Below are positions 1 through 61,833 of a stretch of 61,833 nucleotides of DNA, one piece after another; positions within the stretch are counted from its first letter, which is position 1, and each line of letters begins with the position of its first letter. Origin of the DNA: Methanobacteriota archaeon (GTDB taxonomy: Archaea > Thermoplasmatota > Poseidoniia > Poseidoniales > Poseidoniaceae); NCBI GenBank assembly GCA_002722135.1, contig PBKJ01000013.1, positions 34,212 through 96,044 on the forward strand, written 5' to 3'. The position numbers were made by a program, and so were the translations under genes. The notes under the pieces are model-generated. The model searched no databases. It saw only the letters and a list, made by a program, of their open reading frames with translations, and had not been told where the DNA came from.

Positions 1-363
1 CTCTCCTGGCCACGACGGATGCCCACCGGGAAGCACCACCATGCTGCAGCGCTTTGCCAAGACGGCGTCGTGCATCACCTGGCCGTCAAACCACCACGCG
101 CAGACCATTCCGTCAAGCGACATGCCGCCATGCTCGTCCACGCCCGGACGACCTTGAGGGCGCCACGTTTGTCCGTTGACCTCGACACGGGGTGCGTCCT
201 TGGTCGACCAGAGCGTCATGAGTTGTTTGCCGGTTGGGCGGCCTTGCTCGTCTTCGAGCATCACGAGCCACCACCACCAATCCCACGTCAATCCGCGAAT
301 GGGTGGGCGCTGATCCAAGCGCCACAACCCGCTGAGGTCGCCGAGGAAGTGTGGAGGCTGCAT
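1..363 (-). CDS. Unknown protein, C-terminus cut by window edge
   Basis: The reverse strand reads open from an ATG at 363 to the window edge (121 codons). The start codon overlaps the stop of the upstream ABC permease by one base (TGATG), so it is very likely the last visible gene of the exporter operon. The visible part begins MQPPHFLGDLSGLWRLDQRP and is rich in Trp, including WDWWWW near residues 26-31. No signal peptide or membrane segment is seen. The content recalls the soluble lipocalin-like or carotenoid-hydratase-like (CrtC, AttH) beta-barrel proteins that often follow ABC exporters, but that is only a guess from Trp content and context. Function unknown. Confidence 0.7.
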   Translation of the reverse strand, partial: MQPPHFLGDLSGLWRLDQRPPIRGLTWDWWWWLVMLEDEQGRPTGKQLMTLWSTKDAPRVEVNGQTWRPQGRPGVDEHGGMSLDGMVCAWWFDGQVMHDAVLAKRCSMVVLPGGHPSWPGE

Positions 364-1541
364 CAGGCGATCTCCTTGCCTTTGAACAACGATTGCCCGA
401 CCACCCAGATGACGCTGGCTTGGAACAGAAGCACGAGTACGGCGACGGCCATGTTGGCGGTGGGTGAAATGTCAAACGGTGCTTCGGAGGCCAGGAAGGC
501 CAAGGGTTCGCCCGGTGCAACGAGCTGGCTGGACCAGATGCTGTAGTCCGTGGTGTACGCGATGAAGGCGTCTTGGTCGGACCAGGACAACGTGGTGGCC
601 GCATCGATGATGGAGAGGCACCAGCCAATGACCGAAACGCGAAGCAGCGGCGAGGAAGGCAACCCCATGGAGAGGAAGGCCATGCCGAATTCCCATGCGG
701 CGAATGGAATGGCAAGGACAATCCCGTACTTCCACATCACGCCGAGCGACATGAACAACATCCCGTAGACGAGAAGCGCAAGCCACGTGGCCAGGAGGAT
801 GGCCAGCCAAATCCCAAGGTCCTCGAAGCGGAAGAAACCCTCCCCTGGAGCGGCCAATCCGGTCACAAGGGCCGACAGGAACACCACGATGGCGCTTGCC
901 GGCCACACCAAGGTGAGGTAACCGAGCATGCGGTACAGAAGCACTTCACCACGGGCGATGGGTTTCGCGAGCAGGAAATGCATCGTTTCGGAGGTCATTT
1001 CTCCACGGATGAGCCCGGTGGCCAAAAACAGCGGAAGGAAAATGCCGAGGAGGAACACCACGCCGAGTTTGCCATAACCGAGCAGAAACGCACGGTGAGT
1101 CGCTTCCTGAATGAAGGCCTCGTCATCGGGATCTTCGTCCACGCCGTTGTCCCACAAGATGGTCGTCGAACCGAACCATTCCTTGCGTAAGATGCCGTCA
1201 CAAATGACCCCGTTCCCGTTGGTGTCCTTGGCACCGTTGGGACGATCGGCCTCCAAACAATCGCCGTCGTCGTCCGCGCCCATCGTGGTGGGCGTGGCGT
1301 CGGTGACGGCAGGGAAGTCAGGGCCGTCCTCGTCGAACAGGCCGTCACCGTCGTTGTCAACCGACTCAATCGGGTCGTTCATGAAATCGATGTAGAAGAG
1401 CAGAACGGTGCTGAGCGCGACCATGCAGGAGGCGAGCACGACCCACGTCGACAGCCGAGTGCGGTATTGCCTCAGCGTGAACTCCGCCACGGCGGTCGCC
1501 TTTCGGTCAAGGCTGCTCCACGCTTTGGTGGACGAGGACAT
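363..1541 (-). CDS. ABC-2 type exporter permease with Asp-rich extracellular loop
   Basis: 392-residue integral membrane protein of the ABC-2/NosY type. After a cytosolic N-terminus there is a membrane segment at about 32-53, then a long hydrophilic loop (54-150), then roughly five more membrane segments. The loop has calcium-ligand-like patterns: VDNDGDGLFDEDG from residue 61, then DDDGDC and DTNGNG. These resemble thrombospondin type 3 repeats and are unusual in an ABC permease. The ATG overlaps the stop of the upstream ATPase gene by one base, so the two form an exporter pair. The substrate cannot be read from the sequence. The G+C matches the neighbours, with no sign of transfer. Confidence 0.85.
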   Translation of the reverse strand: MSSSTKAWSSLDRKATAVAEFTLRQYRTRLSTWVVLASCMVALSTVLLFYIDFMNDPIESVDNDGDGLFDEDGPDFPAVTDATPTTMGADDDGDCLEADRPNGAKDTNGNGVICDGILRKEWFGSTTILWDNGVDEDPDDEAFIQEATHRAFLLGYGKLGVVFLLGIFLPLFLATGLIRGEMTSETMHFLLAKPIARGEVLLYRMLGYLTLVWPASAIVVFLSALVTGLAAPGEGFFRFEDLGIWLAILLATWLALLVYGMLFMSLGVMWKYGIVLAIPFAAWEFGMAFLSMGLPSSPLLRVSVIGWCLSIIDAATTLSWSDQDAFIAYTTDYSIWSSQLVAPGEPLAFLASEAPFDISPTANMAVAVLVLLFQASVIWVVGQSLFKGKEIA

Positions 1542-2536
1542 CAGCGTCCACCTCCGCCCACAAGATGGCCGATGACCGATTCGAGGTCGTCGTCTGGATT
1601 CTCAATCCGGGTCACCTTGAATCCGCCCTCGATGAGGAGAGCAGGAAGGTTCTGGTGCACAGCGCCGAGGTCGTGGGTCAGGACATCCACCACACCTGAC
1701 GACGGGATCATCACGCCATGGACGTCCTCCATGTCGATGATTGATTTCGCAAGGCGCTTCGCTTCCCCACAGTGGATGTGGATGCGGTGTGGGATGCGGT
1801 CGAGTTGCTCACGGATGCCGTGCACGTTCCCAAGGGCAAGCACTTGCCCGCGGTGCAGCAGCACAATCTGTTCGGTAATGCGTTCAATCTCGCCTAAGAT
1901 GTGGCTGCTGACCAAGACCGTGCGGCCCATTCGGCCAAGCTCCCTGACCACGTTCATGATGGTGGTCCGTGCCAAGGGGTCACATCCCGTGAGGGGTTCG
2001 TCGAGCACGATGAGGTCAGGGTCGTTGACCAGGGCGTGCGCGATTTTCACCCGTTGTCGCATGCCCTTCGAATAGCGCCCGATTTGGGTGTGCATCACGT
2101 CCTTCAGGTTGACGAAATCGAGCACCCGCTCGGCTTCCACCTTCGCTTCGTCCCGTGTGAAACCGTGCAGCCTCGCGAAGGTGGTCACGAAATCAAAGGC
2201 GGTCATCCAATCGTGGAGTTTCTCGGATTCTGGCACAAAGCCAACCCGTCCGTAGGGCGTAGGGTCTTGCCACGGGTCGATGCCGAACAAGCGAACCTGG
2301 CCGGTGGTCGGCTTGCAGCGGCCCATCAGGAGGTTGAACAGGGTCGATTTCCCTGCGCCGTTGAGCCCGAGGATACCCGTCACGCCGCCGGAGATGGCCA
2401 AATTGATCTGACTCAGCGCATGAATACGACCGTAGGTTTTCCCAACGCGATCGAAGACCACCGCGGGAATCTTCTCCGGAACCGGTTCCAAAACCGGTTG
2501 AGGGGCTGGCCCAACCTGACTGAGATCCGGCGTCAT
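1541..2536 (-). CDS. ABC exporter ATP-binding protein
   Basis: 331-residue nucleotide-binding subunit that would power the permease encoded directly downstream. Walker A is GLNGAGKS (57-64). The ABC signature lies in SKGMRQR near residue 155, and Walker B is LIVLDEP with a D-loop region after it. The C-terminal ~90 residues look like the regulatory extension common in CcmA/DrrA-type ATPases. The frame stays open further upstream, but the ATG at 2536 forms an ATGA overlap with the stop of the preceding permease and is the likely start. It belongs to a four-gene run (ATPase, permease, ATPase, permease) that looks like duplicated exporter modules. Confidence 0.9.
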   Translation of the reverse strand: MTPDLSQVGPAPQPVLEPVPEKIPAVVFDRVGKTYGRIHALSQINLAISGGVTGILGLNGAGKSTLFNLLMGRCKPTTGQVRLFGIDPWQDPTPYGRVGFVPESEKLHDWMTAFDFVTTFARLHGFTRDEAKVEAERVLDFVNLKDVMHTQIGRYSKGMRQRVKIAHALVNDPDLIVLDEPLTGCDPLARTTIMNVVRELGRMGRTVLVSSHILGEIERITEQIVLLHRGQVLALGNVHGIREQLDRIPHRIHIHCGEAKRLAKSIIDMEDVHGVMIPSSGVVDVLTHDLGAVHQNLPALLIEGGFKVTRIENPDDDLESVIGHLVGGGGR

Positions 2537-3570
2537 TCCCGGGTCACCTCCATGCTTGCCACGCGGTTGGCCAGCAGGTAGAGAGAGAGCACGTTCATCG
2601 CCACGACGGAAACCAGCGACCACGTCCACGGGATGTCGTAGTTGGATTCGGTTCCCACCAAGGCTTGACCGACGTTGGCCAGGGCATCGTACGGCGAAAA
2701 GAGGTAGAGCACGTCCTGCTCAAAGATCAGGGCCACAAGGAAGGCCACCGATTTCGACCCAAGCACCAAGGCGAGCAGACCGATGGCGGGAAAGAAGCCG
2801 TTTGTGGACACGCTGGACATCGCCAAACCAAGTGACGTGTAGGTCACGACCAGCAGCATGCCGGCCGCTGTGGCGCCAAGGAGGATGGGGAAGGTGTCGA
2901 CGATCCACGCCCAACCCCGGCCCATCGCCAGCACCTCAACGGTGTAGTAGACGAACAGGCTAAACACGCACAGGATGAACAGGACCGTCGCCGCGGCGAG
3001 GTACTTCATGGCGACGTAATCCAAGCGCGTGATGGGCCGGCTGAAGTACAGGGCGGACGTCCCGTTCAAGCGGTCCTCTGAGATCATGGTCCCGACGATG
3101 AGCGCTGTGACCACCGGGTAGTACAGGACGTTTCTCGGGAAGAAGCCGAGCACGTGCGCGTACAAACTGTCCCTGCTGACCATGAAGACTTGGCCTAATC
3201 CATCGCCAAACAAGGAGCCGAGCAGCACCGGGAAAATGTCCCCAATTGATCCAATAAGGACCAGCACAAGGTAGACGCGCACCAAAATGGGCCAAGGACG
3301 GTGACCGCTCTTGACCAAACCGAGCATGTGATGCCGGTACACGGCGTAATTTCGCGCCCAGCGGGGGTTCAGCGTCCCCGTCCACGGCAGGTAGGTTTGG
3401 GTGAAGACCTGCCCGCTTGGCCCGGACTTCGCAACGCTGGCCTGTCCCACGTCGTCCGCAGAGTACGCGGCTTCAATCCTCGATGCACCGGTGACGGGCG
3501 AGGCTTCATCGAAGCGAACCTCCTCGGTCACCGGCTCGGCCGCCGTTTGCTCGGCCGCCTCCTCGCTCAT
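2533..3570 (-). CDS. ABC-2 type exporter permease
   Basis: 345-residue membrane protein with a ~75-residue acidic, Ala-rich cytosolic N-terminus and about six hydrophobic segments between residues 95 and 340. The motif MISEDRLNGTSALYFSRPI in the second cytosolic region is characteristic of ABC-2 membrane components (family knowledge). ATGA overlaps on both sides tie it to the ATPases encoded upstream (3567-4541) and downstream (1541-2536), so translation is probably coupled. It most likely pairs with the upstream ATPase. The substrate is unknown. It lacks the Asp-rich loop found in the second permease of this operon. Confidence 0.85.
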   Translation of the reverse strand: MSEEAAEQTAAEPVTEEVRFDEASPVTGASRIEAAYSADDVGQASVAKSGPSGQVFTQTYLPWTGTLNPRWARNYAVYRHHMLGLVKSGHRPWPILVRVYLVLVLIGSIGDIFPVLLGSLFGDGLGQVFMVSRDSLYAHVLGFFPRNVLYYPVVTALIVGTMISEDRLNGTSALYFSRPITRLDYVAMKYLAAATVLFILCVFSLFVYYTVEVLAMGRGWAWIVDTFPILLGATAAGMLLVVTYTSLGLAMSSVSTNGFFPAIGLLALVLGSKSVAFLVALIFEQDVLYLFSPYDALANVGQALVGTESNYDIPWTWSLVSVVAMNVLSLYLLANRVASMEVTRE

Positions 3571-4541
3571 CTCGTCTCACCCCCGGCGAGCAAATCTTCG
3601 CTGGACTTGACGTCGTGGCCAAGCCGTTCCATGATGGCGATGAACAGGTCTTCCAAGGAGGCCTCGTAGGTGTGGAGGCGACGCACTTGGGCGCCGGTGG
3701 AGGCGGCCACTTCGAGCACCTCGCGCGGCACATCGTCGCGGTCGTCTGCGACGCGCATGACCCGCCCTTGCCGTCGGACGCGCAGGCCTCGGTCGAGCAT
3801 GCCTCGCTCCATGGCGTCGGCCGCGCCCCACACGTGCACTTCGTACTCGCGGTCGATGGCCTTCAGGTCCTCGATCTTGCCCTCTGCAACAAGCCGCCCC
3901 TTGTGCAAGAGCACGATGCGTTCGCAGACCTGCTCGACGTCGTCCATCAGGTGCGAGGCCATCAGCACACTTCGCTGACCGTTTCGCACCGTCGTGTCCA
4001 GCGTTTGGAGCATGAAATCACGTGCGGCAGCGTCGAGACCGTTCGACGGTTCGTCTGCGATGATCATCTCTGGATCATGGACGATGGCGCACGCGAGTTT
4101 GGTGGCCTGCCGCATGCCCGTGGAATACCCGTCAATTCGGCGATAGCGCTGTTCGCCGAGTCCGACGTATTCGAGGCATTGGTGAGCCCGCTGCATGGCC
4201 ACCACCGGATTCATGCCGAGCAATTCACCGGCGTATCGGACCTGATGGATGCCGTCCATGCGAGGGTCCAGCGCTTCGTATTCCGGCATGTAGCCGATGC
4301 GCTGCCTGATGCTCGGCCCCTCGGTGCGGATGTCATGGCCCAGAACATGGCCCTCTCCTGAGGTCACTTGGATGAGGCCGAGGAGGGTCTTGAGCAGCGT
4401 CGATTTCCCTGCGCCGTTGGCGCCCAGCAGTCCGGTGGCGCCCGCCTCGATTTGCAAATCCAGGGCGTTCAACGCCACGTGTTCCCCGTAGGCTTTGGTC
4501 AACGCCTTCGTGTGCACGATGGGTGCACGCGCTTCGACCAT
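3567..4541 (-). CDS. ABC exporter ATP-binding protein
   Basis: 324-residue ATPase subunit with Walker A GANGAGKS (40-47), signature region YSTGMRQATK and Walker B MIIADEP. It is paralogous to the ATPase at 1541-2536 and heads the two-exporter run. A TTG thirty bases upstream also opens the frame, but the ATG at 4541 gives a normal ABC N-terminus with an aromatic A-loop (AYGEHVALN) and is preferred. It overlaps the downstream permease by ATGA. Forty-eight bases separate it from tgtA, so it may be read from the same transcript. The C-terminal ~95 residues form an accessory domain of the kind seen in drug and lantibiotic exporters. Confidence 0.9.
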   Translation of the reverse strand: MVEARAPIVHTKALTKAYGEHVALNALDLQIEAGATGLLGANGAGKSTLLKTLLGLIQVTSGEGHVLGHDIRTEGPSIRQRIGYMPEYEALDPRMDGIHQVRYAGELLGMNPVVAMQRAHQCLEYVGLGEQRYRRIDGYSTGMRQATKLACAIVHDPEMIIADEPSNGLDAAARDFMLQTLDTTVRNGQRSVLMASHLMDDVEQVCERIVLLHKGRLVAEGKIEDLKAIDREYEVHVWGAADAMERGMLDRGLRVRRQGRVMRVADDRDDVPREVLEVAASTGAQVRRLHTYEASLEDLFIAIMERLGHDVKSSEDLLAGGETR

Positions 4542-4589
4542 GGGCAGCGGTTGGCGTGGAGGGCCTTTCAACCCGACCCCAAAATGGAC

Positions 4590-6785
4590 TCAAGAAGAGG
4601 GCTGCAGGCCACCACGGACGCGCACCGCGATGCCCTTCTGCATCGCCATGGCTTCCTCCGCTGTGCATTGGGCCACGCCATGGGCGACAAGGGCGCCTTC
4701 AGGGTCAAGCACCAAGCAGGAGACGCCCGGACGCAGGTGCTCTGAAGCGGCGAGGATGAAGCCATGCATGACGTTGCGGCCTGCACCGACAAAGGGCACA
4801 GCGTCCTCGATCACGGTGAGGCTTGCAGGTGCTGTCTTGTCGTCGAGGTTGAGGGCATGCAGGATTTTCGCGCCTTCATCGGTCAGGGACAAACCGCCGT
4901 TGCCCAAGCGAGGCGAGAGGATGTGTCGACCTTGGCTGTCCTTGACGTTCCGCACGCGTCCCGTGCTGCTCATGACAAAGGTGGCTTGGCCGACGAAGGC
5001 TGTAGCCACCGAGCGTTCCAGATTCAACTCAAGCATGCTCTTGTCCACGGTTTGGGCGCGAAGTACGTCGAGTTCGACTTCGGTGAGGCCATCGGCATCA
5101 GGGGCCACCCTCGCCTCAAGGCCTGCATCGCGCAAGGCTGCGTCAAAAGCATCGCCCACGCTGTCGGCCCGGAGATCAACCGTGACGAAGGGACGCTGTT
5201 CGAGGTTCAAGCGGGCCAGTTCACGGCGTACCCAAGCGTGATCAACCGGTCGACGCCAGAGCCATTCCGGTCCTTCGACGTGGGCAAAGGGTTGCAGGTC
5301 TTCGAACGACCACGGCACGAGGCCGATGGGGCTGAGCACCAGCACCTCGAGACCGGGGTTGGCGGCACGGGACCGCATCACATGAGCTCCTGCGCGGTCC
5401 CGCCATGGCCCCGGCGCGCCGTGCAGGATAACGACTGCTCCGTCTTCTGAAGCCGGACTCCAAGCGCGATGAAGGCGGCGACGTGAGGCGACAACTGCGG
5501 GGCGGACAAAGGTGTCCTCGCCGGCCCAGCGAAGGGCGCCCTGTCCCGGCGTGTTCTGTGCTTCAACGACCCAATCCCACGCCGATTCCCACTGGCCACG
5601 CGCAGGCGACGTGTCGCTGGCCGCAGCTCGGTCGTTCATCAGCAGGTGCTCGGCCGCGGGGATTGGAGCGGTTCCACGTGCGGGAGAGGTGGTCAACCAG
5701 AGGAAGGCCTCGCGCAGCGCTGGATGTGCGTGGCTGCGGCGTTCGGCGCGTTCCCAGATTCGTCCGTCATGGACGGCTTGGCGGCACGCAGCAAGTTCGG
5801 CCAAGGTCACCTCGAGGTTGAACCGCGAAAGAAGCACCATGCGCTCGTCATCGTCCATCTTCCGCACGTCTTCCGGCGTCAACGAAGCCACGCACGGCAT
5901 CAGCACGGGCCACTCCCGGAGGTCCCCAAGGTGCACGGTGCCGGTCGGCGTCAGCATGCGGTCGTCCCTGGCAAACAACGCGTAGGCGGCTGAATCGAAG
6001 AGATCCGCGCCCAGCGCAATGAGCATGGGGAAGAGCATCGGATGCCCGCAGCCAAACATGTGCACCGGGCGCTCAGGAGGAAGCTCAGGCATGGAAGCGA
6101 GCATGATGCGCGCCAAATCCGCATAGCGCTGCTGCTCCATCACCGGCACAATGCCGCCGATGGGGTGAACGCTGAACCCGTGAGCGCCCATGCCGCGGGC
6201 GCTCATGCGGCGCAGGTCGGCATGCAGCCCCCCTTGGATCGGACCGTTGAGCATGGTGGAGCCGGCGGCCGCAAGGCTGGCCTCCGCGCGCTGTGTGGTC
6301 TCCAGCACCGCCTCGTGCACCTCGTCGCGGGTCATGTCTGGGCGGGTGAACACGTCGAGCATGGTCGCGACGTCAACGCCGATGTCACGTTGAAAGGTCA
6401 CGATTTCTTCCACGCCGACTTCAACGTCCCCGTACACGTAGGCCTGAAAGGTGCCCGAATCGGTCATGATGGCGCCGGGGTAATCCAGCAGGTCATGCAC
6501 GCCGTGCTCAAGCGCATGCTGGCGCAGTTTCTCGTGCTTCCAGATGATGTAACTGTTCGTGATGAGCATCTCGATGCCGTAGGTGTCCCACATCTCACGC
6601 GGTTCGATGGTTCGGAGGTTCGGATTGATGACCGGCAGCAGCGTTGGGGTGGTGACCACCCCATGCGCTGTGGACAACGCCCCCACGCGTGCTCTTCCGT
6701 CACGCGCCTTGACCTCAAAACGGCCCACGTGTTCCTCGCGAGAGGGTTTCGGGTCGTCCCGCGCATGCTCGCGCCACGCCGCCAT
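4590..6785 (-). CDS. tgtA: Archaeosine tRNA-guanine transglycosylase (TgtA) lacking the zinc site
   Basis: 731 residues. The N-terminal catalytic TIM-barrel contains MTDSGTFQ (general base D109), PIQGGLH and LFDSAAY (nucleophile D264), as in archaeal enzymes that insert preQ0 at position 15 of tRNA. A central region with LSPIGLVPWSFED matches the archaeal TgtA/ArcS accessory domain. The C-terminal ~80 residues look like a PUA domain (ILSPRLGNGG, then PFVGAGRNVMHGF). The canonical CxCxxC...H zinc ligands are missing: only C298 remains in MPCVASLTPED, and the usual His-Asn is F322-N323. The barrel is otherwise intact, so the enzyme is probably active. It follows the regulator genes on the same strand. 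Confidence 0.88.
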   Translation of the reverse strand: MAAWREHARDDPKPSREEHVGRFEVKARDGRARVGALSTAHGVVTTPTLLPVINPNLRTIEPREMWDTYGIEMLITNSYIIWKHEKLRQHALEHGVHDLLDYPGAIMTDSGTFQAYVYGDVEVGVEEIVTFQRDIGVDVATMLDVFTRPDMTRDEVHEAVLETTQRAEASLAAAGSTMLNGPIQGGLHADLRRMSARGMGAHGFSVHPIGGIVPVMEQQRYADLARIMLASMPELPPERPVHMFGCGHPMLFPMLIALGADLFDSAAYALFARDDRMLTPTGTVHLGDLREWPVLMPCVASLTPEDVRKMDDDERMVLLSRFNLEVTLAELAACRQAVHDGRIWERAERRSHAHPALREAFLWLTTSPARGTAPIPAAEHLLMNDRAAASDTSPARGQWESAWDWVVEAQNTPGQGALRWAGEDTFVRPAVVASRRRLHRAWSPASEDGAVVILHGAPGPWRDRAGAHVMRSRAANPGLEVLVLSPIGLVPWSFEDLQPFAHVEGPEWLWRRPVDHAWVRRELARLNLEQRPFVTVDLRADSVGDAFDAALRDAGLEARVAPDADGLTEVELDVLRAQTVDKSMLELNLERSVATAFVGQATFVMSSTGRVRNVKDSQGRHILSPRLGNGGLSLTDEGAKILHALNLDDKTAPASLTVIEDAVPFVGAGRNVMHGFILAASEHLRPGVSCLVLDPEGALVAHGVAQCTAEEAMAMQKGIAVRVRGGLQPSS

Positions 6786-6809
6786 GGCCGGCCCACCGCG
6801 CCTTGTCCT

Positions 6810-7487
6810 TCAAAGGGTCCCATCATCACGCAAGCCAAGCCGTGCCGCAAGACGCCGATGTGCGGTGTTCTCCACGGCGCCCAAGTGGCCGCTGATGGTC
6901 GCTCTTGAGACCCCGATTTCGGCGGCCACGTCGGCCAGTGTGCACTTTCTTGGGCGTTCGTAGTAGCCCAACCTCCACGCCGTCGAGAAGGCATGCATCT
7001 GATGCTCGGTCAGTCCGGCGAAATCGCTGCCCTCCTGTTCGGTGAGGCGGACCACAGAGACCGTGCCGTTCGGGTTCCACGACTGGAATCCCTTGACCAT
7101 GGCACTGCACCCCGCAGGGGTTCCGCGCACGATGATGTTCGCACCAGAGACGCCAATGGATGAACCTGGAGCCACCACGGCGTTCCAGATGTCACGCCCG
7201 AGTTTCAACAGTCCATGCGAATTTTCGACGAGGGCCGTGACCAGCACGCGACCGCCTACGATCTCTTCGCCAATCACCTCGATGAGCCTGAACCACGGCA
7301 CGCGGTCGATGTCTTCGATCGTCATCCCCTCAGCGAGCGTGAGTTGAAGCACGTAGACGATGGTGTTCTTCTCGTAATGCCGGCTCACGCTGGCCATCAG
7401 CACGGCCTCTTGACAAACCGAAATCTGGTCTTTGAATTCTGAATTCGCGATGGCGTGGGCAGGGTACCGCAGCCGAACTTCCTTCAT
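6810..7487 (-). CDS. Bat-like HTH transcriptional regulator
   Basis: 225-residue regulator of the archaeal Bat (bacterio-opsin activator) type. The C-terminal HTH_10-like domain runs from GLTEHQMHAF through DVAAEIGVSRATISGHL. The N-terminal ~150 residues form an alpha/beta region that may be a ligand or signal-sensing domain. The frame extends 30 codons upstream, but the ATG at 7487 follows a clear GAGGTGAGG ribosome-binding sequence and aligns with the start of the paralogue next door (both begin MxExRLRY). It is about 40 bases downstream of that paralogue's stop. The position beside NifU/SUF genes suggests a role in iron, sulfur or redox control, but this rests on context only. Confidence 0.85.
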   Translation of the reverse strand: MKEVRLRYPAHAIANSEFKDQISVCQEAVLMASVSRHYEKNTIVYVLQLTLAEGMTIEDIDRVPWFRLIEVIGEEIVGGRVLVTALVENSHGLLKLGRDIWNAVVAPGSSIGVSGANIIVRGTPAGCSAMVKGFQSWNPNGTVSVVRLTEQEGSDFAGLTEHQMHAFSTAWRLGYYERPRKCTLADVAAEIGVSRATISGHLGAVENTAHRRLAARLGLRDDGTL

Positions 7488-7530
7488 GGCCTCACCTCTG
7501 TTGCTCCGCCTTTGGGCCTGTCGCCGACCC

Positions 7531-8190
7531 TCATTCTCCGATCCAGTCGAGCAATCGCCTGTGGGCAATCCGGTCAACTTCCCTCAGGTGGCCGCTGATG
7601 GTGGCGTTGGACACTCCGGCGGCCTTGGCGATGTCGCTCAGAGCACAACCTCTGGGCACGTCGAAGTACCCCATGGACCAGGCCAATCGAGCCGCCTCAA
7701 CTTGCTGAGGGGTCAATCCAGCATCGGCGTCATGGTCGGCATCACCCGAGCGGACCACGGCGATGGTGCATCGGTCGTTCCACAATCGGAACGCGGCCAC
7801 CAAGGCTTGGCAGCCGTCGCTTGAACCGCGCAGGATGATTTCTGCCCCGCGCCGGCCGATGCGGGTGCCTGGGCTGATGATGGCGTCGCCCACTTCCAGC
7901 GGGATGGTGACGAGTGGGTGCGTGAAGCGAACGATGGCGTAGTGCGCCTCACCGCTCTGGGTCGCTTCCGACCGAACGACTTCCTCGATCTTCAACCACG
8001 CGATGTCGTCGATGTCCTCGAAGGTGGCGTCAGGCGCCAGGCGCAACCGGACCATGACGGTGACCGCGTCGTTCGCATCGGAACGGCCCAGCGTGTTCAA
8101 CAGTTCGAATTCCTCGATGCGGTTGAGCTGCTGCACGAATTCCGTGCCCAGCAACACATCCGCTCCGTATCGGAGGCGAATTTCCCTCAT
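7531..8190 (-). CDS. Bat-like HTH transcriptional regulator (tandem paralogue)
   Basis: 219 residues, paralogous along its whole length to the next gene. Shared landmarks are MREIRLRY at the start, the ISPGTRIGRRGAEIILRG region (compare VAPGSSIGVSGANIIVRG in the neighbour), and a C-terminal Bat-type helix-turn-helix (LTPQQVEAARLAWSMGYF, then GVSNATISGHL). The ATG overlaps the stop of the NifU-like gene (ATGA), so it is translated with that gene. Single Cys residues in the sensing half (SDGCQAL; RCTIAVV) are weakly suggestive of metal or redox sensing. Targets are unknown; the adjacent suf operon is the obvious candidate. Confidence 0.85.
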   Translation of the reverse strand: MREIRLRYGADVLLGTEFVQQLNRIEEFELLNTLGRSDANDAVTVMVRLRLAPDATFEDIDDIAWLKIEEVVRSEATQSGEAHYAIVRFTHPLVTIPLEVGDAIISPGTRIGRRGAEIILRGSSDGCQALVAAFRLWNDRCTIAVVRSGDADHDADAGLTPQQVEAARLAWSMGYFDVPRGCALSDIAKAAGVSNATISGHLREVDRIAHRRLLDWIGE

Positions 8191-8654
8191 GCATCCGCCC
8201 CCACGTGCACAAACTCCACGTTTCCGTGAGCCAAAATGAAATCTCGACCGAGGTCGTCAAAACTGTCGAGCAGCACCCTGTCGAAGCGCAAGCGATGCAC
8301 CTCAGGATCGGCTTCGAGGTCGGCCTTGATGCCCTGCAGCGTTCCCGGAGCGGCGCCACAGGATACGCACGCCCCAGTCAAGTCCAAGACCAGGTCAAGG
8401 CCCTCTGAGGTGACCTCGTATTGCGTGGCCTTGATGCCACCACCGTGCCCGTCCAGCGCAGCACGGACCGTGCCAAGCCGCGCCAACAAGGCCGGCACGA
8501 AATGGGGGGTTCCTGCGGCGTCGGAGAGCGGGAGGTTCCTGAGGCGTTCCTCTTCCTCTGGGTCCAGCGACGCCTCAAGCCGCTTGTTGGCCTCCTCCTC
8601 CATGGAAGCCTTGGCTTGGGCGGCGTACATCGCCACCAAATCCTCCGCGTCCAT
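8187..8654 (-). CDS. NifU-like C-terminal domain protein (Fe-S scaffold/carrier)
   Basis: 155 residues. A charged helical N-terminus (about 1-55) precedes a NifU C-terminal (Nfu) domain with the cluster-binding motif GACVSCGAAPGTLQGIK (C96 and C99), the CxxC that holds a bridging Fe-S cluster between subunits in this family. The usual Pro after the second Cys is replaced by Gly. It is divergent from sufC with only 93 bases between the start codons, so it probably receives clusters from the SUF scaffold and passes them to apo-proteins. It is first in a transcript that continues into the two Bat-like regulators (ATGA overlap). Confidence 0.85.
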   Translation of the reverse strand: MDAEDLVAMYAAQAKASMEEEANKRLEASLDPEEEERLRNLPLSDAAGTPHFVPALLARLGTVRAALDGHGGGIKATQYEVTSEGLDLVLDLTGACVSCGAAPGTLQGIKADLEADPEVHRLRFDRVLLDSFDDLGRDFILAHGNVEFVHVGADA

Positions 8655-8747
8655 GAACAGCGCATGCTCACATCACCTTAGAACTCGCGGCCGAAGTGGG
8701 TCTGCTGTAACCATCCGCTTCATAAGACCGGGCTTGGACCAAGACCC

Positions 8748-9494
8748 ATGGCCGGCGGACTGCTTGACGTCAAAGGCCTCCACGCCACCGTGGAAGAGAC
8801 CGAAATCCTTCGCGGGGTTGACTTGACCATCAATGCCGGCGAGGTTCATGCCATCATGGGCCTCAACGGCGCAGGGAAATCCACCCTCGCTTCGGTCATC
8901 ATGGGCCACCCGGACTACGAAATCACGGAGGGGAGCGTCCACTACGACGGCCAGGATTTGACCGAACTCGAAGTTCACGAGCGGGCCCGCTCCGGTCTCT
9001 TTCTGTCCTTCCAGTACCCGCACGCCATTCCCGGTGTCCAAGTCGGTACCTTCCTGCGGAAGTCCGTCGCCGCCGTGCGCGGCGAAGCCCCGAAGGCTCG
9101 CGCCTTCAGGCAGGAACTCCAAGCGGCCATGGACGTTCTTGGCATGGACCGGTCCTTCCTGAGCCGTTACGTCAACGACGGGTTCAGTGGCGGCGAGAAG
9201 AAGCGACTGGAAATCCTCCAGATGCTGCTCCTCCAACCACGGATGGCCCTTCTGGACGAAACCGATTCCGGACTGGACATTGACGCGTTGAAGGCCGTCG
9301 CTCAAGGCATCAACAGCCTCTCCAAAGATAGCGGCGTGCTGCTGATCACCCACTACAACCGCCTGCTCGAATTGGTGGTCCCTGACGTGGTTCACGTGAT
9401 GATCGACGGGCGCATCATCCAGAGCGGTGGCCCAGAATTGGCGCAACGGCTTGAAGCGGACGGTTATGAGTGGCTGATGCCTGCCACGGCATGA
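8748..9494 (+). CDS. sufC: SufC, Fe-S assembly ATPase
   Basis: 248-residue ABC-type ATPase of the SufBCD scaffold. It is cytosolic and supplies ATP hydrolysis for iron entry and cluster assembly. Walker A is GLNGAGKS (residues ~39-46), the signature region is FSGGEKKRLEI, and Walker B is ALLDETDSGLD with the SufC-specific D-E-T-D. Length equals the family norm. The ATG at 8748 is the first gene of the plus-strand suf operon. A weak CATAAG box about 25 bases upstream would make the transcript nearly leaderless (low confidence). The stop is 9 bases before sufB. Confidence 0.95.
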   Translation: MAGGLLDVKGLHATVEETEILRGVDLTINAGEVHAIMGLNGAGKSTLASVIMGHPDYEITEGSVHYDGQDLTELEVHERARSGLFLSFQYPHAIPGVQVGTFLRKSVAAVRGEAPKARAFRQELQAAMDVLGMDRSFLSRYVNDGFSGGEKKRLEILQMLLLQPRMALLDETDSGLDIDALKAVAQGINSLSKDSGVLLITHYNRLLELVVPDVVHVMIDGRIIQSGGPELAQRLEADGYEWLMPATA

Positions 9495-9503
9495 GGTGAG
9501 CAC

Positions 9504-10910
9504 ATGAGCGACGAAGCAAGGGACGCGGTCGGCGAGTACCGCTACGGTTTCCACGACCCCGAAGTGGCCACCATCCGCTTTGACAAGGGCCTCAGCGAAC
9601 AGGTCGTCCGCGACATCTCCGCGCTCAAGAACGAGCCCGAGTGGATGACTGAACTCAGGGTCAAGGCCTACCATCACTTCGTCGAGCGACCGATGCCCGA
9701 CTGGGGCAACGAATCCCTGCTCAACAGCATCGACTTCGAAGCCGTCACCTACTTCCTGCGGTCCTCTGAAGGAACCGAGCGCGACTGGGACGATGTTCCA
9801 GAGGACATCAAGCGCACTTTTGACCGGCTCGGCATCCCCGACGCCGAACAGAAGTGGCTCGGAGGCGTGACCGCCCAGTACGAATCCGAGGCGGTCTACC
9901 ACAGCATCCGCGAGGACCTTGAAGCCCAAGGCGTCCTTTTCCTTGACATGGATTCTGGCCTTCGTGAACATCCCGAGATCGTCAAGCGTTTCTTCAACAC
10001 CGTCATCCCCTACACGGACAACAAATTCAGTGCCCTCAACACCGCAGTGTGGTCCGGTGGCTCGTTCATTTACGTCCCCAAGGGCGTTCACGTTGAAATG
10101 CCCGTCCAGGCCTATTTCCGCATCAACGCGAAGAACATGGGGCAATTCGAACGCACGCTCATCATCGCCGATGAGGGGTCCTCCATCCACTACGTTGAAG
10201 GCTGCACAGCACCGACGTACTCCACCGATTCACTGCACTCTGCTGTGGTCGAACTCGTGGCCATGGACGGAGCAAAAATCCGGTATTCGACCATCCAGAA
10301 CTGGTCCTCGAACGTCTACAACCTCGTGACCAAGCGCGGTGTTGCTCACGCCAACGCCACGGTGGAGTGGGTGGACGGAAACATCGGCTCGAAATTGACG
10401 ATGAAATATCCCGCCGTGATCCTGAAGGGTGAAGGTGCCCATGCAGAAATCATCTCCGTGGCCTACGCCGGAGAAGGCCAGCACCAAGATGCGGGATCGA
10501 AGGTGCACCACCTCGCCCCCCGCACAACCTCCAACATCCTGTCGAAATCCATCTCGAAGAACGGCGGCCGCTCCACCTACCGCGGCATGTTGCAGGTGCG
10601 CCCGAAGGCGGAGGGTTGCCGCTCAAAGGTGGTTTGTGACGCCCTCATGCTCGACGCGGACAGCCGCAGCGACACCTACCCAACGATGGAAGTCGGCAAC
10701 GCCTCCGCCGACCTTGAGCACGAAGCCTCCGTTTCCAAGATTGCAGGCGACCAACTCTTCTACCTCATGAGCCGAGGTCACACCGAGGCTGAAGCGATGG
10801 GCCTCATCGTGAACGGCTTCTTTGAGCCCTTTACCCGCGAACTTCCCATGGAATACGCTTCGGAACTCAACAAGCTCCTCGAGATCGAGATGGAGGGAGC
10901 CATCGGATGA
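9504..10910 (+). CDS. sufB: SufB, Fe-S cluster scaffold protein
   Basis: 468 residues, full length for SufB. It forms the scaffold with SufD and SufC on which the nascent Fe-S cluster is built. Recognisable family blocks are [46 protein letters not shown] (the Cys region used for sulfur transfer), RKVSK-type replaced by [10 protein letters not shown], and YRGMLQV near the C-terminus, followed by the SufB/D C-terminal helix ending [29 protein letters not shown] ribosome-binding sequence lies just before the ATG. The gene overlaps sufD by four bases (ATGA). Confidence 0.95.
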
Positions 10911-11980
10911 GCACCGCGATGGAGGACCCCTCCAGCGCGGTCCATCTCTGGCGCTCAACGCCTTGGTCGTGGATGCGACCCGAAGACGCCGACAGCACGG
11001 CCGTCCGCATGGTGCTCCATGACGCCGCCGGCAGTGTGTCCCTAAACGAGGGGAGTCCCGATCTCTTTCCTGTCGTGGTCGATGGGCCTGAAACGACCCT
11101 TCCGGACGTGGACGACATCGCCCGGCACACCTTGGCCGACCTCGACACCGCTCCCATGCACCTCAGCCTGGAAGGACACCACGAGGAGGTCGTCAACGTC
11201 GATCTTCGGGCGGCCGGCCACGTGGCCGTTGGCCGCTTGCACATCACCTGCAAAGGACAGGCCGTCGTTCACCTGCACCTTTCAGGCGACGCGGGCTGGT
11301 GCGGGCTCCACCTCACTGGGAAGGTCGCCAACGGCAGCCACCTCAGCGTGGTCGTGACCGACGAACTTCACCTCGAATCCCGCGTGGTGCGCTGCGACGA
11401 TTGGCGCGTTGGTCGCGATGCGACCTTCGAAACGGGCACCTTGTCGGTCGGAGGCTTCCGAAGGAAGTCCGACCTCCGCCACCACCTCGACGCGACCGGA
11501 GGGAACGTTCGCATCGGGTTGGCGGTCCATGGCCAGGGCACCCGTCATGACGACCACCACGTCGAGATTCACCATCACGTGGGCCACACCTCCTCGTCCC
11601 TTGTCGCCAACGTCGCATGCGGTGGACGCAGCCGCAGCGTCGGCACCGGGCGCTTGGTCATCGACGCCGGTGCCGACGGCACCGACGCCGGCCAGGTGTT
11701 CCGCAACCTGCTGTTGAGTCAGGGTGCGCGTGCTGACGCGATCCCTGAACTCGAGGTCCTGGCCGATGACGTCTCGGCCGCACACGGTGCGGCCAGCGCA
11801 AGCCTCGACGAGGAACAGCTCCACTACCTGATGAGCCGTGGATTGGGCCCGGAAGAGGCAGCCGCGATGATCGTCGAAGGCTTCCTTGCCGACGCGTTCC
11901 GTCCCATCGCTGCAGCGGAGGCAAGGCGTACGCTCCGCGACCGGCTTACGGTTCACCTGGATTGTGCCCGCATCACCTGA
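10907..11980 (+). CDS. sufD: SufD-like Fe-S scaffold subunit
   Basis: 357 residues, homologous in its C-terminal half to SufB (beta-helix region plus helices: [44 protein letters not shown]). The N-terminal half is divergent and short, as in other SufD proteins. It would form the SufB-SufD heterodimer contacted by SufC. A conserved-looking His sits in [11 protein letters not shown], the region where SufD His contributes to cluster formation in the E. coli protein (family knowledge). The start overlaps the sufB stop (ATGA) and sufS follows after 9 bases. Confidence 0.9.
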
Positions 11981-11989
11981 GGTCATCGC

Positions 11990-13192
11990 ATGGTCGACGC
12001 TTCCGATTTCCCCATCCTCTCTCGGTCGGTGAACGGCAAGCGTTTGGTCTATCTGGACAACGCGGCCACGACGCAGAAGCCACAAGTCGTCATCGACGCC
12101 ATGAACCGCTACTACACCAACAGCAACGCCAACGTTCACCGGGCGGTGCACACCCTTGCAGGCGAAGCCACCGACGGCTACGAAGCCTGCCGAACCAGCC
12201 TCAAAGCATGGTTCAACGCTGACCGCGTCGTGATGACGAGCGGCACCACGGAGGCGATCAACCTCGTTGCACACGGCTGGGGACGTGCCAACCTCGGCGA
12301 AGGCGATGCGGTGGTTCTGACCGAAATGGAGCATCACAGCGACATCGTCCCTTGGCAAATGTTGTCCAAGGAACGTGGCGTCGAACTGCGCTATGTTCCG
12401 GTTCTGGAGGACATGACCCTTGACATGGAGGCCTACGAGGCCTCGTTGCACGGGGCCAAACTCGTGTGCGTCGTGCACACCTCCAACGTGTTGGGCGTCC
12501 GCAATCCCGTGGAGCGCATCATCGAACAGGCCCATGCTTCAGGGGCTCGCGTGCTGCTCGACGCAGCACAAGGCGCGCCCCACACGCGAATTGACGTCTC
12601 CGAACTTGACGTTGATTTCCTCGCGGTTTCGGCCCACAAGATGCTCGGACCGACCGGCATCGGCTGTTTGACGGTCAACGAAGCGGCGTTCGATGAAATG
12701 GCGCCGTTCATGGGCGGAGGCGACATGATCGACCAGGTCACCATCGAGGGTTCCACCTACCAAGACAACGAACACAAATTCGAGGCAGGGACCCCTCGCA
12801 TCGCCGAAGCCATCGGGTGGAAAGCGGCCATGGATTACCTCGAGAAGGTGGACCTTGACGCGGAGCACCACCGCTTGCTCGGCATTGCGCGATGGACGGC
12901 AGCAGCCCTGCGCGACCTCGGTTGCACGGTCTACGGCCGCCACGATGACCTCGATTCGGCCGTCGTCTCTTTCCTCCACCCTGCGCTGCACGCGGAAGAC
13001 ATGGCCCACCTGCTCGACGCGCAAGGCTACGCGGTCCGCACCGGCCACCACTGTGCCCAACCTTTGCTGCACCGTTTGGGCATCTCAAGCACCGTCCGCG
13101 CCTCCTTCTACCTCTACAACACGATGGAAGAAGCAGAAGGCTTCGTCAAGGCCTTGGAACACGTGTTGGACCGTTTCGGAGGGTCGTCATGA
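11990..13192 (+). CDS. sufS: SufS-type (group II) cysteine desulfurase
   Basis: 400-residue PLP enzyme that removes sulfur from cysteine as an enzyme-bound persulfide. The PLP lysine is K217 in SAHKMLGPTGIG, the catalytic Cys is C355 in RTGHHCAQP, and H115 sits in TEMEHHSDIVPW. These residues place it in the SufS/CsdA group. The next gene encodes SufE, the persulfide acceptor, which fits the group II need for an activator. The ATG at 11990 follows GAGGTCATCGC and the stop overlaps sufE by four bases (ATGA). Confidence 0.95.
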   Translation: MVDASDFPILSRSVNGKRLVYLDNAATTQKPQVVIDAMNRYYTNSNANVHRAVHTLAGEATDGYEACRTSLKAWFNADRVVMTSGTTEAINLVAHGWGRANLGEGDAVVLTEMEHHSDIVPWQMLSKERGVELRYVPVLEDMTLDMEAYEASLHGAKLVCVVHTSNVLGVRNPVERIIEQAHASGARVLLDAAQGAPHTRIDVSELDVDFLAVSAHKMLGPTGIGCLTVNEAAFDEMAPFMGGGDMIDQVTIEGSTYQDNEHKFEAGTPRIAEAIGWKAAMDYLEKVDLDAEHHRLLGIARWTAAALRDLGCTVYGRHDDLDSAVVSFLHPALHAEDMAHLLDAQGYAVRTGHHCAQPLLHRLGISSTVRASFYLYNTMEEAEGFVKALEHVLDRFGGSS

Positions 13193-13605
13193 TCTCCGAA
13201 GCTTTGCAGGACATCATCCAGGAATTGGCCGAAATCGAAGACCGCATGGAGCGGTTCGAGTTCATCTTCGACCTTGCCGACGATGTCCCTGAACTTCCTC
13301 TTGAAGCGTGGAGCGACGACAACCGCGTCAAGGGCTGCCAGTCGCAGGCCCACCTCGAGGTCAGCCTCGAAAACAACCGTGTCCTGCTGAGGGGCGGTGC
13401 AGACGCTCGTTTGGTTCAGGGCCTGATGGGCTTGCTGGCGCTCGGCATGCACGATCAGCCGCTCGCCGTGGCTCGTGCGATGACCGTGGACCACATCAAA
13501 GAGGCCGGAGTGTTGAACTCCCTGACGCCGAGTCGTTCGAACGGCGTTCGCACCATGTTTGACATGATCACGCAACGGCTGGAGGCGATGAGCGATGGTG
13601 AATGA
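13189..13605 (+). CDS. sufE: SufE, sulfur acceptor and SufS activator
   Basis: 138 residues, the normal SufE length. The persulfide-accepting cysteine is C50 in DNRVKGCQSQAHL, the SufE/CsdE signature. It takes sulfane sulfur from SufS and delivers it to SufB. It sits between sufS (ATGA overlap) and a SufT-like gene (11-base overlap), so production is tightly coupled. SufE is common in bacteria; complete SufS-SufE pairs are less usual in archaea, and together with the operon order this suggests acquisition of a bacterial-style SUF operon (inference). Confidence 0.93.
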   Translation: MISEALQDIIQELAEIEDRMERFEFIFDLADDVPELPLEAWSDDNRVKGCQSQAHLEVSLENNRVLLRGGADARLVQGLMGLLALGMHDQPLAVARAMTVDHIKEAGVLNSLTPSRSNGVRTMFDMITQRLEAMSDGE

Positions 13606-13909
13606 AACCGACGTCTTGGACGCACTGCAAACGGTTGAGGACCCCGAACTGGAAATTTCGATCGTCGAGCTTGGTCTCGTCTACGCGGTCCGCATCGAAG
13701 CCAAGGACGAGGGCCCGCACGCTGAAATTGACATGACCTTGACCAGCCCGGGATGCCCCGCGGCTCCTGAAATCATGGCCGCCACCCACCGAGCTGCGCT
13801 AAACAGCGGCTTATCGACCGTCCACGTCAATCTCGTGTGGACGCCCCGTTGGGATCCAAGCATCCATGCGAGTGAAGACGCGCGGATGGACATGGGCATC
13901 TGGGACTGA
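13595..13909 (+). CDS. SufT/MIP18-family (DUF59) Fe-S maturation protein
   Basis: 104-residue single-domain protein of the MIP18/PaaD/SufT family. The N-terminal helix and strand (DVLDALQTVEDPELEISIVELGLVY split by the usual D-P-E) lead to the family motif LTSPGCPAAPEI, whose Cys is conserved and important in SufT relatives. It probably helps deliver clusters to client proteins. The start overlaps sufE by 11 bases and is preceded by GGAGGCGAT, a strong ribosome-binding site. It is the last recognisable Fe-S gene in the operon. Confidence 0.88.
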   Translation: MVNETDVLDALQTVEDPELEISIVELGLVYAVRIEAKDEGPHAEIDMTLTSPGCPAAPEIMAATHRAALNSGLSTVHVNLVWTPRWDPSIHASEDARMDMGIWD

Positions 13910-13919
13910 CGTCACAGCC

Positions 13920-14849
13920 TTGAAGCAAGGCCCGCCATGCCAAACCGTGCGACGAGCGGGCGTCTGCCTCGACCTCCGGGACCTGCCCTTCGGCGAAGGC
14001 ATCGGAGAAGCACGCAAAGCCGCCATGCGTTGGATCGATCTTCTTGCTGACCTTGGGCTCGGCCTTTGGCGGGTTCCCGGGTTGGCGGCCCGTGACGCGG
14101 ACGGCCGGCCGCACTCCGGGCTGGCCTTCGACGCCTCGCTCCATCGCGGCTTGGCGGAAGACGTCGAGATTGATGATGAACACATCACGGCATGGCTGAG
14201 CGAAGAACCATGGCGAGTTCACCACGCCGTGCACGCGACCATCGCCAAAACCGAAGGCGAAGACTGGCGGGCTTGGCCCGACGCGTTCCGAGCTGAGGAC
14301 GGCAACCTCAGCGTCGAGGTGGACGCCAACCGCGTCCGATACCATGCAGGACTGCAACTCCAGATGGAGATCGGTTGGAAGATGGTGCTGCACCACGCCA
14401 ACATGCGCCAGGTGATCATTGTCCTCGACGTCGCTTCCGAGACCTCGCCAGCGTCCATCGAAGCATGGACGCAGCAAGCCCGGGAAGCGTGGCCGATGCG
14501 CGTGACCACGAACGCCCGTCGTGCCCACGTGCTCGCGTTGGGCGATGGCATGGACGCCACGTTTGTCGAAGATTTGCCCGAACTTCCCGTCGGTTTCGTG
14601 GTGCACGGTGATGATCCGGAAGGAGCCGCCCTCGGTCGGCTTCGCTGGTCATCACAACGTGCCGGCGAGGACGAGACCTGCTTTGGTTTGCTTGATGGGG
14701 CTGGGACCGATGACCTGCATGCGCTGCTTGAAGGGCCTGCGAGGTGGGTGGCCCCGTCATTCCATGACCTCGCACCGGCGGGGCACAGCCCGTTCGATGC
14801 GGACGTGCTGATGCCCTACGCCATCGCCGCGCACGAACGAGGTCGCTGA
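13920..14849 (+). CDS. Unknown protein in suf operon tail
   Basis: About 309 residues if translation begins at the TTG at 13920. An ATG at 13866 would overlap the SufT-like gene by 44 bases and a GTG at 13947 is also possible, so the start is uncertain. The protein is rich in Trp, Asp and Ala with no membrane segments or known signature that I recognise. A Cys pair lies near the N-terminus (PPCQTVRRAGVCLDLRD). The coding sequence ends one base before the ROK kinase ATG, so the two are co-transcribed. Whether it belongs functionally to Fe-S assembly or to sugar phosphorylation is not evident. Confidence 0.65.
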   Translation: MKQGPPCQTVRRAGVCLDLRDLPFGEGIGEARKAAMRWIDLLADLGLGLWRVPGLAARDADGRPHSGLAFDASLHRGLAEDVEIDDEHITAWLSEEPWRVHHAVHATIAKTEGEDWRAWPDAFRAEDGNLSVEVDANRVRYHAGLQLQMEIGWKMVLHHANMRQVIIVLDVASETSPASIEAWTQQAREAWPMRVTTNARRAHVLALGDGMDATFVEDLPELPVGFVVHGDDPEGAALGRLRWSSQRAGEDETCFGLLDGAGTDDLHALLEGPARWVAPSFHDLAPAGHSPFDADVLMPYAIAAHERGR

Positions 14850-14850
14850 A

Positions 14851-15585
14851 ATGCAGGCCATCGGAATCGATGTCGGGGGCAGCGGCTGCCGCCTCGCCGT
14901 GGTCAACACCACCACCGGCGAGGTTGAGGGCGAGGTGGTGCGGCTTGAGCATGACCTCCAGACCTCGGCGCAGGACGTCCTTGTCGCGCTCCGTGCTGCG
15001 CTGGACGGCTTCCCGTCCCTTCCAGTGGGGCTTGGTTTTCCTGGGCGTGTGGATGGAAGCACGGTACGGACCGCACCCAACCTTCGCTCAACGTGGCCAG
15101 GCACCGATGTGGCCGAGGCCCTCGGCAGGCCCGACCTCGTGCTGCTCAACGATGCGGACGCGGCGGCCGTGGCCGAGCAGCGCCTCGGGGCTGCCGCTGG
15201 TGAGGTCGGAACGGTGCTCGTGATCACCGTCGGGACGGGCCTTGGCAGTGGGGTCCACCACGCAGGACGGTTGGTGCCGGGCTTCGAACTGGGACTGCTT
15301 CCCCATCCCACGCGTGGTGGCGTGCTGGAAACGCACGCAAGCGGACGCGCTCGTACACTCGAGGCGCTGGACCTGCCGACGTGGTCGAGCCGATTCAACG
15401 AAGTCCTGGCCGTGATGGAACAGGCCGTCGACGCCAGCCTCATCGTCGTTGGAGGTGGCCTCACCGAACACTGGGACACCTTCTCGCCGCTGCTCAAGGC
15501 TTCGGCGCCGCTGTGCAAGGCAACCTTCGGGGCGGATGCAGGGCTCATCGGCGCGGCCTTGGCGGCCGTTGACCTCAGCGCTTGA
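14851..15585 (+). CDS. ROK-family sugar kinase, polyphosphate-glucokinase-like
   Basis: 244 residues with the two-lobed ROK/hexokinase fold: phosphate loop GIDVGGSGCRLAVV (5-18), catalytic Asp in LLNDADAAAVAEQ, adenosine or phosphate loop VGTGLGSGV. The stretch ETHASGRARTLEALDLPTW closely follows the pattern of bacterial polyphosphate glucokinases (E..AS...R......W...N), so the donor may be polyphosphate rather than ATP. The usual ELGHL glucose-site motif reads ELGLLPHP, lacking the His, so the substrate may differ from glucose. It overlaps convergently with the DRG GTPase gene by 11 bases. Confidence 0.8.
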   Translation: MQAIGIDVGGSGCRLAVVNTTTGEVEGEVVRLEHDLQTSAQDVLVALRAALDGFPSLPVGLGFPGRVDGSTVRTAPNLRSTWPGTDVAEALGRPDLVLLNDADAAAVAEQRLGAAAGEVGTVLVITVGTGLGSGVHHAGRLVPGFELGLLPHPTRGGVLETHASGRARTLEALDLPTWSSRFNEVLAVMEQAVDASLIVVGGGLTEHWDTFSPLLKASAPLCKATFGADAGLIGAALAAVDLSA

Positions 15586-16690
15586 CAACGATGGTCAACA
15601 AATCGCCGTCCTTGAGCAGGTGGTCGAGGCCAACGCGCTGCCAGTCGAATTTCGCGCTCGGACCCTTGACCTTCGCGTATCGGAATTTCCGGACGAAATC
15701 ACGATGCAATTTGCTGCAGATGGTCTCGACCGTCGAGGTGTCCTTCACGATGAGCGGTTCCTCAAGATCGGCTTCACCGCCCTGTGGTTTGAGGAAGACG
15801 CGCATGAATCCGAGGTTGTCGTAGATGAAATCCTTCAGTTCTTCCAACCCTTGTTCCTTGAACGCAGAGATGCGCATGATGGGCCAATCGTTGGGCAGCA
15901 TGGACTCCGCATGCTGGATTTGCTCCTCCGTGGCGATGTCGATTTTGTTGATGGCCACGACCGCTTTCTCGTAGACGCGGTTCATGGCAAGAGCGTCCAC
16001 AATCTGTTCTGCTGTGGTGTCGTGACGCAAGGTCACAATGGCGCTGGTGTAGCCGAAGGTTCGGATGATGGCGCCCATCTCCTCGGGCGTCAGGTGGGTT
16101 TGTTCCACCGTGGTGCGGACGTCGATACCGCCTTTGTCCGAGCGCACGATGAAGACCGGAGGGCGCTCCTCGTTCAGGCGCAAGCCTGCGTTGTGCAATT
16201 CACGGTAGAGCACATCGAAGTGGCCGTCTTGGAAGGGATCGACGATGAACAACACCATGTCAGCCGCACGGATTACACCGAGGATTTCCTTCCCACGGCC
16301 CTTGCCTTCTGCAGCACCCTTGATCAGACCGGGCAAGTCCAAAATCTGGATTTTCGCACCGCGGTGCTCCATGACGCCGGGGATGCACGTCAGCGTCGTG
16401 AAGGCGTACGCACCGGTCTCCGAATGCGCGTCGGTGACCTTGGAGATGAGCGTGGATTTTCCGACCGATGGGAAACCGACCAAGGCCACCGTGGCATCGC
16501 CCGACTTGCGGACCTCGAAGCCCTTGCTCGGACCGGCGCTCCGCGCCGAGGCCGCGGCCTTCTCCTGCTTGAGTTTGAGCTGGGCGATCTTGGCCTTCAA
16601 CTTCCCAATATGGGCGTTTGTGGCCTTGTTTTTCTGGGTCTTATGGATCTCGTCCAGGAGCGCCTGAATTTGCTCCTGGATCGTCGCCAT
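15575..16690 (-). CDS. DRG/Rbg-family ribosome-associated GTPase
   Basis: 371-residue OBG-superfamily GTPase of the archaeal and eukaryotic DRG type. A basic helical N-terminus (1-65) precedes G1 GFPSVGKST, a conserved FTTLTCIPG switch I, G3 DLPGLIKGAAEGKGRGKE, and G4 NKID. The C-terminus (~290-371) is a TGS domain ending DGDLLTIVVKR. Family members bind ribosomes and act in translation. The length matches archaeal DRG proteins and the ATG at 16690 is well supported. It stands alone on the minus strand between plus-strand genes. Confidence 0.93.
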   Translation of the reverse strand: MATIQEQIQALLDEIHKTQKNKATNAHIGKLKAKIAQLKLKQEKAAASARSAGPSKGFEVRKSGDATVALVGFPSVGKSTLISKVTDAHSETGAYAFTTLTCIPGVMEHRGAKIQILDLPGLIKGAAEGKGRGKEILGVIRAADMVLFIVDPFQDGHFDVLYRELHNAGLRLNEERPPVFIVRSDKGGIDVRTTVEQTHLTPEEMGAIIRTFGYTSAIVTLRHDTTAEQIVDALAMNRVYEKAVVAINKIDIATEEQIQHAESMLPNDWPIMRISAFKEQGLEELKDFIYDNLGFMRVFLKPQGGEADLEEPLIVKDTSTVETICSKLHRDFVRKFRYAKVKGPSAKFDWQRVGLDHLLKDGDLLTIVVKR

Positions 16691-16791
16691 GCGTCGTCCC
16701 CGTGTGTGTGGTCCGCGAGTCAGGCTTCAACCTCACCCTTGGAACAGGCCCGAGAGCGAGGCTTGAAACACGCGAAGCATGCGCTCAAGGC

Positions 16792-17493
16792 ATGGGCCTC
16801 GAGTTGGTGCTCCTTCTCGTTGACCGGCCTCGGTTGGCCGCGCTTCTTGAGCGCACGTGGGACGAGGTTGACGCCGCCATGGAAGCCACCCAACTGCGCC
16901 CTGACCGACCCGACGCCGACGCTCGACTCGTCCGTCCGTTTGACATCGATGCGGAGGCGGAGTGGCTCGACTGGTCCGAGGCACAAACGGGCGTGGACCG
17001 CAGCCTCCCGCTTCACGCCTCGCTGCGGACGTGCGAGGACGGCGAGGAAGGCCTGTTGCACCTCATGCGATGGGCCAGCCCCGGCGCGTGGGAAGTCTGG
17101 GAGGGCCGAGCCTTCCTGTATTTCGATGTCCTTCTCGGCCGTGACGTGCCCCACGTGGACGACCTCTACACCGAGTCGACGTGGTCGGCCATCAGGGCAG
17201 CGGCCGGCAAGCGGACGGAAACCGAGCTCGTCGAAGCGGTGATCCTCGACTGGATGCAACGTCGCGAAGCGCTCGGCGAGACGCTGGATGAGCACCGCGA
17301 CCCGCGGATCCTTCCCACCCACGAGGCGCACGTCCGGGCCACTGGGAGTTTGTCGCACGCCCTCGGACGGTTGGCCGCTGAAGGGAACCTTGTGGGCATC
17401 GTAGGGCGTGAACACCTGACGGCGACGGCATGGGGCCATGGGGCATGGAACCTCACGACCCTCTTGCATGACGGCCTTCCGTCGTCCAAGTGA
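16792..17493 (+). CDS. Unknown soluble protein
   Basis: 233 residues from the ATG at 16792; the frame is open further upstream and GTG codons at 16702 or 16708 are possible starts. It is acidic and Trp-rich, with an N-terminal hydrophobic strand (LELVLLLVDRPRLAALLERTW) and no predicted membrane anchor. I recognise no family. A helical stretch lies in the middle (TELVEAVILDWMQRREALGETL) and a His-containing end in REHLTATAWGHGAWNL. It is encoded 37 bases upstream of grpE on the same strand, so it may share the transcript. The reverse strand is also open here, but codon usage favours this frame. Confidence 0.6.
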   Translation: MGLELVLLLVDRPRLAALLERTWDEVDAAMEATQLRPDRPDADARLVRPFDIDAEAEWLDWSEAQTGVDRSLPLHASLRTCEDGEEGLLHLMRWASPGAWEVWEGRAFLYFDVLLGRDVPHVDDLYTESTWSAIRAAAGKRTETELVEAVILDWMQRREALGETLDEHRDPRILPTHEAHVRATGSLSHALGRLAAEGNLVGIVGREHLTATAWGHGAWNLTTLLHDGLPSSK

Positions 17494-17530
17494 CGACGGG
17501 TTGAAAGACGGGGGCACGAAGGCCACCACC

Positions 17531-18049
17531 ATGACGGAAGACCTCCCAGAGGAGGAACCCATTGAGGTGACCGTTGAGGAACCGGAGGTTGAACCGGAAC
17601 CCGTCGACCCACTCACGGAAGCCTTGCAGCGGGCCGAAGCGGCGGAGAAGGAAATCGCCTACCGCGAGGCCGACCTGCAAAACGCCCGGAAGCGCTTCGC
17701 GCAGGACCGTGCGGACATCGCGCGCTACGGCGCCCAGCACCTCGCGCGACGCATGGCCAGCGTCCTCCTTGACGTAGAGCGGGGCCTTGCGTCCACCGAA
17801 GGCGATGACGGCCCGGCCGCCGAAGCCCTTCGTCTTCTGCACGATCGCTTGACGGCCGAGTTGAAGGCAGCAGGCGTCGTTCGCATCGAAGCCAAAGGGA
17901 ACGCCTTCGATCCCTCGAAGATGGAGGCCATCACCACCGTTCCGGCGACGGACGAACATCCGGCCGGCCACGTCATCGAGGAACTTGAGGCCGGCTTCAT
18001 GCTCCATGACCGCGTGCTGCAAGCCAGCCGCGTGGTCGTGGCGGCTTGA
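17531..18049 (+). CDS. grpE: GrpE nucleotide-exchange factor for DnaK
   Basis: 172 residues. An acidic N-terminal tail (EDLPEEEPIEVTVEEPEVEP) leads into a long coiled coil (~35-85) and the C-terminal beta domain. The signature block lies in GNAFDPSKMEAITTVPATDE, followed by HVIEELEAGFMLHDRVLQAS, close to the bacterial GrpE consensus. It releases ADP from DnaK in the cytosolic Hsp70 cycle. DnaK and DnaJ are not in the window. The ATG at 17531 gives the normal GrpE length; the frame continues upstream but overlaps the previous gene. Hsp70 systems in archaea are thought to be acquired from bacteria. Confidence 0.92.
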   Translation: MTEDLPEEEPIEVTVEEPEVEPEPVDPLTEALQRAEAAEKEIAYREADLQNARKRFAQDRADIARYGAQHLARRMASVLLDVERGLASTEGDDGPAAEALRLLHDRLTAELKAAGVVRIEAKGNAFDPSKMEAITTVPATDEHPAGHVIEELEAGFMLHDRVLQASRVVVAA

Positions 18050-18050
18050 C

Positions 18051-18614
18051 TCAGCCGACCACGGCGCCTTCATGCAGCAGGGAAAGCCGGTAGAGCGCGT
18101 CGTGCTCAAGCATCCATTCGATGACCGCTGCGGGAACGTTGGGGCCAAGCACGGTGCGCACCGCGTCATCGTCGCCAACCGTGGAGAGCATGCGAGCCGT
18201 TTCCCGGACGCGCCAACCCTCTCGGTCCCGACGCGCTTCAAGGGGAACGCGAACCACCGTCCAACCGGCTGCTTCGTACAGCATGGCCGTGTCTTCGTCT
18301 GAGGTCAGCAAGACGCCTTCGCCATGGACGGCGGTGGCGTGCTCAACCCAAGCCGGCGGGTCGTTGATGTCGGGGATGTGGCAGTAGGTCAAGCGGACCA
18401 CGTCCTCCTCATCACACGCGTCTGCGGCCCATGCCCGAATCATCGCTTCGCGCTCGGACGCCGACCACGGGTTGCGCATGGAAGCCTCGGCCTCTGAGGA
18501 GCCAATGGCGATCATCACGTCGTCCGGTGCAGCGTGGGCCAAGGCGGCCTTCACCACGCCCTCATGCCCACAGTGGAAGGGCTGGAAGCGCCCCAACACC
18601 ACGGTGCGGACCAT
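18051..18614 (-). CDS. nadM: Nicotinamide-nucleotide adenylyltransferase (archaeal type)
   Basis: 187 residues. The nucleotidyl-transferase signature GRFQPFHCGH (8-17) and the block IGSSEAEASMRNPWSASERE match archaeal NadM, which joins NMN and ATP to make NAD. A C-terminal region (RVRETARMLSTVGDDD) occupies the position of the second ATP-binding motif, although the usual ISGTxIR is weak (WRVRETARML). Length is in the family range of 170-190. The gene is convergent with grpE (one base apart) and is followed upstream by the mscS-like gene on the same strand. Confidence 0.88.
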   Translation of the reverse strand: MVRTVVLGRFQPFHCGHEGVVKAALAHAAPDDVMIAIGSSEAEASMRNPWSASEREAMIRAWAADACDEEDVVRLTYCHIPDINDPPAWVEHATAVHGEGVLLTSDEDTAMLYEAAGWTVVRVPLEARRDREGWRVRETARMLSTVGDDDAVRTVLGPNVPAAVIEWMLEHDALYRLSLLHEGAVVG

Positions 18615-18623
18615 GTTGTGGCC

Positions 18624-19940
18624 TCAGTCAAGATCGAGGTTGGACAACACCGCTTCGAGGCGCGCGACCTCTTCTTCGATGGAACGGCGTTCCTTGCTGC
18701 CGATGCGTTCCTCGAGCCGCTCGGTGAGGATGTTGATGTCCTCGCGGATGGCCAGGCGCTGACGCTCCGTTCGGCGGTCGATGACCTTCATGCGGGCTTG
18801 GGCCGCGTGCTGACGGGCGCGCTTCTGCGAGAGCTTCTCCTCGGTTGGAGCGGGCGCCTTGTCCAGTTCGACGGCGACAGGGAAAGGAATCACGATGCCT
18901 TCCTGCGTGAATTCAGCGTCAATCATGCTGAGCAACTGGTCGTTGGCGATGCGCTTGTCGGCAAAGGACGCAAGCCACACATAGAGGCGGTAGACCTTGG
19001 CGTAGTCCGACATCTCGAGGAATTCGACGTGGGGCGCGGGGTCGTCCAAAACGTACTCTGAATCGCGAGCGACACGGAGCAGCGTGTGCTTGACGTGAGC
19101 GGATTTCTCGTCGTAATCCACACCGACGTCCACGCTCAGGACCACACGGCGTGGAAGGCCATCGCCACCGCCACGGGCCATGTTGGTGATGGTGGTGTTG
19201 ACGAGGGTGTTGTTGGGGATGATGACCAGTTCTTCCTCGAGGGTGAGGATCTTGGTGGAGAGCATGCCCATGGTCATGACCGTACCTTCAATGCCGTCGA
19301 CCACAATGCGGTCGCCGTTGTCGAACGGTCGGTCAAGAGACAGCATGAAGGAGTTCATGATGTTCCCGAGCGTGTGCTGGACGGCCAAACCGATGATGAT
19401 GGAAAACACCGCCAAGGACGCGAGCACGCCGGAGAGGTTGATGGACAACTGCTCCGCGGCCAGCACGATACCGATGGCCCAAACGGTGCCCCGGGCGAGG
19501 AAGACAAGCAGAGGGTTGGAGCCTTCGACTTTGACGTCACGGCTCTTTTGCATGTTGTCGAGGAAGGTGGTGAAGACCACCTTGATGGTCGCCGAAAGGG
19601 CAGAGGCGGAGATGAGGATGAGCGAGGCATAGACGTACGCAGGCGCAGACTCACCGAAATCGTCGAAGAGCCACTGCACCATGAACAGCGCCGCCACAAG
19701 GGTGACGCTGAGCAGCACACGGCTGGACACAATCTCGACGAGGTCGTCGTCCCATGAAGGCTGGGTTCGTCCAGCCAATTTCCGCATGAGGCCGAGGATG
19801 ACCTTGTTTGTGAAGATCGCAGCAAGCGCAACAAAAGCCACGGCAATGACGGCTTGCATCCAAAATTCCAGTGCGTCCACAGCGGACAAATCCACCAAGC
19901 TGTCGGGGATGCCGAGCACGTCGTTCAAGGGGCGACCCAT
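18624..19940 (-). CDS. MscS-family mechanosensitive channel
   Basis: 438 residues. Three to four N-terminal membrane segments (~28-50, 75-95, 105-125, 145-165) lead to the pore-lining TM3 and the MscS core with GLAVQHTLGNIMNSFML and DRPFDNGDRIVVDGIEGTV, the hallmark of the beta domain. The C-terminal ~120 residues form the mixed domain and a long charged coiled coil ending in RLEAVLSNLDLD. It should act as a membrane-tension safety valve during osmotic downshock. The charged tail is longer than in E. coli MscS. It lies downstream of the EF-hand protein gene, 56 bases apart. Confidence 0.92.
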   Translation of the reverse strand: MGRPLNDVLGIPDSLVDLSAVDALEFWMQAVIAVAFVALAAIFTNKVILGLMRKLAGRTQPSWDDDLVEIVSSRVLLSVTLVAALFMVQWLFDDFGESAPAYVYASLILISASALSATIKVVFTTFLDNMQKSRDVKVEGSNPLLVFLARGTVWAIGIVLAAEQLSINLSGVLASLAVFSIIIGLAVQHTLGNIMNSFMLSLDRPFDNGDRIVVDGIEGTVMTMGMLSTKILTLEEELVIIPNNTLVNTTITNMARGGGDGLPRRVVLSVDVGVDYDEKSAHVKHTLLRVARDSEYVLDDPAPHVEFLEMSDYAKVYRLYVWLASFADKRIANDQLLSMIDAEFTQEGIVIPFPVAVELDKAPAPTEEKLSQKRARQHAAQARMKVIDRRTERQRLAIREDINILTERLEERIGSKERRSIEEEVARLEAVLSNLDLD

Positions 19941-19996
19941 GGATGGCTGCCTCGCGCAAGCCCTCTAAGGCCTTCCGCCTGTCGACGAGGCGAGTT

Positions 19997-20308
19997 TCAC
20001 TCTTCTTCGCCGGTGGGACCGAGCATCGCGCGCCACTCAAACAGGTCGACGCGGTGGTCGATGTCGACGTCCGAGGAGGTGATGATGCGGGATACCTTGG
20101 CGGGATCGAGGTCCTCGCCAAGAAGGGCCGACAGCCCGTTCAGGAGTTCGGGGCCGTTGAGCTTCCCGTCCTCGTCCGTGTCAATCTGCTCGAAGGCTTC
20201 GTCAGCGGTCATTCCTTGTTCCTTCAATGCGGCCAGCAGGCGGCCGAGGGCGCCCGCCATGTCCCAATCCATGTCGTTGAGCATGAGGTGGGACCTGTGC
20301 TTCTGCAC
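19997..20308 (-). CDS. Small EF-hand protein
   Basis: 103 residues from a GTG at 20308 (GGAAGGG seven bases upstream); an ATG at 20284 would give 95. A complete EF-hand loop reads DTDEDGKLNGPE at about residues 43-54. A second, degenerate loop follows near residue 79 in SSDVDIDHRVDLFEW, where positions 1, 3, 5 and 12 are partly acidic. An N-terminal helix precedes the pair. This suggests a cytosolic calcium-binding or calcium-sensing protein. It is encoded upstream of the MscS channel and divergent from the Asp-rich surface protein, so calcium may link these neighbours (inference). Confidence 0.8.
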   Translation of the reverse strand: MQKHRSHLMLNDMDWDMAGALGRLLAALKEQGMTADEAFEQIDTDEDGKLNGPELLNGLSALLGEDLDPAKVSRIITSSDVDIDHRVDLFEWRAMLGPTGEEE

Positions 20309-20409
20309 TTAGCCCTTCCTTCAGATGGAGCGCCTCAACAAACCCACACCAAGCGAAGGGAATGAGAGAAATCAAACAGCATCTCGAGCATCCATGGGGG
20401 CGCTGCCCC

Positions 20410-20425
20410 TTTAGGGAGCCCTAAA
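20410..20425 (+). promoter_or_regulatory. Palindromic promoter element, copy 1
   Basis: TTTAGGGAGCCCTAAA is a perfect inverted repeat with 7-base arms and a 2-base centre. It ends 31 bases before the ATG of the Asp-rich surface protein at 20457 and runs into CTAAAAAT, a plausible TATA region. A near-identical element in the same orientation and at the same distance precedes the Cys-rich protein at 23647. It probably serves as a BRE/TATA-overlapping operator or activator site. Confidence 0.6.
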
Positions 20426-20456
20426 AATCCTAAAGCGTCGAGCACCTCGCAACACC

Positions 20457-22148
20457 ATGAACGGGCGGACCTTCGCCGGCGGTGTGGCGCTGATGCTGTT
20501 CAGTGCCCTTTTCCTCGGCATGGCTGCGCCTGGCCTCGATCCCGGCCACTTGGAGGCAGGTCAAGCGCATCCAGATTGGACGTCCGGCCGTGACGATGAC
20601 GATTTTTGCGAGCAGTTTGAGGACGACGAAACGCAGTGCAATCAATATCCACAATGCGAATGGGAAGCCGAAGACGACGATGACGCAGAACCCGGCGAGG
20701 GGGATTGCGAAGAAGCCGAAGACGATGATGACGACGACGACGACGATGATGACGACGACGACGATGACGACGACGACGACGATGACGACGACGACGATGA
20801 CGACGACGACGATAACGGCGGCGGCACCCCCGGAAACGGAGGTGGCGGTGGAGGCTCCAGCGACGTGGACACCGACAACGACGGAACGAACGACAATCTC
20901 GACGACGACGACGACAACGATGGCGTGAACGACAACGCCGATGCCTTCCCCCTCGATGCAAACGAAACGACCGACAGCGACAACGACGGCGTGGGCGACA
21001 ACGCCGACAACGACGATGACAACGACGGCGTGGTGGACGACAACGACGCTTACCCAAACGACCCGAATGAGCAATACAACTTCGACGGCGATAGCGTCGG
21101 AGACAACGCAGACACGGACGACGACAACGACGGCGTTGAAGACGCCTATGACGCCTTTCCTTACGACGCCACGGAGTGGTCGGACCACGACGGTGATGGC
21201 CTCGGCGACAACGCCGACCGGGACGACGACAACGACGGCGTGGCCGATGATCAGGACGCCTTCCCTCTGGATCCGAACGAATCCAACGATGCCGATGGAG
21301 ATGGGGTCGGGGACAACGCCGACAACGACGATGACAACGACGGCGTCAACGACGATGAAGACCAGACGTTTGACAACGAGAACGTGCAAAGGTCGGATCA
21401 CGACGGTGATGGCTACCCCGACGATGAGGACCTGGACGACGACAACGACGGCGTCAACGACGAACTCGATGCCTTCCCGAAAGACCCGTCCGAGACCGCC
21501 AATTTCGACGGCGATGCGGTCGGTGACAACGCGGACACCGACGATGACAACGACGGTGTGCTCGATGAGAACGACGCCTTCCCCTTCAACGCAAGTGAAT
21601 GGTCGGACAACGACTTGGACGGCATCGGCGACAACGCGGACACCGATGATGACAACGACGGCATCCTTGACCAAGACGACGATTTCCCGCGTGATGCAAC
21701 CTACAGCGAAGACCACGACGGAGACGGAATGGCAGACTCGGTGGACCTTGACGACGACAACGACGGTACGCCGGACATCATCGACGCCTTCCCTCTCAAC
21801 GCCTCTGAGAGCTCGGATTACGACGGTGATGGCATCGGTGACAACCGAGACATGGACGACGACAATGACGGTTTCCTCGACGTCTTCGACCGCTATCCAA
21901 GGTTCGCTGGGATCCCCAGCAGCGAGGAACAGGCCGGGGAGGATGGCTCGAACGTGGACGCCCCACAGGGCGAGCAAAGCATGACGTTGAACGCGTCGAA
22001 CCTGATTGTCCTCCTGCTTCTGTCTTCGACGATCAGCATCAGCCTCGTGTTGCTTGCCCAACGCTTCCTGAAGACCAACTCAACCACGCGTCCAGAAGAC
22101 AAGCAAGCCGTGGACATCAACGAAGAGAACCAAGAGGTGGAAGCATGA
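20457..22148 (+). CDS. Asp-rich thrombospondin-3-like surface protein with C-terminal anchor
   Basis: 563 residues. An N-terminal signal peptide (~1-24, hydrophobic ALMLFSALFLGMAA) is followed by an acidic Cys-containing segment, a run of 31 consecutive Asp (residues 89-119), a Gly-rich linker, and about 14 calcium-binding-type repeats of the form DxDxDGxxDNxD (~140-480). A C-terminal membrane segment (~520-545) is followed by a short charged tail. It should be exposed outside the cell and bind many Ca ions. The next gene overlaps its stop (ATGA). The exact length of the Asp run may vary between strains because it is coded by a simple repeat. Confidence 0.9.
   Translation: MNGRTFAGGVALMLFSALFLGMAAPGLDPGHLEAGQAHPDWTSGRDDDDFCEQFEDDETQCNQYPQCEWEAEDDDDAEPGEGDCEEAEDDDDDDDDDDDDDDDDDDDDDDDDDDDDDDDNGGGTPGNGGGGGGSSDVDTDNDGTNDNLDDDDDNDGVNDNADAFPLDANETTDSDNDGVGDNADNDDDNDGVVDDNDAYPNDPNEQYNFDGDSVGDNADTDDDNDGVEDAYDAFPYDATEWSDHDGDGLGDNADRDDDNDGVADDQDAFPLDPNESNDADGDGVGDNADNDDDNDGVNDDEDQTFDNENVQRSDHDGDGYPDDEDLDDDNDGVNDELDAFPKDPSETANFDGDAVGDNADTDDDNDGVLDENDAFPFNASEWSDNDLDGIGDNADTDDDNDGILDQDDDFPRDATYSEDHDGDGMADSVDLDDDNDGTPDIIDAFPLNASESSDYDGDGIGDNRDMDDDNDGFLDVFDRYPRFAGIPSSEEQAGEDGSNVDAPQGEQSMTLNASNLIVLLLLSSTISISLVLLAQRFLKTNSTTRPEDKQAVDINEENQEVEA
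20721..20813 (+). repeat. GAC/GAT trinucleotide tract coding 31 Asp
   Basis: Ninety-three bases consisting only of GAC and GAT codons. The mixture of the two codons is irregular, so the tract is less slippery than a pure triplet repeat. It is a likely site of length variation and of assembly error. Confidence 0.95.
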
Positions 22149-22594
22149 ACGCCGCCAAAAAAATCCTTGACGCAAATGTAAGGAGCATCCTGAACCCAAG
22201 CGTTTGGTTGCTGATTGTCGCCGTCTCCCATACCTTGTTTGGCTCACTTGTGCCGATGATGCAAGCAGAACCCGGATCGGATGAATTCATTTCAGCCTCG
22301 TATGGGCTTGTGATTGCTGTGGTGCTGATCAGCATCTACGTCTTCACCCAGGACGCGCCCATGGCCAGAATGACGGCCGTAGTCGGCGCAGCCGTGTTCT
22401 CTTGGATCTTGATGCTGAGCCTCATCTCTGAAGGCGGAGACTTCCAGCTGACCGCTGAACTCTCACCGCCCTTTGTCTACAAATTCCAGCTCAACATCGA
22501 ACTGGCTCCACCGCTGTTGTTGTGGGGCCTGTTGGCCACCAGTGGTTTCCTTCACTGGAACACCGGCGAGACAGAAGAGACCAGCACCGAGTGA
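22145..22594 (+). CDS. Small four-helix membrane protein
   Basis: 149 residues with hydrophobic segments near 20-40, 52-70, 78-97 and 120-138, a short extracytosolic Asp/Glu-poor loop (QAEPGSDEF) and an acidic C-terminus. I recognise no family. Its start overlaps the stop of the Asp-rich surface protein (ATGA), and the next membrane protein gene follows after nine bases, so the three are one operon. It could help anchor, assemble or export the surface protein, but this is inferred from context only. Confidence 0.8.
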   Translation: MNAAKKILDANVRSILNPSVWLLIVAVSHTLFGSLVPMMQAEPGSDEFISASYGLVIAVVLISIYVFTQDAPMARMTAVVGAAVFSWILMLSLISEGGDFQLTAELSPPFVYKFQLNIELAPPLLLWGLLATSGFLHWNTGETEETSTE

Positions 22595-22603
22595 GGGAAC
22601 AGC

Positions 22604-23311
22604 ATGTCTGAGGAGCGCGCGTACTTCGAGAACCTCCTCAAGAAGGGGTACCCGAAGGAAGACGCCCTCGCCTACACGCAGAAGTATTACCCCGACTTTA
22701 CAGACCGACTCCCTGAACCGCCTCCTCCTCCGGCCTTTCTCGATGAGGACATGAACGAATGGCCCATCTATCACGAAGGGGGATTCCGCCTCGAACACCT
22801 CGTTGCGGAAAGCATCCTGCTTGCAGAGGCCATGCGAGACACCATCGTTGAACACCGCCAGAAAGTCATGGCCGCTGTTGGTTTGGTGGCTGTGCTCTTG
22901 CTGGCCGCTCTCGCCATGCAGATTCCTGCTCAGCTGAGCCCTTTGGAGGGCGATTGGATGAAGGCCGATGGTGAGATCATCACCTTTGCCGGTCAGGGCG
23001 AATACCTCGACCGAAGCGGATATGAGGCTGAATGGAGCCTTGACGGCAACATCCTGGAGGTCGTGTGGGTGGATCAACCACGTCAAGGCGATTCGACCAC
23101 TGCGTTCGCACAAAGCGGCCGCGTCTCCATTGAGGACGACGGGGCGTACATGTGGCTCAGGTGGACGTCACTTACCGTCAACGGCGAGGCGGAGAGCCCC
23201 CCTGACACATGCATTCTTCTCATCGATGCAAACGAAGTGAGCAACATTCCTGCTTACGTGGACTTCGCAGAGCAGAACGTTGGCAGAGCGCCATCATGGT
23301 GCATAGACTGA
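22604..23311 (+). CDS. Single-span membrane protein of the surface module
   Basis: 235 residues. The cytosolic N-terminus carries a motif (YFENLLKKGYPKEDALAYT, then YYPDF) typical of short recruitment helices. A Pro-rich linker (EPPPPPAF) follows, then one membrane segment at about 88-107 and an extracellular beta-rich domain (110-235) with two Cys (DTCILL, SWCID) that could form a disulfide. The extracellular part reads LEGDWMKADGEIITF, then YEAEWSLDGNILEVVW, reminiscent of lipocalin-like domains. The ATG follows GAGGGAACAGC. The gene ends inside the 3' end of the convergent Cys-rich gene (18-base overlap). Confidence 0.8.
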   Translation: MSEERAYFENLLKKGYPKEDALAYTQKYYPDFTDRLPEPPPPPAFLDEDMNEWPIYHEGGFRLEHLVAESILLAEAMRDTIVEHRQKVMAAVGLVAVLLLAALAMQIPAQLSPLEGDWMKADGEIITFAGQGEYLDRSGYEAEWSLDGNILEVVWVDQPRQGDSTTAFAQSGRVSIEDDGAYMWLRWTSLTVNGEAESPPDTCILLIDANEVSNIPAYVDFAEQNVGRAPSWCID

Positions 23312-23647
23312 GCGTTGCTTGACGGCGGCCCGAAACTCCTCGGGATCATGACCCATGGCTTCGAGTATGGTTGGGCACCTGCTGCAGGTCTTGGGCTTCC
23401 TTTCTCGGCATTTACCGCAGCATTTTTTCTTCGGTCCTTTGGCGATCATCTTTGGGGACAACCCGCTTCCCTCGAACTGTTCGAAATACCCGTCACCGCT
23501 TGCTGTGGTTTTTGCGCAGTTCCCACAATGTCCTGAGCAAGCTTGCCTTCCGCCCTGCTCAACCGTATTGAGCATGTCCCACACACAGTCAGGACAGAAA
23601 GAAAACCCGGCGGGAGGGTGAACGCCACAGGATGAACAGGCCGCCAT
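23294..23647 (-). CDS. Cys-rich multi-zinc-ribbon protein
   Basis: 117 residues with 15 Cys arranged as CSSC (4-7), CPDC (18-21), CSGHCGNC (37-44), CCGKC (76-80) and CSRC (88-91). These pairs would bind two or three zinc ions. No other domain is recognised. It may be an RNA- or protein-binding adaptor. The ATG at 23647 follows GAGGGG, and 30 bases upstream is the same palindromic element as in front of the Asp-rich surface protein, so the two transcripts are probably co-regulated even though they converge. Confidence 0.75.
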   Translation of the reverse strand: MAACSSCGVHPPAGFSFCPDCVWDMLNTVEQGGRQACSGHCGNCAKTTASGDGYFEQFEGSGLSPKMIAKGPKKKCCGKCRERKPKTCSRCPTILEAMGHDPEEFRAAVKQRSVYAP

Positions 23648-23677
23648 AACCCCTCAGGGAAGGTTGCAGCACATAAG

Positions 23678-23693
23678 TTTAGGGCAACCTAAA
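23678..23693 (-). promoter_or_regulatory. Palindromic promoter element, copy 2
   Basis: Read on the minus strand toward the Cys-rich gene, this is TTTAGGTTGCCCTAAA. It matches copy 1 (TTTAGGGAGCCCTAAA) at 14 of 16 positions and lies 30 bases before the ATG at 23647, compared with 31 for copy 1. It is followed by CTTATG, a possible TATA continuation. Confidence 0.6.
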
Positions 23694-23804
23694 AATCAAA
23701 AATTTGAACATTCGACTCGCTCGTCTGAAGCGGGGCGCCTCCCTGCAAAACCCGTGGAACGAACCGACTCTTGGGTTGTCCAAAGAAGCGCCAATGCGTG
23801 CCGC

Positions 23805-24194
23805 TCAGTAGCACAGCACGGTATCCGCTGAGGTGGCCAGAGCGATGACGCCCGGCGGGCCGCTCCACGCAATGGCCTCGTCAGGCACAATAATCCCGCC
23901 CTGACCCTCTTCAATGTCAGCAGTGGCTTTGAGCGAGTTGAAGGAACAGTGCCATCGAGCGCCGTTGATCAGCGTCTGGATGAAGCCCTGCGCCATGGCT
24001 GGAGGCGCACCCAGCCGCTCCGCAAGGCCCTCGAGGTAACCTGGTACGAGCATGCGCGTGGACGCCGCAGCAAAGAACACGTCCACGTCATGCCCGTCGG
24101 TGACGGCCTGCGCGGCACAGGCAAGGCCGACGACGGACTTCATCGGGTCGGTTTCAGGGTCGGAGACGAATTTCACGAAGACGCGGCAACTCAT
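23805..24194 (-). CDS. DsrE/F-like sulfur-carrier family protein
   Basis: 129 residues from the ATG at 24194; an in-frame ATG at 24227 would add 11. The alpha/beta fold starts with a strand CRVFVKFVSDPETDP, then helix SVVGLACAAQAV, then strand HDVDVFFAAAST. The segment ARWHCSFNSLKA corresponds to the Cys-bearing position of DsrE-type proteins, followed by VIALATSADTVLCY. Such proteins carry or relay sulfur or act as small adaptor proteins. It is encoded alone on the minus strand. Assignment rests on fold-level pattern and is moderate. Confidence 0.65.
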   Translation of the reverse strand: MSCRVFVKFVSDPETDPMKSVVGLACAAQAVTDGHDVDVFFAAASTRMLVPGYLEGLAERLGAPPAMAQGFIQTLINGARWHCSFNSLKATADIEEGQGGIIVPDEAIAWSGPPGVIALATSADTVLCY

Positions 24195-24302
24195 GTTTGG
24201 TGCAATGCCATGGATGATTTCAATCATCCGTGTGTGCTCGAAAGCACTGCATCTTGTGTCGCCGCTGTAACGGTCCTGTCATGTCGTGCCGTGCAGGTCG
24301 TG

Positions 24303-24521
24303 CTACGGTTGCATGGATGCCTCGGCGATGAAACCGAAGACTTCGACGGTGATGGTGATCTCCAGGCCGCCAGCGGTCCAGCCCGTAGTTGGCGAAACGG
24401 TGGTCTGCAGCGGGCTGGAAGGCTGGACGTCGTGCGAAACATCGCCCAATTCGGTGGGTGCATCGAACACCGGTGCGAGCGCGACGGCCAGCAGAATGGC
24501 GGTCACCGTCCACACGCGCAT
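24303..24521 (-). CDS. Small secreted or membrane-anchored protein
   Basis: 72 residues from the ATG at 24521, or 79 from a TTG at 24542. A hydrophobic N-terminus (VWTVTAILLAVALAPVF) looks like a signal peptide or anchor. The rest is a short Thr/Ser-rich beta segment ending EVFGFIAEASMQP. No family is recognised. Other frames are open on both strands here, so it is only moderately supported; the signal-like start is the main evidence. Confidence 0.45.
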   Translation of the reverse strand: MRVWTVTAILLAVALAPVFDAPTELGDVSHDVQPSSPLQTTVSPTTGWTAGGLEITITVEVFGFIAEASMQP

Positions 24522-24667
24522 GAACCAACCTTGCTGTCGCAAACAAAGAGACTACGGCAACGCTCGCGATACCGGATTGATTTCGTAAGTGTAGAGGGAT
24601 AATTTTCGGCAGCAATTATTTGTGTCCTCGTAGTGTCGGTCACCTCATTCGCGTCGGGGGCGACATT

Positions 24668-25186
24668 GTGATTCAACTGGTATCATTGAAGGATGCTGGT
24701 TTGGTCCTCTCTGCAAACTCACGTGTTCTGATCATTGGCACCATAGGATCTGGAAAATCATATGCCACGAGGCACCTGGCTCAGCAGAATGAGGCCATTA
24801 TGGTCTACTCTATCGATGATTTTCGTAGGGAGTGTATGGCCTCGTCAGAATCTGGAGAGGCAGCTGCTCGGCAAAAGTTTCTCCTCGCTTGCACTGAACA
24901 AGACGGGATTTTCGAATTCACTGGTGCGGGCCCTCTCCACGAACCAGTTATGCAGGCTGCAACAAAAAATCCGTTCGATTTCATCCTCCGTGTGCACACA
25001 CCCACTCAAGTTTGTATGGAACGTGTGGCCTTTCGGCGTGACTGGCCCCCCTACCCAACTAACATCATGCCAGATTCAGATCTCATCAATGCCATTTCCA
25101 ATGAACTGGATCGGCACGGCTTCGACAGACAATCATCGGATTGGAACGGCCAGCTGCTTCTGCATGTCTCGGGAGTGATGGAATGA
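24668..25186 (+). CDS. Small P-loop kinase or NTPase
   Basis: 172 residues from a GTG at 24668 preceded by GGGGG; the frame is open a little further upstream without an ATG. Walker A is GTIGSGKS (24-31), followed by YSIDDFRRE at about residue 50, whose Asp-Asp sits where nucleoside- and shikimate-kinase-like enzymes hold a catalytic acid. A lid-like Arg segment appears in VAFRRDWPPYPTN. The substrate is unknown; phosphorylation of a sugar, cyclitol or nucleoside would fit the pathway. It is the first gene of the island operon and its stop overlaps the next start (ATGA). Confidence 0.7.
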   Translation: MIQLVSLKDAGLVLSANSRVLIIGTIGSGKSYATRHLAQQNEAIMVYSIDDFRRECMASSESGEAAARQKFLLACTEQDGIFEFTGAGPLHEPVMQAATKNPFDFILRVHTPTQVCMERVAFRRDWPPYPTNIMPDSDLINAISNELDRHGFDRQSSDWNGQLLLHVSGVME

Positions 25187-26592
25187 ACCAGCAATCCATC
25201 ATTGAATCCATCCGCACATGGGCAACAGGTTACACTCATGTCCGTTCTGCTTTCTTGTTGGGATCGCAGGCTCGTGGGGATGCCAATGGCCTTTCGGATG
25301 TGGACATCGTGATCGAAACATCCGCCAAACCGAGGTCTGTGCTCCGCCAACTCCAACGGTTGCTTCCCGTCGAATACCATCAATTGTGGGCAGATGGCAA
25401 ACTCGTCCTTTGGGTCGGCCCTACACAAACCAAAGTTGACTGCTGGGTTGTTGATGATGCAACGCAATCCGCAAAGTACTACTGGGGTTCCAATCCATCG
25501 AAATTCGATGATTGGATTTTGATTGATCATGAAAACAACTTGGAGGAGCGGCTCCTCAAAACGCATCCAACGGCAACCAAATACCAAGACGTCGGTTGGT
25601 TGAACCATCGATTCGTCAATCAACTCGAGGCAGCATCGAAACATCATGCACGTAGTGACACATTCAGGTACATGTTCGCCATGCAAATCGCTTACGACGC
25701 TCTCATCAGGCTCGCATGCCATGTTGCGGGAGTTACTGATTCCCTTTTTCTGCCAAAGGCGGGCCACAGGGTGCTGGACCGTTTGTTGCCGGAATGGACT
25801 TCAGATCGTTTCGGAACGACGGGAAATCTTCGTACCGCAAACGAGCGCAAGCACAACCTGCTCGACTGTTGGAAAGACCTGCATGAATTGGCAATTAAGA
25901 GGGGCTTTTACTTGGGTGATTACGAGGAAGGATTGAGGTTCCTCGAGAGAATCATGGCACGAGACCACTTCTGGAACTTCCGGGACTTGCTGGATGGCAC
26001 CACGACACCCTCTCTCAGAGGCCGGTTGTTTCGCGGGGCATGCCTTGTACCCCACCTTGGTGAATCTGCACTCGATGAGTTGCTCCAATCATCTGGAATC
26101 AAGTGGATTGTTGACCTACGGCGAGAGGAAGAACGAGACCAACGACCCTATCCTGATGACTTTCCGGTCCAGGTCCATCACTGCCCTACGTGGTATACCT
26201 CTGAGCGCCCAGAGGCGTGGCCGCAAAGGCGATCTGAGTTGGACAACGATTACCCCGGTGTTCTGATGAGTATGGCTCCCCATGTGCCACTCATCCTCAA
26301 ACTCATCGCCTCAGGAGAGATTGGATACATTCACTGCCACGCTGGAAGGGACCGAACAGGCGTCATCTGTGCCCTTGTTCTTCGCATATTGGGGCATTCC
26401 AGGCACGACCTACGGCATTCGTACGGCCTCTCCTCCGACGCAGACATGGAAGCGTTCGACGTCATCCTTAGCTGGTTTGATGATGAAGAGAAATTTCGAT
26501 GCTTACTTGCTGACCTTGGCGTCAATGAATCATTGATGACAGGGGTGCGCAATGCCATGCAAACCGAAATCGTACAGGAGGTCCCAACTTGA
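25183..26592 (+). CDS. Nucleotidyltransferase-protein tyrosine phosphatase fusion
   Basis: 469 residues. The N-terminal domain has the minimal nucleotidyltransferase signature GSQARGDANGLSDVD (27-41), with a third acidic residue at D86 in TKVDCWVV. A helical middle domain (~105-270) resembles the HEPN-like or C-terminal helical bundle of antibiotic nucleotidyltransferases. The C-terminal third is a tyrosine or dual-specificity phosphatase: LFRGACLVP, IVDLRREEER, and the P-loop HCHAGRDRTGV with C385 and R391 (CX5R). I know of no standard family with this architecture. It could add and remove nucleotidyl or phosphoryl groups on the pathway intermediate, or protect the host from the product. The start overlaps the kinase stop. 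Confidence 0.8.
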   Translation: MNQQSIIESIRTWATGYTHVRSAFLLGSQARGDANGLSDVDIVIETSAKPRSVLRQLQRLLPVEYHQLWADGKLVLWVGPTQTKVDCWVVDDATQSAKYYWGSNPSKFDDWILIDHENNLEERLLKTHPTATKYQDVGWLNHRFVNQLEAASKHHARSDTFRYMFAMQIAYDALIRLACHVAGVTDSLFLPKAGHRVLDRLLPEWTSDRFGTTGNLRTANERKHNLLDCWKDLHELAIKRGFYLGDYEEGLRFLERIMARDHFWNFRDLLDGTTTPSLRGRLFRGACLVPHLGESALDELLQSSGIKWIVDLRREEERDQRPYPDDFPVQVHHCPTWYTSERPEAWPQRRSELDNDYPGVLMSMAPHVPLILKLIASGEIGYIHCHAGRDRTGVICALVLRILGHSRHDLRHSYGLSSDADMEAFDVILSWFDDEEKFRCLLADLGVNESLMTGVRNAMQTEIVQEVPT

Positions 26593-27527
26593 CTGCCCAT
26601 ATCCTTATCACTGGAGCAGCAGGACTCATTGGAACCGCCGCCCGAGCTCATTTCGAATCATCGGGATGGTATGTTTCCACGCTCGACCTCAAAGCCGAGG
26701 ATTTAGACGGAAGGGGAATTGATTTTGTTGGCGACATCGTTGAATTTGATGGATTGAGCGATGCCCTCAACGGCGTGGACGGTGTGCTCCATCTGGCCGC
26801 AGTTTCAAGAGTAATCGACGCTGAGTTGGATAAAGCAGAGTGCACGAGAGTGAACGTTTTCGGCACTTCTCGTCTGCTGAAGGAGGCTTCATTGGCGGGA
26901 TGCAAGTGGTTCATTTTTGGCAGCAGTCGGGAAGTCTACGGCGAACCCACCTCTTTCCCGGTGAAGGAAGAGGAGGGAGTTGCCCCAATCAACCACTACG
27001 GACATGCGAAAGTGGAAGGAGAGCGAATGGTCCGCCATCACTGTGAACGGAACGGGATGGTCCATTCGAATCTCAGGTTCTCCAACGTCTACGGCCACCC
27101 GGGAGATCACCCGACCAGATTAATCAACGCATTCTTGCGAAATGCGCTGAAATCTGAGCCACTCGAAATCCATGGTGGGGGTCAGGTTTTCGACTTTACC
27201 CATCTCGACGATACGGTCACAGCAATTTTGAACGCGGCTAAAAAACTGCACGAGGAGCGAATTCCTCTCCCGCCAATCCACATACTCCCCGGAACGCCTG
27301 TTTCAATTGAAGATCTTGCACGTCATGTCTTGGAAATCACCGGTAGCCAATCCAATGTGGTTTACACCAAAGGCCGTGACTACGATGTTGAGCGGTTTCA
27401 CGGCGACCCGAGTAGGCTCCGGGACCTGCTCGGTCATGAGTGCAAGGTCGACATCCGCACTGGTTTGGAGCAGAGCGCAGCCCTTTTTCGAAAGCATTTG
27501 GCAACCAAGGGTCGTGGTGTTGAATGA
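26589..27527 (+). CDS. NAD-dependent epimerase/dehydratase (extended SDR)
   Basis: 312 residues. The N-terminal Rossmann motif is GAAGLIG (9-15). The catalytic triad region reads FGSSREVYGE and then YGHAK (YxxxK), the extended SDR pattern used on nucleotide sugars. The C-terminal half (SNVYGHPGD, then VFDFTHLDDTV) is typical of UDP-glucose 4-epimerase or dTDP-glucose dehydratase relatives. It probably makes a modified NDP-sugar for the glycosyltransferase encoded next. The start is a TTG overlapping the previous stop (TTGA), supported by a perfect AGGAGGT six to seven bases upstream. Confidence 0.88.
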   Translation: MTAHILITGAAGLIGTAARAHFESSGWYVSTLDLKAEDLDGRGIDFVGDIVEFDGLSDALNGVDGVLHLAAVSRVIDAELDKAECTRVNVFGTSRLLKEASLAGCKWFIFGSSREVYGEPTSFPVKEEEGVAPINHYGHAKVEGERMVRHHCERNGMVHSNLRFSNVYGHPGDHPTRLINAFLRNALKSEPLEIHGGGQVFDFTHLDDTVTAILNAAKKLHEERIPLPPIHILPGTPVSIEDLARHVLEITGSQSNVVYTKGRDYDVERFHGDPSRLRDLLGHECKVDIRTGLEQSAALFRKHLATKGRGVE

Positions 27528-28831
27528 AGGTGTTGCTGGTCATTCACGGATACCCTCGCAGGTACAATGCAGGATCGGAGGTGTATACTCAAACGCTCGC
27601 CCATGCCTTGAACGATGCTGGCTGCGAAGTCGAGGTGTTTGCCAGAGAGGAGGACCCGTTCCTCCCAGATTATCATCTGAGAACAGAGCATGATCCGGTC
27701 GAATCTGAGATTTCGGTTCATTTGGTCAACCATGCGAGATCCAATGCGCGGTTCCAGAACGACATCATCGATGACGTGTTCAGAAGCCTGATGTCTAAGG
27801 TGAACCCTGATATCGTTCATTTCGGCCACTTGAATCACCTATCGATGGGGCTACCTAGAGTGGCGAAGGCCATGGGGGCATCGACGGTGTTCACACTCCA
27901 CGACTTCTGGTTGATGTGCCCCAGAGGCCAGTTCCTGCAATGGGGATTGACGGCACATGAGCCTTGGGCACTCTGCGATGGTCAAGAAGATGCGAAGTGC
28001 GCAGCGAAATGTTTCAACCGATTCGTCGAAGGATTCGACGAGGAGCTGGAACTCCGACATTGGGAGCAATGGGTTTCCACCAGAATGCAAGCAAGTCGCT
28101 TGGCGTGTGATGCCATCGACCGCTTTCTCGCACCTTCGAAACGGCTGATGGAGCGACACGTGGATGAGTTTGGCATCGATGCATCGAGCGTTGAATATCT
28201 CGACTATGGTTTCGACCTAAGCCGATTGGGAGGGCGCTCTCGTGCGCAAGAATCATCCTTCGTCTTTGGATACATCGGGCGACATCATCCTTCGAAGGGC
28301 ATTCATGATCTCATCGATGCATTCTGTGGGTTGGAAGGGGAACCAATCTTGAGAATCTGGGGACGTCCTCAGGGGCAATTGACCCAATCACTCAAGCGTC
28401 GCGCAGCCTCATCTCGCGTTGAAACAGACAGAATCGAGTGGTTGCCTGAATACAACAATGAGAACATCGTTAAGGAAGTCTTCAATCGATGCGACTGCAT
28501 CGTTGTGCCCTCGATCTGGGATGAGAATTCACCCCTCGTCATTCATGAGGCTCAGCAATGCGGCGTGCCGGTGATCACAGCAGAACACGGTGGGATGGGA
28601 GAATACGTTCAGAATGGCGTCAACGGCCTGACGTTCACTCATCGAGACGCAGAGGACCTTCGTTCCTCGATGCAGAACGCACTTGACAACCCGGAACATT
28701 TGGCTCAATTGGGTCACAAAGGATACTTGCATTCCGAAGACGGTCAGATTCCATCCAACAAAGCCCACGCAGCAGCAATCCTCCATCGCTATGAACAACT
28801 GATTTCAACGAAAGTGGAAGTGATGAATTGA
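27524..28831 (+). CDS. GT4-type glycosyltransferase
   Basis: 435 residues, GT-B fold. The N-terminal domain begins with MKVLLVIHGYPRRYNAGSEV (acceptor side) and has FTLHDFWLMCPRG, a frequent GT4 motif. The C-terminal donor domain has FGYIGRHHPSKGIHDLI and the EX7E block DENSPLVIHEA, then GVPVITAEHGGMGEYV, which binds the NDP-sugar. There are no membrane segments, so it acts in the cytosol. It starts on the stop of the epimerase gene (ATGA), pointing to use of the epimerase product as donor. Several Cys around 150-180 (LCDGQEDAKCAAKCF) are unusual and might bind metal. Confidence 0.9.
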   Translation: MKVLLVIHGYPRRYNAGSEVYTQTLAHALNDAGCEVEVFAREEDPFLPDYHLRTEHDPVESEISVHLVNHARSNARFQNDIIDDVFRSLMSKVNPDIVHFGHLNHLSMGLPRVAKAMGASTVFTLHDFWLMCPRGQFLQWGLTAHEPWALCDGQEDAKCAAKCFNRFVEGFDEELELRHWEQWVSTRMQASRLACDAIDRFLAPSKRLMERHVDEFGIDASSVEYLDYGFDLSRLGGRSRAQESSFVFGYIGRHHPSKGIHDLIDAFCGLEGEPILRIWGRPQGQLTQSLKRRAASSRVETDRIEWLPEYNNENIVKEVFNRCDCIVVPSIWDENSPLVIHEAQQCGVPVITAEHGGMGEYVQNGVNGLTFTHRDAEDLRSSMQNALDNPEHLAQLGHKGYLHSEDGQIPSNKAHAAAILHRYEQLISTKVEVMN

Positions 28832-29889
28832 CCCTCGCAGGAGACCACCCAATGACGCTTGAGCATCTGACCGCCCCATGGCGAATCACGTTCGACACCA
28901 ACCCCGATGATTGCAACCTGAACTGCGTGATGTGTGAGGAACATTCGCCCTACAGCCCATCCCACCAGGCTCGTGTGAATGGCGAATTGGAGTACAGGCG
29001 CATGGACATCGAGACAATCGAGCGGGTCATTGCCGAGTGCGCATCCAAAGGTCTACGAGAGATTATTCCCTCCACAATGGGCGAGCCGCTGATATACAAG
29101 CACATGCCGAGGATTATCGAATTGTGTCATGAGCATCGAGTGAAATTAAATCTGACCACGAACGGTACTTTTCCTCGATTGGGGGCTGAAAAATGGGCCC
29201 AGCTTATCGTACCGATTGGGTCGGATGTGAAGTTCAGCTGGAACGGTGCCAACCAAAGCGCACAGAGCCTCGTGATGGTCAACAACGACTTTGAGAAGAA
29301 CATGCGAGACCTCCGCACCTTCATTGGCGTGAGGGATGCACATGCAGCAGATGGTGGCAATTACTGTTCAGTGACGCTGCAGATGACATTCATGGAAATG
29401 AACTTGCAGCAAGTCCCCAAGGTGGTTGAACTCGCAATTCGAGAAGGTGTTGACCGGGTGAAGGGGCATCATCTCTGGGCTCACTTTGCCGAAATCAAAG
29501 ATCAAAACATGAGACGGAACCGAGACGCAATACTCCGTTGGAACACCATCGCAAGGGAGTCCATTAAAATCGCCAACGAGAATCCACTCCCGAATGGGAA
29601 GAGGATTGTTCTCGCCAACATTTACGAGTTGGATCCAGACCACGGCGGAGAGCTGCATCCTGCTGCGACATGCCCCTTCCTTGGTCAAGAAGCATGGGTG
29701 AACCATGAAGGACGATTCGACCCATGCTGTTCACCCGATGAGTTGCGACAAACGCTAGGCTCCTTTGGCAATGTGGAGGATGACGGTTTGATGGCGATCT
29801 GGCAGAGTGCCAAGTATCGGGACCTGATTGAGAACTATCTCGAGAGCGATGTCTGCCGCCAATGTAACATGAGGCAGATGCCGGGGTGA
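28828..29889 (+). CDS. Radical SAM enzyme with SPASM/twitch-like C-terminus
   Basis: 353 residues from a TTG at 28828 that overlaps the previous stop (TTGA, GGAAGTGAT upstream), or 345 from an ATG at 28852 with AGGAG upstream. The radical SAM motif CNLNCVMC (CxxxCxxC, C29/C33/C36 from the TTG) binds the 4Fe-4S cluster; STMGEPL and LTTNGT are the SAM- and barrel-contact blocks. The C-terminal cysteines (ATCPFLGQ, DPCCSPD, CRQCNM) resemble a SPASM or twitch auxiliary-cluster domain. Relatives oxidise or epimerise sugars and cyclitols (BtrN, NeoN) or mature peptides. With no peptide gene nearby, a small-molecule substrate is favoured. Confidence 0.87.
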   Translation: MTLAGDHPMTLEHLTAPWRITFDTNPDDCNLNCVMCEEHSPYSPSHQARVNGELEYRRMDIETIERVIAECASKGLREIIPSTMGEPLIYKHMPRIIELCHEHRVKLNLTTNGTFPRLGAEKWAQLIVPIGSDVKFSWNGANQSAQSLVMVNNDFEKNMRDLRTFIGVRDAHAADGGNYCSVTLQMTFMEMNLQQVPKVVELAIREGVDRVKGHHLWAHFAEIKDQNMRRNRDAILRWNTIARESIKIANENPLPNGKRIVLANIYELDPDHGGELHPAATCPFLGQEAWVNHEGRFDPCCSPDELRQTLGSFGNVEDDGLMAIWQSAKYRDLIENYLESDVCRQCNMRQMPG

Positions 29890-29893
29890 AACA

Positions 29894-31480
29894 ATGGCCA
29901 ATCTCCCACGACCTTCGGATTGCGGCACATTCCACATCAGCTCCGAAGGTGAAGGAATCTATACGATGAGATTCGATTGGGTTTTGCCGTTCCACGAACC
30001 CAGCCTTGCTCCTGTCGGAGACGATACGGGAGCGTACCACATCCATCTCGACGGAAAACCAGCTTACGAACAAAGGTTTGATCGCACTTTTGGGTTCTAT
30101 GGCGGTTTTGCTGCAGTCATTTTTGAGGGCACATGGTTCCATATCACAGCTGACGGGAAGAGAGCATACCCAAAATCCTGGAATTGGTGCGGAAACTTCC
30201 AGCAGAACCGATGTACGGTCAGAACTGCCGATGGCCATTATCACCACATTAGGCCCGACGGTTCCATGCTCAATGGAGGTCCACATTCGTACGCAGGCGA
30301 CTTCCGTGAGGGCTCGGGGGTCGTTCGCGGGATGGATGGCATGTGTTGGCACATCGACAAGGAGGGCGCACCGATTCATGATTCGAAATTCCTCGACCTC
30401 GATGTCTTCCACAAGGGATTCGCCAGAGCAAGGGACAGGCGCGGATGGCATCACATTGATCGTGCGGGAAAGGACATCTCCGAAGGCAAAAGATATGCTG
30501 AACTCGAACCGTTCTATAATGGTCAAGCACTCGCTCGCTCGCTCACAGGTGAATATGTTGTCATCAATGAGTTTGGTGAAATCAAAAACCGGCCGCTACG
30601 TCCTGATACTGATATTGAGGTTGAATTCCAGAGAATCGCCGTATCCTACTGGAAGCCTATTGCGATTCGATTGGGGATTCTCGCAGGGCTCGCGGGAGGA
30701 CATCCTGAACTTGAAATCACGTCTGAAGACAAGATGGTCCTGCAACAAGCATGGATGGAACTCGGATTGTTGGGGGTCCAGATGGATTTGACTCAATCTG
30801 GTGAACTACTAGCGCAAGACGAGAGATGGCGGGATCGATTTCTCTACTGGACTGGTCCACAGTTCAAGGCATGGGTTGAGGCGGAGAATCGCTTGATGCA
30901 TGTGGAGAAGAGGTCTGAATTCTTCATCGAACAATCAAAGGACCCAAAGATGGCGAACTTGATTCACAGGGTTCTTGATTCGTACGCCAACGACGATTGG
31001 AGGGGAATCTCTTCTGAATTGCAACTGTCCCCAAGTGATGTTGTGGTGGATATAGGTGGGGGCAAAGGTGCCCTTCTGGAGGAGATTGGTGACTCAGTAT
31101 CGGCCCGGGTTCTCGTGGACCTACCAGAGGTCATCGATTTAGTGAACTTCACAGAAATTGAGACAGTGTCTGCTGACATTTTCTCTGATGAGATTCCAAC
31201 CGGTGATGTGTATCTCATGTCACGAATCCTGCACGATTGGGGTGATTCGAAGTGCATCGAATTGCTGTACCGCATCCCAAAGACCGCTCGATTAATCATC
31301 ATCGATCGAATCGCTGAACCAGAGAAGCATGGCTTGCTCAGCCTGAACATGCTCTTGCTGACCGGCGGTAGAGAGAGAACACATTCTGAATGGATGGCGA
31401 TATTCTCTGAAGCGGGTTGGAGTTTGACGGCGCAATCCACTTGGGCAAGTCATGCAATCATGCACTTGGAGGCTTGCTGA
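29894..31480 (+). CDS. WG-repeat protein fused to O-methyltransferase
   Basis: 528 residues. The N-terminal ~225 residues consist of about seven degenerate 40-residue WG-type repeats with a recurrent xYHIxxDGxxxY...RFD...F...A pattern (YHIHLDGKPAYEQRFD, WFHITADGKRAY, HHIRPDG, WHIDKEG, WHHIDRAGK). A helical linker and dimerisation-like region (~240-370) precede a SAM-dependent O-methyltransferase domain of the Methyltransf_2 class: VVVDIGGGKG from 383, LVDLPEVI, and SRILHDWGD with the presumed base H447. It probably methylates a hydroxyl of the pathway product, with the repeats acting as a docking or carbohydrate-binding platform. The ATG lies four bases after the radical SAM stop. Confidence 0.83.
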   Translation: MANLPRPSDCGTFHISSEGEGIYTMRFDWVLPFHEPSLAPVGDDTGAYHIHLDGKPAYEQRFDRTFGFYGGFAAVIFEGTWFHITADGKRAYPKSWNWCGNFQQNRCTVRTADGHYHHIRPDGSMLNGGPHSYAGDFREGSGVVRGMDGMCWHIDKEGAPIHDSKFLDLDVFHKGFARARDRRGWHHIDRAGKDISEGKRYAELEPFYNGQALARSLTGEYVVINEFGEIKNRPLRPDTDIEVEFQRIAVSYWKPIAIRLGILAGLAGGHPELEITSEDKMVLQQAWMELGLLGVQMDLTQSGELLAQDERWRDRFLYWTGPQFKAWVEAENRLMHVEKRSEFFIEQSKDPKMANLIHRVLDSYANDDWRGISSELQLSPSDVVVDIGGGKGALLEEIGDSVSARVLVDLPEVIDLVNFTEIETVSADIFSDEIPTGDVYLMSRILHDWGDSKCIELLYRIPKTARLIIIDRIAEPEKHGLLSLNMLLLTGGRERTHSEWMAIFSEAGWSLTAQSTWASHAIMHLEAC

Positions 31481-32071
31481 ATGGAATTCTCATTCAAACG
31501 ATTCTCGCCATCTTGCCAGTTACCAGATGTTGGTTTACTCGTCCTAAGGCATGGCCCCAGAAGCGGAGGCAAGTTCCCTCGTGAAAGTGAGCCTCTCTCA
31601 ACAGAAGGGGCTGAATCGGTGACGCAATTAGCGCTGAAGTGGAAAAACTTCTCGCGCCCGAATCGTCTTGTTTCGAGCCCTTTGGAACGCTGCCTGGAGA
31701 CTGCGGAGATTCTGAACACAGTCTGCGATTGGAATCAACGAATAGTTGAATCGAGGTTGCTTGGAGGGCACGGGGCATTTGTTGTTGACTCCAGAGCCCT
31801 TGGGAGCCAACTGTCGAGGCTTTCTGACAGCGAGGGCCGGAATCTGTTCATTTCTCACATGAGAGGAGAGGATGTCGCAGGCATGCGGGATTTAGCCGAA
31901 GGCTCGAAATTGATTCTCGATGAACTGTATCCGGCCTCCAAAACAGAACTCGTTATCGCCATTTCACATGAGACGATCATTGCAGCTTTGGGTGCTTATC
32001 TTGGCGATGACCCGACGAAATGGCCCGAACCTATGTCGGGAGTTCATGTTGTAAGGAAGGATGAGTCATGA
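31481..32071 (+). CDS. Histidine phosphatase (phosphoglycerate-mutase-like)
   Basis: 196 residues. The phospho-acceptor motif LVLRHGPRSGG has R23 and H24, with SSPLERCLETAEIL as the second conserved block and AISHETIIAALG containing the second catalytic His. It is short, like SixA/CobC-type members, and probably removes phosphate from a small-molecule intermediate. It begins directly after the methyltransferase stop (TGA-ATG) and overlaps the dioxygenase start (ATGA). It gives the operon a second phosphatase in addition to the tyrosine-phosphatase domain. Confidence 0.83.
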   Translation: MEFSFKRFSPSCQLPDVGLLVLRHGPRSGGKFPRESEPLSTEGAESVTQLALKWKNFSRPNRLVSSPLERCLETAEILNTVCDWNQRIVESRLLGGHGAFVVDSRALGSQLSRLSDSEGRNLFISHMRGEDVAGMRDLAEGSKLILDELYPASKTELVIAISHETIIAALGAYLGDDPTKWPEPMSGVHVVRKDES

Positions 32072-33027
32072 AAGAAATGAACCAGTTGAGGGAAGCTGGA
32101 TTCGTCATGGTCCCCTCAAAGCTCGACGTGGAGACGGCCACCCACTGGGTGAGGAGGATAGAAGAATCGCTCCCGAACCTTGCGAATCAAGTGGGTTGCA
32201 GCTTAGATGAGTATCTGATGTCTGTGTCTGCCTGGAGCGGGAAAAATCCCCTCGTGCATGAATTCGCTGAGGTACTTCGAAGTGACATCACCTCCACTGT
32301 CGAAGCAATCACTGGAGGACAGATTGAACTCTTGGAATCAAAACTGCTCATGAAGGGAGAGAACTGTCCTTGGGCAACACATGCTCACCAAGATATTGCG
32401 TATCGTTGGCAGGGAAAGAGGCAGCAATACCAGTTTTCAACCTGGCTTTCCTTGTCAACCATCGGACCGATGCAAGCTCCGCTTGAGTTTCTTCCAAAAT
32501 CTCACCTCGAGCCCGTTTCAGAATACCAAGATTATCTTGATCCAGAGTTCGTTGATCGTAAGGATACCCAAGAATGGAAGAAGAAGCATCAATCCATTGT
32601 GATGAACCCGGGAGACATGGTCATCTTCGATTCCCGTGTTTGGCATGCTTCCTCCGAATGGGCCGCGCCGCCTCGAAGATATGCCATGGTTATGCGATGG
32701 ATTGTTGCTGGTATCAAAGACACAGAGGTTCCATCGCCGAGAGGGGAGCGAAGATGGATGTATGATTTCTCAACATGGCTCGAACAATCTCTTCAGAAGT
32801 TTACTGATGAGAAGTCACAACCATCGGAATCAAGTTTGGAGGTTGCAATCGGGTTGGATTCGATATCGGCTGAACTCAGGAGTTTGCTTCAACGATACAG
32901 GATCAACCGTGCGGCAGGGATACACCATGGGGGCACTGCTCAGCGAGGTATGTTATGGGGCCCTCTGGCAGAAGCGGTCAGAGCAGAACTTCGAGCCCGG
33001 GACGTGGACGCAGTAGCGCTCCCATAG
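32068..33027 (+). CDS. PhyH-family Fe(II)/2-oxoglutarate dioxygenase
   Basis: 319 residues with a phytanoyl-CoA dioxygenase-like jelly roll. The metal triad is H107 and D109 (THAHQDIAY) with H193 (DSRVWHASS), and R203 or R204 in PPRRYAMVMRW would bind 2-oxoglutarate. All key residues are present, so it should be active. Family members hydroxylate natural products, sugars and lipids. It is the last gene of the operon and overlaps the phosphatase stop (ATGA). The C-terminal ~100 residues (after WMYDFSTWL) extend beyond the usual PhyH core. The coding sequence ends 40 bases before tRNA-Ala. Confidence 0.87.
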   Translation: MKEMNQLREAGFVMVPSKLDVETATHWVRRIEESLPNLANQVGCSLDEYLMSVSAWSGKNPLVHEFAEVLRSDITSTVEAITGGQIELLESKLLMKGENCPWATHAHQDIAYRWQGKRQQYQFSTWLSLSTIGPMQAPLEFLPKSHLEPVSEYQDYLDPEFVDRKDTQEWKKKHQSIVMNPGDMVIFDSRVWHASSEWAAPPRRYAMVMRWIVAGIKDTEVPSPRGERRWMYDFSTWLEQSLQKFTDEKSQPSESSLEVAIGLDSISAELRSLLQRYRINRAAGIHHGGTAQRGMLWGPLAEAVRAELRARDVDAVALP

Positions 33028-33066
33028 CGACGCCCTCCGGTTCGGGATATGACGCATGAGTAGGAG

Positions 33067-33139
33067 TGGACGCTGGGGGATTTGAACCCCCGGCCTTCTG
33101 GTTGCAAACCAGACGCTCTTCCAACTGAGCTAAGCGCCC
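33067..33139 (-). tRNA. tRNA-Ala (anticodon UGC)
   Basis: The minus strand folds as a complete 73-base cloverleaf: acceptor GGGCGCT paired with AGCGTCC, which includes the G3-U70 pair diagnostic of alanine tRNAs; D arm GCTC/GAGC; anticodon arm TCTGG/CCAGA with loop TTTGCAA (anticodon TGC); T arm GGGGG/CCCCC with TTCAAAT; discriminator A73. No CCA is encoded and no intron is seen. It marks the right edge of the low-G+C island. Confidence 0.97.
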
Positions 33140-33162
33140 CTGCCCTGCCGGTAGGCCGGTTG

Positions 33163-33170
33163 CATATCAT
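33163..33170 (-). promoter_or_regulatory. TATA-like box for tRNA-Ala
   Basis: The minus strand reads GATGATATGC here; the AT-rich core lies 24-31 bases before the first base of tRNA-Ala (33139), the usual spacing for an archaeal TATA box. Confidence 0.5.
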
Positions 33171-33227
33171 CCCTGTGGAAGCCGAACACCCGTGGATGTG
33201 CGTCCGAACGCTGGACGGCGGCTTGGT

Positions 33228-33920
33228 TCACGCAATGAGCGAGATGTTGGCCTTGAACATCACGACCGTCACGTCCACGGTGATCTCCTCGTCCGTGTCT
33301 TGTCCGATCGGGTCAATCCCGAGTGGAGAATTGACGTCGAGGTCAAGCTCCACCAGGAGCACGCCATCGCCCCAGCCGTCTTGCAGCCAATGCTGCATGG
33401 CTTGGTATTCGTTGGACGCAGAGATGGTGGCAGAGCGACCGTCAAAGTCAGGGTACACCTGCAACGCGAGGTCGATCGGTTGGCAACTGCTGTCTTGTCC
33501 AGAAAGGCTGCTCATCGGGCTGTTCCATTGCGCCGTCAAGCCGTTTTCGATGAGGTCGCCGGCCACAGAATCGCATTGGACGGAGATGCCTTCCTCCTCT
33601 TCAGACGTGATGGTGACGTTGATCGAACCCACGGCGTACCCCTCCGGAACGGTGACCTCAGCCATGTCAAACTCCAGGATCCTGGTCTCGTCGTCCTGCA
33701 GGGTTTCGACGGCCTGCATGGTGTAGGTTTGAACCTCAAAGGTGAGGGCCCATTCAGGGGTTTCCGAGGTGAACGTGTCGGTGGCCTGCAGGTCGCCGAC
33801 GAAGTCCACCATGGTCACCGTCATCATCACCAACGTGACGAGCAACGCCACGGCGGTCGGGACGCGCGATTCGCGCGTCACCAGCAAACTGCGCGAGGTG
33901 ATGGCCTCGTCCGAACTCAT
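33228..33920 (-). CDS. Membrane-anchored extracellular protein, unknown
   Basis: 230 residues. A short cytosolic N-terminus, one membrane segment (about 22-43, VPTAVALLVTLVMMTVTMV) and an acidic beta-rich extracellular domain with two Cys (VQCDSV, DSSCQPI) that may form a disulfide. The domain looks like a pilin-type or flagellin-type anchored protein (type IV pilin-like membrane segment starting after SRVPTAV), but the processing motif is not clear. Its start overlaps the stop of the polytopic membrane protein upstream (ATGA), so they are co-translated. Confidence 0.75.
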   Translation of the reverse strand: MSSDEAITSRSLLVTRESRVPTAVALLVTLVMMTVTMVDFVGDLQATDTFTSETPEWALTFEVQTYTMQAVETLQDDETRILEFDMAEVTVPEGYAVGSINVTITSEEEEGISVQCDSVAGDLIENGLTAQWNSPMSSLSGQDSSCQPIDLALQVYPDFDGRSATISASNEYQAMQHWLQDGWGDGVLLVELDLDVNSPLGIDPIGQDTDEEITVDVTVVMFKANISLIA

Positions 33921-35254
33921 CCCAACACCCCCAAACCGGTGAAGAGCAGCGAGACAATGAGGATGAAGACCGTCACCCCTCCGAAGACGAGGTTGAACAA
34001 GCGAGGCGAGGCAAAGTCATGTTCGATTTCGGGCAACGCGAAGTCAGGGACCGTTTCTTGGATGGAGGATGAATCGTCGATGAGGCTGTTCACAATGCGC
34101 TCTTCCCACCCGATGAAAATGCCCACCACGATGGCCAGCGCTGCGGAGGAAATCATGTCGGGGATGGGAAGGAAGGACTGAATGAGTTCGAGAATGGTCG
34201 AGGACACGATGAGCAGCATCAAGATGACGATGATCCGGATCAGCCACCGGTTTTCATCACGCTTGGTGTCCACGATGTCGTAGTGCAAGAGGATGAACAT
34301 GAACAAAATGGGCGTGTAAAGGTACACGAGCGCCTCCGAAGTGAAATCGTACCAGATGGTGTACGCGACCGGGAAGGCCTCACACTGTGTCTGGTAGCAG
34401 CTGCGCACCACGTCGAGGACGGCCACGTCGGCCAAACCCGCAACGAAGCCGATGATGAAGATGACAAAGGTCAGCACGCCGAAGGGGGAAAGGCCGACTT
34501 TGAACGACCGCCACGCCTCACCCGTGCACAACACCAGCATGGCCGTGGCTCCGAGGGTCAGCCGGGTGTTGATGCCGCCCCACGCAGCGGCTGAGATGCT
34601 CAAGCCGCTCTGAATGGATTGACGCTGGAAGAACAGGTCGTTGATCGAAAGCACCTGCGACAGCCAGTAGGTCATGGTCTCGCCGTGAATGCCGATGAGC
34701 AACAGGCCCACCACAACAGAAATTTTCCTGAGGCGTTCATCGCTGTCGCGAACTTCCGTGGTGATGAAGCGAATGTACATCGAAATCAGCACAACATAAC
34801 CTGGGATGAACAGGAAATTCTCCACCTGAAAGTGCTCGAAATTGGTCATCAGGTGCATGGCGGTAAACGCCGCACAGGCCACACACACGCCCGCGAGCAG
34901 GAACCAGAGGTCCCACTCCCTGTTGATGATGCGGAAGGGGAAGAAAAACGGAAGCAGCACCATCAGCATGTACGCCGAGGACAAAAGGAGGTTCTTGGCC
35001 GTGAACGCGAAGGTGCCTCCGACCTTGTCACGGTTCACGGCAGAGAAATCCGCCAGTGCCCCATAGCGGAATTCAAGGATGGAGGTCATGATGTAACTCA
35101 GTCCGAGGAACACCAGGATCCAACCGAGGACGCACCCGACGATCCTGTTGTTGGTTGAGGCGCCTTGACTCCTGGAGATGATGGACAGCGTGGCGATGCC
35201 CAACACGAGGTCCACCACCGCAGCGATGGGAACCATGGACTCGATTTCCACCAT
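33917..35254 (-). CDS. Polytopic membrane protein, unknown
   Basis: 445 residues with about eleven hydrophobic segments spread over the whole length and short loops, plus a cytosolic acidic insertion near 385-415 (SSSIQETVPDFALPEIEHDF). No transporter signature is recognised. The frame extends seven codons further to a TTG, but the ATG at 35254 is preferred. It overlaps the start of the anchored extracellular protein (ATGA), so the pair probably forms a membrane complex. Confidence 0.78.
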   Translation of the reverse strand: MVEIESMVPIAAVVDLVLGIATLSIISRSQGASTNNRIVGCVLGWILVFLGLSYIMTSILEFRYGALADFSAVNRDKVGGTFAFTAKNLLLSSAYMLMVLLPFFFPFRIINREWDLWFLLAGVCVACAAFTAMHLMTNFEHFQVENFLFIPGYVVLISMYIRFITTEVRDSDERLRKISVVVGLLLIGIHGETMTYWLSQVLSINDLFFQRQSIQSGLSISAAAWGGINTRLTLGATAMLVLCTGEAWRSFKVGLSPFGVLTFVIFIIGFVAGLADVAVLDVVRSCYQTQCEAFPVAYTIWYDFTSEALVYLYTPILFMFILLHYDIVDTKRDENRWLIRIIVILMLLIVSSTILELIQSFLPIPDMISSAALAIVVGIFIGWEERIVNSLIDDSSSIQETVPDFALPEIEHDFASPRLFNLVFGGVTVFILIVSLLFTGLGVLG

Positions 35255-35347
35255 GCTGGGGAGTGAACCCTTCAACTCATAGCCGTTCCGTCGAAGGGGA
35301 ACAAGGGCGGCACAAATTCCTGCGAATCGGCAACGGGCGATGTCGCA

Positions 35348-36736
35348 TCAAGCCCAAGACCATGCCGCGGTGACCACGAGATGCCACCCGTCGTCGACCG
35401 GCTTCAAGTACGGCAGGCCCAACTCGAACCCGCCCCCCTTGATTTCATCAAACACCTGAGGCAGTGCTTCGTCCACACCCTCCACCATGCGCTGTCCGCG
35501 CACGAGCGCCATGCTGATTGGCGTCATGTCCGAGGCGAGGTCCATGATCCGGACGACCGAACCGTCCTCGATGGAGCGAACCTCCAGAAGGCCCCGCTTG
35601 TAGCCGACGCCGACTTCAGCGCCGTCTTCGGCGATGCCAAGGGCCATCATGGTCCCATCAACCTGCACGTCGAAACCGCCGCCGTTGGCGAAATTTACCA
35701 TCCGCAGCCAGCCGTCCCGTCCGGCGCTCACCAACAGGTCGTCCGCATGAGACATCGCGATCACCTTGCTGCCGGTGATGACGTCCACGGAGCGTTCCGG
35801 GACGTCGTCTTCGGAGAGGGGAACGACAAGGGTCACGGGATCGAGACCACCGCACGCCAGCCATGCCCCGTCCGCGCTGAAGGAAAAGGCGTCCAGCACC
35901 GACCCGTGGTCAAGCGTGTGCACCACCTCACTGTCCTGAACCCGGAAGAGGCGGAGCGTCGGCTGAATACCGTTGAGCCCCTGGGCGCCAACCGCGAGAT
36001 GGGTTCCGTCGGGAGAATACCGCACCGCGGCCACGCGCTTCTCCTGCTGTGATTCGAGGGTCACGTGCCCGCTGAGCAGGTCGTGCACGGTCAGTCCGCC
36101 CGCGGTGGTGCCGACCGCGAGGTGTTCGCCTGACGGTGAGAAGCCCAAGGCGGAAATCGGATCGTCGACCTCGAGTTCACCGAGGAGTTCACCGGTCGCA
36201 ATTGAGATGACTTTGACCGTGCGGTCAAGCGAACCGCTGGCCACCATGGTGCCGTCCAGCGAACCGCAGAGGGCCGTGCACCAGTTTCGATGGAGCGCGA
36301 GGTCGTGCTGCACCGACCCGCTCAGTGCGTCGATGAGATGGACGTGCCCTTGTTCATCGCCCATGGCGACCTGCGTGAAGGTGTGGATCAACAGGTCCTC
36401 GTCGACCTCCACAGCGATGTCGCACTGACCAGCATCACCCTGCTGTTTGGTCTCCAATTCAAGCACCTCAAGCGCGCGGTCGCGGAAGCGCTCGACGAGG
36501 TGGTCGATGCGACCTTGGCGGTCGGCCGTGGCCTCGATTTGTGCACGACGATCGGCATCAGATTCCTCCTCACGCCTGGCCTGCTGAAGGCTGCGGAGGC
36601 GAGCAAAATCGCTCTCGACGACCTCCTTCTTCTTGTCCGAAGCACCACGGAGGAATCCGAAGAGCGGACGCTTTGCTGGTGCGTCCTCGTCGTCCTTCGC
36701 CATGGTGACCGGAGGTTCCTCAAGGCGATTCGACAT
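35348..36736 (-). CDS. WD40-like beta-propeller protein
   Basis: 462 residues from the ATG at 36736; a second ATG at 36703 could be the start. A charged helical N-terminus (~30-105, coiled-coil-like) is followed by about seven WD-type blades: ALCGSLDGTMVASGSLDRTVKV-like segments (S-x-D-G-x-x-x-A-S-G-S-x-D) repeat at roughly 40-residue spacing through residue 400. Such proteins are scaffolds for complexes. It lies 11 bases downstream of purA on the same strand. The partner is unknown. It is soluble and presumably cytosolic. Confidence 0.8.
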   Translation of the reverse strand: MSNRLEEPPVTMAKDDEDAPAKRPLFGFLRGASDKKKEVVESDFARLRSLQQARREEESDADRRAQIEATADRQGRIDHLVERFRDRALEVLELETKQQGDAGQCDIAVEVDEDLLIHTFTQVAMGDEQGHVHLIDALSGSVQHDLALHRNWCTALCGSLDGTMVASGSLDRTVKVISIATGELLGELEVDDPISALGFSPSGEHLAVGTTAGGLTVHDLLSGHVTLESQQEKRVAAVRYSPDGTHLAVGAQGLNGIQPTLRLFRVQDSEVVHTLDHGSVLDAFSFSADGAWLACGGLDPVTLVVPLSEDDVPERSVDVITGSKVIAMSHADDLLVSAGRDGWLRMVNFANGGGFDVQVDGTMMALGIAEDGAEVGVGYKRGLLEVRSIEDGSVVRIMDLASDMTPISMALVRGQRMVEGVDEALPQVFDEIKGGGFELGLPYLKPVDDGWHLVVTAAWSWA

Positions 36737-36747
36737 CAAAGCGTCGG

Positions 36748-38049
36748 TCAGCGACGGTCGATGGTCGCGTCACGGTCTGGGCCCACGCCGACGCTCGATA
36801 CGGTGACGCCGGTCAGGGCTTCGAGGCGCGCGATGTAGTCTTGGGCGGCCTGAGGGAGCGCGGCGAAGCCGACGCCGTTTGCGTTGGCGTTGCGCGCCAA
36901 GTCGAGCCAACCCTCGTCGGTCATGGCCTCGAAGCCGGGCATGTCGAGGTAGATCGGTTCGCAGCGGGCAAGCGCAGAGGCACTTGCAGGCATCTCGGTG
37001 ACGTCATGGCCGTCGAGGCGGTAGCCGACGCAGATGCGGAGCGTATCGAGGCCTCCGAGCACGTCGAGCTTCGTCAGAGCGAGCGAGGTGAAGCCGTTCA
37101 CACGCTGGGCGTGCCGCATCACGACGGCATCAAACCAGCCGCATCGTCGCTTGCGACCGGTCGTGGTGCCGAACTCGTGGCCGACCGTTCCGAGGTGGTG
37201 GCCGACCTCGTCCTCGAGTTCGGTGGGCATGGCGCCGTTGCCGACCCGGGTGATGTAGGCCTTCGTGATCCCGATGACCTCGTCCACGTGACCGGGGTGA
37301 ATGCCGGCGCCATGGGTGGCGTTGCCACGGGAGGTGACCGAGGAGGTCACGAAGGGGTAGGTGCCTTGATCGATGTCGAGGAGGCAACCTTGGGCTCCTT
37401 CGAGGATGATGCGCTCTCCCAGCGACAGGGCGTGGTCGAGCATGAGGCCGGTGTTGGCGATGGAGGAGGCGTAGGTGGCGTTGACCCACGCGAGGTCCTC
37501 GTGCAGGCTGCTCGCCGTAATCGGCTCGTCCAAACCACCCGCGGCAAGCGAGGCGGTCATGCGCTCGGCCATCGCCGACAAGGCCGCGTCGTCCGCGAGC
37601 AGTTCAACGACGTCACCAAAGCGGACGCCGATACGGTTGATCTTGTCCGCGTAAGTCGGCCCAATGCCGCGACCGGTGGTCCCGATGACGGTGTCCAAAC
37701 CGTCCAACAACCGGTGGTAACGGAGAATGATGTGAGCACGCTCGGAGATGAACAGACGGTGCCCACGGACCTCTTGGCCGGTCTCAGCGGTCCAGCCTTG
37801 CAACTCCTGGTCGAGGACCCACGGATCGATCACCATGCCGTCACCAAGGACCAGCCTGCAGTCTTCGCGGGTGATGCCCGAGGGAAGCAGGTGGAACTTG
37901 AGCACGCGCTCACCAAGCACCACCGTGTGACCTGCGTTGTTGCCGCCCTGAAAGCGGGCCACCATGCTCGCGCCTTCGGCCAGCCGGTCCACCAGCTTGC
38001 CTTTGCCCTCGTCGCCCCATTGCGCACCTAAGACGACGGTCGCTGGCAT
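36748..38049 (-). CDS. purA: Adenylosuccinate synthetase
   Basis: 433 residues. It joins IMP and aspartate with GTP to make adenylosuccinate, the first committed step to AMP. The GTP-binding and catalytic start is LGAQWGDEGKGK (residue ~6), GGNNAGHTV binds IMP, GRGIGPTYADK and TRVGNGAMPTE are further signatures, and NKxD-type recognition appears as LTKLDVL. Length is standard. The ATG at 38049 has GGAGTGA six bases upstream and fits the conserved N-terminus better than in-frame codons further up. Confidence 0.95.
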   Translation of the reverse strand: MPATVVLGAQWGDEGKGKLVDRLAEGASMVARFQGGNNAGHTVVLGERVLKFHLLPSGITREDCRLVLGDGMVIDPWVLDQELQGWTAETGQEVRGHRLFISERAHIILRYHRLLDGLDTVIGTTGRGIGPTYADKINRIGVRFGDVVELLADDAALSAMAERMTASLAAGGLDEPITASSLHEDLAWVNATYASSIANTGLMLDHALSLGERIILEGAQGCLLDIDQGTYPFVTSSVTSRGNATHGAGIHPGHVDEVIGITKAYITRVGNGAMPTELEDEVGHHLGTVGHEFGTTTGRKRRCGWFDAVVMRHAQRVNGFTSLALTKLDVLGGLDTLRICVGYRLDGHDVTEMPASASALARCEPIYLDMPGFEAMTDEGWLDLARNANANGVGFAALPQAAQDYIARLEALTGVTVSSVGVGPDRDATIDRR

Positions 38050-38094
38050 GTGCTCACTCCGAATCGAGGTCGGCATGACCGCTCCATCAACCTG

Positions 38095-38111
38095 CCTGAG
38101 TCGACCTCAGG
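38095..38111. promoter_or_regulatory. Inverted repeat in purA-tfb intergenic region (1)
   Basis: CCTGAG-TCGAC-CTCAGG has perfect 6-base arms and lies 46 bases upstream of the purA start codon. It may be an operator or the remains of a hairpin at the 5' end of the purA message. Confidence 0.4.
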
Positions 38112-38155
38112 AGAATGTGGTACTGAGATTTAACAAGGTTCACCGTTTCTGCAGT

Positions 38156-38172
38156 GGTGCAATTGTTGCACC
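38156..38172. promoter_or_regulatory. Inverted repeat in purA-tfb intergenic region (2)
   Basis: GGTGCAA-TTG-TTGCACC has perfect 7-base arms around a 3-base centre, about 60 bases upstream of the tfb TATA box and about 110 bases upstream of purA. The shape fits a dimeric regulator binding site. Confidence 0.5.
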
Positions 38173-38231
38173 GATTTGGAAGGGAAACGCACACAGCCTT
38201 CGGATTCTGTATGCCCCGTTCGGACGCACAA

Positions 38232-38238
38232 TTATATA
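38232..38238 (+). promoter_or_regulatory. TATA box of tfb
   Basis: TTATATA in CACAATTATATACTCTGG is the clearest TATA box in the window. It predicts a start of transcription near 38258, followed by AAGGAG at 38261-38266 and the TTG start codon at 38275. Confidence 0.7.
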
Positions 38239-38274
38239 CTCTGGAAAACCACTAATGAACAAGGAGTTGAGAAG

Positions 38275-39246
38275 TTGGACCGCACCCGCCCATTCAATCA
38301 AGCCCAAAACAAGCCACGTCGCACCCTCGACGGCCATTCTGCGCCGTGCGAAGACTGTGGCGCTGTGGACTGGCACATGGACATGAGCCGTGGCGAAGTG
38401 GTCTGCAACGTCTGTGGCCTCATCGCCGACGACAACCTCATCGATCCTGGTGCAGAGTGGACCAACCGGGACCGCGGTGAAGACCGCGCCCGCACAGGAG
38501 CGCCGATGACCAACCGGCTTGCTGACCGCGGATTGAACACCAGCATCGATGCACGGGACCTGTCCTCGGGCTCGGCCGCCTCTCATGGCATGAGCGCACA
38601 GGCACGCCGAGACTGGCGGCGACGCCGCGTGATCGACGAGCGATCCAAGACCCGTCGTTCCCGAGAGCGAAACCTCGTCAAGGCCAACCAGTTCATCCGA
38701 GACCGTTCGGGGCTCCCCATCTCCCTTCAGGAAGAAGTGGCCCGTCTCTACCGGCACCTCTCTTCCAAGGGATTCGTGACCGGACGCTCCATCGCCGGCG
38801 TGACCGCTGCGTGCACCTACCTTGTGGCGCGGGAGGAACGCTTGCCCCGTCAGATTCCTGAGTTGTGCGAATCCTTTGGCGTGGACGAGAAGGAGCTTTC
38901 CCGCTTGATCCGCAAAGCATCCCGTGAACTCAACCTGCACCGCGTGAGCGGCCCAGATCAGTACTTTGACCGCTTCATCAACGACCTCGGCTTGCCGCCC
39001 TCCTTCCGCCTCAACGTGGACGAAATTTGGAACAGAATAGCCCCTCACGATGAAGTCTGGCAGGGCAAGAAGCCAATGGGCGTCGCTGCGGCCATCATCT
39101 ACCAAGCCTCGCAAACCTCGGAGACACCACGCACCCAATCTGAGATTTGCCGCATCGCAAACGTCTCTGAAGTGACGCTCCGTGGCTTGGTTCGCATCAT
39201 CAACGAAACACTGGTGCTGCTGGACCGGATGGAAGAGCGCTCCTGA
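38275..39246 (+). CDS. tfb: Transcription factor B (TFB/TFIIB homologue)
   Basis: 323 residues from a TTG at 38275 with AAGGAG eight bases upstream and a TATA box 40 bases upstream; no in-frame ATG lies between promoter and zinc ribbon. The zinc ribbon has C25, C28, C44 and C47 (CEDCGAVDW..., VVCNVCG). The B-reader region follows (DPGAEWTNRDRGEDRAR, then RLADRGLNTSI), then two cyclin folds (about 130-220 and 225-320; GRSIAGVTAACTYLVAR and KPMGVAAAIIYQA). It recruits RNA polymerase to TBP-bound promoters. A second, divergent TFB-like gene lies at 59638. Confidence 0.95.
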   Translation: MDRTRPFNQAQNKPRRTLDGHSAPCEDCGAVDWHMDMSRGEVVCNVCGLIADDNLIDPGAEWTNRDRGEDRARTGAPMTNRLADRGLNTSIDARDLSSGSAASHGMSAQARRDWRRRRVIDERSKTRRSRERNLVKANQFIRDRSGLPISLQEEVARLYRHLSSKGFVTGRSIAGVTAACTYLVAREERLPRQIPELCESFGVDEKELSRLIRKASRELNLHRVSGPDQYFDRFINDLGLPPSFRLNVDEIWNRIAPHDEVWQGKKPMGVAAAIIYQASQTSETPRTQSEICRIANVSEVTLRGLVRIINETLVLLDRMEERS

Positions 39247-39289
39247 ACAGCGTCCGAACCTTCTTGTGTCGGGCACATGACCCGATTGC

Positions 39290-39556
39290 ATGGGCTTCAA
39301 GGCACGCGCAAGGGCCAACAAAGCGAAGACCGGTGATGATGAGAAAAAGAAGGACGCAAAAACGGGGAAGGAGCCCTGTGGCGTCAACGGCTGCGAGGGC
39401 TGGGCGGACAGCACCATGGGTGGCCGATCCTTGTCGGTCACCGACGCGGAAGACATGTGGGGCAAATCCGTCGTGGTCCGAAAGAACCGCGTCCGCGTCT
39501 GCAAATCGTGCTACCGTTCGTGGAAAAAGACGAACAAGCAGGACGAATACTACTGA
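39290..39556 (+). CDS. Small basic protein with two Cys pairs
   Basis: 88 residues. A Lys-rich N-terminus (KARARANKAKTGDDEKKK) precedes two Cys pairs, CGVNGC at about 30-35 and CKSC at about 71-74, that could bind one zinc ion. The C-terminus is basic (YRSWKKTNKQDEYY). The composition suggests nucleic acid or ribosome binding. No family is recognised. The ATG at 39290 follows tfb after 43 bases. Confidence 0.7.
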   Translation: MGFKARARANKAKTGDDEKKKDAKTGKEPCGVNGCEGWADSTMGGRSLSVTDAEDMWGKSVVVRKNRVRVCKSCYRSWKKTNKQDEYY

Positions 39557-39577
39557 TCCCTTCACTTTCAGTTTCAC

Positions 39578-39601
39578 ACCTACCCCCTCGAAAAGGTAGG
39601 T
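39578..39601. promoter_or_regulatory. Inverted repeat between 39290 and 39628 genes
   Basis: ACCTACC at 39578-39584 and GGTAGGT at 39595-39601 form perfect 7-base arms around a 10-base loop. It lies 27 bases before the next start codon and could be a hairpin in the leader, an operator or a terminator of the upstream gene. Confidence 0.4.
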
Positions 39602-39627
39602 CAACCCCCGGCGTTCAGTTCCGAGGT

Positions 39628-40200
39628 ATGCGCAGCAAAACCGTCGTTCGTTCCCTCATCAGTGGACACACCACCGTCGTCGCTCACGACGACGGTTCGA
39701 TCAACCTCCGCGTCCCTGGTCACCGCGAGCGCCGCGTGACCATCGCCTCAATCCCAAGCGTCTTGTTGACGATGCCGAACCGCCAAGGCCAGGATGTTCT
39801 CCTGGTCGGCGATGCTCATGGCCGGCTCCACGTGATCCCCATGGAACTCGCCACGGTCGCCGCCCGCATCGACCTCAATGCCGGTCGAATTCGAGCGCTG
39901 GCCGCGAGCCCGACGGAACGTGGTGATGTGATGGTGGCCACCTCAAACGGCACGGTTGCCGTGGTGGACCTCGAGGCAGAAACCTCCAGCACCCTCGCCC
40001 ACATGGATGGCCCAGTCGCATCGTTGCGTGTTGGCGAGGACGCCATCGTTGCCACCGTGCGTGGTACGCACGTGACGCTTGACTGGCAAGGGACGACGCT
40101 CGACACGCAGGTCCCAGTCCGGCCAACCGCACGTCGCTATCCCCGTCGACGCAGCACGTTGGTCGTTGGACCCGACCATCGTCTCATTGCGCCGATGTGA
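39628..40200 (+). CDS. Partial beta-propeller-like protein
   Basis: 190 residues from the ATG at 39628. Three to four WD/PQQ-like blades are recognisable: VVAHDDGSINLRVPGHRERR, LLVGDAHGRLHVIPME, MVATSNGTVAVVDLEAE, AIVATVRGTHVTLDWQG. That is too few for a closed propeller, so it may dimerise or pair with another blade protein. The C-terminus is Arg-rich (RPTARRYPRRRSTL). It stops exactly where the convergent metallo-beta-lactamase-like gene ends. Function unknown. Confidence 0.7.
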   Translation: MRSKTVVRSLISGHTTVVAHDDGSINLRVPGHRERRVTIASIPSVLLTMPNRQGQDVLLVGDAHGRLHVIPMELATVAARIDLNAGRIRALAASPTERGDVMVATSNGTVAVVDLEAETSSTLAHMDGPVASLRVGEDAIVATVRGTHVTLDWQGTTLDTQVPVRPTARRYPRRRSTLVVGPDHRLIAPM

Positions 40201-40971
40201 TCATGCGGACGGCTGTTCGCGCTCTTCAAGCGGCCACGGATCCCTTGGGGTCAACCACAGCGCAGACGGAGCTGGCCTGGCCCAACCTCGCGGTTTTCGA
40301 CCGTCGTCCTCGAGCACCGATTGAAAGTGCTCCACGTGACGGATGAGCACATCGCGCACGTGCTGCGCCCCACGGATAGCAGGACCACGCATGGGCACCA
40401 AGGCTTCGAGGTCAAGCGAGAGCAGACGCGTGAGGCTGGCCACGTGGTCCAGCAAAGAGGCGCCAGGCAAATCCAGCCGTGCAGGAAGGTCAGCCCGTGG
40501 CAGCGCGGCTCCGACGACCACTGTCGAGCGGTCCTCGACCAGGAAACCGAGTCCCTCTGGCGCATGCCCTGGCAGGGCAATGGCCTGCACGCCACCGTCG
40601 CCAAGGGCGATCATGTCCATGTCGGCCACAGGCTCCGCGCGGACTGCGGGCATGTCCGAGTCGTAACGGTTGGCCCATGTGGAGAAGAAATCGCCTGTTT
40701 CCAGTGCGGCCACACCGGCCTCGCCCACGTGGACGCGCAGGCCTGGCCACCGTTCGACAAAATGAGCGGCCGCACCCGAAAACGGATACCTGCGGCTGGT
40801 TAACAGCAGATGCTCGGGTTGCACCGCTTCGTCGATCAACCCCAAAATGCGCTCCACCTGAAGCGCCTGGTACCACGACGTGCCTGCATCGATGAGCACC
40901 ACGGAGGCCTCACCCTGAACCACGACGCAATTCGCGTCGTGGTGGATGCCCGGCAGGCGCGTCATCCGCAT
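40201..40971 (-). CDS. Metallo-beta-lactamase-fold protein with lost metal ligands
   Basis: 256 residues. The fold start is seen in [18 protein letters not shown] (D28) and in the downstream [20 protein letters not shown], which match MBL hydrolases such as glyoxalase II. The canonical THxHxDH at 58-64 reads TSRRYPF, so three His and the Asp are all replaced (S59, R61, P63, F64). A hydrolase depending on two zinc ions is therefore unlikely and the protein is probably a pseudoenzyme with a binding or regulatory role. The gene is intact with no frameshift. It ends directly next to the convergent gene at 40200. Confidence 0.8.
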
Positions 40972-41035
40972 GCCCTTCCATCGGGAGACGGGGCTTCAAC
41001 GCTCGCTTCACGGTCACAAGTGGGCTGCGGTGCGC

Positions 41036-41043
41036 TCAAATAG
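41036..41043 (+). promoter_or_regulatory. TATA-like box upstream of L40e
   Basis: TCAAATAG followed by GGGG lies about 24 bases before the L40e ATG at 41064, which would give a leaderless or near-leaderless message. The same AAATAGGG string occurs upstream of the TFB-like gene at 59638. Confidence 0.45.
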
Positions 41044-41063
41044 GGGGAGACGGTCGCCGGCTC

Positions 41064-41213
41064 ATGGCTCGCTTTCCTGAGGCCGAGGCACGCATGCTGC
41101 ATCGCAAGATCTGCATGAAGTGCAACGCCCGCAACGCGATGCGAGCCACCCGCTGCCGCAAGTGCGGCTACAAGGGCCTGCGCCCCAAGAACGTGGAGCG
41201 CCGCGGACCCTGA
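41064..41213 (+). CDS. rpl40e: Ribosomal protein L40e
   Basis: 49 residues, easily missed because of its size. It contains the zinc-binding pattern CMKCNARN (C18, C21) and [12 protein letters not shown] (C33, C36), preceded by [11 protein letters not shown] and ending in VERRGP, exactly the archaeal L40e pattern. It is a component of the large ribosomal subunit. It is flanked by minus-strand genes on both sides and appears to have its own promoter. Confidence 0.95.
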
Positions 41214-41223
41214 TCAGCAGGCC

Positions 41224-42228
41224 TCAGACCAGGGGTGCAAAGAGCAACCCTGCCACATCACCGAGCACAAGAGCGGCGACGCAGGCTGGCCACAACACGA
41301 CGAGCAGCGGCACTTTGCGGGTGACCCACACACGTTCCACCTCAAGCGCCTCCAGCGCCATGATGGCGTCATCAAGGGCCTCCTCGGTCGGCGTGCGACG
41401 TGGTGCGCGAACGCGATGCACCACCCGATCGACGCCGTCAAGGCCGGACTCCACGCCTGAGAGCATCCAAACGTGGGCGTCCTTGACCGCGTGCAACGGC
41501 ATGCGTTCTGCGTGGAAGGCATGTCGAAGATCGCCGAGACCTTTGAGGTCGCCACGAAGGGCGTTCCGAACAAGGTTCGTCGGCGGAATGAGCAGGAAGG
41601 CCAGACCTCCCCAAAGGAGAATGGACAACGCGGGTGGCAAGGCCAGGACAACGGTGCTGTCCGAGGACAACCACGTGATGGCCCCCCACGTAGGGAGGAG
41701 CATGGCCACCCACATCAGGGCCTTGGCGTCCGCGCCACCGTGCAGCAAACGAAGGCGCCACGCAAGGTCGATCACCACGAGGACCAACGTCACCGCCACC
41801 AGTTCCCACCACAGGGCTTGGGCGCCTTCGAGGTTCCACAAAACGAGGTCAATGGGTTCCACTGAGGCGTGCATTTGAGCGCCCCAAACCAGCCCCACGA
41901 GCGCGAGCAAGTAGGCCAGAACCGCAGCGAGGTCGAGTTTGGAACCGGCACGTAGGTCGGACAAACTCGGTCGCCCAATCACGGCTCCACTGGCGTAGGC
42001 CCATGGCAGCAACAACGTGAGCCAAACCGCGGTATCGGCTCCCCTGACCGCGAGGTCGAGGACCCACAGCAACAGCACAGGCTGGCTCCACACGATCCAG
42101 TGACGGTTCGGAACGCGGCGGTCGAGGTGGTCCAGCCACGCCGCGACGCCCATCCCTGCCAACAAGGTGGCCCCCCGGGCCACAGCGATGACGTGCGCCG
42201 CCTGAACGTCCACAAACCGCGACGACAC
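41224..42228 (-). CDS. Polytopic membrane protein, unknown
   Basis: About 334 residues from a GTG at 42228 (GTG at 42234 and ATG at 42261 are alternatives). Around seven to eight hydrophobic segments rich in Trp and Leu occupy the first 230 residues and the C-terminus. Between them is a cytosolic stretch (~240-300) with GDLKGLGDLRHAFHAERM, and VRAPRRTPTEEALDDAIMAL. No family is recognised. It is divergent from the UPF0147 gene with at most ~40 bases between start codons, so the promoters must be very compact. The stop lies 11 bases past the L40e stop (convergent). Confidence 0.7.
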   Translation of the reverse strand: MSSRFVDVQAAHVIAVARGATLLAGMGVAAWLDHLDRRVPNRHWIVWSQPVLLLWVLDLAVRGADTAVWLTLLLPWAYASGAVIGRPSLSDLRAGSKLDLAAVLAYLLALVGLVWGAQMHASVEPIDLVLWNLEGAQALWWELVAVTLVLVVIDLAWRLRLLHGGADAKALMWVAMLLPTWGAITWLSSDSTVVLALPPALSILLWGGLAFLLIPPTNLVRNALRGDLKGLGDLRHAFHAERMPLHAVKDAHVWMLSGVESGLDGVDRVVHRVRAPRRTPTEEALDDAIMALEALEVERVWVTRKVPLLVVLWPACVAALVLGDVAGLLFAPLV

Positions 42229-42267
42229 AATCACCTTATAGCGGGCCCGCTGGAGAATCATCGGGAC

Positions 42268-42543
42268 GTGACGTGCGTGGACATCGAGACCCGACTCCAA
42301 AACGTGGCGAAAGTCATCGCTGAAATTGACGACTCCAAAGTCCCGCGCAACATCCGCAGGCAAGCCAAGGAAGTCACGGAGCAATGGTTGCTGAACACCG
42401 GCAAGAAAACCGATGTTCGCGTGGCGATGACCCAAGCCAAACTCGAGGAACTGTACGAGGACCCCAACATCCCACCGGAGTTTGGAACCCTTATCCTGAT
42501 GATCAACACCGAACTTGAGAAGCTCCTGACCGAGCTGCTCTGA
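42268..42543 (+). CDS. UPF0147 family protein
   Basis: 91 residues from a GTG at 42268 (GTG at 42277 also possible). It has the archaeal UPF0147 pattern: a short helical protein with VIAEIDDSKVPRNIRRQAKE in the first half and LYEDPNIPPEFGTLILMIN in the second. The family is widespread in archaea and of unknown function. Length matches the family norm. It is convergent with the AI-2E transporter gene, five bases apart. Confidence 0.87.
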   Translation: MTCVDIETRLQNVAKVIAEIDDSKVPRNIRRQAKEVTEQWLLNTGKKTDVRVAMTQAKLEELYEDPNIPPEFGTLILMINTELEKLLTELL

Positions 42544-42548
42544 AGGGA

Positions 42549-43991
42549 TCAGGATTCTTCCTGACGATGGTCGACCGGGCGCCCGGCTGCCTCAGTGAAG
42601 GCGTGCAACAAATTCGTCATGAGTTGGCGGTGCTCCTTTGGCACCTTCCCGGGCTTCAAACCAGCAATGACCGTCCACTCACCGTCAATCAAGGGAAGAC
42701 CCCGGTTCAGGAAATCCAACTGTGCTTGGCTGACGCGTCCGCGTCGCACGGCTCGACGCGCGGATGAACGTGCTGCGATGATGGCCACCTGCTCGTCGGT
42801 GTAATCCAAGAGGTGTTGCAATTCCAGCAGGGAACGACCCTCAAACGAAGAAATGATACCGTCCCGCACCGCATCTTCCCATGCTTCATCCAGAGACGGT
42901 GCTCGCTCAGAAAGCAGGATGGCGACGGGCTTCGTGGCGTCCACGTTCTCGAGGACAATCTTGACCAATACCGCGAAGGGCACGGCGAGAATCATCCCCA
43001 CCAACCCCCAGAGCCAGAAAGAGTACGAAGTGACGAGGAGCAGGACAAGAGGAGACACGCCGAGGGCGCGGCCTGCCCAGCGGTTTTCGATGTAGTTGCC
43101 CCACACCTGCTGGTTGATGATGGAGAGAATGGCAAAGGTCAGCAGTGCGCCTGGGCCCAGCATGACCGCACCGAGGATCAGCGGTGGAATCATCGCGAAC
43201 ACGGACCCAATGTACGGGACGTAATTGAACAGGAACGTCAGCAAGGCCCACGTAAACCAGAGGTCGATGCCAAAGGAGATCATCAGGACCGAGGCACCCA
43301 CCGCCGTTCCAATGGACACACCGGTCTTCACAATCACGTAGGTGTTGACGCTCGTTTCGATTTGCTCCCGGACTTCAGCCAGTTTGGCGCTTCCACCGCT
43401 GGGCCATGCGCGCTCAATGCGGGCAGGGAGCAAGGCAGCTTCGAGGATCATGAAGATGAGGAAGAAGGTGATGATCAGGCTGGCTGAAATCATGTCCCCG
43501 ACACCGGCCAACATGTTGACCACAATGTCCGAAATTTGACCGCTGGAGCCCACGAGACCAAGTTGGCTGAGCCCCTCTGCGAGCGTGGCGTTTTCTGAAC
43601 CTGCCCAATTTTGTACGGCGCCTGCAGCGAAGCTGTCGTCACGCAACCAGTTCCACTTTTCTTCGAGATTGGCGTTGTATTCCTCGACCGTGGCGGTGTC
43701 GCTCATCAGCGTATCCGCTTGCACGTAGGCAAAGAATCCGGCTGCACCCACGACGGCAAAGAACCCCATGAGCATGGTGAAGTACGACAACACCAATGGA
43801 AATCCATTCGCCGACAAGGCATCAGCACCGGGCTTGAGCACGAAGTACACCGCGAGAGCGATGAAGAAGGGCTTGAGCACGGACTCGAGTTGAATGAGCC
43901 AAAAGGACACGATGGTCAGGATGGCGCAAACGTAGACGATGGTGGACAGGGAGCGGTTGAACTCACCCTCCTCAAACGCACCATCCTTCAT
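42549..43991 (-). CDS. AI-2E family transporter
   Basis: 480 residues. About eight membrane segments fall in the first ~350 residues, with the family signature FNYVPYIGSVFAMIPP and WGNYIENRWAGRALGVSPL. An extended loop (~95-155) is predicted outside. The C-terminal ~130 residues are a cytosolic helical extension (DEAWEDAVRDGIISSFE, then RRAVRRGRVSQAQLDF) that is longer than in typical members. Substrates of the family include autoinducer-2 and sodium for protons, so the role is open. The ATG at 43991 is preferred over a TTG nine codons upstream. Confidence 0.85.
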   Translation of the reverse strand: MKDGAFEEGEFNRSLSTIVYVCAILTIVSFWLIQLESVLKPFFIALAVYFVLKPGADALSANGFPLVLSYFTMLMGFFAVVGAAGFFAYVQADTLMSDTATVEEYNANLEEKWNWLRDDSFAAGAVQNWAGSENATLAEGLSQLGLVGSSGQISDIVVNMLAGVGDMISASLIITFFLIFMILEAALLPARIERAWPSGGSAKLAEVREQIETSVNTYVIVKTGVSIGTAVGASVLMISFGIDLWFTWALLTFLFNYVPYIGSVFAMIPPLILGAVMLGPGALLTFAILSIINQQVWGNYIENRWAGRALGVSPLVLLLVTSYSFWLWGLVGMILAVPFAVLVKIVLENVDATKPVAILLSERAPSLDEAWEDAVRDGIISSFEGRSLLELQHLLDYTDEQVAIIAARSSARRAVRRGRVSQAQLDFLNRGLPLIDGEWTVIAGLKPGKVPKEHRQLMTNLLHAFTEAAGRPVDHRQEES

Positions 43992-44051
43992 GCCCGGCCA
44001 TGGGGATGGCGGTTTCAATGATTCGCCCCAAATTGGAGGCTGCTCAAAGCC

Positions 44052-45383
44052 TCATTCCGACCCACCGGACGAGGGCTCGGAAGGGAGGCGAAGCGAGACC
44101 AGGAGGGTGAGGAACATGATGGTCGCGCACAGGTGAAACACGCTACGGTAGGTCAGCCAGCCCGAGCCGTCCACGGTCAGGGTCCACACCAAACCGCCCG
44201 TCACCGGACCAAGGATACGGGCAAAAGCGGACGCCGACTCCATGGCGCCCATTACACCACCCAATTCTTTGCCTCCGTCTTGGGCGTACGAGGCCATCAG
44301 GCTCGATGAGGTCGGTTGGAAAATGCCGCTGCCCGTTGAGATAACAATGCACGTGGGCAGCAACCAAAGCCATGCGTACTCGACGGAAGCGTACGGGATG
44401 GCGCCAAGTCCGATGCCGGTGATCACCACCGCCACAGGCAACATGCTCCGTGACGCGAAACGCTTGGACAAGGGGCGGATGAGGCCTCCCTGCACCACGA
44501 TGCCAGTCAGCCCAATCACGGCAAACACGCGCCCGTTTTGCGCTTCAGTGAAGCCCAAACCTCCTGCATCAGGCGACATCTCGGTGAAGAGGATGAAGAC
44601 GGCGTGCATGATGGTGAATCCAAAGCTGTACAGCATGGTGACCCACAGCAAGGGCCCGATGGCCGGTGCTCGCATCGACGTGATCAAACTGGAGAATGAG
44701 GACTTCATGGTCCCGCTCCAATCCAAGTTGGACGTGTTGCCGCGAGCCTCCTTGGGCAAGGATTCTGGGAGGCGGGTCCGGGCCAACAGGAGCGACACGA
44801 TGGAAAGCGCGCTGGCCACCAAGCATGGAAGAAGGTAGGGGTAGGCATCGAAGATGGTCCCTTCAAACACCGCCCAGCGGTCGGCAGGAGCCGAAAGTTC
44901 GCCTCCAATGAAGGGCCCGAAGGTGAACCCCAAGCCGAAGGAGGCGCCGATGAGCCCCATACGGCTGGCCATCTGTTCGGGTCGGCTGATGTCCCCGATG
45001 TAGGCTCGCGCGACGGCAATGTTGCCGTTGAAGAAGCCGGCGAGGAACCTGGCCACGATGGCAATGAACAGCGTCGGGGCCAGGCCGAAGAGCGCGAAGC
45101 AGAACGTGTTTCCAACCAGCCCAATCATCAGGATTGGCCTGCGTCCGATACGATCAGAGAGACTGCCCCACAACGGTGCAGAGAGAAATTGCGCCATGGG
45201 GTAGGCGGTCATCACAAGCCCGACCCAAAGACCGATGGCCGTGATGCCCCCTTCAACGGCCAAATCTTCGACAAGGTAGGTCAAGAAGGGAATGACGATG
45301 CCAAATCCGATCATGTCGATGAACGTGACCAGAAAGAGGATCAGGAGTTGACCCCGAACAGTGCTCTGTTCGGAATCTTCCAT
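44052..45383 (-). CDS. MFS transporter, drug-efflux-like
   Basis: 443 residues with twelve predicted membrane segments. Motif A between segments 2 and 3 reads GSLSDRIGRRPILM, and the N-terminus (FIDMIGFGIVIPFLTYL) closely resembles TetA/MdtG-type antiporters; segment 4-5 has ARAYIGDISRPEQ. It probably exports a drug or metabolite in exchange for protons. It lies between the AI-2E transporter and lonB on the same strand. Twenty bases upstream of the ATG is a CGCGGT/ACCGCG hairpin. Confidence 0.87.
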   Translation of the reverse strand: MEDSEQSTVRGQLLILFLVTFIDMIGFGIVIPFLTYLVEDLAVEGGITAIGLWVGLVMTAYPMAQFLSAPLWGSLSDRIGRRPILMIGLVGNTFCFALFGLAPTLFIAIVARFLAGFFNGNIAVARAYIGDISRPEQMASRMGLIGASFGLGFTFGPFIGGELSAPADRWAVFEGTIFDAYPYLLPCLVASALSIVSLLLARTRLPESLPKEARGNTSNLDWSGTMKSSFSSLITSMRAPAIGPLLWVTMLYSFGFTIMHAVFILFTEMSPDAGGLGFTEAQNGRVFAVIGLTGIVVQGGLIRPLSKRFASRSMLPVAVVITGIGLGAIPYASVEYAWLWLLPTCIVISTGSGIFQPTSSSLMASYAQDGGKELGGVMGAMESASAFARILGPVTGGLVWTLTVDGSGWLTYRSVFHLCATIMFLTLLVSLRLPSEPSSGGSE

Positions 45384-45401
45384 GAGTCACGGAAAACGGT
45401 T

Positions 45402-45418
45402 CGCGGTATCAAACCGCG
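45402..45418 (-). terminator. Hairpin between lonB stop and MFS start
   Basis: CGCGGT-ATCAA-ACCGCG has perfect 6-base arms and lies 8 bases past the lonB stop and 20 bases before the MFS start. It could be a terminator of lonB or a structure in the MFS leader; no T-run follows, so the terminator call is tentative. Confidence 0.35.
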
Positions 45419-45425
45419 CCCTGTG

Positions 45426-47528
45426 TTAGACCGGTCGGACGTTGGATGACATCTCAGGCGTCAAGCGGTCGATGATGCCACCCAAACGCTCCACGAGGCT
45501 CGCCTTTTGCTCGTGCTTGATGAGCGCATGTTCCATGACCTCGTCAAGCGTATCGACGGGAATGACCTCGACCTTGCCCTCCCATTGGTGGTCAAGCACG
45601 ACGTCCTGAAGGTTGGACCGAGGGATGATCACCGTTCGAACGCCAGCATGTCCTGCAGCTTCGATCTTTGCCGTCACGCCGCCAATGGGCAACACTTCTC
45701 CACGGACCGAAAGTGACCCCGTCATCGCCAAATCCTGGCGGATGGGGATGTTCTCAATCGCGGAGATGATGGCCGTGGCGATGGTGATGCTGGCCGAGTC
45801 GCCGTCCACGCCATGCGTGTCCACGAACTGAATGTGGATGTCGTAGTCGGAGACGTCTTTGCCCGTGAGTTTCTTGACCACCGCGCTGACGTTGGTCACG
45901 CTCTCTTTGGCCAGGTCGGAAAGACCACCTGTGGCGTGGATTTTTCCACCGCCACCCTGCGAGGGCGTCACGAGTGCCTCAACGGGCAGCATGATGCCGC
46001 TGAAGTCAGAGAGGCCGGAGTTGGCACCGAGGACAGCGAGGCCGTTGACACGGCCAATCCGCTCGCCGGAGTTCACGAGGAGGCTGTAGTCGCGACGGCG
46101 CTCGATCATGCGGTCAGCAACCTGCTGCTCAAGCGGCTTGGCGATGGAGCGGGCACGGATGACGTGCTCGGCGGTCACGAGTTCTGCACCGTCCTCGACC
46201 GCCAAGTCTCCAGCGATGCGGACCAATCCACCGAGTTCGCGGAGGCGAAGGCTGAGTTTTCCTCGACGGCCGGAGCGGCGCTGCGCTTCCTTGAGGATGG
46301 CCGCAACACCACCCACGTCGAAGTGTGGGATTTCGCGGAGGGTGTCCTGGTCACGGTGGACTTCTTGGGCGATGAATCGAATCAGGCGTCGGCGGTTTCG
46401 AGCCGTGTCCGGCATTTCCGAATTCACGTACACCTCGTAGCCGTAGCCACGGATACGGCTTCGCAGCGCGGGGTGCATGCCCTGAATCGCGTCCAGGTTT
46501 CCAGCGGCGATCAGGATGAAGTCGCAAGGGACCGGTTCGGTCTTGGTGAGGGCGCCGCTCGAGCGCTCCGAGCGGCCAGAGACGGGGAATGCGCGCTCTT
46601 GCATGGCGGTGAGCAGCGCCTGCTGCTCCTCGAGCCGAAGGAGGTTGATCTCGTCAATGTAGAGCACGCCCTTGTGCGCCCGATGGATGGCGCCTGGTTC
46701 AACACGCTCGTGGGCGGGCGTCTCCATGCCACCTGACTGGAACGGATCGTGACGGACGTCTCCAAGCAGGGCGCCTGAAAGGGTGGCCGTAGCGTCGACG
46801 AAGGGTGGAAGCTCCTTCGTGTCGTGCTTCACCAGCACCTTGGGAATGCGGCTTTCATCGGCAGCACCCAAGCGCGAACGCAGGAACATGTACCCGAAGG
46901 TCAGCAGGAACATCCCGAAGAGGAGGGTCACGATGTCACCGCTCTGGAGGGTGGCGATGGCGAGAAGGAACGCGATGGCGACGAAACCAATGAGGAGCAT
47001 GCGCTGGGTTTTCTCACGCTGGACGCGAATGGCTTCTTTCTGAACCTTGACGATGCGGTCGCCTCGGCCAGCGGGAACAGAGCGCACGCGGGGCTCGTTC
47101 TCGTCTTCCTCGTTCGGATAGACCAGAACGTCCTCGAGGGCATCGCGGGGCAAGAGTTCGGTCATGGACCTGGCGAGCATGGACTTGCCCGTACCCGGAT
47201 CCCCGATCATCAGCATGTGACGGCGTTGTTCAGCGGCCTTACGGATGATGACCGAGCCGGCTTCTTGGCCGATGACCTGATCGACCAAACGGTCCGGGAC
47301 AGGGACTTCTTTGGTCGACGTCATACCGATGTCATTGATCCATGCCTCAACGCTGCTTTGCAGAACGTCGTCGCTGGGCTGTCCGAGAATCGCTTCGTCG
47401 GACGCGTCATCGGATTCTGCGGACCACACCGTGACCTCGACATCATCCTCGGCGTAAGGCAAGGCCTCGACGAGACCGTTCGTCTCGTCTTCGGGCGTAC
47501 CCGAAACCTCGTCGGCGTCTCCGCTCAC
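45426..47528 (-). CDS. lonB: Archaeal membrane-bound LonB protease
   Basis: 700 residues. An acidic N-terminus (~1-60) is followed by an AAA domain with Walker A GDPGTGKS (109-116), interrupted by two membrane segments (~177-194 and 198-216) as in archaeal LonB, which anchors the protease to the cytosolic membrane face. The C-terminal Lon domain has catalytic S578 in [10 protein letters not shown] and K621 in [10 protein letters not shown], with the spacing of 43 expected for Lon. It degrades unfolded and regulatory proteins. The start is a GTG at 47528, lying inside a 14-base palindrome. It is typical of euryarchaea. Confidence 0.95.
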
Positions 47529-47539
47529 GTGTACACGTG
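47526..47539. promoter_or_regulatory. 14-base perfect palindrome over lonB start
   Basis: CACGTGTACACGTG is self-complementary and contains the GTG start codon of lonB on the minus strand. It may bind a repressor or merely be a chance sequence in a G+C-rich region. Confidence 0.35.
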
Positions 47540-47596
47540 CGTTCGCCTCCCCTTTGAGGCTTTCAGCGGCGTCGTGACCGACGTCGGTTCAGCGTC

Positions 47597-50500
47597 TCAC
47601 TGCTGACGGTCCAGGTACTGCTGGCCGTAGTAGGCCCACTGCTCCATGGTCCATCCTTCCGGAAGGCCCGTGGCGGGCAGGGGCGGTCCGGCGTGCGCAA
47701 CAGGTGCAGGCATCGGTGGCATGGCCGGCATGGCGGGCGCCATGGGCTGCTGGAAGATGTCGTGTGCACCTCCGTACATGGAGTTGGCCACGGCGTCGGA
47801 CGCGGGCAGTGCGGATTCGTCCCACTTGGGTTGCTCCATGGAGCCGCCACGTCGCGTGAAGAGCACACCAAGCAGTGCAGCAAGGATCAGCACACCAAGA
47901 ACGATGATGATGACGTCCGTGTTCACACCGGCGCTTGTGTCCAAGTCGCTGTTGCCCTGCACGTTGTCGCCAGAACAGTCGGCACGTGGGTCATCGCAAG
48001 CGGTGGCCAAGTCCGCCTCGAGCAGCGCGAGTTGGTCTTCCATCTCGGTGGTGTCTCCTTCCGATGCATCGATGTCCGCCTTGAGTTCCTCAATGCTCGA
48101 CTCGAGATCGGCGATGTGGGCAGCGAGGGTCTCATCGTCCATCGTGCTTGGACCGGGCGCTTCCTCGGTGACGCGCCAGTAGATCGGCGCCATGAGCTTG
48201 TATTCCTCACCGGTGTCATCGGTGGCAAGGACGTTACCGAGCTTGACGTCGTCGTTGTACTGGAGGCCGTAGGGGCGAACGTCGTCCCACGCGAGTTCGA
48301 TGGTCCAGCCGCGTTCGGAAGCGGTCACGTCAAGCGGGTAGCTGACTTGGTTCAGGCACACACCCGTGTCGCCTTCGCACACCTGCCACATGGTGGTCAG
48401 CGAGGTGAAGGTGGGCGCATTTTCCGTGAGGAAGAGGTTGGCGGTGGCGACTTCGCCAAGGTAGGCGTTGTCGAGGCTGACCGTCATGTACCCGGTGTCC
48501 GCGTCCTTCGAAGCCGAGAAGGGCTTCGAGTCGTACACGTTCACCATGATGGTGTACGAGTTCGAGTCGTACTTGTCCTGAGCTGTGATGGTGATGGTCT
48601 GGGTGCCGAGTTCCTCGAACTCGACGGTCATGAGGCCGGTGAACAAATCAAAGCGTGCAGCACCGTTCTCGCTTGGCGTCACCACGATGAAGGCAGGATC
48701 ATCGTCGTCGATGTCGTACACGAGGCTCTGGACGTCGTAGACGTAGGTCTTGCCGCGCTTGAGGTCGAGCGAGGCAAGGTCACCGAGATCCATGCGAGGT
48801 GCGTCGTTCACCGGGGCGACCTTGAGCACGATGGTTTGGTCTGCGGCCTGCACACCGTCGCTGGCGCGCAGGGTGATCGTGGCCTGGCCGTTGACGTCGT
48901 CGTCCACGGTGCTGTAGGACAAGAGATCGCCCTCAAGGCCGACGTTGAACACCTCGGGGTTGGAGTTGCTGACGATGGACAGCGTCAGGCTCTCAGAATC
49001 AACCTCTGTGCCGTCCGCGTCCGTATCGAAGACGTAGGGGAACAAGGCAAGGTTGCCTTCGCCGCCTTCGTCAACCGTGCGCGTGGGCAGGCCGTCCCAG
49101 CGGGGCTGGCCGTTCTCGATGACGTTGAACAGGAGGGTCCCGTAAGGCAGGTCGCTGTTGGTGTAATCCTCACCGTCGTTGACCGTGACCTCAATGCCGT
49201 TTTGCCCGATTGGGCAACCGCGGAGGTCGTCAAAGGCGAACAGCACCTCAATTTCCTGCGTGGTGGCGTCCCAGCCGAGGAAGGCGGGGGACGACGACGT
49301 CACGCTGAGCTCCGACAAAGCAGACTCGCGGTCTTGAATGTGGCCCACCATGCTGATCTTGGTGGGCTCATCGCACATCACCGTAGGCACAGGCTCAGCC
49401 CAAATCGTCGGCAAGGCGTTCGTCACAGTGATGCCGTCGCTTCCCAAGACGACCTTCCAGTCGGAGGCCTGGCTGCGGGCGTCAATGGCACGGACGCGGA
49501 GATCGTAGGTGCCCGCCTCCATGTCGGTGGTGGTGGCAAAGGTGTACTCGCGTCCTTCGTAAGGAGAACCGGCAAAGACCACGTCTTCACCACCGCTGAT
49601 GCCGTTCGACGACCAGGTGGCCGTTCCGGAGGGGCGGGTCTCGAGTTCGAACGTCGTGCTGGAGATGGTGTCGACCTCATCGTTGGCGTCGGCGCGGACG
49701 GTGATGAGCACCTCATCGCCACGCTCGACCGACGTCGGGCTGATCTGAGGCGTCAGGGCCATGGGCGGTCGGTCATGGTCAAACTGGGTGCTTACGTCGT
49801 TGTTGGAACCGCTCATGTCGCCGCTCAATCCGGTCAAACGAGCCCCAAAGGTCGCCTTCCAAGCGTTGGAAGAGAGCACGCTCGTGTCGAAACTCGTGGT
49901 GTAGGTGTGGGTGCCGGTGGTCGCGACGGTCGCAGGGAGGGATTGGGTGCCACCGATGGTGACCTTGTTGACACCGTTGCGATAGTAGAATTCCACTCCG
50001 CCGCCGTCAACGTAGTCCAGGTCGCCCATGTTGCGAACGGTGACCTCGAGGTCAACGGTGTCGCCACGGATGTAGGAATTGGATGCATCGTCGTTGCTCA
50101 CCGACAACCCGGTGACACCAATGTCCATCTTGGGGCCCATGTTTGAGTCGGCCGCGCTGACGACGTTCCGGTGGGTGGTGTGGTCGCCGTCCATGAGGGC
50201 GGCAACGGTCAGGAAGTTTTCAGACGCGGTCTTCCCGCCACCGGCACTGACGGTGCTGATCGGCACCGACCAAGAGGTGGTCACGGAGTTTCCGTTGCTG
50301 AGGGTGACGGATTCGAATCCGCTTCCGGCACCGTTGAGGAGCCAACGCTGGAACACGTGATGCGGGTGGAGGTTGTTGGAGTTGGAGTACACCTCAGGCG
50401 ACGTCTCCTCGGTCACGGCGGCGTAGATGTAGACGGTCTTGCTGCCAGATCCAAGATAGGTTGCGGTGATGTCGATGTCCATGTTGTTGCCGTTTTCCGA

Positions 50501-50980
50501 CTGGGCAATGGAGAGCGAGTAATCGTTCGCGTTCTGCATGTTGCCGCCGCTCTGGTAGAAGGAGTCGTAGTTCTGCCCGCCGGAGGTGTAGTACTGGCCA
50601 GAGGAGGCGTCGCCGAAGACCGTGGTCGGGTAACCGGAGGGGTTGATGTGAGCACGGCGGTTGATGGGGGCTTCAGACGGCCAACCGGTGGTTGGTGATT
50701 CCCAGAACGAGATGTAGGTGAAGTCTTCAGAAGTGGTTCCGCCACCTCCGTTGGTGCCGTAGAGGTTGTGCAGGCTGGTCGAGGACGTCTGGCACGGACC
50801 GCACCAGTAGGCCCCCACGTACTCTGCGAAGACCGGATGACCTGGGCTGGTGGCGGACATGACCACAGGCGTGTTTTCCAGTTCCTCAGGAACATCGACC
50901 AAGGTCGAAGAAAGACCAACTGAGAGGCTGCCCATCATCAATGCCACTAGGAGAAGAGCCAGCGTTCGCATTTGATTCAT
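47597..50980 (-). CDS. Giant surface protein: thioredoxin-like N-domain, Ig/cadherin repeats, membrane anchor
   Basis: 1127 residues. A signal peptide (~1-23) is followed by an extracellular thioredoxin-like domain with VGAYWCGPCQ (C60 and C63), similar to Omp28-type proteins. Then come Ig-like and cadherin-like domains (for example EGNLALFPYVFDTDADG, DAPRMDLGDL) up to ~930, a coiled coil, one membrane segment (~1040-1062) and a Pro/Met-rich cytosolic tail ending in PEGWTMEQWAYYGQQYL. It may catalyse disulfide exchange outside the cell or bind substrates. The ATG at 50980 or 50971 begins the signal peptide. It is adjacent to lonB on the same strand. Confidence 0.85.
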   Translation of the reverse strand: MNQMRTLALLLVALMMGSLSVGLSSTLVDVPEELENTPVVMSATSPGHPVFAEYVGAYWCGPCQTSSTSLHNLYGTNGGGGTTSEDFTYISFWESPTTGWPSEAPINRRAHINPSGYPTTVFGDASSGQYYTSGGQNYDSFYQSGGNMQNANDYSLSIAQSENGNNMDIDITATYLGSGSKTVYIYAAVTEETSPEVYSNSNNLHPHHVFQRWLLNGAGSGFESVTLSNGNSVTTSWSVPISTVSAGGGKTASENFLTVAALMDGDHTTHRNVVSAADSNMGPKMDIGVTGLSVSNDDASNSYIRGDTVDLEVTVRNMGDLDYVDGGGVEFYYRNGVNKVTIGGTQSLPATVATTGTHTYTTSFDTSVLSSNAWKATFGARLTGLSGDMSGSNNDVSTQFDHDRPPMALTPQISPTSVERGDEVLITVRADANDEVDTISSTTFELETRPSGTATWSSNGISGGEDVVFAGSPYEGREYTFATTTDMEAGTYDLRVRAIDARSQASDWKVVLGSDGITVTNALPTIWAEPVPTVMCDEPTKISMVGHIQDRESALSELSVTSSSPAFLGWDATTQEIEVLFAFDDLRGCPIGQNGIEVTVNDGEDYTNSDLPYGTLLFNVIENGQPRWDGLPTRTVDEGGEGNLALFPYVFDTDADGTEVDSESLTLSIVSNSNPEVFNVGLEGDLLSYSTVDDDVNGQATITLRASDGVQAADQTIVLKVAPVNDAPRMDLGDLASLDLKRGKTYVYDVQSLVYDIDDDDPAFIVVTPSENGAARFDLFTGLMTVEFEELGTQTITITAQDKYDSNSYTIMVNVYDSKPFSASKDADTGYMTVSLDNAYLGEVATANLFLTENAPTFTSLTTMWQVCEGDTGVCLNQVSYPLDVTASERGWTIELAWDDVRPYGLQYNDDVKLGNVLATDDTGEEYKLMAPIYWRVTEEAPGPSTMDDETLAAHIADLESSIEELKADIDASEGDTTEMEDQLALLEADLATACDDPRADCSGDNVQGNSDLDTSAGVNTDVIIIVLGVLILAALLGVLFTRRGGSMEQPKWDESALPASDAVANSMYGGAHDIFQQPMAPAMPAMPPMPAPVAHAGPPLPATGLPEGWTMEQWAYYGQQYLDRQQ

Positions 50981-51069
50981 AACTTGTGGACGGCTGTGAG
51001 ACTTATGAAACATTGCGCGTGGTGTCCTTGTTCCGAAGAGGTCAAATCGGGACCGCCGAATCGAAGGCC

Positions 51070-51861
51070 ATGACCCCGAACATGGTGGCCCTGGTCGCAC
51101 AAGACGGGCGAACGTGGACCGTCAACGTCGCGGATGAGGACGTCAAAATCAAGGGACTGGGCGTCTTCAACCCTGCGCAAATGCTGGAGGAACACTCGGT
51201 TGGGGGCCTTGTTGTTCTCGCCGGCAAGGAATTAACAATCCTCCCAGCTGGACTCGCAGAGTTGCGTCGCGGCATGCTGAGACGGGCCCAAACCATTGGC
51301 GACAAGGACGCAGGTATCTTGGTCGCAAGGCTCGGCATCGGTCGTGACGACACCGTTCTGGAAGCGGGGCTTGGAAGCGCTGGACTGGGCCTGCACATCA
51401 CGCGTGCTCTAGGCCCTTCTGGCCACCACATCACCGTCGAACCACGGGAGGAGCACGCGAAAGTTGGCTTGGACAACCTGAACCGTGCCGCTGTTGCGTG
51501 GCCAGATGGACCACATCACACGCACATCAGCGGTCTGGCCCAAGACGTTGCTGAAGACGTCAAGAGCATCGCACCGCAAGGCCTGGATGCTGTGGCCCTC
51601 GACATGGCCGATCACACGCCATCGATCGCGGCCCTCGCTCCACTGTTGCGTGCAGGGGGGCGTCTGGCGTGTTATTGCCCCGTGACCAGCCAACTTGAGC
51701 GAGCATGGGAGGCGTGCGAGGCTGCAGGATTGGCGGTGGACTGGGCTGGCGAAATCATGGAACGACCGTGGAGCCGTGCCTCGCGAGGCGGTGTACGTCC
51801 TGCGAACGGCCCGTTCGGACACACGGCCTTCCTGCTCATCGCCCAACGACGCTCTGCTTAG
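51070..51861 (+). CDS. trmI: tRNA (adenine-N1) methyltransferase TrmI
   Basis: 263 residues from the ATG at 51070. The archaeal TrmI/TRM61 layout is seen: an N-terminal beta domain (~1-75), then RRAQTIGDKDAGILVARLGIG leading to the SAM motif VLEAGLGSAGLGLHITRALGP, DMADHTPSIAALAPLLRAGGRL (motifs IV-V) and a C-terminal RPWSRASRGGVRPANGPFGHTAFLL. The enzyme methylates N1 of A57 and A58 in the tRNA T loop. Two possible starts lie a few codons apart. It is convergent with the giant protein gene at 51858 (4-base overlap). Confidence 0.88.
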   Translation: MTPNMVALVAQDGRTWTVNVADEDVKIKGLGVFNPAQMLEEHSVGGLVVLAGKELTILPAGLAELRRGMLRRAQTIGDKDAGILVARLGIGRDDTVLEAGLGSAGLGLHITRALGPSGHHITVEPREEHAKVGLDNLNRAAVAWPDGPHHTHISGLAQDVAEDVKSIAPQGLDAVALDMADHTPSIAALAPLLRAGGRLACYCPVTSQLERAWEACEAAGLAVDWAGEIMERPWSRASRGGVRPANGPFGHTAFLLIAQRRSA

Positions 51862-54800
51862 GGCAAGACACGGATGCTTGACTGGCAGGTTGGACAGGTG
51901 AACCTGAAGGGAGGCTCGCTCCCGGCGGGTACACCGAGCACGGCCTCGCAACTCGGGCACACCACCCTGTTTCCGTCCTCAATTCGCGCTTCGTTGTGAC
52001 CCAACTCAGCGGGTTCCTCTTCGGGCTCCTCGTCCGGTTCTTCCTTGGGTGACGCGTTCGAAGATCGACGGATACGAAGCAGGCCGAAGAGCAACAGCGC
52101 AACGACCCAGCCTGACGTCAAACCAATCAGTGAATCTTGGTTGCTCAACTGGACCAGGCCAAGATCCAATCCCGCAGGGGGCAAGGCTGGACCTGGGAGG
52201 TCCACAGCAATCGTGCCGCCGCTGTCCGTCCGCTCAATGCCCGCCAAGGTGTAGGTTGCGAGCACCTCAGGTTCCGCCGTTGACGCGCTCGTGGTCAATC
52301 GAACCATCTCGAGGGTGTAGCGCGCAGACGCCCCCGGCTCGAGCGAGAAACTGCTCGTTCGAGCCCCGTCTCCGAGCCTGACCCAAGTGGTTTGGAGGTA
52401 GGCGAGGTTCGAACCTGCGAGTTCCAATTCACCCTCAGCCAAAGCGTTGGCCGTGTTGGTGATCCGGACCACGGTCGTGGATGAGCCGCTGGTCTCGATT
52501 GAGAGGGCGCCGTCTTCGACCACCACCTCGAGAGGACCTGCCTCGGACCATGACGGCAAAACCGTGATCACAACAGCGTCGCTGGCCACCACGTCCGCCC
52601 CAAGGGCGCCAATCGCGCTGCGAACGCTGACGTTCAACGCAAGAAGACCAGCCGATGCGGTTTCAGCGATGGTGCACGACCAAGCCAGAGGCTCACTGGG
52701 GCCGCTCAGGTTCATTGGGTCTGGGAGATTACAGGTGGCGCCAGAAGCAGATAGGGACAACCGGTCATCGACGCGAGTGGAGAGGCGAAGGGTGCCTGTC
52801 ACGGTACCTCCTGCTTCGACGTTCGTGGCGTCGGCATCAAGGACGAGGGTCACCTGCTGCGAGCGATACACGACGGACTGAATCACCGCGTCAGAAACGG
52901 CGCTGTCCAAGGAAGAGCCGGCCGTCAGCGCCACGTGAAACACCTCACCGTTCAACGCGGGACCGTCGAGGCTGAGGTGAACTGAAATGACGGCACTCTC
53001 GCCTGCAGCGAGGCTCACCACGTCCTGCTCGAGGGTGACGGTGAGCTCCTGGCTCCCATGCACGGTGGAGGCATCGAGCACGAACGTCGCCGGATTGGCT
53101 CCTGTGTTGATCACGGTCATGCTGGTCGTCACTTGAGCGAGCCCTCCCAAGGTTGGCGCCCCTGGATGGGGCGTGTCGACGTCTTCCGGCACAAGGTCGC
53201 CTTGCCCGTTCCCTGAGGTGGCGACGACGTCAACGCCTCGACGAGCGGCCACTTGCACCGCCAATTCCAGCGACCACGATCCATGCGTGCTGTCCGTGAA
53301 GGTCAAGGTGACGTCATGGTCTCCCGTGGTCGCTTCGGGTCCAGCGACAACAGCAAGGGTCACCGTCAGCGAAGGTGCAAGCGTGGACAGCGAATACGAG
53401 GAGGCTCCAGACACGTCACTGATGGTCACGCCGCCCGGGAGGCCAGCCGTGCTGAGCACGACAGCAAGGTCCTCGGTTCCTGTAAGGTCGAGGGTCAGGT
53501 TCAATTCAGCAGCGCTGCCGGCCTCCACCACCACACGAGCATCACTTGGCCCCTCAACGGTGAGCGCCGCGTGGTCAGCGGGCGTGAGTTGAACGGTCTC
53601 CGTGGCCACACCATGAACCGTGGAAGCTTCGAGGGTCAGCGCGCATGACTCGATCGCGTCGACGCTGGTCTCAAAGGACCACACGCCTGTCGTGCCTGCA
53701 TCAACCGTCTGAGTCACTGGAGATGCCATGGACGTGGACATGCGGCCGTCGCATGCATCGAGCGGTGGTGACGGTGCCATCAACGTCAACGTCACGCTCA
53801 GGTCGTGGGAGCCTGCGTTTTGGAAGGTGGCCTGCCACACGGTGCCCGTATCGACGTCAATCTCGACCGACATCGGTGCATCAAAGGTGGTGTCCACCCG
53901 CTCATCGACCACGAAACCAACGGTACGGCTGACCTGCACCGAACTGTCGTTGGCCCATGCGCCGATCAGCTCCACTTCGCAGACTTCCTGAACCCCTGAG
54001 GGCCATGAGGAGGCAGGAGGCACCTCGACGGAAAGCCCCACCGTCGCCACATCACCGGGAGCAGCGAAGGAGGTGGTCAAATCCAGCAAGTCCCACACAC
54101 AATTGGCGGCGCCGCTGGCGCCGAGGCTCCACGACCACTCCGCGGCGGATGTTCCCGTGTTGACCACGTCCACCGAGGTCAACGAGGCCTCGCCGAAGGG
54201 CAAGATTTCGGAGGAATCGATGTTCCCGATGGAAAGGTCGGGTACGGCCTCGATGCGGACCACAAGGGTGCTGCTTGACGTGATGTTTCCTTTGGTGGAC
54301 GCCACGACAAGGTCCAGACCAACATCACCGGGAACTGCGTTTGGCGCCACTTCGAGCCGAAGCGTCGCGCTCTGTGAGGAGAATGCGCTCACGTTCTCGA
54401 GCACGTCGTCGCTGAACAGAGCGAGAAGGTCACCGCCCACCACAGCAGAGGTGGATGCACCGGAACCGCTCGCCGTCCATGGATACGTCCACGACGAGGT
54501 CGCGTTGAACACCGCGTGCGCGGCCGCCAACTGCAGGGTCTGACCTGCGCTGGCGTTGATGCCGCTTGGCACGGCGAGACCGACCGGAGAGCCACCATGG
54601 ATGGCGGCATGGAGGGTGGTTGCAGCAAGGTAGGAACCGTGCAACGAGGGATGGGATCCATCGCTGGTGTAGAGGTCATGGAACAAGGTCCCGCTCTGGT
54701 CTGGATCGGTACCTGCCGCCAAAAGATCGTCGTGAATCTTCGCGAAAGCGAGGCCAACAGGAGCCACGTACACCGAGGCCGAGGGGTGGGCGCTGGTCGC

Positions 54801-55895
54801 GTTGCTGGCGTAATCGAGGTAGCCTTGCAGGAGATGGTCGTTCATTGCGGTAAAATTTGGGTACCGCACGGTGTTCATGCTGTCACCGGAGCGGCGCCCC
54901 CAGGTCATCAGCAGCATGACATCAGCGCCCTCGTCGTCGATGCGCTCGGTGAGCGCAATGGCGGCGTCCTTGGAATCCACCCAGTCCGATTGGGTGCGGG
55001 GGAAGCCAGGAATCTGCGACTGGTCTTGGAGCACGATCACGTCCCAGGCCTGACCGCTCAGGCTGGTGTTCCACGCATCCCCGCTGGCGTTGACCTTGGC
55101 GCGGTGGCCTTCGAGGGTCATGCCGCCGCCGGCATTGGCCGACACGTTGGCATCGCCCACCTCCCTCAGAAGGTCCTGCACAAGGCCGTCAAGACCGTTG
55201 GCCGCGGTGTAGGAGTTTCCGTACATCAACACCTCATAGGAAGGCGTACTCGTACCACCCGTCTGGTTGTTGGAGACGTTCTCTGAACCGCCGGTGGACG
55301 ACCAATTGGCCCAGAAGCCTGCCAAATCAGGGTTGGCGTTGACGTCGAGCAACATGGTGTCGACCACGTTGCCGTCGTTGTGGACGGGAACGGTCACGTC
55401 GACGGTATCACCTGGCTGGAGCACCACAAGTCCGCCATTCCCTGCCCCGGAGGCTTCGATGCGCGGAGCGTGAACGTCCGCCACCGAGAGGGCGAGGGTG
55501 AGGCGGGTCTCCGCCGTGCCGTCGGCGTCCGACACCACGAGATCGACCGTATCCGCATGGGACGGGACGCCCATCCCGTCCAAGCGGACGACAATGGTGG
55601 TGTTCTTTGACCACGTGGGAAAGACGTTGGTGACGCTTGCATCCAACGCCAACACCTCCCATGACGGGTGAAGGGAGTCGTTGTCCACCTCGACGTCGAA
55701 GCTGTCGATGGAGGAACCGTTGTTGGTGATCGTCAGGGTCACGTTGGTTGCAGCACCGGGCATCAGGACCACGTGTTGCACGTCAACGGAGAGGTGAATG
55801 GCGTCGTCTGCAGCCGCCGAGCCAATGATTGGGCTGAGGCTGACCAGAAGCAGAGAAACCACGAGGACGACGGCGGAGCGGCGTTCTGTCGTCAT
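51858..55895 (-). CDS. Giant surface protein with SGNH-hydrolase-like domain and cytosolic zinc ribbon
   Basis: 1345 residues. Signal peptide (~1-29), an N-terminal Ig/CARDB-like region, then an SGNH/GDSL-like domain (~220-470) with GNSYT (S228), GGGM, LQDQS and DGSHPS (D412 and H415), the layout of DUF4886-type hydrolases. About seven further Ig or CARDB-like domains extend to ~1230. A membrane segment (~1270-1290) is followed by a cytosolic tail with Glu-rich repeats and a zinc ribbon CPSCEAVLGVPAG...CPTC ending at the C-terminus. A cytosolic zinc ribbon on a surface protein is unusual. It may act on acylated or acetylated polysaccharide outside the cell. The ATG at 55895 begins the signal peptide. 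Confidence 0.85.
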   Translation of the reverse strand: MTTERRSAVVLVVSLLLVSLSPIIGSAAADDAIHLSVDVQHVVLMPGAATNVTLTITNNGSSIDSFDVEVDNDSLHPSWEVLALDASVTNVFPTWSKNTTIVVRLDGMGVPSHADTVDLVVSDADGTAETRLTLALSVADVHAPRIEASGAGNGGLVVLQPGDTVDVTVPVHNDGNVVDTMLLDVNANPDLAGFWANWSSTGGSENVSNNQTGGTSTPSYEVLMYGNSYTAANGLDGLVQDLLREVGDANVSANAGGGMTLEGHRAKVNASGDAWNTSLSGQAWDVIVLQDQSQIPGFPRTQSDWVDSKDAAIALTERIDDEGADVMLLMTWGRRSGDSMNTVRYPNFTAMNDHLLQGYLDYASNATSAHPSASVYVAPVGLAFAKIHDDLLAAGTDPDQSGTLFHDLYTSDGSHPSLHGSYLAATTLHAAIHGGSPVGLAVPSGINASAGQTLQLAAAHAVFNATSSWTYPWTASGSGASTSAVVGGDLLALFSDDVLENVSAFSSQSATLRLEVAPNAVPGDVGLDLVVASTKGNITSSSTLVVRIEAVPDLSIGNIDSSEILPFGEASLTSVDVVNTGTSAAEWSWSLGASGAANCVWDLLDLTTSFAAPGDVATVGLSVEVPPASSWPSGVQEVCEVELIGAWANDSSVQVSRTVGFVVDERVDTTFDAPMSVEIDVDTGTVWQATFQNAGSHDLSVTLTLMAPSPPLDACDGRMSTSMASPVTQTVDAGTTGVWSFETSVDAIESCALTLEASTVHGVATETVQLTPADHAALTVEGPSDARVVVEAGSAAELNLTLDLTGTEDLAVVLSTAGLPGGVTISDVSGASSYSLSTLAPSLTVTLAVVAGPEATTGDHDVTLTFTDSTHGSWSLELAVQVAARRGVDVVATSGNGQGDLVPEDVDTPHPGAPTLGGLAQVTTSMTVINTGANPATFVLDASTVHGSQELTVTLEQDVVSLAAGESAVISVHLSLDGPALNGEVFHVALTAGSSLDSAVSDAVIQSVVYRSQQVTLVLDADATNVEAGGTVTGTLRLSTRVDDRLSLSASGATCNLPDPMNLSGPSEPLAWSCTIAETASAGLLALNVSVRSAIGALGADVVASDAVVITVLPSWSEAGPLEVVVEDGALSIETSGSSTTVVRITNTANALAEGELELAGSNLAYLQTTWVRLGDGARTSSFSLEPGASARYTLEMVRLTTSASTAEPEVLATYTLAGIERTDSGGTIAVDLPGPALPPAGLDLGLVQLSNQDSLIGLTSGWVVALLLFGLLRIRRSSNASPKEEPDEEPEEEPAELGHNEARIEDGNRVVCPSCEAVLGVPAGSEPPFRFTCPTCQSSIRVLP

Positions 55896-55969
55896 GAGCA
55901 CCGTCGGTGCCTCGGGCCGATGCCTCTTGAGGCCACCGCAATCTCGGTCGGATGAACCGCCGCTTCGCG

Positions 55970-57202
55970 TCAGGAGCGAAGGGCATCCAGAATGCTCTGG
56001 TCCAATGCTTCCCATGGGAAGGTCCCGTCGGTTCCTGCGTGCCGACCAAAGTGGCCTCCAGCAGCGGTTGGGGCGTAAATCGGCTGGAGCAAATTCAACC
56101 GGGATGCGATGGCTGCTGGCCGGAAGTCAAAGACGTCCCCGACAAGGTTGCTCAGGGCTTTGTCGTCCATGGTCCCCGTTCCGAAGGATTCAGCCCGGAG
56201 GCTCACGGGTTCAGCGACGCCAATCACGTAGGCCAACTGAATCTCGCATTGCTTGGCAAGGCCGGCTGCAACCACGTGCTTCGCCGCCCAACGGGCGGCG
56301 TAAGCCGCCGAACGGTCAACTTTGGAGGGGTCCTTTCCGGAGAAGGCCCCACCGCCATGACGGCCCATGCCACCATAGGTGTCGACGATGATTTTGCGAC
56401 CGGTCAAGCCTGCGTCCGCGTGCGGGCCGCCGGGGTCCGCAAACCGACCGGTTCCGTTGACCACCAAGCGGTAATCCGCAGGCAACAGGGCGGCTGGAAT
56501 CGCGACCTCGACCACCTTCGTGCGAACCTCCTGCTCGACGAAGGCACGTTCGGCTTCTTCGCTCCCGTGCACGTCGATGAGCGCATCGTCGTGCTGAATT
56601 GCGATCACCACGGTGTCCACCACAGGCGCTGCGCCTTCTTCGTAGCGCACCGTCACCTGGGACTTTCCGTCAGGCCGCGCCCATGGGAGGATGTTCTCCT
56701 CGCGTACCGTGGTGAGGCGGCGCGTCAAGCGCTGCGAAAGCGCAGCAGCGAGGGGGAAATACCGACCCTTGAGGTCGTCGTAGGCCTCGGTTTCGTCGCA
56801 TGCATAGCCAAACATGAGGCCTTGGTCGCCCGCGCCTTGATCGGCCCCAAGGTCGTTCACGCCCTGCGCGATGTTTGCGGCTTGCGTGGTGATGTGCACG
56901 TGAACGTCCGTCAGGTCGGGGTTCGTGGCGTCCATGCCAATGGCATGGTTGGCGTAGCCGATGGCTTCGGCGGCCGAGCGAGCAAGGGCTTCGTAATCCG
57001 GTGCTTCGCCGCTCAACGAAACCTCACCCGCCAACACGATGATGCTCTTGTCGGGCGCGCCTTTGACCAAGGTCTCCACCGCAACACGGGCGTGCGGGTC
57101 CACCGCAAGACAGGCGTCGACGATGGTGTCGGAAATGGCGTCGCAGAGCTTGTCCGGGTGACCCGAAGTTACCGATTCAGACGTGAACAACTCGGTGGTC
57201 AT
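55970..57202 (-). CDS. metK: S-adenosylmethionine synthetase, bacterial type
   Basis: 410 residues. It makes SAM from methionine and ATP. The sequence follows the bacterial/eukaryotic MetK pattern, not the archaeal type: ESVTSGHPDKLCDAIS, GDQGLMFGYACDET, GLTGRKIIVDTYGGMGRHGG, and GGAFSGKDPSKVDRSAAYAAR are all bacterial signatures. Most archaea use the unrelated-looking AdoMet synthetase 2 family, so this is a transfer candidate. The ATG at 57202 gives a normal N-terminus; the frame extends upstream. It lies divergent from aspS, 97 bases between start codons. Confidence 0.95.
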   Translation of the reverse strand: MTTELFTSESVTSGHPDKLCDAISDTIVDACLAVDPHARVAVETLVKGAPDKSIIVLAGEVSLSGEAPDYEALARSAAEAIGYANHAIGMDATNPDLTDVHVHITTQAANIAQGVNDLGADQGAGDQGLMFGYACDETEAYDDLKGRYFPLAAALSQRLTRRLTTVREENILPWARPDGKSQVTVRYEEGAAPVVDTVVIAIQHDDALIDVHGSEEAERAFVEQEVRTKVVEVAIPAALLPADYRLVVNGTGRFADPGGPHADAGLTGRKIIVDTYGGMGRHGGGAFSGKDPSKVDRSAAYAARWAAKHVVAAGLAKQCEIQLAYVIGVAEPVSLRAESFGTGTMDDKALSNLVGDVFDFRPAAIASRLNLLQPIYAPTAAGGHFGRHAGTDGTFPWEALDQSILDALRS

Positions 57203-57299
57203 GGCCGTTGCGCTGGAAGCGACGCATATGAAGGGTCGCCTCGTTAGGAAGAACCGTTCAGGACGATGGCTTGATGAGCGTCGGGGGTCGGCAACAAGC

Positions 57300-58709
57300 A
57301 TGGACGAGACGTGGCACCCCACGACCTACCGCACCCACACGCTTGGCGACATCCAACGCAAAGGCGCGGAGCTTGTCGGCCAAGAAGTCACTGTTGCCGG
57401 GTTTTTGCATGCCAGCCGGGGCAAGGGCGCCATCTGCTTCGCTGACCTTCGCGACGGCACGGGCATGACCCAGGTTTTCGCCAAAGCCGACACGCTCGGC
57501 GAGGATCAACTCAGTCTCCTCCAAGGCTTGACCCGTGAGAGCACGCTGACCGTGACCGGCACGGTGGCTCAGAAGCGCCCGCCGAAGACCAAGGAAGGTG
57601 AAGCACCCCCACCTCCCGCGTACGAGGTGCTGGCCAGTTCGATTTCGGTCGTCGCAGAGGCCGAGGCTCCGCTTCCACTCGGGGTCACCGACACCGTCGG
57701 CGTTGGTTTGGACACACGACTTGACAACCGTTTCCTCGACCTCAGGAGGGCACACGTCAACGCCATGTTCCGCCTGCGTGCAAAGGTCCTCCAATACGGT
57801 CGCGAACACCTCATCACGGAGGGTTTCATCGAAACCCACACACCGAAAATCGTGGCCACGGCCACCGAAGGCGGAACGGATTTGTTCCCGATGACCTACT
57901 TCGACACACCGGCTTTCCTGAACCAATCGCCGCAATTGTTCAAGCAATTGTGCATGAGCGGGGGCTTGGAACGCGTCTTTGAGATCGGCCCCGCCTTCCG
58001 TGCCGAGAAGCACGACACGTACCGGCACCTCAACGAGTTCATTTCCTTCGACATCGAGTCGTCCTGGTCGACCGATGACGACGTCATGGGCGTCCTCGAG
58101 CGCATGCTGCACCACATCTGGTCGTCGGTCGCGAACGATGCAGCCTGCCAAGGTCACATCCAGGCCATCAACGACTGGCGGGCAAGCCAAGACGAGGAGC
58201 CCATCGAGGTCATCGTTCCCGAGCTGCCTTTCCCTCGCGTCGAGTACGATGATGCCATTCGCACCATCAAGGAACGCGGCGGTTCCATTGAGTGGGGCGA
58301 CGACATCGACGCTGAGAACAGCGATCTGCTCGCCCAAGGGCTGCCGCAATTCTACTTCATCCCGCGCTGGCCGATGGACTTGAAGCCCTTCTACATCCAC
58401 CACGTCGAGGGCGAAGACGGCTCCACAGGACGACAACTGAGCCGTGGATTTGACCTCAACTTCGGCCGCGACGAGATGACCTCTGGCGGACAGCGAGAAC
58501 ACCGCATCGACGTGCTGTGCGACAACTTGCGCGACATGGACCTTGACCCTGAAGAGTTCGAATTCTACGTCGCAGGTTTCCGCCACGGCGTGCCGCCACA
58601 TGCCGGCTGGGGCCTTGGCGTGGAGCGCATCCTCATGGTGCTCACCGGCGCCAAGAACGTCCGGGAAACGGTGCTCTTCCCACGCGACCGACGCCGCGTC
58701 TGCCCCTGA
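57300..58709 (+). CDS. aspS: Aspartyl-tRNA synthetase
   Basis: 469 residues, class IIb, archaeal size without the bacterial GAD insertion. The N-terminal OB fold (VTVAGFLHASRGKGAICFADLRD) recognises the anticodon. Class II motifs are RFLDLRR (motif 1 region), VFEIGPAFRAEKHDTYRHLNEF (motif 2, split) and GWGLGVERILMVLTGAKNVRE (motif 3). TEGGTDLFP and NQSPQLFKQ are AspRS signatures. Whether it also charges tRNA-Asn cannot be told here. The ATG at 57300 opens directly in front of the OB fold. Confidence 0.93.
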   Translation: MDETWHPTTYRTHTLGDIQRKGAELVGQEVTVAGFLHASRGKGAICFADLRDGTGMTQVFAKADTLGEDQLSLLQGLTRESTLTVTGTVAQKRPPKTKEGEAPPPPAYEVLASSISVVAEAEAPLPLGVTDTVGVGLDTRLDNRFLDLRRAHVNAMFRLRAKVLQYGREHLITEGFIETHTPKIVATATEGGTDLFPMTYFDTPAFLNQSPQLFKQLCMSGGLERVFEIGPAFRAEKHDTYRHLNEFISFDIESSWSTDDDVMGVLERMLHHIWSSVANDAACQGHIQAINDWRASQDEEPIEVIVPELPFPRVEYDDAIRTIKERGGSIEWGDDIDAENSDLLAQGLPQFYFIPRWPMDLKPFYIHHVEGEDGSTGRQLSRGFDLNFGRDEMTSGGQREHRIDVLCDNLRDMDLDPEEFEFYVAGFRHGVPPHAGWGLGVERILMVLTGAKNVRETVLFPRDRRRVCP

Positions 58710-58746
58710 GCGACAGGTTGACGCCCCTCCGAGGACAGCGTCCTTC

Positions 58747-59511
58747 GTGCGCAGGGAAATCCGTTGGGGCGACGGGCCAGACCACGTCGCAGACCTCCAC
58801 CTGCCCAAGGAAGAAGGGCCGTTCACCAACGAACACGGCACGCCTGCGGTCATGCTCCTGCATGGCGGATTCTGGAAGCAGGCCTTTGATCGCAGCCTCA
58901 TGACGCCCATCGCGGAAGCCTTGGCTGAAGCAGGTCTGATCGTGTGGAACGTGGAATACCGACGCTGGCGTCCCGACGACGAGGGCGTGTGGCAGGAGAC
59001 CATCAGCGACGTGTTGCGCGCATGGGGCCATCTCGAAGGCCTCGACGGCGTTGATGCGTCCAGGACCGCGGTCATCGGACATTCCGCAGGAGGCCATCTT
59101 GCCCTCGTCGTGGCGGCCCTCTCAGAACGTCGCGCGAAGGTGTGCGTGGCTCAAGCTGCGGTGAGTGATCTCGTGGCCGCCGATGCGGCTGCGCTCTCCG
59201 ACGGAGGCGACGCCGTACGCCGTTGGGTCGGAAGCCCAGTGGAGGACCAGGCCACGCCTTGGAACGCGCTCAATCCGATTGGACTGACGCCGCAATGTCC
59301 GGTGATCTTCGCACATGGGGAAGAGGACGAGGACGTGCCCATCGCGATGAGCCGGGCCTGTGCCGAGGCCTACATCGCGCGTGGGTCCACTGCGGATCTC
59401 GTGCCGCTTCCCGGCGACCACTACACCATCATCGACCCTTCGCACGAATGTTGGCGAAGCATTCAAGAAGGTGTTCTTGGATGGCTCATGTCCGGCAAAA
59501 GTGTCGGCTGA
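58747..59511 (+). CDS. Alpha/beta hydrolase (esterase-like)
   Basis: 254 residues from a GTG at 58747 with GAGGA 12 bases upstream. Oxyanion motif LLHGGFWKQ, nucleophile elbow GHSAGG, acid D in EEDEDVPI and catalytic His in PGDHYTII are all present. The layout matches the HGG esterase or kynurenine-formamidase-like group. The substrate is unknown. It lies 37 bases downstream of aspS. Confidence 0.85.
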   Translation: MRREIRWGDGPDHVADLHLPKEEGPFTNEHGTPAVMLLHGGFWKQAFDRSLMTPIAEALAEAGLIVWNVEYRRWRPDDEGVWQETISDVLRAWGHLEGLDGVDASRTAVIGHSAGGHLALVVAALSERRAKVCVAQAAVSDLVAADAAALSDGGDAVRRWVGSPVEDQATPWNALNPIGLTPQCPVIFAHGEEDEDVPIAMSRACAEAYIARGSTADLVPLPGDHYTIIDPSHECWRSIQEGVLGWLMSGKSVG

Positions 59512-59546
59512 ACTCGGACCTTTGCAAGGAACGAGGAAAGCCCACC

Positions 59547-59554
59547 TTTAAATA
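59547..59554 (+). promoter_or_regulatory. TATA box of TFB-like gene
   Basis: TTTAAATA in CACCTTTAAATAGGG predicts transcription from about 59577. That is within a few bases of an in-frame ATG at 59575, so a leaderless start is possible. Confidence 0.6.
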
Positions 59555-59637
59555 GGGTCGGCCCAGAGGATATGATGTATTCATGTTCTCATGGGCGGCG
59601 ACATGCTGCCGGTACAGCAAACAAGACGGTGACAAGA

Positions 59638-60813
59638 ATGACGGCAAAAACGGGCAACAACGCGGGAACGAACAGCGACGAGTGTGAGGATTGTGGAGGA
59701 CCAATGTGCCTCCATGAACACCGTGGTGAACTGGAGTGCATGCACTGCGGCTTGACCGCGCCCGCGCCGTCGCAACCGATGAGCTACGTGCCTGAGGGCC
59801 ACGGCACCACCCGCACCGGAAACCCGTACCACAAGGAAGCCACGGGCTCGACCATCGGAACGGGCCAGGTGGACCTGCGTGACGTCCCCGCGAAGCACCG
59901 TGCGATGTACCGCCGCTTGGACAAGCACAACACGTACGCGAAGCCAAGCCAACCCCAGCACCAGGCCGCCAAGGTCTGGGACGTCATCGCTGATGAGAAC
60001 GGCGTCGCTCTGGCCAACGCCATGTACGACGTGAACCTCCTTGACGACCTGATTCGCCCCATCCGTCCAGACAGCAAGGGCAGCACCCTCACGCCTCGTG
60101 CGAAGGCGATCCTCGCTGCTGCAGAAGCTGTTGAAGGCATCGAATTCGTCCAGCCAAGCGGACGCTGGTGCCGCAGCACGAGCACCGGTCGCACGCAGGC
60201 CGAACGTGAGGCAAGCAAGCTCACCTCCGAGCAGAAGGTGGCCCTCATCGCGGCCGCAGCTGTCGCGCTGTACGCGGAATGCTACCCTCAGGCGCCCTCG
60301 AACATGGCCGCCACGCAGACCCGCCTGCTGGAGCGCAGCGGCCTTGACATGAAGGTCGCCCAGCGCCACATGCGCAAGGCCAAGACGGCCATGAAGAAAC
60401 ACCTCGGCGTCTTGTTCCGCCTCGGGTTCTTCGTGCCTCGTGCCCGTAACGCGGCCAGCCACGCCCAGTGGGTGGACGACCAGGTCGGCCTGCACCTCGA
60501 GAACGTCGCTCGCGTCCTGAGCCAGGACCGCTCGCTCACGCGTCACCTTGACAGCGTCATGCGTGACGCTGCAAAGCGCCTCGATGCCATGAAGGCCGTC
60601 GACGAAACGTTGGGCAGCGACAGTCCGTACCTTCACCTGCCACCGGCCAAGCGTGCAGGCCTCGCCGTCTACTGCGCCCTCCACGCGAAGGGTCTCGAAC
60701 GTGGTCGCCGCGCCCTCCTCGCGAAGGCGCTGATTCTCTGTGACGACACCTTGCCTTTGCTGCGTGAGCGCCTGCTCACCACGTACGAGCACGGCCTTGA
60801 ACCGCTGTCTTAA
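59638..60813 (+). CDS. Divergent TFB-like protein with N-terminal zinc ribbon
   Basis: 391 residues from the ATG at 59638, which has GGTGA five bases upstream; starts at 59572 or 59575 would add about 21. The zinc ribbon has C16, C19, C34 and C37 (CEDCGG, CMHCG). The rest is helical, with a first cyclin-like region around 150-240 (RAKAILAAAEAV, KVALIAAAAVALYAECYP) and a second around 310-385, but it lacks the well-conserved TFB motifs seen in the copy at 38275. It could be an alternative initiation factor that directs a special promoter set, or an unrelated zinc-ribbon helical protein. Confidence 0.65.
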   Translation: MTAKTGNNAGTNSDECEDCGGPMCLHEHRGELECMHCGLTAPAPSQPMSYVPEGHGTTRTGNPYHKEATGSTIGTGQVDLRDVPAKHRAMYRRLDKHNTYAKPSQPQHQAAKVWDVIADENGVALANAMYDVNLLDDLIRPIRPDSKGSTLTPRAKAILAAAEAVEGIEFVQPSGRWCRSTSTGRTQAEREASKLTSEQKVALIAAAAVALYAECYPQAPSNMAATQTRLLERSGLDMKVAQRHMRKAKTAMKKHLGVLFRLGFFVPRARNAASHAQWVDDQVGLHLENVARVLSQDRSLTRHLDSVMRDAAKRLDAMKAVDETLGSDSPYLHLPPAKRAGLAVYCALHAKGLERGRRALLAKALILCDDTLPLLRERLLTTYEHGLEPLS

Positions 60814-60837
60814 GGCCGGAGCCCACAAGGCAACCGC

Positions 60838-61650
60838 ATGGACCTGCTTGGTGCCGACTTCCCCTTCAACAGCGAAGCCCTTGCCGGCAGGCGAGCACTG
60901 ATCTGCGGCGCAAGCGGCGGCATCGGTGCAGCAACGGCGCGCATGATGGCGAAAGCCGGGGCCTCGGTGGTGGTCGCCGCCCGCTCGGTCGACAAACTCG
61001 ACACCCTTGTGCAGGAGCTGACAAGCCTTGGACCCGGCCCTCACGTGGCCATGGCCCTCGACCTTGAGGACCTCCCCGCGGTCGAGGCTGCAGTGAAGGC
61101 GCTCCTGAGCGATGGACCGGTCCACGTGCTGGTCAACAACGCAGGTGGACCGCCCGGCGGTGCGCTCATCGATGCCGAAGTGGACGAGTTCATCGCGCCC
61201 TTCCAGCGTCACCTGCACGCTTCGCACACCTTGGTTAAGGGCCTGCTCCCCGGGATGGAAGCGGCCGGATACGGTCGCATCCTGCAGATCATCTCCACCT
61301 CGGTCAAGGAGCCCATCCCCAACATCGGCGTGTCCAACACGCTTCGTGGCGCCATGGCGTCTTGGGCCAAGACCCTCTCGCGTGAACTTCCACCGTGTGT
61401 GACCATCAACAACGTCCTCCCCGGCTTCACCGCCACCGATCGGCTCAGTTCCCTCGCCAACTCCATCCAAGCAAGGACCGGCAAGAGCGCCGAAGACGTG
61501 CACCGTGGATGGATGGAGCAAGTGCCCATCGACCGCCTCATCGACCCGCTCGAAACGGCTGCGTCCTTGACCTACCTCGCGCTGCCGGCAGCCGGAGCCA
61601 TCCGTGGGGTGAGCCTCGCGGTTGACGGCGGACGACTCCGTTCAATCTGA
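60838..61650 (+). CDS. SDR oxidoreductase without classical Tyr-x-x-x-Lys
   Basis: 270 residues. The Rossmann signature is GASGGIG, with NNAGGPPGG in place of NNAG-x and the Ser region IISTSVKEPIPN. The expected YxxxK is replaced: the block reads VSNTLRGAMASWAKTLSREL. A known SDR group has LSNxxR in this place (family knowledge), so this is a recognised variant rather than a broken gene. The C-terminus TDRLSSLANSI... GKSAEDVHRGWMEQVPIDR fits that group. Cofactor binding is intact; the catalytic mechanism is not obvious. It starts 24 bases after the TFB-like gene. Confidence 0.82.
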   Translation: MDLLGADFPFNSEALAGRRALICGASGGIGAATARMMAKAGASVVVAARSVDKLDTLVQELTSLGPGPHVAMALDLEDLPAVEAAVKALLSDGPVHVLVNNAGGPPGGALIDAEVDEFIAPFQRHLHASHTLVKGLLPGMEAAGYGRILQIISTSVKEPIPNIGVSNTLRGAMASWAKTLSRELPPCVTINNVLPGFTATDRLSSLANSIQARTGKSAEDVHRGWMEQVPIDRLIDPLETAASLTYLALPAAGAIRGVSLAVDGGRLRSI

Positions 61651-61687
61651 AGCGGTGCGTTCAAACCCCACCGGCGGAGCCTGCCCA

Positions 61688-61833
61688 CATGGACGGCGAA
61701 GTCACCGCGGAACAAGCCCGTGAACTGCTCGACGCCTTGGTCGAGGGCGGTGGCATGAAGCACATCGACACGCCGCTCGCGCTCCGCCTGATCCCGCTGG
61801 CCGATGACGTGGGCCGGGATGACCTCGCGGCCG
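61688..61833 (+). CDS. Unknown protein, C-terminus cut by window edge
   Basis: An ATG at 61688 opens a frame to the window edge (48 codons). The visible part begins MDGEVTAEQARELLDALVEG, predicted helical and acidic. It lies 37 bases after the SDR gene on the same strand. No function can be assigned. Confidence 0.5.

Follow-up and report, generated by a model that had tools for sequence, protein, structure and literature searches.

An archaeal operon that joins a kinase, a nucleotidyltransferase-phosphatase, an epimerase, a glycosyltransferase, a radical SAM enzyme, an O-methyltransferase, a histidine phosphatase and a dioxygenase raises the question of what such a set of enzymes makes and whether it belongs to a known system. 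The operon lies on the + strand of the window, by which we mean the whole stretch of 61,833 nt that was analysed, and comprises eight intact, tightly coupled open reading frames.

The operon and its genomic island

The features are as follows (UC and WD numbers denote Undecim cluster genes of phage WO):

24573..33065, no strand: horizontally acquired block (genomic island) of exactly the eight genes, 3' of tRNA-Ala; edges from same-genus comparison
24668..25186, +: P-loop small-molecule kinase (AAA_33-like); Pfam, family alignment
25183..26592, +: MNT/lincosamide-type nucleotidyltransferase fused to a DSP-type phosphatase (Y_phosphatase3); Pfam, PDB profiles
26589..27527, +: extended SDR, NAD-dependent sugar-nucleotide epimerase/dehydratase type; UC2/WD0612 homologue, 42% identity
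27524..28831, +: GT4 glycosyltransferase; homologue of the N-terminal half of UC3/WD0613, 48% identity
28828..29889, +: radical SAM enzyme with a C-terminal single-cluster (twitch/SPASM-type) domain; homologue of the C-terminal half of UC3/WD0613, 54% identity
29894..31480, +: six-repeat WG propeller domain (29894-30589) fused to a Methyltransf_2 O-methyltransferase; UC4/WD0614 homologue, 30% identity over 537 aa
31481..32071, +: histidine phosphatase (branch 1); Pfam
32068..33027, +: PhyH-type Fe(II)/2-oxoglutarate dioxygenase; UC5/WD0615 homologue, 27% identity, HQD...H...R residues present
33066..33139, -: tRNA-Ala(TGC), whose 3' end is the right boundary of the island

The list of open reading frames and the Pfam matches bore out the initial annotation in its gene families, its overlaps or gaps of at most 4 nt and its single operon. 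Neighbouring genes overlap by four bases at 25183, 26589, 27524, 28828 and 32068, a 4-nt gap precedes 29894, and the genes abut directly at 31481. The low G+C content was likewise found, at 0.50-0.53 versus 0.56-0.66 in the flanking genes. Pfam cut-offs were passed by NTase and Y_phosphatase3, Epimerase, GT4, Radical_SAM and SPASM, Methyltransf_2, His_Phos_1 and PhyH. The WG repeat (24.9 against a cut-off of 25.6) and the P-loop kinase (22.9 against 27) scored slightly under, and the identity of each was backed by conserved relatives. The kinase probably starts at the GTG at 24668, which was preferred over an upstream TTG (that at 24620 is possible) because homology in the kinase family begins near 24707.

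Catalytic motifs were intact in the operon genes, with no sign of the inactivating mutations in most members that would have told against a working pathway. The kinase keeps its P-loop, D37 and E-F-x-G-x-G in alignment with five Asgard cluster kinases. The nucleotidyltransferase-phosphatase, whose PDB profile matches were MNT, lincosamide nucleotidyltransferase, DSP1/Siw14 and PtpB, shares G27, D39-x-D41 and HC-x-x-G-x-DRTG across 8 fusions, and the RH motif and second His of the histidine phosphatase are kept in its cluster homologues. In GT4 the EX7E motif (E334/E342) and a Cys cluster (C132/C151/C159/C163) are conserved; GT4 and the SDR scored well under every functional equivalog cut-off. 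The radical SAM protein has CX3CX2C at C29/C33/C36 and, invariant in 29 sequences, C282, C300, C343 and C346, and this auxiliary-cluster spacing (C-x17-C-x42-C-x2-C; Pfam SPASM 43.5 bits) is of the SPASM/twitch type.

The block was horizontally acquired. Same-genus genomes retain both flanks and are devoid of the eight genes. In one of them (G112) homology on the left ends at window position 24572, with an identity of 98% in the neighbouring 3.6 kb, as far as 24363, and 90% in the last 226 nt; on the right it ends at the tRNA 3' end, 33065, an edge also seen in G200. The island carries neither an integrase nor a long flanking repeat, and a search for att repeats at its ends gave a longest shared word of at most 10 nt. 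The initial annotation had named neither the tRNA-Ala at the end of the block nor a tRNA-bounded island.

A shared core with exchangeable genes

When the nucleotidyltransferase-phosphatase was the sole query, there was no match in viral contigs, in phages or in the 193 further genomes searched within the order, and plasmids matched its phosphatase domain only. The family was uncovered by changing the query to the radical SAM protein. We obtained 29 loci with the radical SAM gene, in Poseidoniales, other Thermoplasmatota, Asgard archaea (12 of the 196 genomes sampled), Bacteroidia, Proteobacteria, a plasmid and phages. Viral contigs gave no match to the single radical SAM or WG-O-methyltransferase protein and two matches to an alignment query. 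Since the gene set recurs in distant genomes, chance origin is not an issue. The loci share a core of GT4, twitch/SPASM radical SAM and six-repeat WG protein in conserved order, as the initial annotation had asked of other genomes, and both Bacteroidia and Asgard archaea have the entire nucleotidyltransferase-phosphatase fusion. The WG protein is present in all 29 loci and GT4 in 28, the exception being truncated by a contig end; in the window the three genes are adjacent. In 13 of the 29 loci GT4 and radical SAM form one open reading frame, as in the Hydrogenophaga locus L012, which makes coupling of the two steps probable, and in 12 WG is fused to the O-methyltransferase.

Around this core the SDR, O-methyltransferase, kinase, nucleotidyltransferase-phosphatase, histidine phosphatase and PhyH genes are exchangeable, and the window has all of them. 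Elsewhere there are other accessories of sugar chemistry: carbamoyltransferases in two loci (L052, L055) in L050, a protein ending in a UDP-glucose/GDP-mannose dehydrogenase, and in phage WO, UDP-glucose dehydrogenase, a MobA-like NTP transferase and transporters. One phage contig (L017) carries only GT4-radical SAM and WG, so that tailoring enzymes are dispensable for the minimal reaction, a point against the pathway proposed below. Loci were associated with phages, plasmids, adjacent serine recombinases, an integrase and a tRNA island. These mobile-element associations, like the core itself, had been missed in the initial annotation, and we found no paper linking WG/KWG with radical SAM.

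A clade of all archaeal sequences plus one from a 6-kb gammaproteobacterial MAG contig, which may be misbinned, was not rejected (p 0.39), and thus we claim no direction of interdomain transfer. A single clade was rejected for Thermoplasmatota even with that contig (p 2e-6) and for Asgard archaea (p 3e-35); the sequences support transfer among archaeal phyla.

Three unrelated phosphatases adjoin the core, namely DSP, histidine phosphatase and HAD (the last in L009), the pattern that a metabolic dephosphorylation step would give. DSP occurs in 12 loci and histidine phosphatase in 9, and only the window has the two together (Fisher two-sided p = 0.04, for loci that are not independent), which is only suggestive of the one standing in for the other. 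It had been proposed that the nucleotidyltransferase-phosphatase controls the product. This is doubtful: across loci the slot is mostly taken by it or by the unrelated histidine phosphatase, and metabolic dephosphorylation fits such alternation better than regulation.

Product and rival readings

The likeliest product of the operon is a modified sugar compound; the small-molecule or sugar pathway of the initial annotation was still the best reading, in which the architecture is established and the product inferred. We consider it rather probable that this is a mobile biosynthetic cluster of GT4/radical SAM/WG type building and tailoring a phosphorylated glycoside, with UC2-UC5 as the other known branch. 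In a tentative order of steps, the SDR would shape a nucleotide sugar, an acceptor or intermediate would be activated or phosphorylated by the kinase and nucleotidyltransferase, and GT4 would join sugar and acceptor. The attached sugar might then be oxidised, epimerised, deoxygenated or decarboxylated by a radical SAM/twitch enzyme that works like BtrN, DesII or BlsE, while the WG propeller may bind the intermediate on behalf of both GT4 and radical SAM and, through its fusion to the O-methyltransferase, present it for methylation. PhyH would hydroxylate the intermediate, and DSP and/or histidine phosphatase would remove phosphate.

The predicted folds bear on this scheme (rows from L019 and L020 were left out of the predictions). 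The AlphaFold2 model of the radical SAM protein (pLDDT 90.4) matched SuiB, SkfB, BlsE, DesII and BtrN in Foldseek, and BtrN aligned across the twitch region in the profile search; the peptide-modifying enzymes among the best structural matches (SuiB, SkfB, PqqE) speak against the scheme. That of WG-O-methyltransferase (pLDDT 96.2) matched beta-propellers. The residue after the F of the repeat is polar or aromatic and conserved in five of the six WG repeats (H34, Y69, Q103, H173, Y208; the remaining one has R or K at 137), the pattern that one binding pocket would give.

Decoration of an S-layer, LPS-like or archaeal lipid glycan would be an unlikely alternative, though polysaccharide loci typically contain GT4, SDR and UDP-glucose dehydrogenase, variable islands often carry surface-glycan genes, and Bordenstein and Bordenstein predicted EPS/LPS biosynthesis for UC1-UC3 and UC10 (PMC9203015). 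However, neither a flippase nor a polymerase, ligase or lipid-carrier transferase could be made out next to the cassette (listed loci by eye; selected neighbours scanned), the core occurs alone in a phage, and hosts with envelopes as different as those of Wolbachia, Asgard archaea, Bacteroidia and Poseidoniales share the cassette.

Still less likely, the WG protein would itself be the substrate, glycosylated by GT4, with radical SAM altering either that glycan or a side chain. All loci have WG, even the phage one whose only other component is GT4-radical SAM, it is the more conserved half of WG-O-methyltransferase with invariant Cys107, H173, K174, Y208 and N209, and protein or peptide modifiers are among the radical SAM/SPASM relatives, the best structural matches including SuiB, SkfB and PqqE. 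The conserved residues, one or two per repeat, nevertheless resemble a pocket and not a single modified site; the fusion partner in 12 loci belongs to a small-molecule methyltransferase family, and the kinase, carbamoyltransferase and UDP-glucose dehydrogenase found as accessories are hard to reconcile with this reading. Nor does the operon look like a RiPP locus: there is no precursor peptide gene near the maturase within the operon, whose junctions leave at most 4 nt, and, as the initial annotation said, neither a peptide precursor nor a transporter is inside the window copy. A 2-deoxystreptamine aminoglycoside cluster is not indicated either, 2-deoxy-scyllo-inosose synthase and aminotransferases being absent among the eight genes.

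An anti-phage or inter-element conflict system with a nucleotide-like effector, made by nucleotidyltransferase, kinase, phosphatases and a viperin-like radical SAM enzyme, is very improbable: the loci do lie on phages and plasmids, within a tRNA island and adjacent to serine recombinases or an integrase, but PADLOC models gave weak partial matches only (viperin and nucleotidyltransferase models, the best at E 2e-5 on the NTase motif), the core requires neither nucleotidyltransferase nor kinase, and the cluster is constitutively expressed in Wolbachia, as cited in PMC12801941.

Comparison with known systems

The loci bear on an unexplained gene set of Wolbachia, the Undecim cluster, which shows high expression and duplication in an obligate strain. 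Our loci separate an irreducible Undecim core (GT4, radical SAM, WG) from exchangeable genes, extend the system beyond symbionts to Asgard archaea, Poseidoniales and other bacteria, and provide non-endosymbiont proteins for expression and assay; the WG-repeat domain is placed in a clear genetic setting and has a fold predicted with confidence. It is possible, somewhat short of probable, that phages, plasmids and tRNA islands spread a pan-domain pathway in which GT4-radical SAM and the WG beta-propeller make a new class of radical-tailored glycosides, Undecim being its endosymbiont branch. If so, archaeal and bacterial variants would reveal the core chemistry of a candidate symbiosis factor.

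The operon had been called undescribed. This holds in part: the phage WO cluster has been described (PMC9203015), and UC2-UC5 (WD0612-WD0615) are homologues of the window core in the same order. Furthermore, Baldridge et al. noted the WD0614 fusion and homologues in Desulfovibrio hydrothermalis, Haliangium, Capnocytophaga and Saprospira, i.e., WD0612-WD0615 synteny outside endosymbionts as here, in a set of bacteria only, without archaea or analysis of accessory modules (PMC4701759). These published accounts of bacterial and endosymbiont versions do not mention the archaeal one. The order SDR, GT4, radical SAM, WG-O-methyltransferase, PhyH is common to the window, phage WO and an Arsenophonus plasmid, and the Undecim genes, like those of the window, are carried on mobile DNA. 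In the archaeal copy, however, GT4 and radical SAM are unfused, kinase, nucleotidyltransferase-phosphatase and histidine phosphatase are additional, and the last sits between the UC4 and UC5 homologues. Counterparts of UC1 and UC6-UC11 were absent within 24573-33065; of the two, only Undecim has the NTP transferase, ABC transporter, two threonine aldolases, MFS transporter, UDP-glucose dehydrogenase and UC11. Its carriers are prophage WO (Wolbachia WD0611-WD0621), Rickettsia pREIS2, Cardinium and Phycorickettsia. Strictly defined, Undecim would also lie within the eukaryotic association module of prophage WO or an island of WO-like kind; the window copy lies in a tRNA-bounded archaeal chromosomal island and falls outside that definition in both gene content and location. 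A link to the Rickettsia buchneri aminoglycoside cluster was considered and dropped, since that cluster is presented as a distinct one (PMC8770908, PMC9111745).

Among functional models, the top GT4 match was MshA, the D-inositol-3-phosphate glycosyltransferase, at 64 bits against a cut-off of 462.5, which places the window enzyme outside that family. The acceptor of MshA is a phosphorylated cyclitol. The sugar-tailoring matches of the radical SAM protein in profiles and structures, found beside the peptide enzymes, were BtrN (butirosin), BlsE (blasticidin S), DesII and AbmM, with a TM-score of 0.71 on target length for BlsE. They resemble it in overall fold at only 13-17% identity and act in different pathways; unlike them, it is paired with or fused to GT4 and WG.

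Operon genes and the acquired block at tRNA-Ala

All eight open reading frames that the initial annotation had described as a low-G+C operon were found in the window, confirming that observation, and domain profiles bore out the gene families assigned to them. The catalytic motifs were intact in all eight genes, given here in operon order (those of the SDR and PhyH were read from the translated ORFs):

24573-33065: block with the eight-gene operon (genes on the plus strand)
First: kinase, P-loop
Second: nucleotidyltransferase (NTase; GS...DxD) fused to a Y_phosphatase3-type phosphatase (DSP; HCxAGxDRTG)
Third: extended SDR, GxxGxxG and YxxxK
Fourth: glycosyltransferase GT4, EX7E
Fifth: radical SAM/SPASM enzyme, CX3CX2C
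Sixth: WG-repeat protein/O-methyltransferase (OMT), SAM-binding DIGGGKG
Seventh: histidine phosphatase (HisP), RHG
Eighth: PhyH dioxygenase, HQD...H...R

The genes were joined by five four-base overlaps, one direct abutment and one gap of 4 nt, and their G+C content was 0.50-0.53, lower than that of the flanking genes (0.56-0.66). The contig that contains the window is 190 kb long, and the genome 1.94 Mb. On the left flank, the same-genus genome G112 aligned at 98% up to window 24363 and, past a different 5-kb insertion, again as far as 24572. On the right flank, the alignment of G112 and another relative, G200, stopped precisely at 33065, where tRNA-Ala(TGC) has its 3' end; past the tRNA, these two genomes have in common a sequence different from the window's. 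Therefore, 24573-33065 is an acquired block with the operon as its sole content. Neither an integrase nor direct repeats longer than 10 nt were found for this block. In G112 (contig C15, locus L081), the insertion of about 5 kb, which encodes a paralogue of the window's membrane protein (33917-35275), is placed between the sites corresponding to window 24363 and 24347; this region looks like an insertion hot spot. Elsewhere in the window, a plus-strand gene (20457-22148) encodes a protein of 563 aa in which a long poly-Asp tract is accompanied by numerous repeats of the DTDDDNDG type, similar to thrombospondin type-3 repeats.

Distribution, mobility and modular make-up

The radical SAM gene was present in only 2/319 genomes of the host order, and a third genome carried the OMT-HisP end only, at a contig edge. 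The system was present in G199, of the same family as the host. Protein searches found radical SAM relatives in two other Thermoplasmatota families, Gammaproteobacteria, Hydrogenophaga, Bacteroidia, Lokiarchaeota, two IMG/VR contigs, Arsenophonus plasmids and Wolbachia phage WO, and profile searches found them in 6/87 genomes of one Bacteroidia order, 2/251 of the Hydrogenophaga family and 12/196 of the Asgard phylum of locus L015. The gene set recurs as a cassette in other archaea, bacteria, a plasmid and phages.

Domain profiles were run on 29 loci, all with the radical SAM gene; nearly all had been collected by that gene alone, while L010 entered through WG-OMT. WG adjoined radical SAM in 29/29 loci and GT4 in 28/29, the exception, L010, being cut inside the radical SAM gene. 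With nearly all loci gathered via the radical SAM gene, selection does not account for the constant presence of GT4 and WG. GT4 and radical SAM formed a single ORF in 13/29 loci. The OMT was fused to WG in 12/29 and separate in 6/29, the NTase-DSP fusion occurred in 8/29 (L018 has DSP without NTase), the kinase in 6/29, HisP in 12/29 and PhyH in 4/29, in L010 fused ahead of WG-OMT. No locus but the window had every module, or DSP together with HisP; in the other loci these two were mutually exclusive (Fisher p 0.04; loci not independent). Extra genes included carbamoyltransferases (L052, L055) and a HAD phosphatase-methyltransferase (L009). At L050 2875-4992, an N-terminal, probable nucleotidyltransferase (by eye) is fused to a UDP-glucose/GDP-mannose dehydrogenase and adjoins the cassette kinase. 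In the Asgard-phylum locus L055 (691-3223), the core cassette has as neighbours a histidine phosphatase gene, another radical SAM/SPASM gene of divergent sequence, and a gene in which a methyltransferase is fused to a nucleotidyltransferase.

The cassette was carried by prophage WO and an Arsenophonus plasmid. It adjoins a phage integrase in L018 and large serine recombinases in L043 and L045 (L044 looks the same), and in the window it lies 3' of a tRNA. The phage contig L017 has apparent portal and terminase genes (by eye); its cassette (8564-11781), the smallest form seen, consisted of a WG protein and a GT4-radical SAM fusion alone. The plasmid of an Arsenophonus from a bird-parasitic fly (L020, CP132904.1, 3286-14319) carries panB/C/E pantothenate genes, the cassette and an SHMT-like gene. 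L011, a 6-kb contig binned to a gammaproteobacterial MAG, carries a cassette whose radical SAM enzyme is 68% identical to that of the window; this reflects either genuine transfer or the misbinning of archaeal DNA. In the GT4 + radical SAM + WG tree, monophyly was rejected for Asgard archaea (p 3e-35) and for Thermoplasmatota, also when L011 was included (p 2e-6); archaea plus L011 as one clade was not rejected (p 0.39). The operon is a real, mobile and modular system.

Candidate chemistry

The radical SAM enzyme has one auxiliary-cluster motif, C282-x17-C300-x42-C343-x2-C346, invariant across 29 sequences, and a profile search matched the corresponding region of BtrN, a cyclitol dehydrogenase. 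Its AlphaFold2 model (pLDDT 90.4) matched SuiB and SkfB, which act on peptides, and BlsE, DesII, BtrN and AbmM, which act on sugars, cyclitols or nucleosides; since both types were matched, structure alone was indecisive on the substrate. The recurrence of the GT4 fusion argues that the substrate is the GT4 product. Cytosylglucuronic acid is the substrate of BlsE (PMC3715490). The UDP-glucose dehydrogenase and carbamoyltransferase accessories would suit a tailored glycoside product.

The WG domain was modelled with high confidence (pLDDT 96.2) as a small six-repeat propeller, with modest TM-scores (0.4-0.6) to solved propellers. In five repeats, a conserved polar or aromatic residue follows the repeat's F (H34, Y69, Q103, H173, Y208), consistent with a putative single central binding site. 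We infer the order of steps, the product and the role of WG in the pathway.

Comparison with the Undecim cluster

The initial annotation had proposed an undescribed biosynthetic or modification system. This interpretation is partly supported: the system is real and most likely biosynthetic, but "undescribed" holds only in part, as its endosymbiont branch was already known, though unexplained. The Undecim cluster was defined in phage WO, and its relatives occur in Rickettsia, Cardinium and Phycorickettsia (PMC9203015); the fusion of WG to OMT had been pointed out, as had certain bacterial homologues in synteny (PMC4701759). The word "archaea" is absent from the main text of both papers. The function of the cluster was called unknown in a study that found duplicates of most of its genes in an obligate Wolbachia strain (PMC12801941). 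In phage WO, UC2-UC5 (WD0612-WD0615) encode an SDR, a GT4-radical SAM fusion, WG-OMT and PhyH, in the same order as in the window and with identities to the window proteins of 42, 48 + 54, 30 and 27%, respectively. However, UC1 and UC6-UC11 are missing from the archaeal operon, which is thus a homologous, archaeal variant within this family rather than a strict-sense Undecim cluster.

Follow-up and report, generated by a model that had tools for sequence, protein, structure and literature searches.

A WG-repeat/O-methyltransferase fusion in an archaeal genomic island belongs to a widespread gene cluster with a conserved glycosyltransferase, radical SAM and WG core

Introduction

The closest described system is the Undecim Cluster of Wolbachia phage WO, whose genes UC1-UC11 correspond to WD0611-WD0621 (PMC9203015, PMC4701759). 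WD0614 was described as an unusual protein in which a KWG repeat domain is fused to an O-methyltransferase (OMT) (PMC4701759, citing Gillespie et al. 2012), and syntenic homologues were reported in Desulfovibrio, Haliangium, Capnocytophaga and Saprospira (PMC4701759). The Undecim Cluster region is expressed in Wolbachia (PMC4683655) and is duplicated in one obligate Wolbachia strain (PMC12801941). The phage WO record carries an epimerase, a fused GT4 glycosyltransferase-radical SAM (rSAM) protein, the WG-OMT protein, a PhyH dioxygenase, threonine aldolases, a glycerol-3-phosphate transporter and a UDP-glucose dehydrogenase, together with an ABC transporter that is annotated as hypothetical and was recognised from its sequence.

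Proteins of the WG_beta_rep family (PF14903) show the same 34-35 residue repeat signature as the family studied here, which differs from them in being fixed at six repeats and a half, in being about 50% identical across bacteria and archaea and in having repeat-specific invariant residues. Other WG-like proteins of the same genomes score far lower (E 1e-18 versus 1e-112).

Here we analysed a stretch of archaeal DNA of 61,833 nucleotides, referred to as the window, which encodes a WG-OMT fusion. A literature search on WG repeats combined with radical SAM enzymes returned nothing relevant, and the prior description was found in the Wolbachia papers. The fusion itself is not new, having already been described for Wolbachia WD0614; as far as the literature was searched, the new elements are the archaeal island variant, the breadth of the family, the WG domain as a core component with an invariant site, the exchange of its partners, a minimal unit in a phage and, in UC4, a degenerate OMT.

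Results

Gene neighbourhood and comparison with the Undecim Cluster

The fusion gene lies within a run of eight forward-strand genes that overlap or abut from 24620 to 33027, all contained in a genomic island. The features, in window coordinates, are the following.

24573-33065, genomic island with the entire eight-gene run (low G+C; end of homology to same-genus genomes)
24620-25186, + strand, P-loop NTPase/small-molecule-kinase-like protein (AAA_33/AAA_18-like, below Pfam cut-offs)
25141-26592, + strand, fusion of a nucleotidyltransferase and a tyrosine phosphatase, Y_phosphatase3 (PF13350, E 3e-23; PF01909, E 2e-5)
26589-27527, + strand, NAD-dependent sugar epimerase/dehydratase, UC2-like (PF01370, E 3e-38)
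27524-28831, + strand, GT4 glycosyltransferase, core, equivalent to the N-terminal half of UC3 (PF00534, E 4e-27)
28828-29889, + strand, radical SAM/SPASM enzyme, core, equivalent to the C-terminal half of UC3 (PF04055 and PF13186 above cut-offs; CNLNCVMC motif)
29894-31480, + strand, WG propeller-like/O-methyltransferase fusion, UC4/WD0614-like (528 aa, ATG start)
29915-30589, + strand, WG domain, aa 8-232 (six full repeats and a half repeat; propeller-like fold; bears the invariant ring)
30605-31477, + strand, O-methyltransferase region, aa 238-528, including a helical dimerisation-like part (fold match to MmcR/DtpM/LaPhzM/DnrK)
31043-31078, + strand, SAM-binding motif VVDIGGGKGALL, aa 384-395 (intact in the window; lost in the Wolbachia/Arsenophonus group)
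31232-31240, + strand, catalytic His-Asp-Trp, aa 447-449 (intact in the window)
31481-32071, + strand, histidine phosphatase, HisP (PF00300, E 5e-8; fused to WG domains in other Thermoplasmatota as WG-HisP-WG, L022-L024)
32068-33027, + strand, PhyH-type 2-oxoglutarate dioxygenase, UC5-like (PF05721, E 7e-13)
33066-33139, - strand, tRNA-Ala (TGC), 3' end at the right island edge (ARAGORN)

A precursor peptide between the cluster genes was considered and dropped, since the genes overlap or abut, and the TIGR04324 'Sporadic carbohydrate cluster' oxygenase was rejected for the PhyH gene, as the match was far under the cut-off (E 0.07).

The G+C content of the island is 0.50-0.54 (from about 25 to 33 kb) compared with 0.56-0.65 outside, and nucleotide homology to same-genus genomes ends near 24573 (left) and at 33065 (right), the left edge being less exact because genome G007 carries a different 5.1 kb stretch at 24363, within the left flank. 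The flanks share 80-98% nucleotide identity with same-genus genomes, thus placing the fusion gene in an archaeal chromosome and ruling out an assembly artefact or mis-binning of the island. The tRNA-bounded right flank is common to the window and two relatives, the fusion is sporadic (3 of 98 relatives), and these archaea seem to have a variable locus at this site. The host is an archaeon of the Poseidoniales type, since the public record gives the label Candidatus Poseidoniales to a same-family genome with the fusion. Elsewhere in the window, at 20457-22148, we observed a very Asp-rich protein with calcium-binding-type DxDxDG repeats, which appeared thrombospondin type 3-like by eye.

The epimerase, GT4, rSAM and WG/OMT genes of the window are homologous to UC2-UC4 and stand in the same order, with identities of 42% to UC2, 48% (GT4) and 54% (rSAM) to UC3 and 41% to UC4 over the WG domain, while the PhyH dioxygenase shares 27% identity with UC5. 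UC3 is a fused GT4-rSAM protein, whereas the window has two overlapping genes (27524-28831 and 28828-29889); the window OMT keeps the SAM motif that UC4 has lost, and a histidine phosphatase, a P-loop NTPase and a nucleotidyltransferase-phosphatase are added. By sequence comparison, we class the window cluster as a relative of the Undecim Cluster core and not as an Undecim Cluster, because none of the UC1 and UC6-UC11 types (GlmU-like protein, ABC exporter, two threonine aldolases, transporters, UDP-Glc dehydrogenase) was found among the eight island ORFs at 24620-33027.

The closest solved relative of the window epimerase is MoeE5. At 25141-26592 a Pol-beta-type nucleotidyltransferase is joined to a tyrosine phosphatase, and this fusion recurs, with homologues in the clusters L082, L084, L101 and L105; L044 has instead a histidine phosphatase whose C-terminal extension is nucleotidyltransferase-like by eye and gave no Pfam hit.

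Domain architecture of the fusion protein

The ORF check of the window confirmed an open frame at 29894-31480 on the forward strand. The initial annotation had reported about seven WG repeats in this frame. Tandem 34-35 residue repeats with the signature [YWF]-H/G-[IV]-..-D-G-...-Y are indeed present and follow a strict register (H14, H49, H83, H118, H153 and H187, spacing 34-35), G lying about 5 and Y about 9 residues after each H, but their number had to be corrected to six complete repeats followed by a C-terminal half repeat (aa 219-228). A half repeat after six full ones is what would be expected for ring closure. The Pfam model WG_beta_rep (PF14903) scored 24.9 bits in the window protein (E 2e-5), slightly below the curated cut-off of 25.6, which close homologues exceeded, mostly with 32-64 bits (e.g., 48.8 and 63.5), so that the similarity to WG repeats is well detectable in the family.

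The same annotation had placed a complete Methyltransf_2-type domain with an LHDWGD motif after the repeats, which our data support: Methyltransf_2 (PF00891) matched aa 346-510 with 92.9 bits against a cut-off of 22.3 (E 2e-26), and LHDWGD (ILHDWGD in the motif reading) was located at aa 446-451. The DxGGGxG SAM motif reads VVDIGGGKGALL, and the His of HDW is taken by us to be the catalytic base, as in plant and bacterial Methyltransf_2 enzymes. The dimerisation domain PF08100 gave no Pfam match in the window protein and was matched in homologues, and the fold match covers aa 233-528. Fold comparison of the OMT region returned MmcR, DtpM, LaPhzM and DnrK with Z scores of 26-27 over about 290 residues; the SAM motif and the catalytic HDW are as in these enzymes, from which the window protein differs by its N-terminal WG domain and an identity of only about 20%, and some members of the WG-OMT family are degenerate. 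The window O-methyltransferase is presumably active. Neither NCBIfam nor PHROGs contained a specific model for the WG-OMT protein.

Distribution of the family and definition of its core

A scan of public-genome contigs with the single window protein as query gave no matches, and an alignment of WG domains was needed; the resulting WG-domain profile retrieved 151 loci from public genomes, 80 of which were kept. WG loci were found in Myxococcota, Chloroflexota, Pseudomonadota, Cyanobacteriota, Chlamydiota, Planctomycetota, Verrucomicrobiota, Bacteroidota, Gemmatimonadota, Thermodesulfobacteriota and Promethearchaeota, with an identity of about 45-60% over almost the whole WG domain across the surveyed loci. 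WG and OMT occurred in one ORF in 62 loci from about a dozen phyla, the window included, next to GT4 and rSAM/SPASM genes, which bears out the recurrent fusion beside glycosyltransferase and radical SAM genes initially proposed. The fusion is not limited to this assembly and was also recovered from another Poseidoniales genus at 52% identity; this recurrence, together with the 62 loci, excludes both chance and an assembly artefact as its source. The phylogenetic tree mixes phyla and places the phage WO copy among Pseudomonadota, the position of the window being unsure (long branches), and horizontal spread of the cluster is the best explanation.

Linkage was counted in the 49 loci with enough flanking sequence, where rSAM and GT4 both lay beside WG in all but one (48/49), and where a recognisable OMT was present in 41, a phosphatase in 39 and an epimerase in 34. 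GT4 and rSAM form a single ORF in 39 loci. A reverse test, independent of WG retrieval, used the rSAM protein as query instead of WG. In one bacterial family the rSAM gene was detected in 2 of 151 genomes and in Myxococcota in 16 of 188, and in both cases exactly the same genomes (2 and 16, respectively) carried WG, adjacent on the contig.

Mean pairwise identity was 0.63 for rSAM, 0.61 for GT4, 0.57 for WG (a value somewhat inflated by retrieval of the loci through WG similarity, the others being unselected), 0.42 for OMT, 0.41 for the epimerase and 0.39 for HisP. Within the alignment of fusions, 55 of 225 columns were at least 95% conserved in the WG domain against 9 of 181 in the OMT. The near-obligate linkage and the higher conservation of WG compared with the OMT demonstrate that WG, GT4 and rSAM constitute the invariant core, with the OMT as an optional component. 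The cluster proteins all have correlated distance matrices (r 0.62-0.91), and Mantel tests gave no separation of WG and OMT; co-inheritance on its own therefore does not set WG apart.

A sequence search against solved structures gave no match for either WG or rSAM, and the nearest curated families of the rSAM protein are maturases such as TIGR04317, far below cut-off. A UDP-glucose-type dehydrogenase is carried by nine other clusters. NodU/CmcH-type carbamoyltransferases were observed near the GT4-rSAM-WG core in L041, L063, L082 and L093, with a different tailoring set, and two further radical SAM genes lie near it in L063/L093.

Predicted fold and invariant ring of the WG domain

Because the OMT fills the list of a full-length fold search, structure prediction and fold search were run on the WG domain alone. 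The AlphaFold (AF2) model had a pLDDT of 96.5. The top Foldseek matches were beta-propellers, at moderate TM values of 0.4-0.6, and structure comparison gave VIA Z scores of 8-10 with an rmsd of 5-8 A, the rmsd of the best propeller matches taken together being 5-10 A. Since these matches are only moderate, the predicted fold is more safely termed propeller-like than propeller.

The structural positions of the repeats (offsets -19, -14, -10 and -7: H, G, Y and R) are alike in most repeats, whereas around the F of F-x-x-G (register offsets -2, -1, +1 and +2) the repeats differ from one another and each has a conserved residue of its own, mostly at 94-100%, at positions that were chosen post hoc from an alignment already seen. 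The residue at F+1 is H34, Y69, Q103, R/K/H138, H173 and Y208 from the first to the sixth repeat; F-1 is G67, N101, D136 and P206 in repeats 2, 3, 4 and 6, and F+2 is K174 in repeat 5 and N209 in repeat 6. In the window protein the ring comprises aa 34, 36, 67, 69, 98, 100, 101, 103, 133, 135, 136, 138, 173, 174, 205, 208 and 209. Such a repeat-specific pattern would be expected if equivalent points of the ring faced one shared, asymmetric site.

Exchange and decay of the fused enzymes

The partners fused to WG elsewhere are largely the enzyme types that stand beside the window WG-OMT gene. L027, L052 and L053, from a Poseidoniales relative and SAR202, have ORFs with PhyH in front of WG-OMT, a histidine phosphatase is enclosed in WG-phosphatase-WG proteins (L022-L024), and WG is fused to a domain resembling P-loop kinases in L084 and L093 and to a protein kinase domain in L063; standalone WG proteins are also found (e.g., L020, L021, L041, L065, L082). 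In L093 (2393-3331), directly behind a full WG protein, a class II aldolase domain is joined to a short run of WG sequence.

Viral contigs were scanned as well, and two contigs were found in one scan and none in the others. The 21.7 kb environmental phage contig L134 (IMGVR_UViG_3300048930_000955), with helicase, RusA, SSB and Sak4 genes, encodes at 3506-6723, amid replication genes, a fused GT4-rSAM protein together with a standalone WG protein, with no OMT or other tailoring enzyme beside them. The phage radical SAM family phrog_21308 matches the whole L134 GT4-rSAM protein (E 5e-203), while the WG protein encoded after it is without a PHROGs family. A role in phage DNA hypermodification, suggested by this contig, was set aside, as most carriers are cellular chromosomes.

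Most fusions, including that of the window, have intact DxGGGxG and HDW motifs. The SAM motif is lost and HDW altered in phage WO UC4, in an Arsenophonus plasmid and in L064, L079, L083, L089, L095 and L100, where the degraded SAM motif reads, for example, IIGVGRTAKMWL, and ILLFGVHSLFLA in UC4; the Wolbachia/Arsenophonus reading comes from one phage WO record and one Arsenophonus plasmid. Ring residues are unchanged in the OMT-degenerate copies wherever the WG domain is complete. The enzyme fused to WG is thus both exchanged and decaying between lineages. In the phage WO record (L123, MN180251.1, 10040-11635) the methyltransferase domain of UC4/WD0614 is without the SAM-binding motif and HDW, which makes the published 'methylation' label doubtful, and by its sequence this label is probably wrong for UC4. 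In the Arsenophonus plasmid (L124, CP132902.1) we also noticed GT4 and rSAM frames in an unannotated gap at 8300-10760, between the epimerase and WG-OMT; these frames are not among the genes listed for CP132902.1.

Discussion

The initial annotation had linked the WG array to one specific tailoring enzyme, with a role perhaps in docking of a carbohydrate or a carrier, either of which would be a candidate ligand only. Docking is still the most likely role of the array; its treatment as an add-on to a single enzyme has to be abandoned, as WG belongs to the conserved core and the OMT is one of several swappable partners, degenerate in one clade. In the mechanism that we propose, the GT4/rSAM pair would make the common intermediate of the pathway. 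The WG domain would form a closed, small-bladed, propeller-like ring with one asymmetric site, lined by the repeat-specific invariant residues, and this site might capture the GT4/rSAM intermediate. Swappable tailoring enzymes, fused behind or in front of WG or encoded adjacent to it, would then act on the held intermediate: an intact O-methyltransferase in the window and a 2OG dioxygenase, a histidine phosphatase or a kinase elsewhere. The product would be a decorated glycoside-type metabolite. A uronate-derived glycoside would be no more than a reasonable guess, based on the closeness of the epimerase to MoeE5 and on the UDP-glucose-type dehydrogenase of nine other clusters; a nucleoside-antibiotic-like product, in view of the dioxygenase, threonine aldolase and carbamoyltransferase of some clusters, is only a guess.

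We give an even chance to this reading of the sequences, in which the WG propeller would be the hub that holds the GT4/rSAM intermediate for exchangeable tailoring enzymes; a protein-protein interface or a catalytic site would explain the invariant patch just as well. Many propellers act as platforms for interactions, and the strict co-occurrence and adjacency with GT4-rSAM, as well as the exchangeability of the fused enzymes, would also suit a protein-protein docking module whose invariant face binds the GT4-rSAM protein and builds a multi-enzyme complex, leaving the small molecule untouched. The invariant H, Y, Q, N, D, K and E at equivalent repeat positions look like a polar pocket and not a flat interface, an argument that is not conclusive, and we regard the docking module as a possibility to be taken seriously, although unlikely. 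Propeller enzymes exist too, and the His, Tyr, Lys, Asp and Glu residues of the ring might themselves catalyse a core step on the GT4/rSAM intermediate, such as an isomerisation, an elimination or a hydrolysis. Many potentially catalytic residues are nearly 100% conserved even where the fused OMT is degenerate or absent, and standalone WG proteins exist; however, neither sequence similarity to a solved enzyme nor a specific catalytic signature was recognised, and we regard an enzymatic WG domain as distinctly unlikely.

SPASM enzymes often modify proteins, and rSAM/SPASM maturases act on peptides and enzymes, hence WG might instead be the substrate, whose invariant residues are modified by GT4 and/or rSAM to give a protein-bound glycan or cofactor. 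The position of WG directly downstream of rSAM, the invariance of W98, H173, K174, Y208 and N209 and the relationship of the rSAM protein to maturases, though far below cut-off, point in this direction; the epimerase, OMT, PhyH, carbamoyltransferase and UDP-Glc dehydrogenase, which look like small-molecule or glycan tailoring enzymes, and the conservation of Cys99/Cys107 at only about 90% argue against it, and we consider it improbable. WG repeats are common, and to our knowledge no function has been assigned to generic WG-repeat proteins, which would leave room for a passive spacer or a chance fusion devoid of a role, but this is contradicted by a conservation above that of the catalytic domain, the strict linkage, the fixed repeat number and the invariant ring, and we hold it to be very improbable indeed.

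Returning to the WG domain as part of the core, a wider proposal can be put forward tentatively, as one that we would not expect to hold but that deserves consideration: WG could be an unrecognised catalytic or modified component, either an enzyme or a protein substrate of GT4/rSAM, and a new type of biosynthetic system, shared by archaea, bacteria and phages, could have GT4-rSAM-WG as its minimal unit. The WG family described here, with its fixed length, strictly conserved putative site and constant enzymatic context, makes a function directly testable. The same core is found in the Undecim Cluster, an expressed and horizontally moving Wolbachia island suspected in host interaction, and its relatives in the free-living, culturable Azospira oryzae, Ectothiorhodospira, Myxococcus, Corallococcus, Sorangium and Ramlibacter would, unlike obligate symbionts, offer a route to the product.
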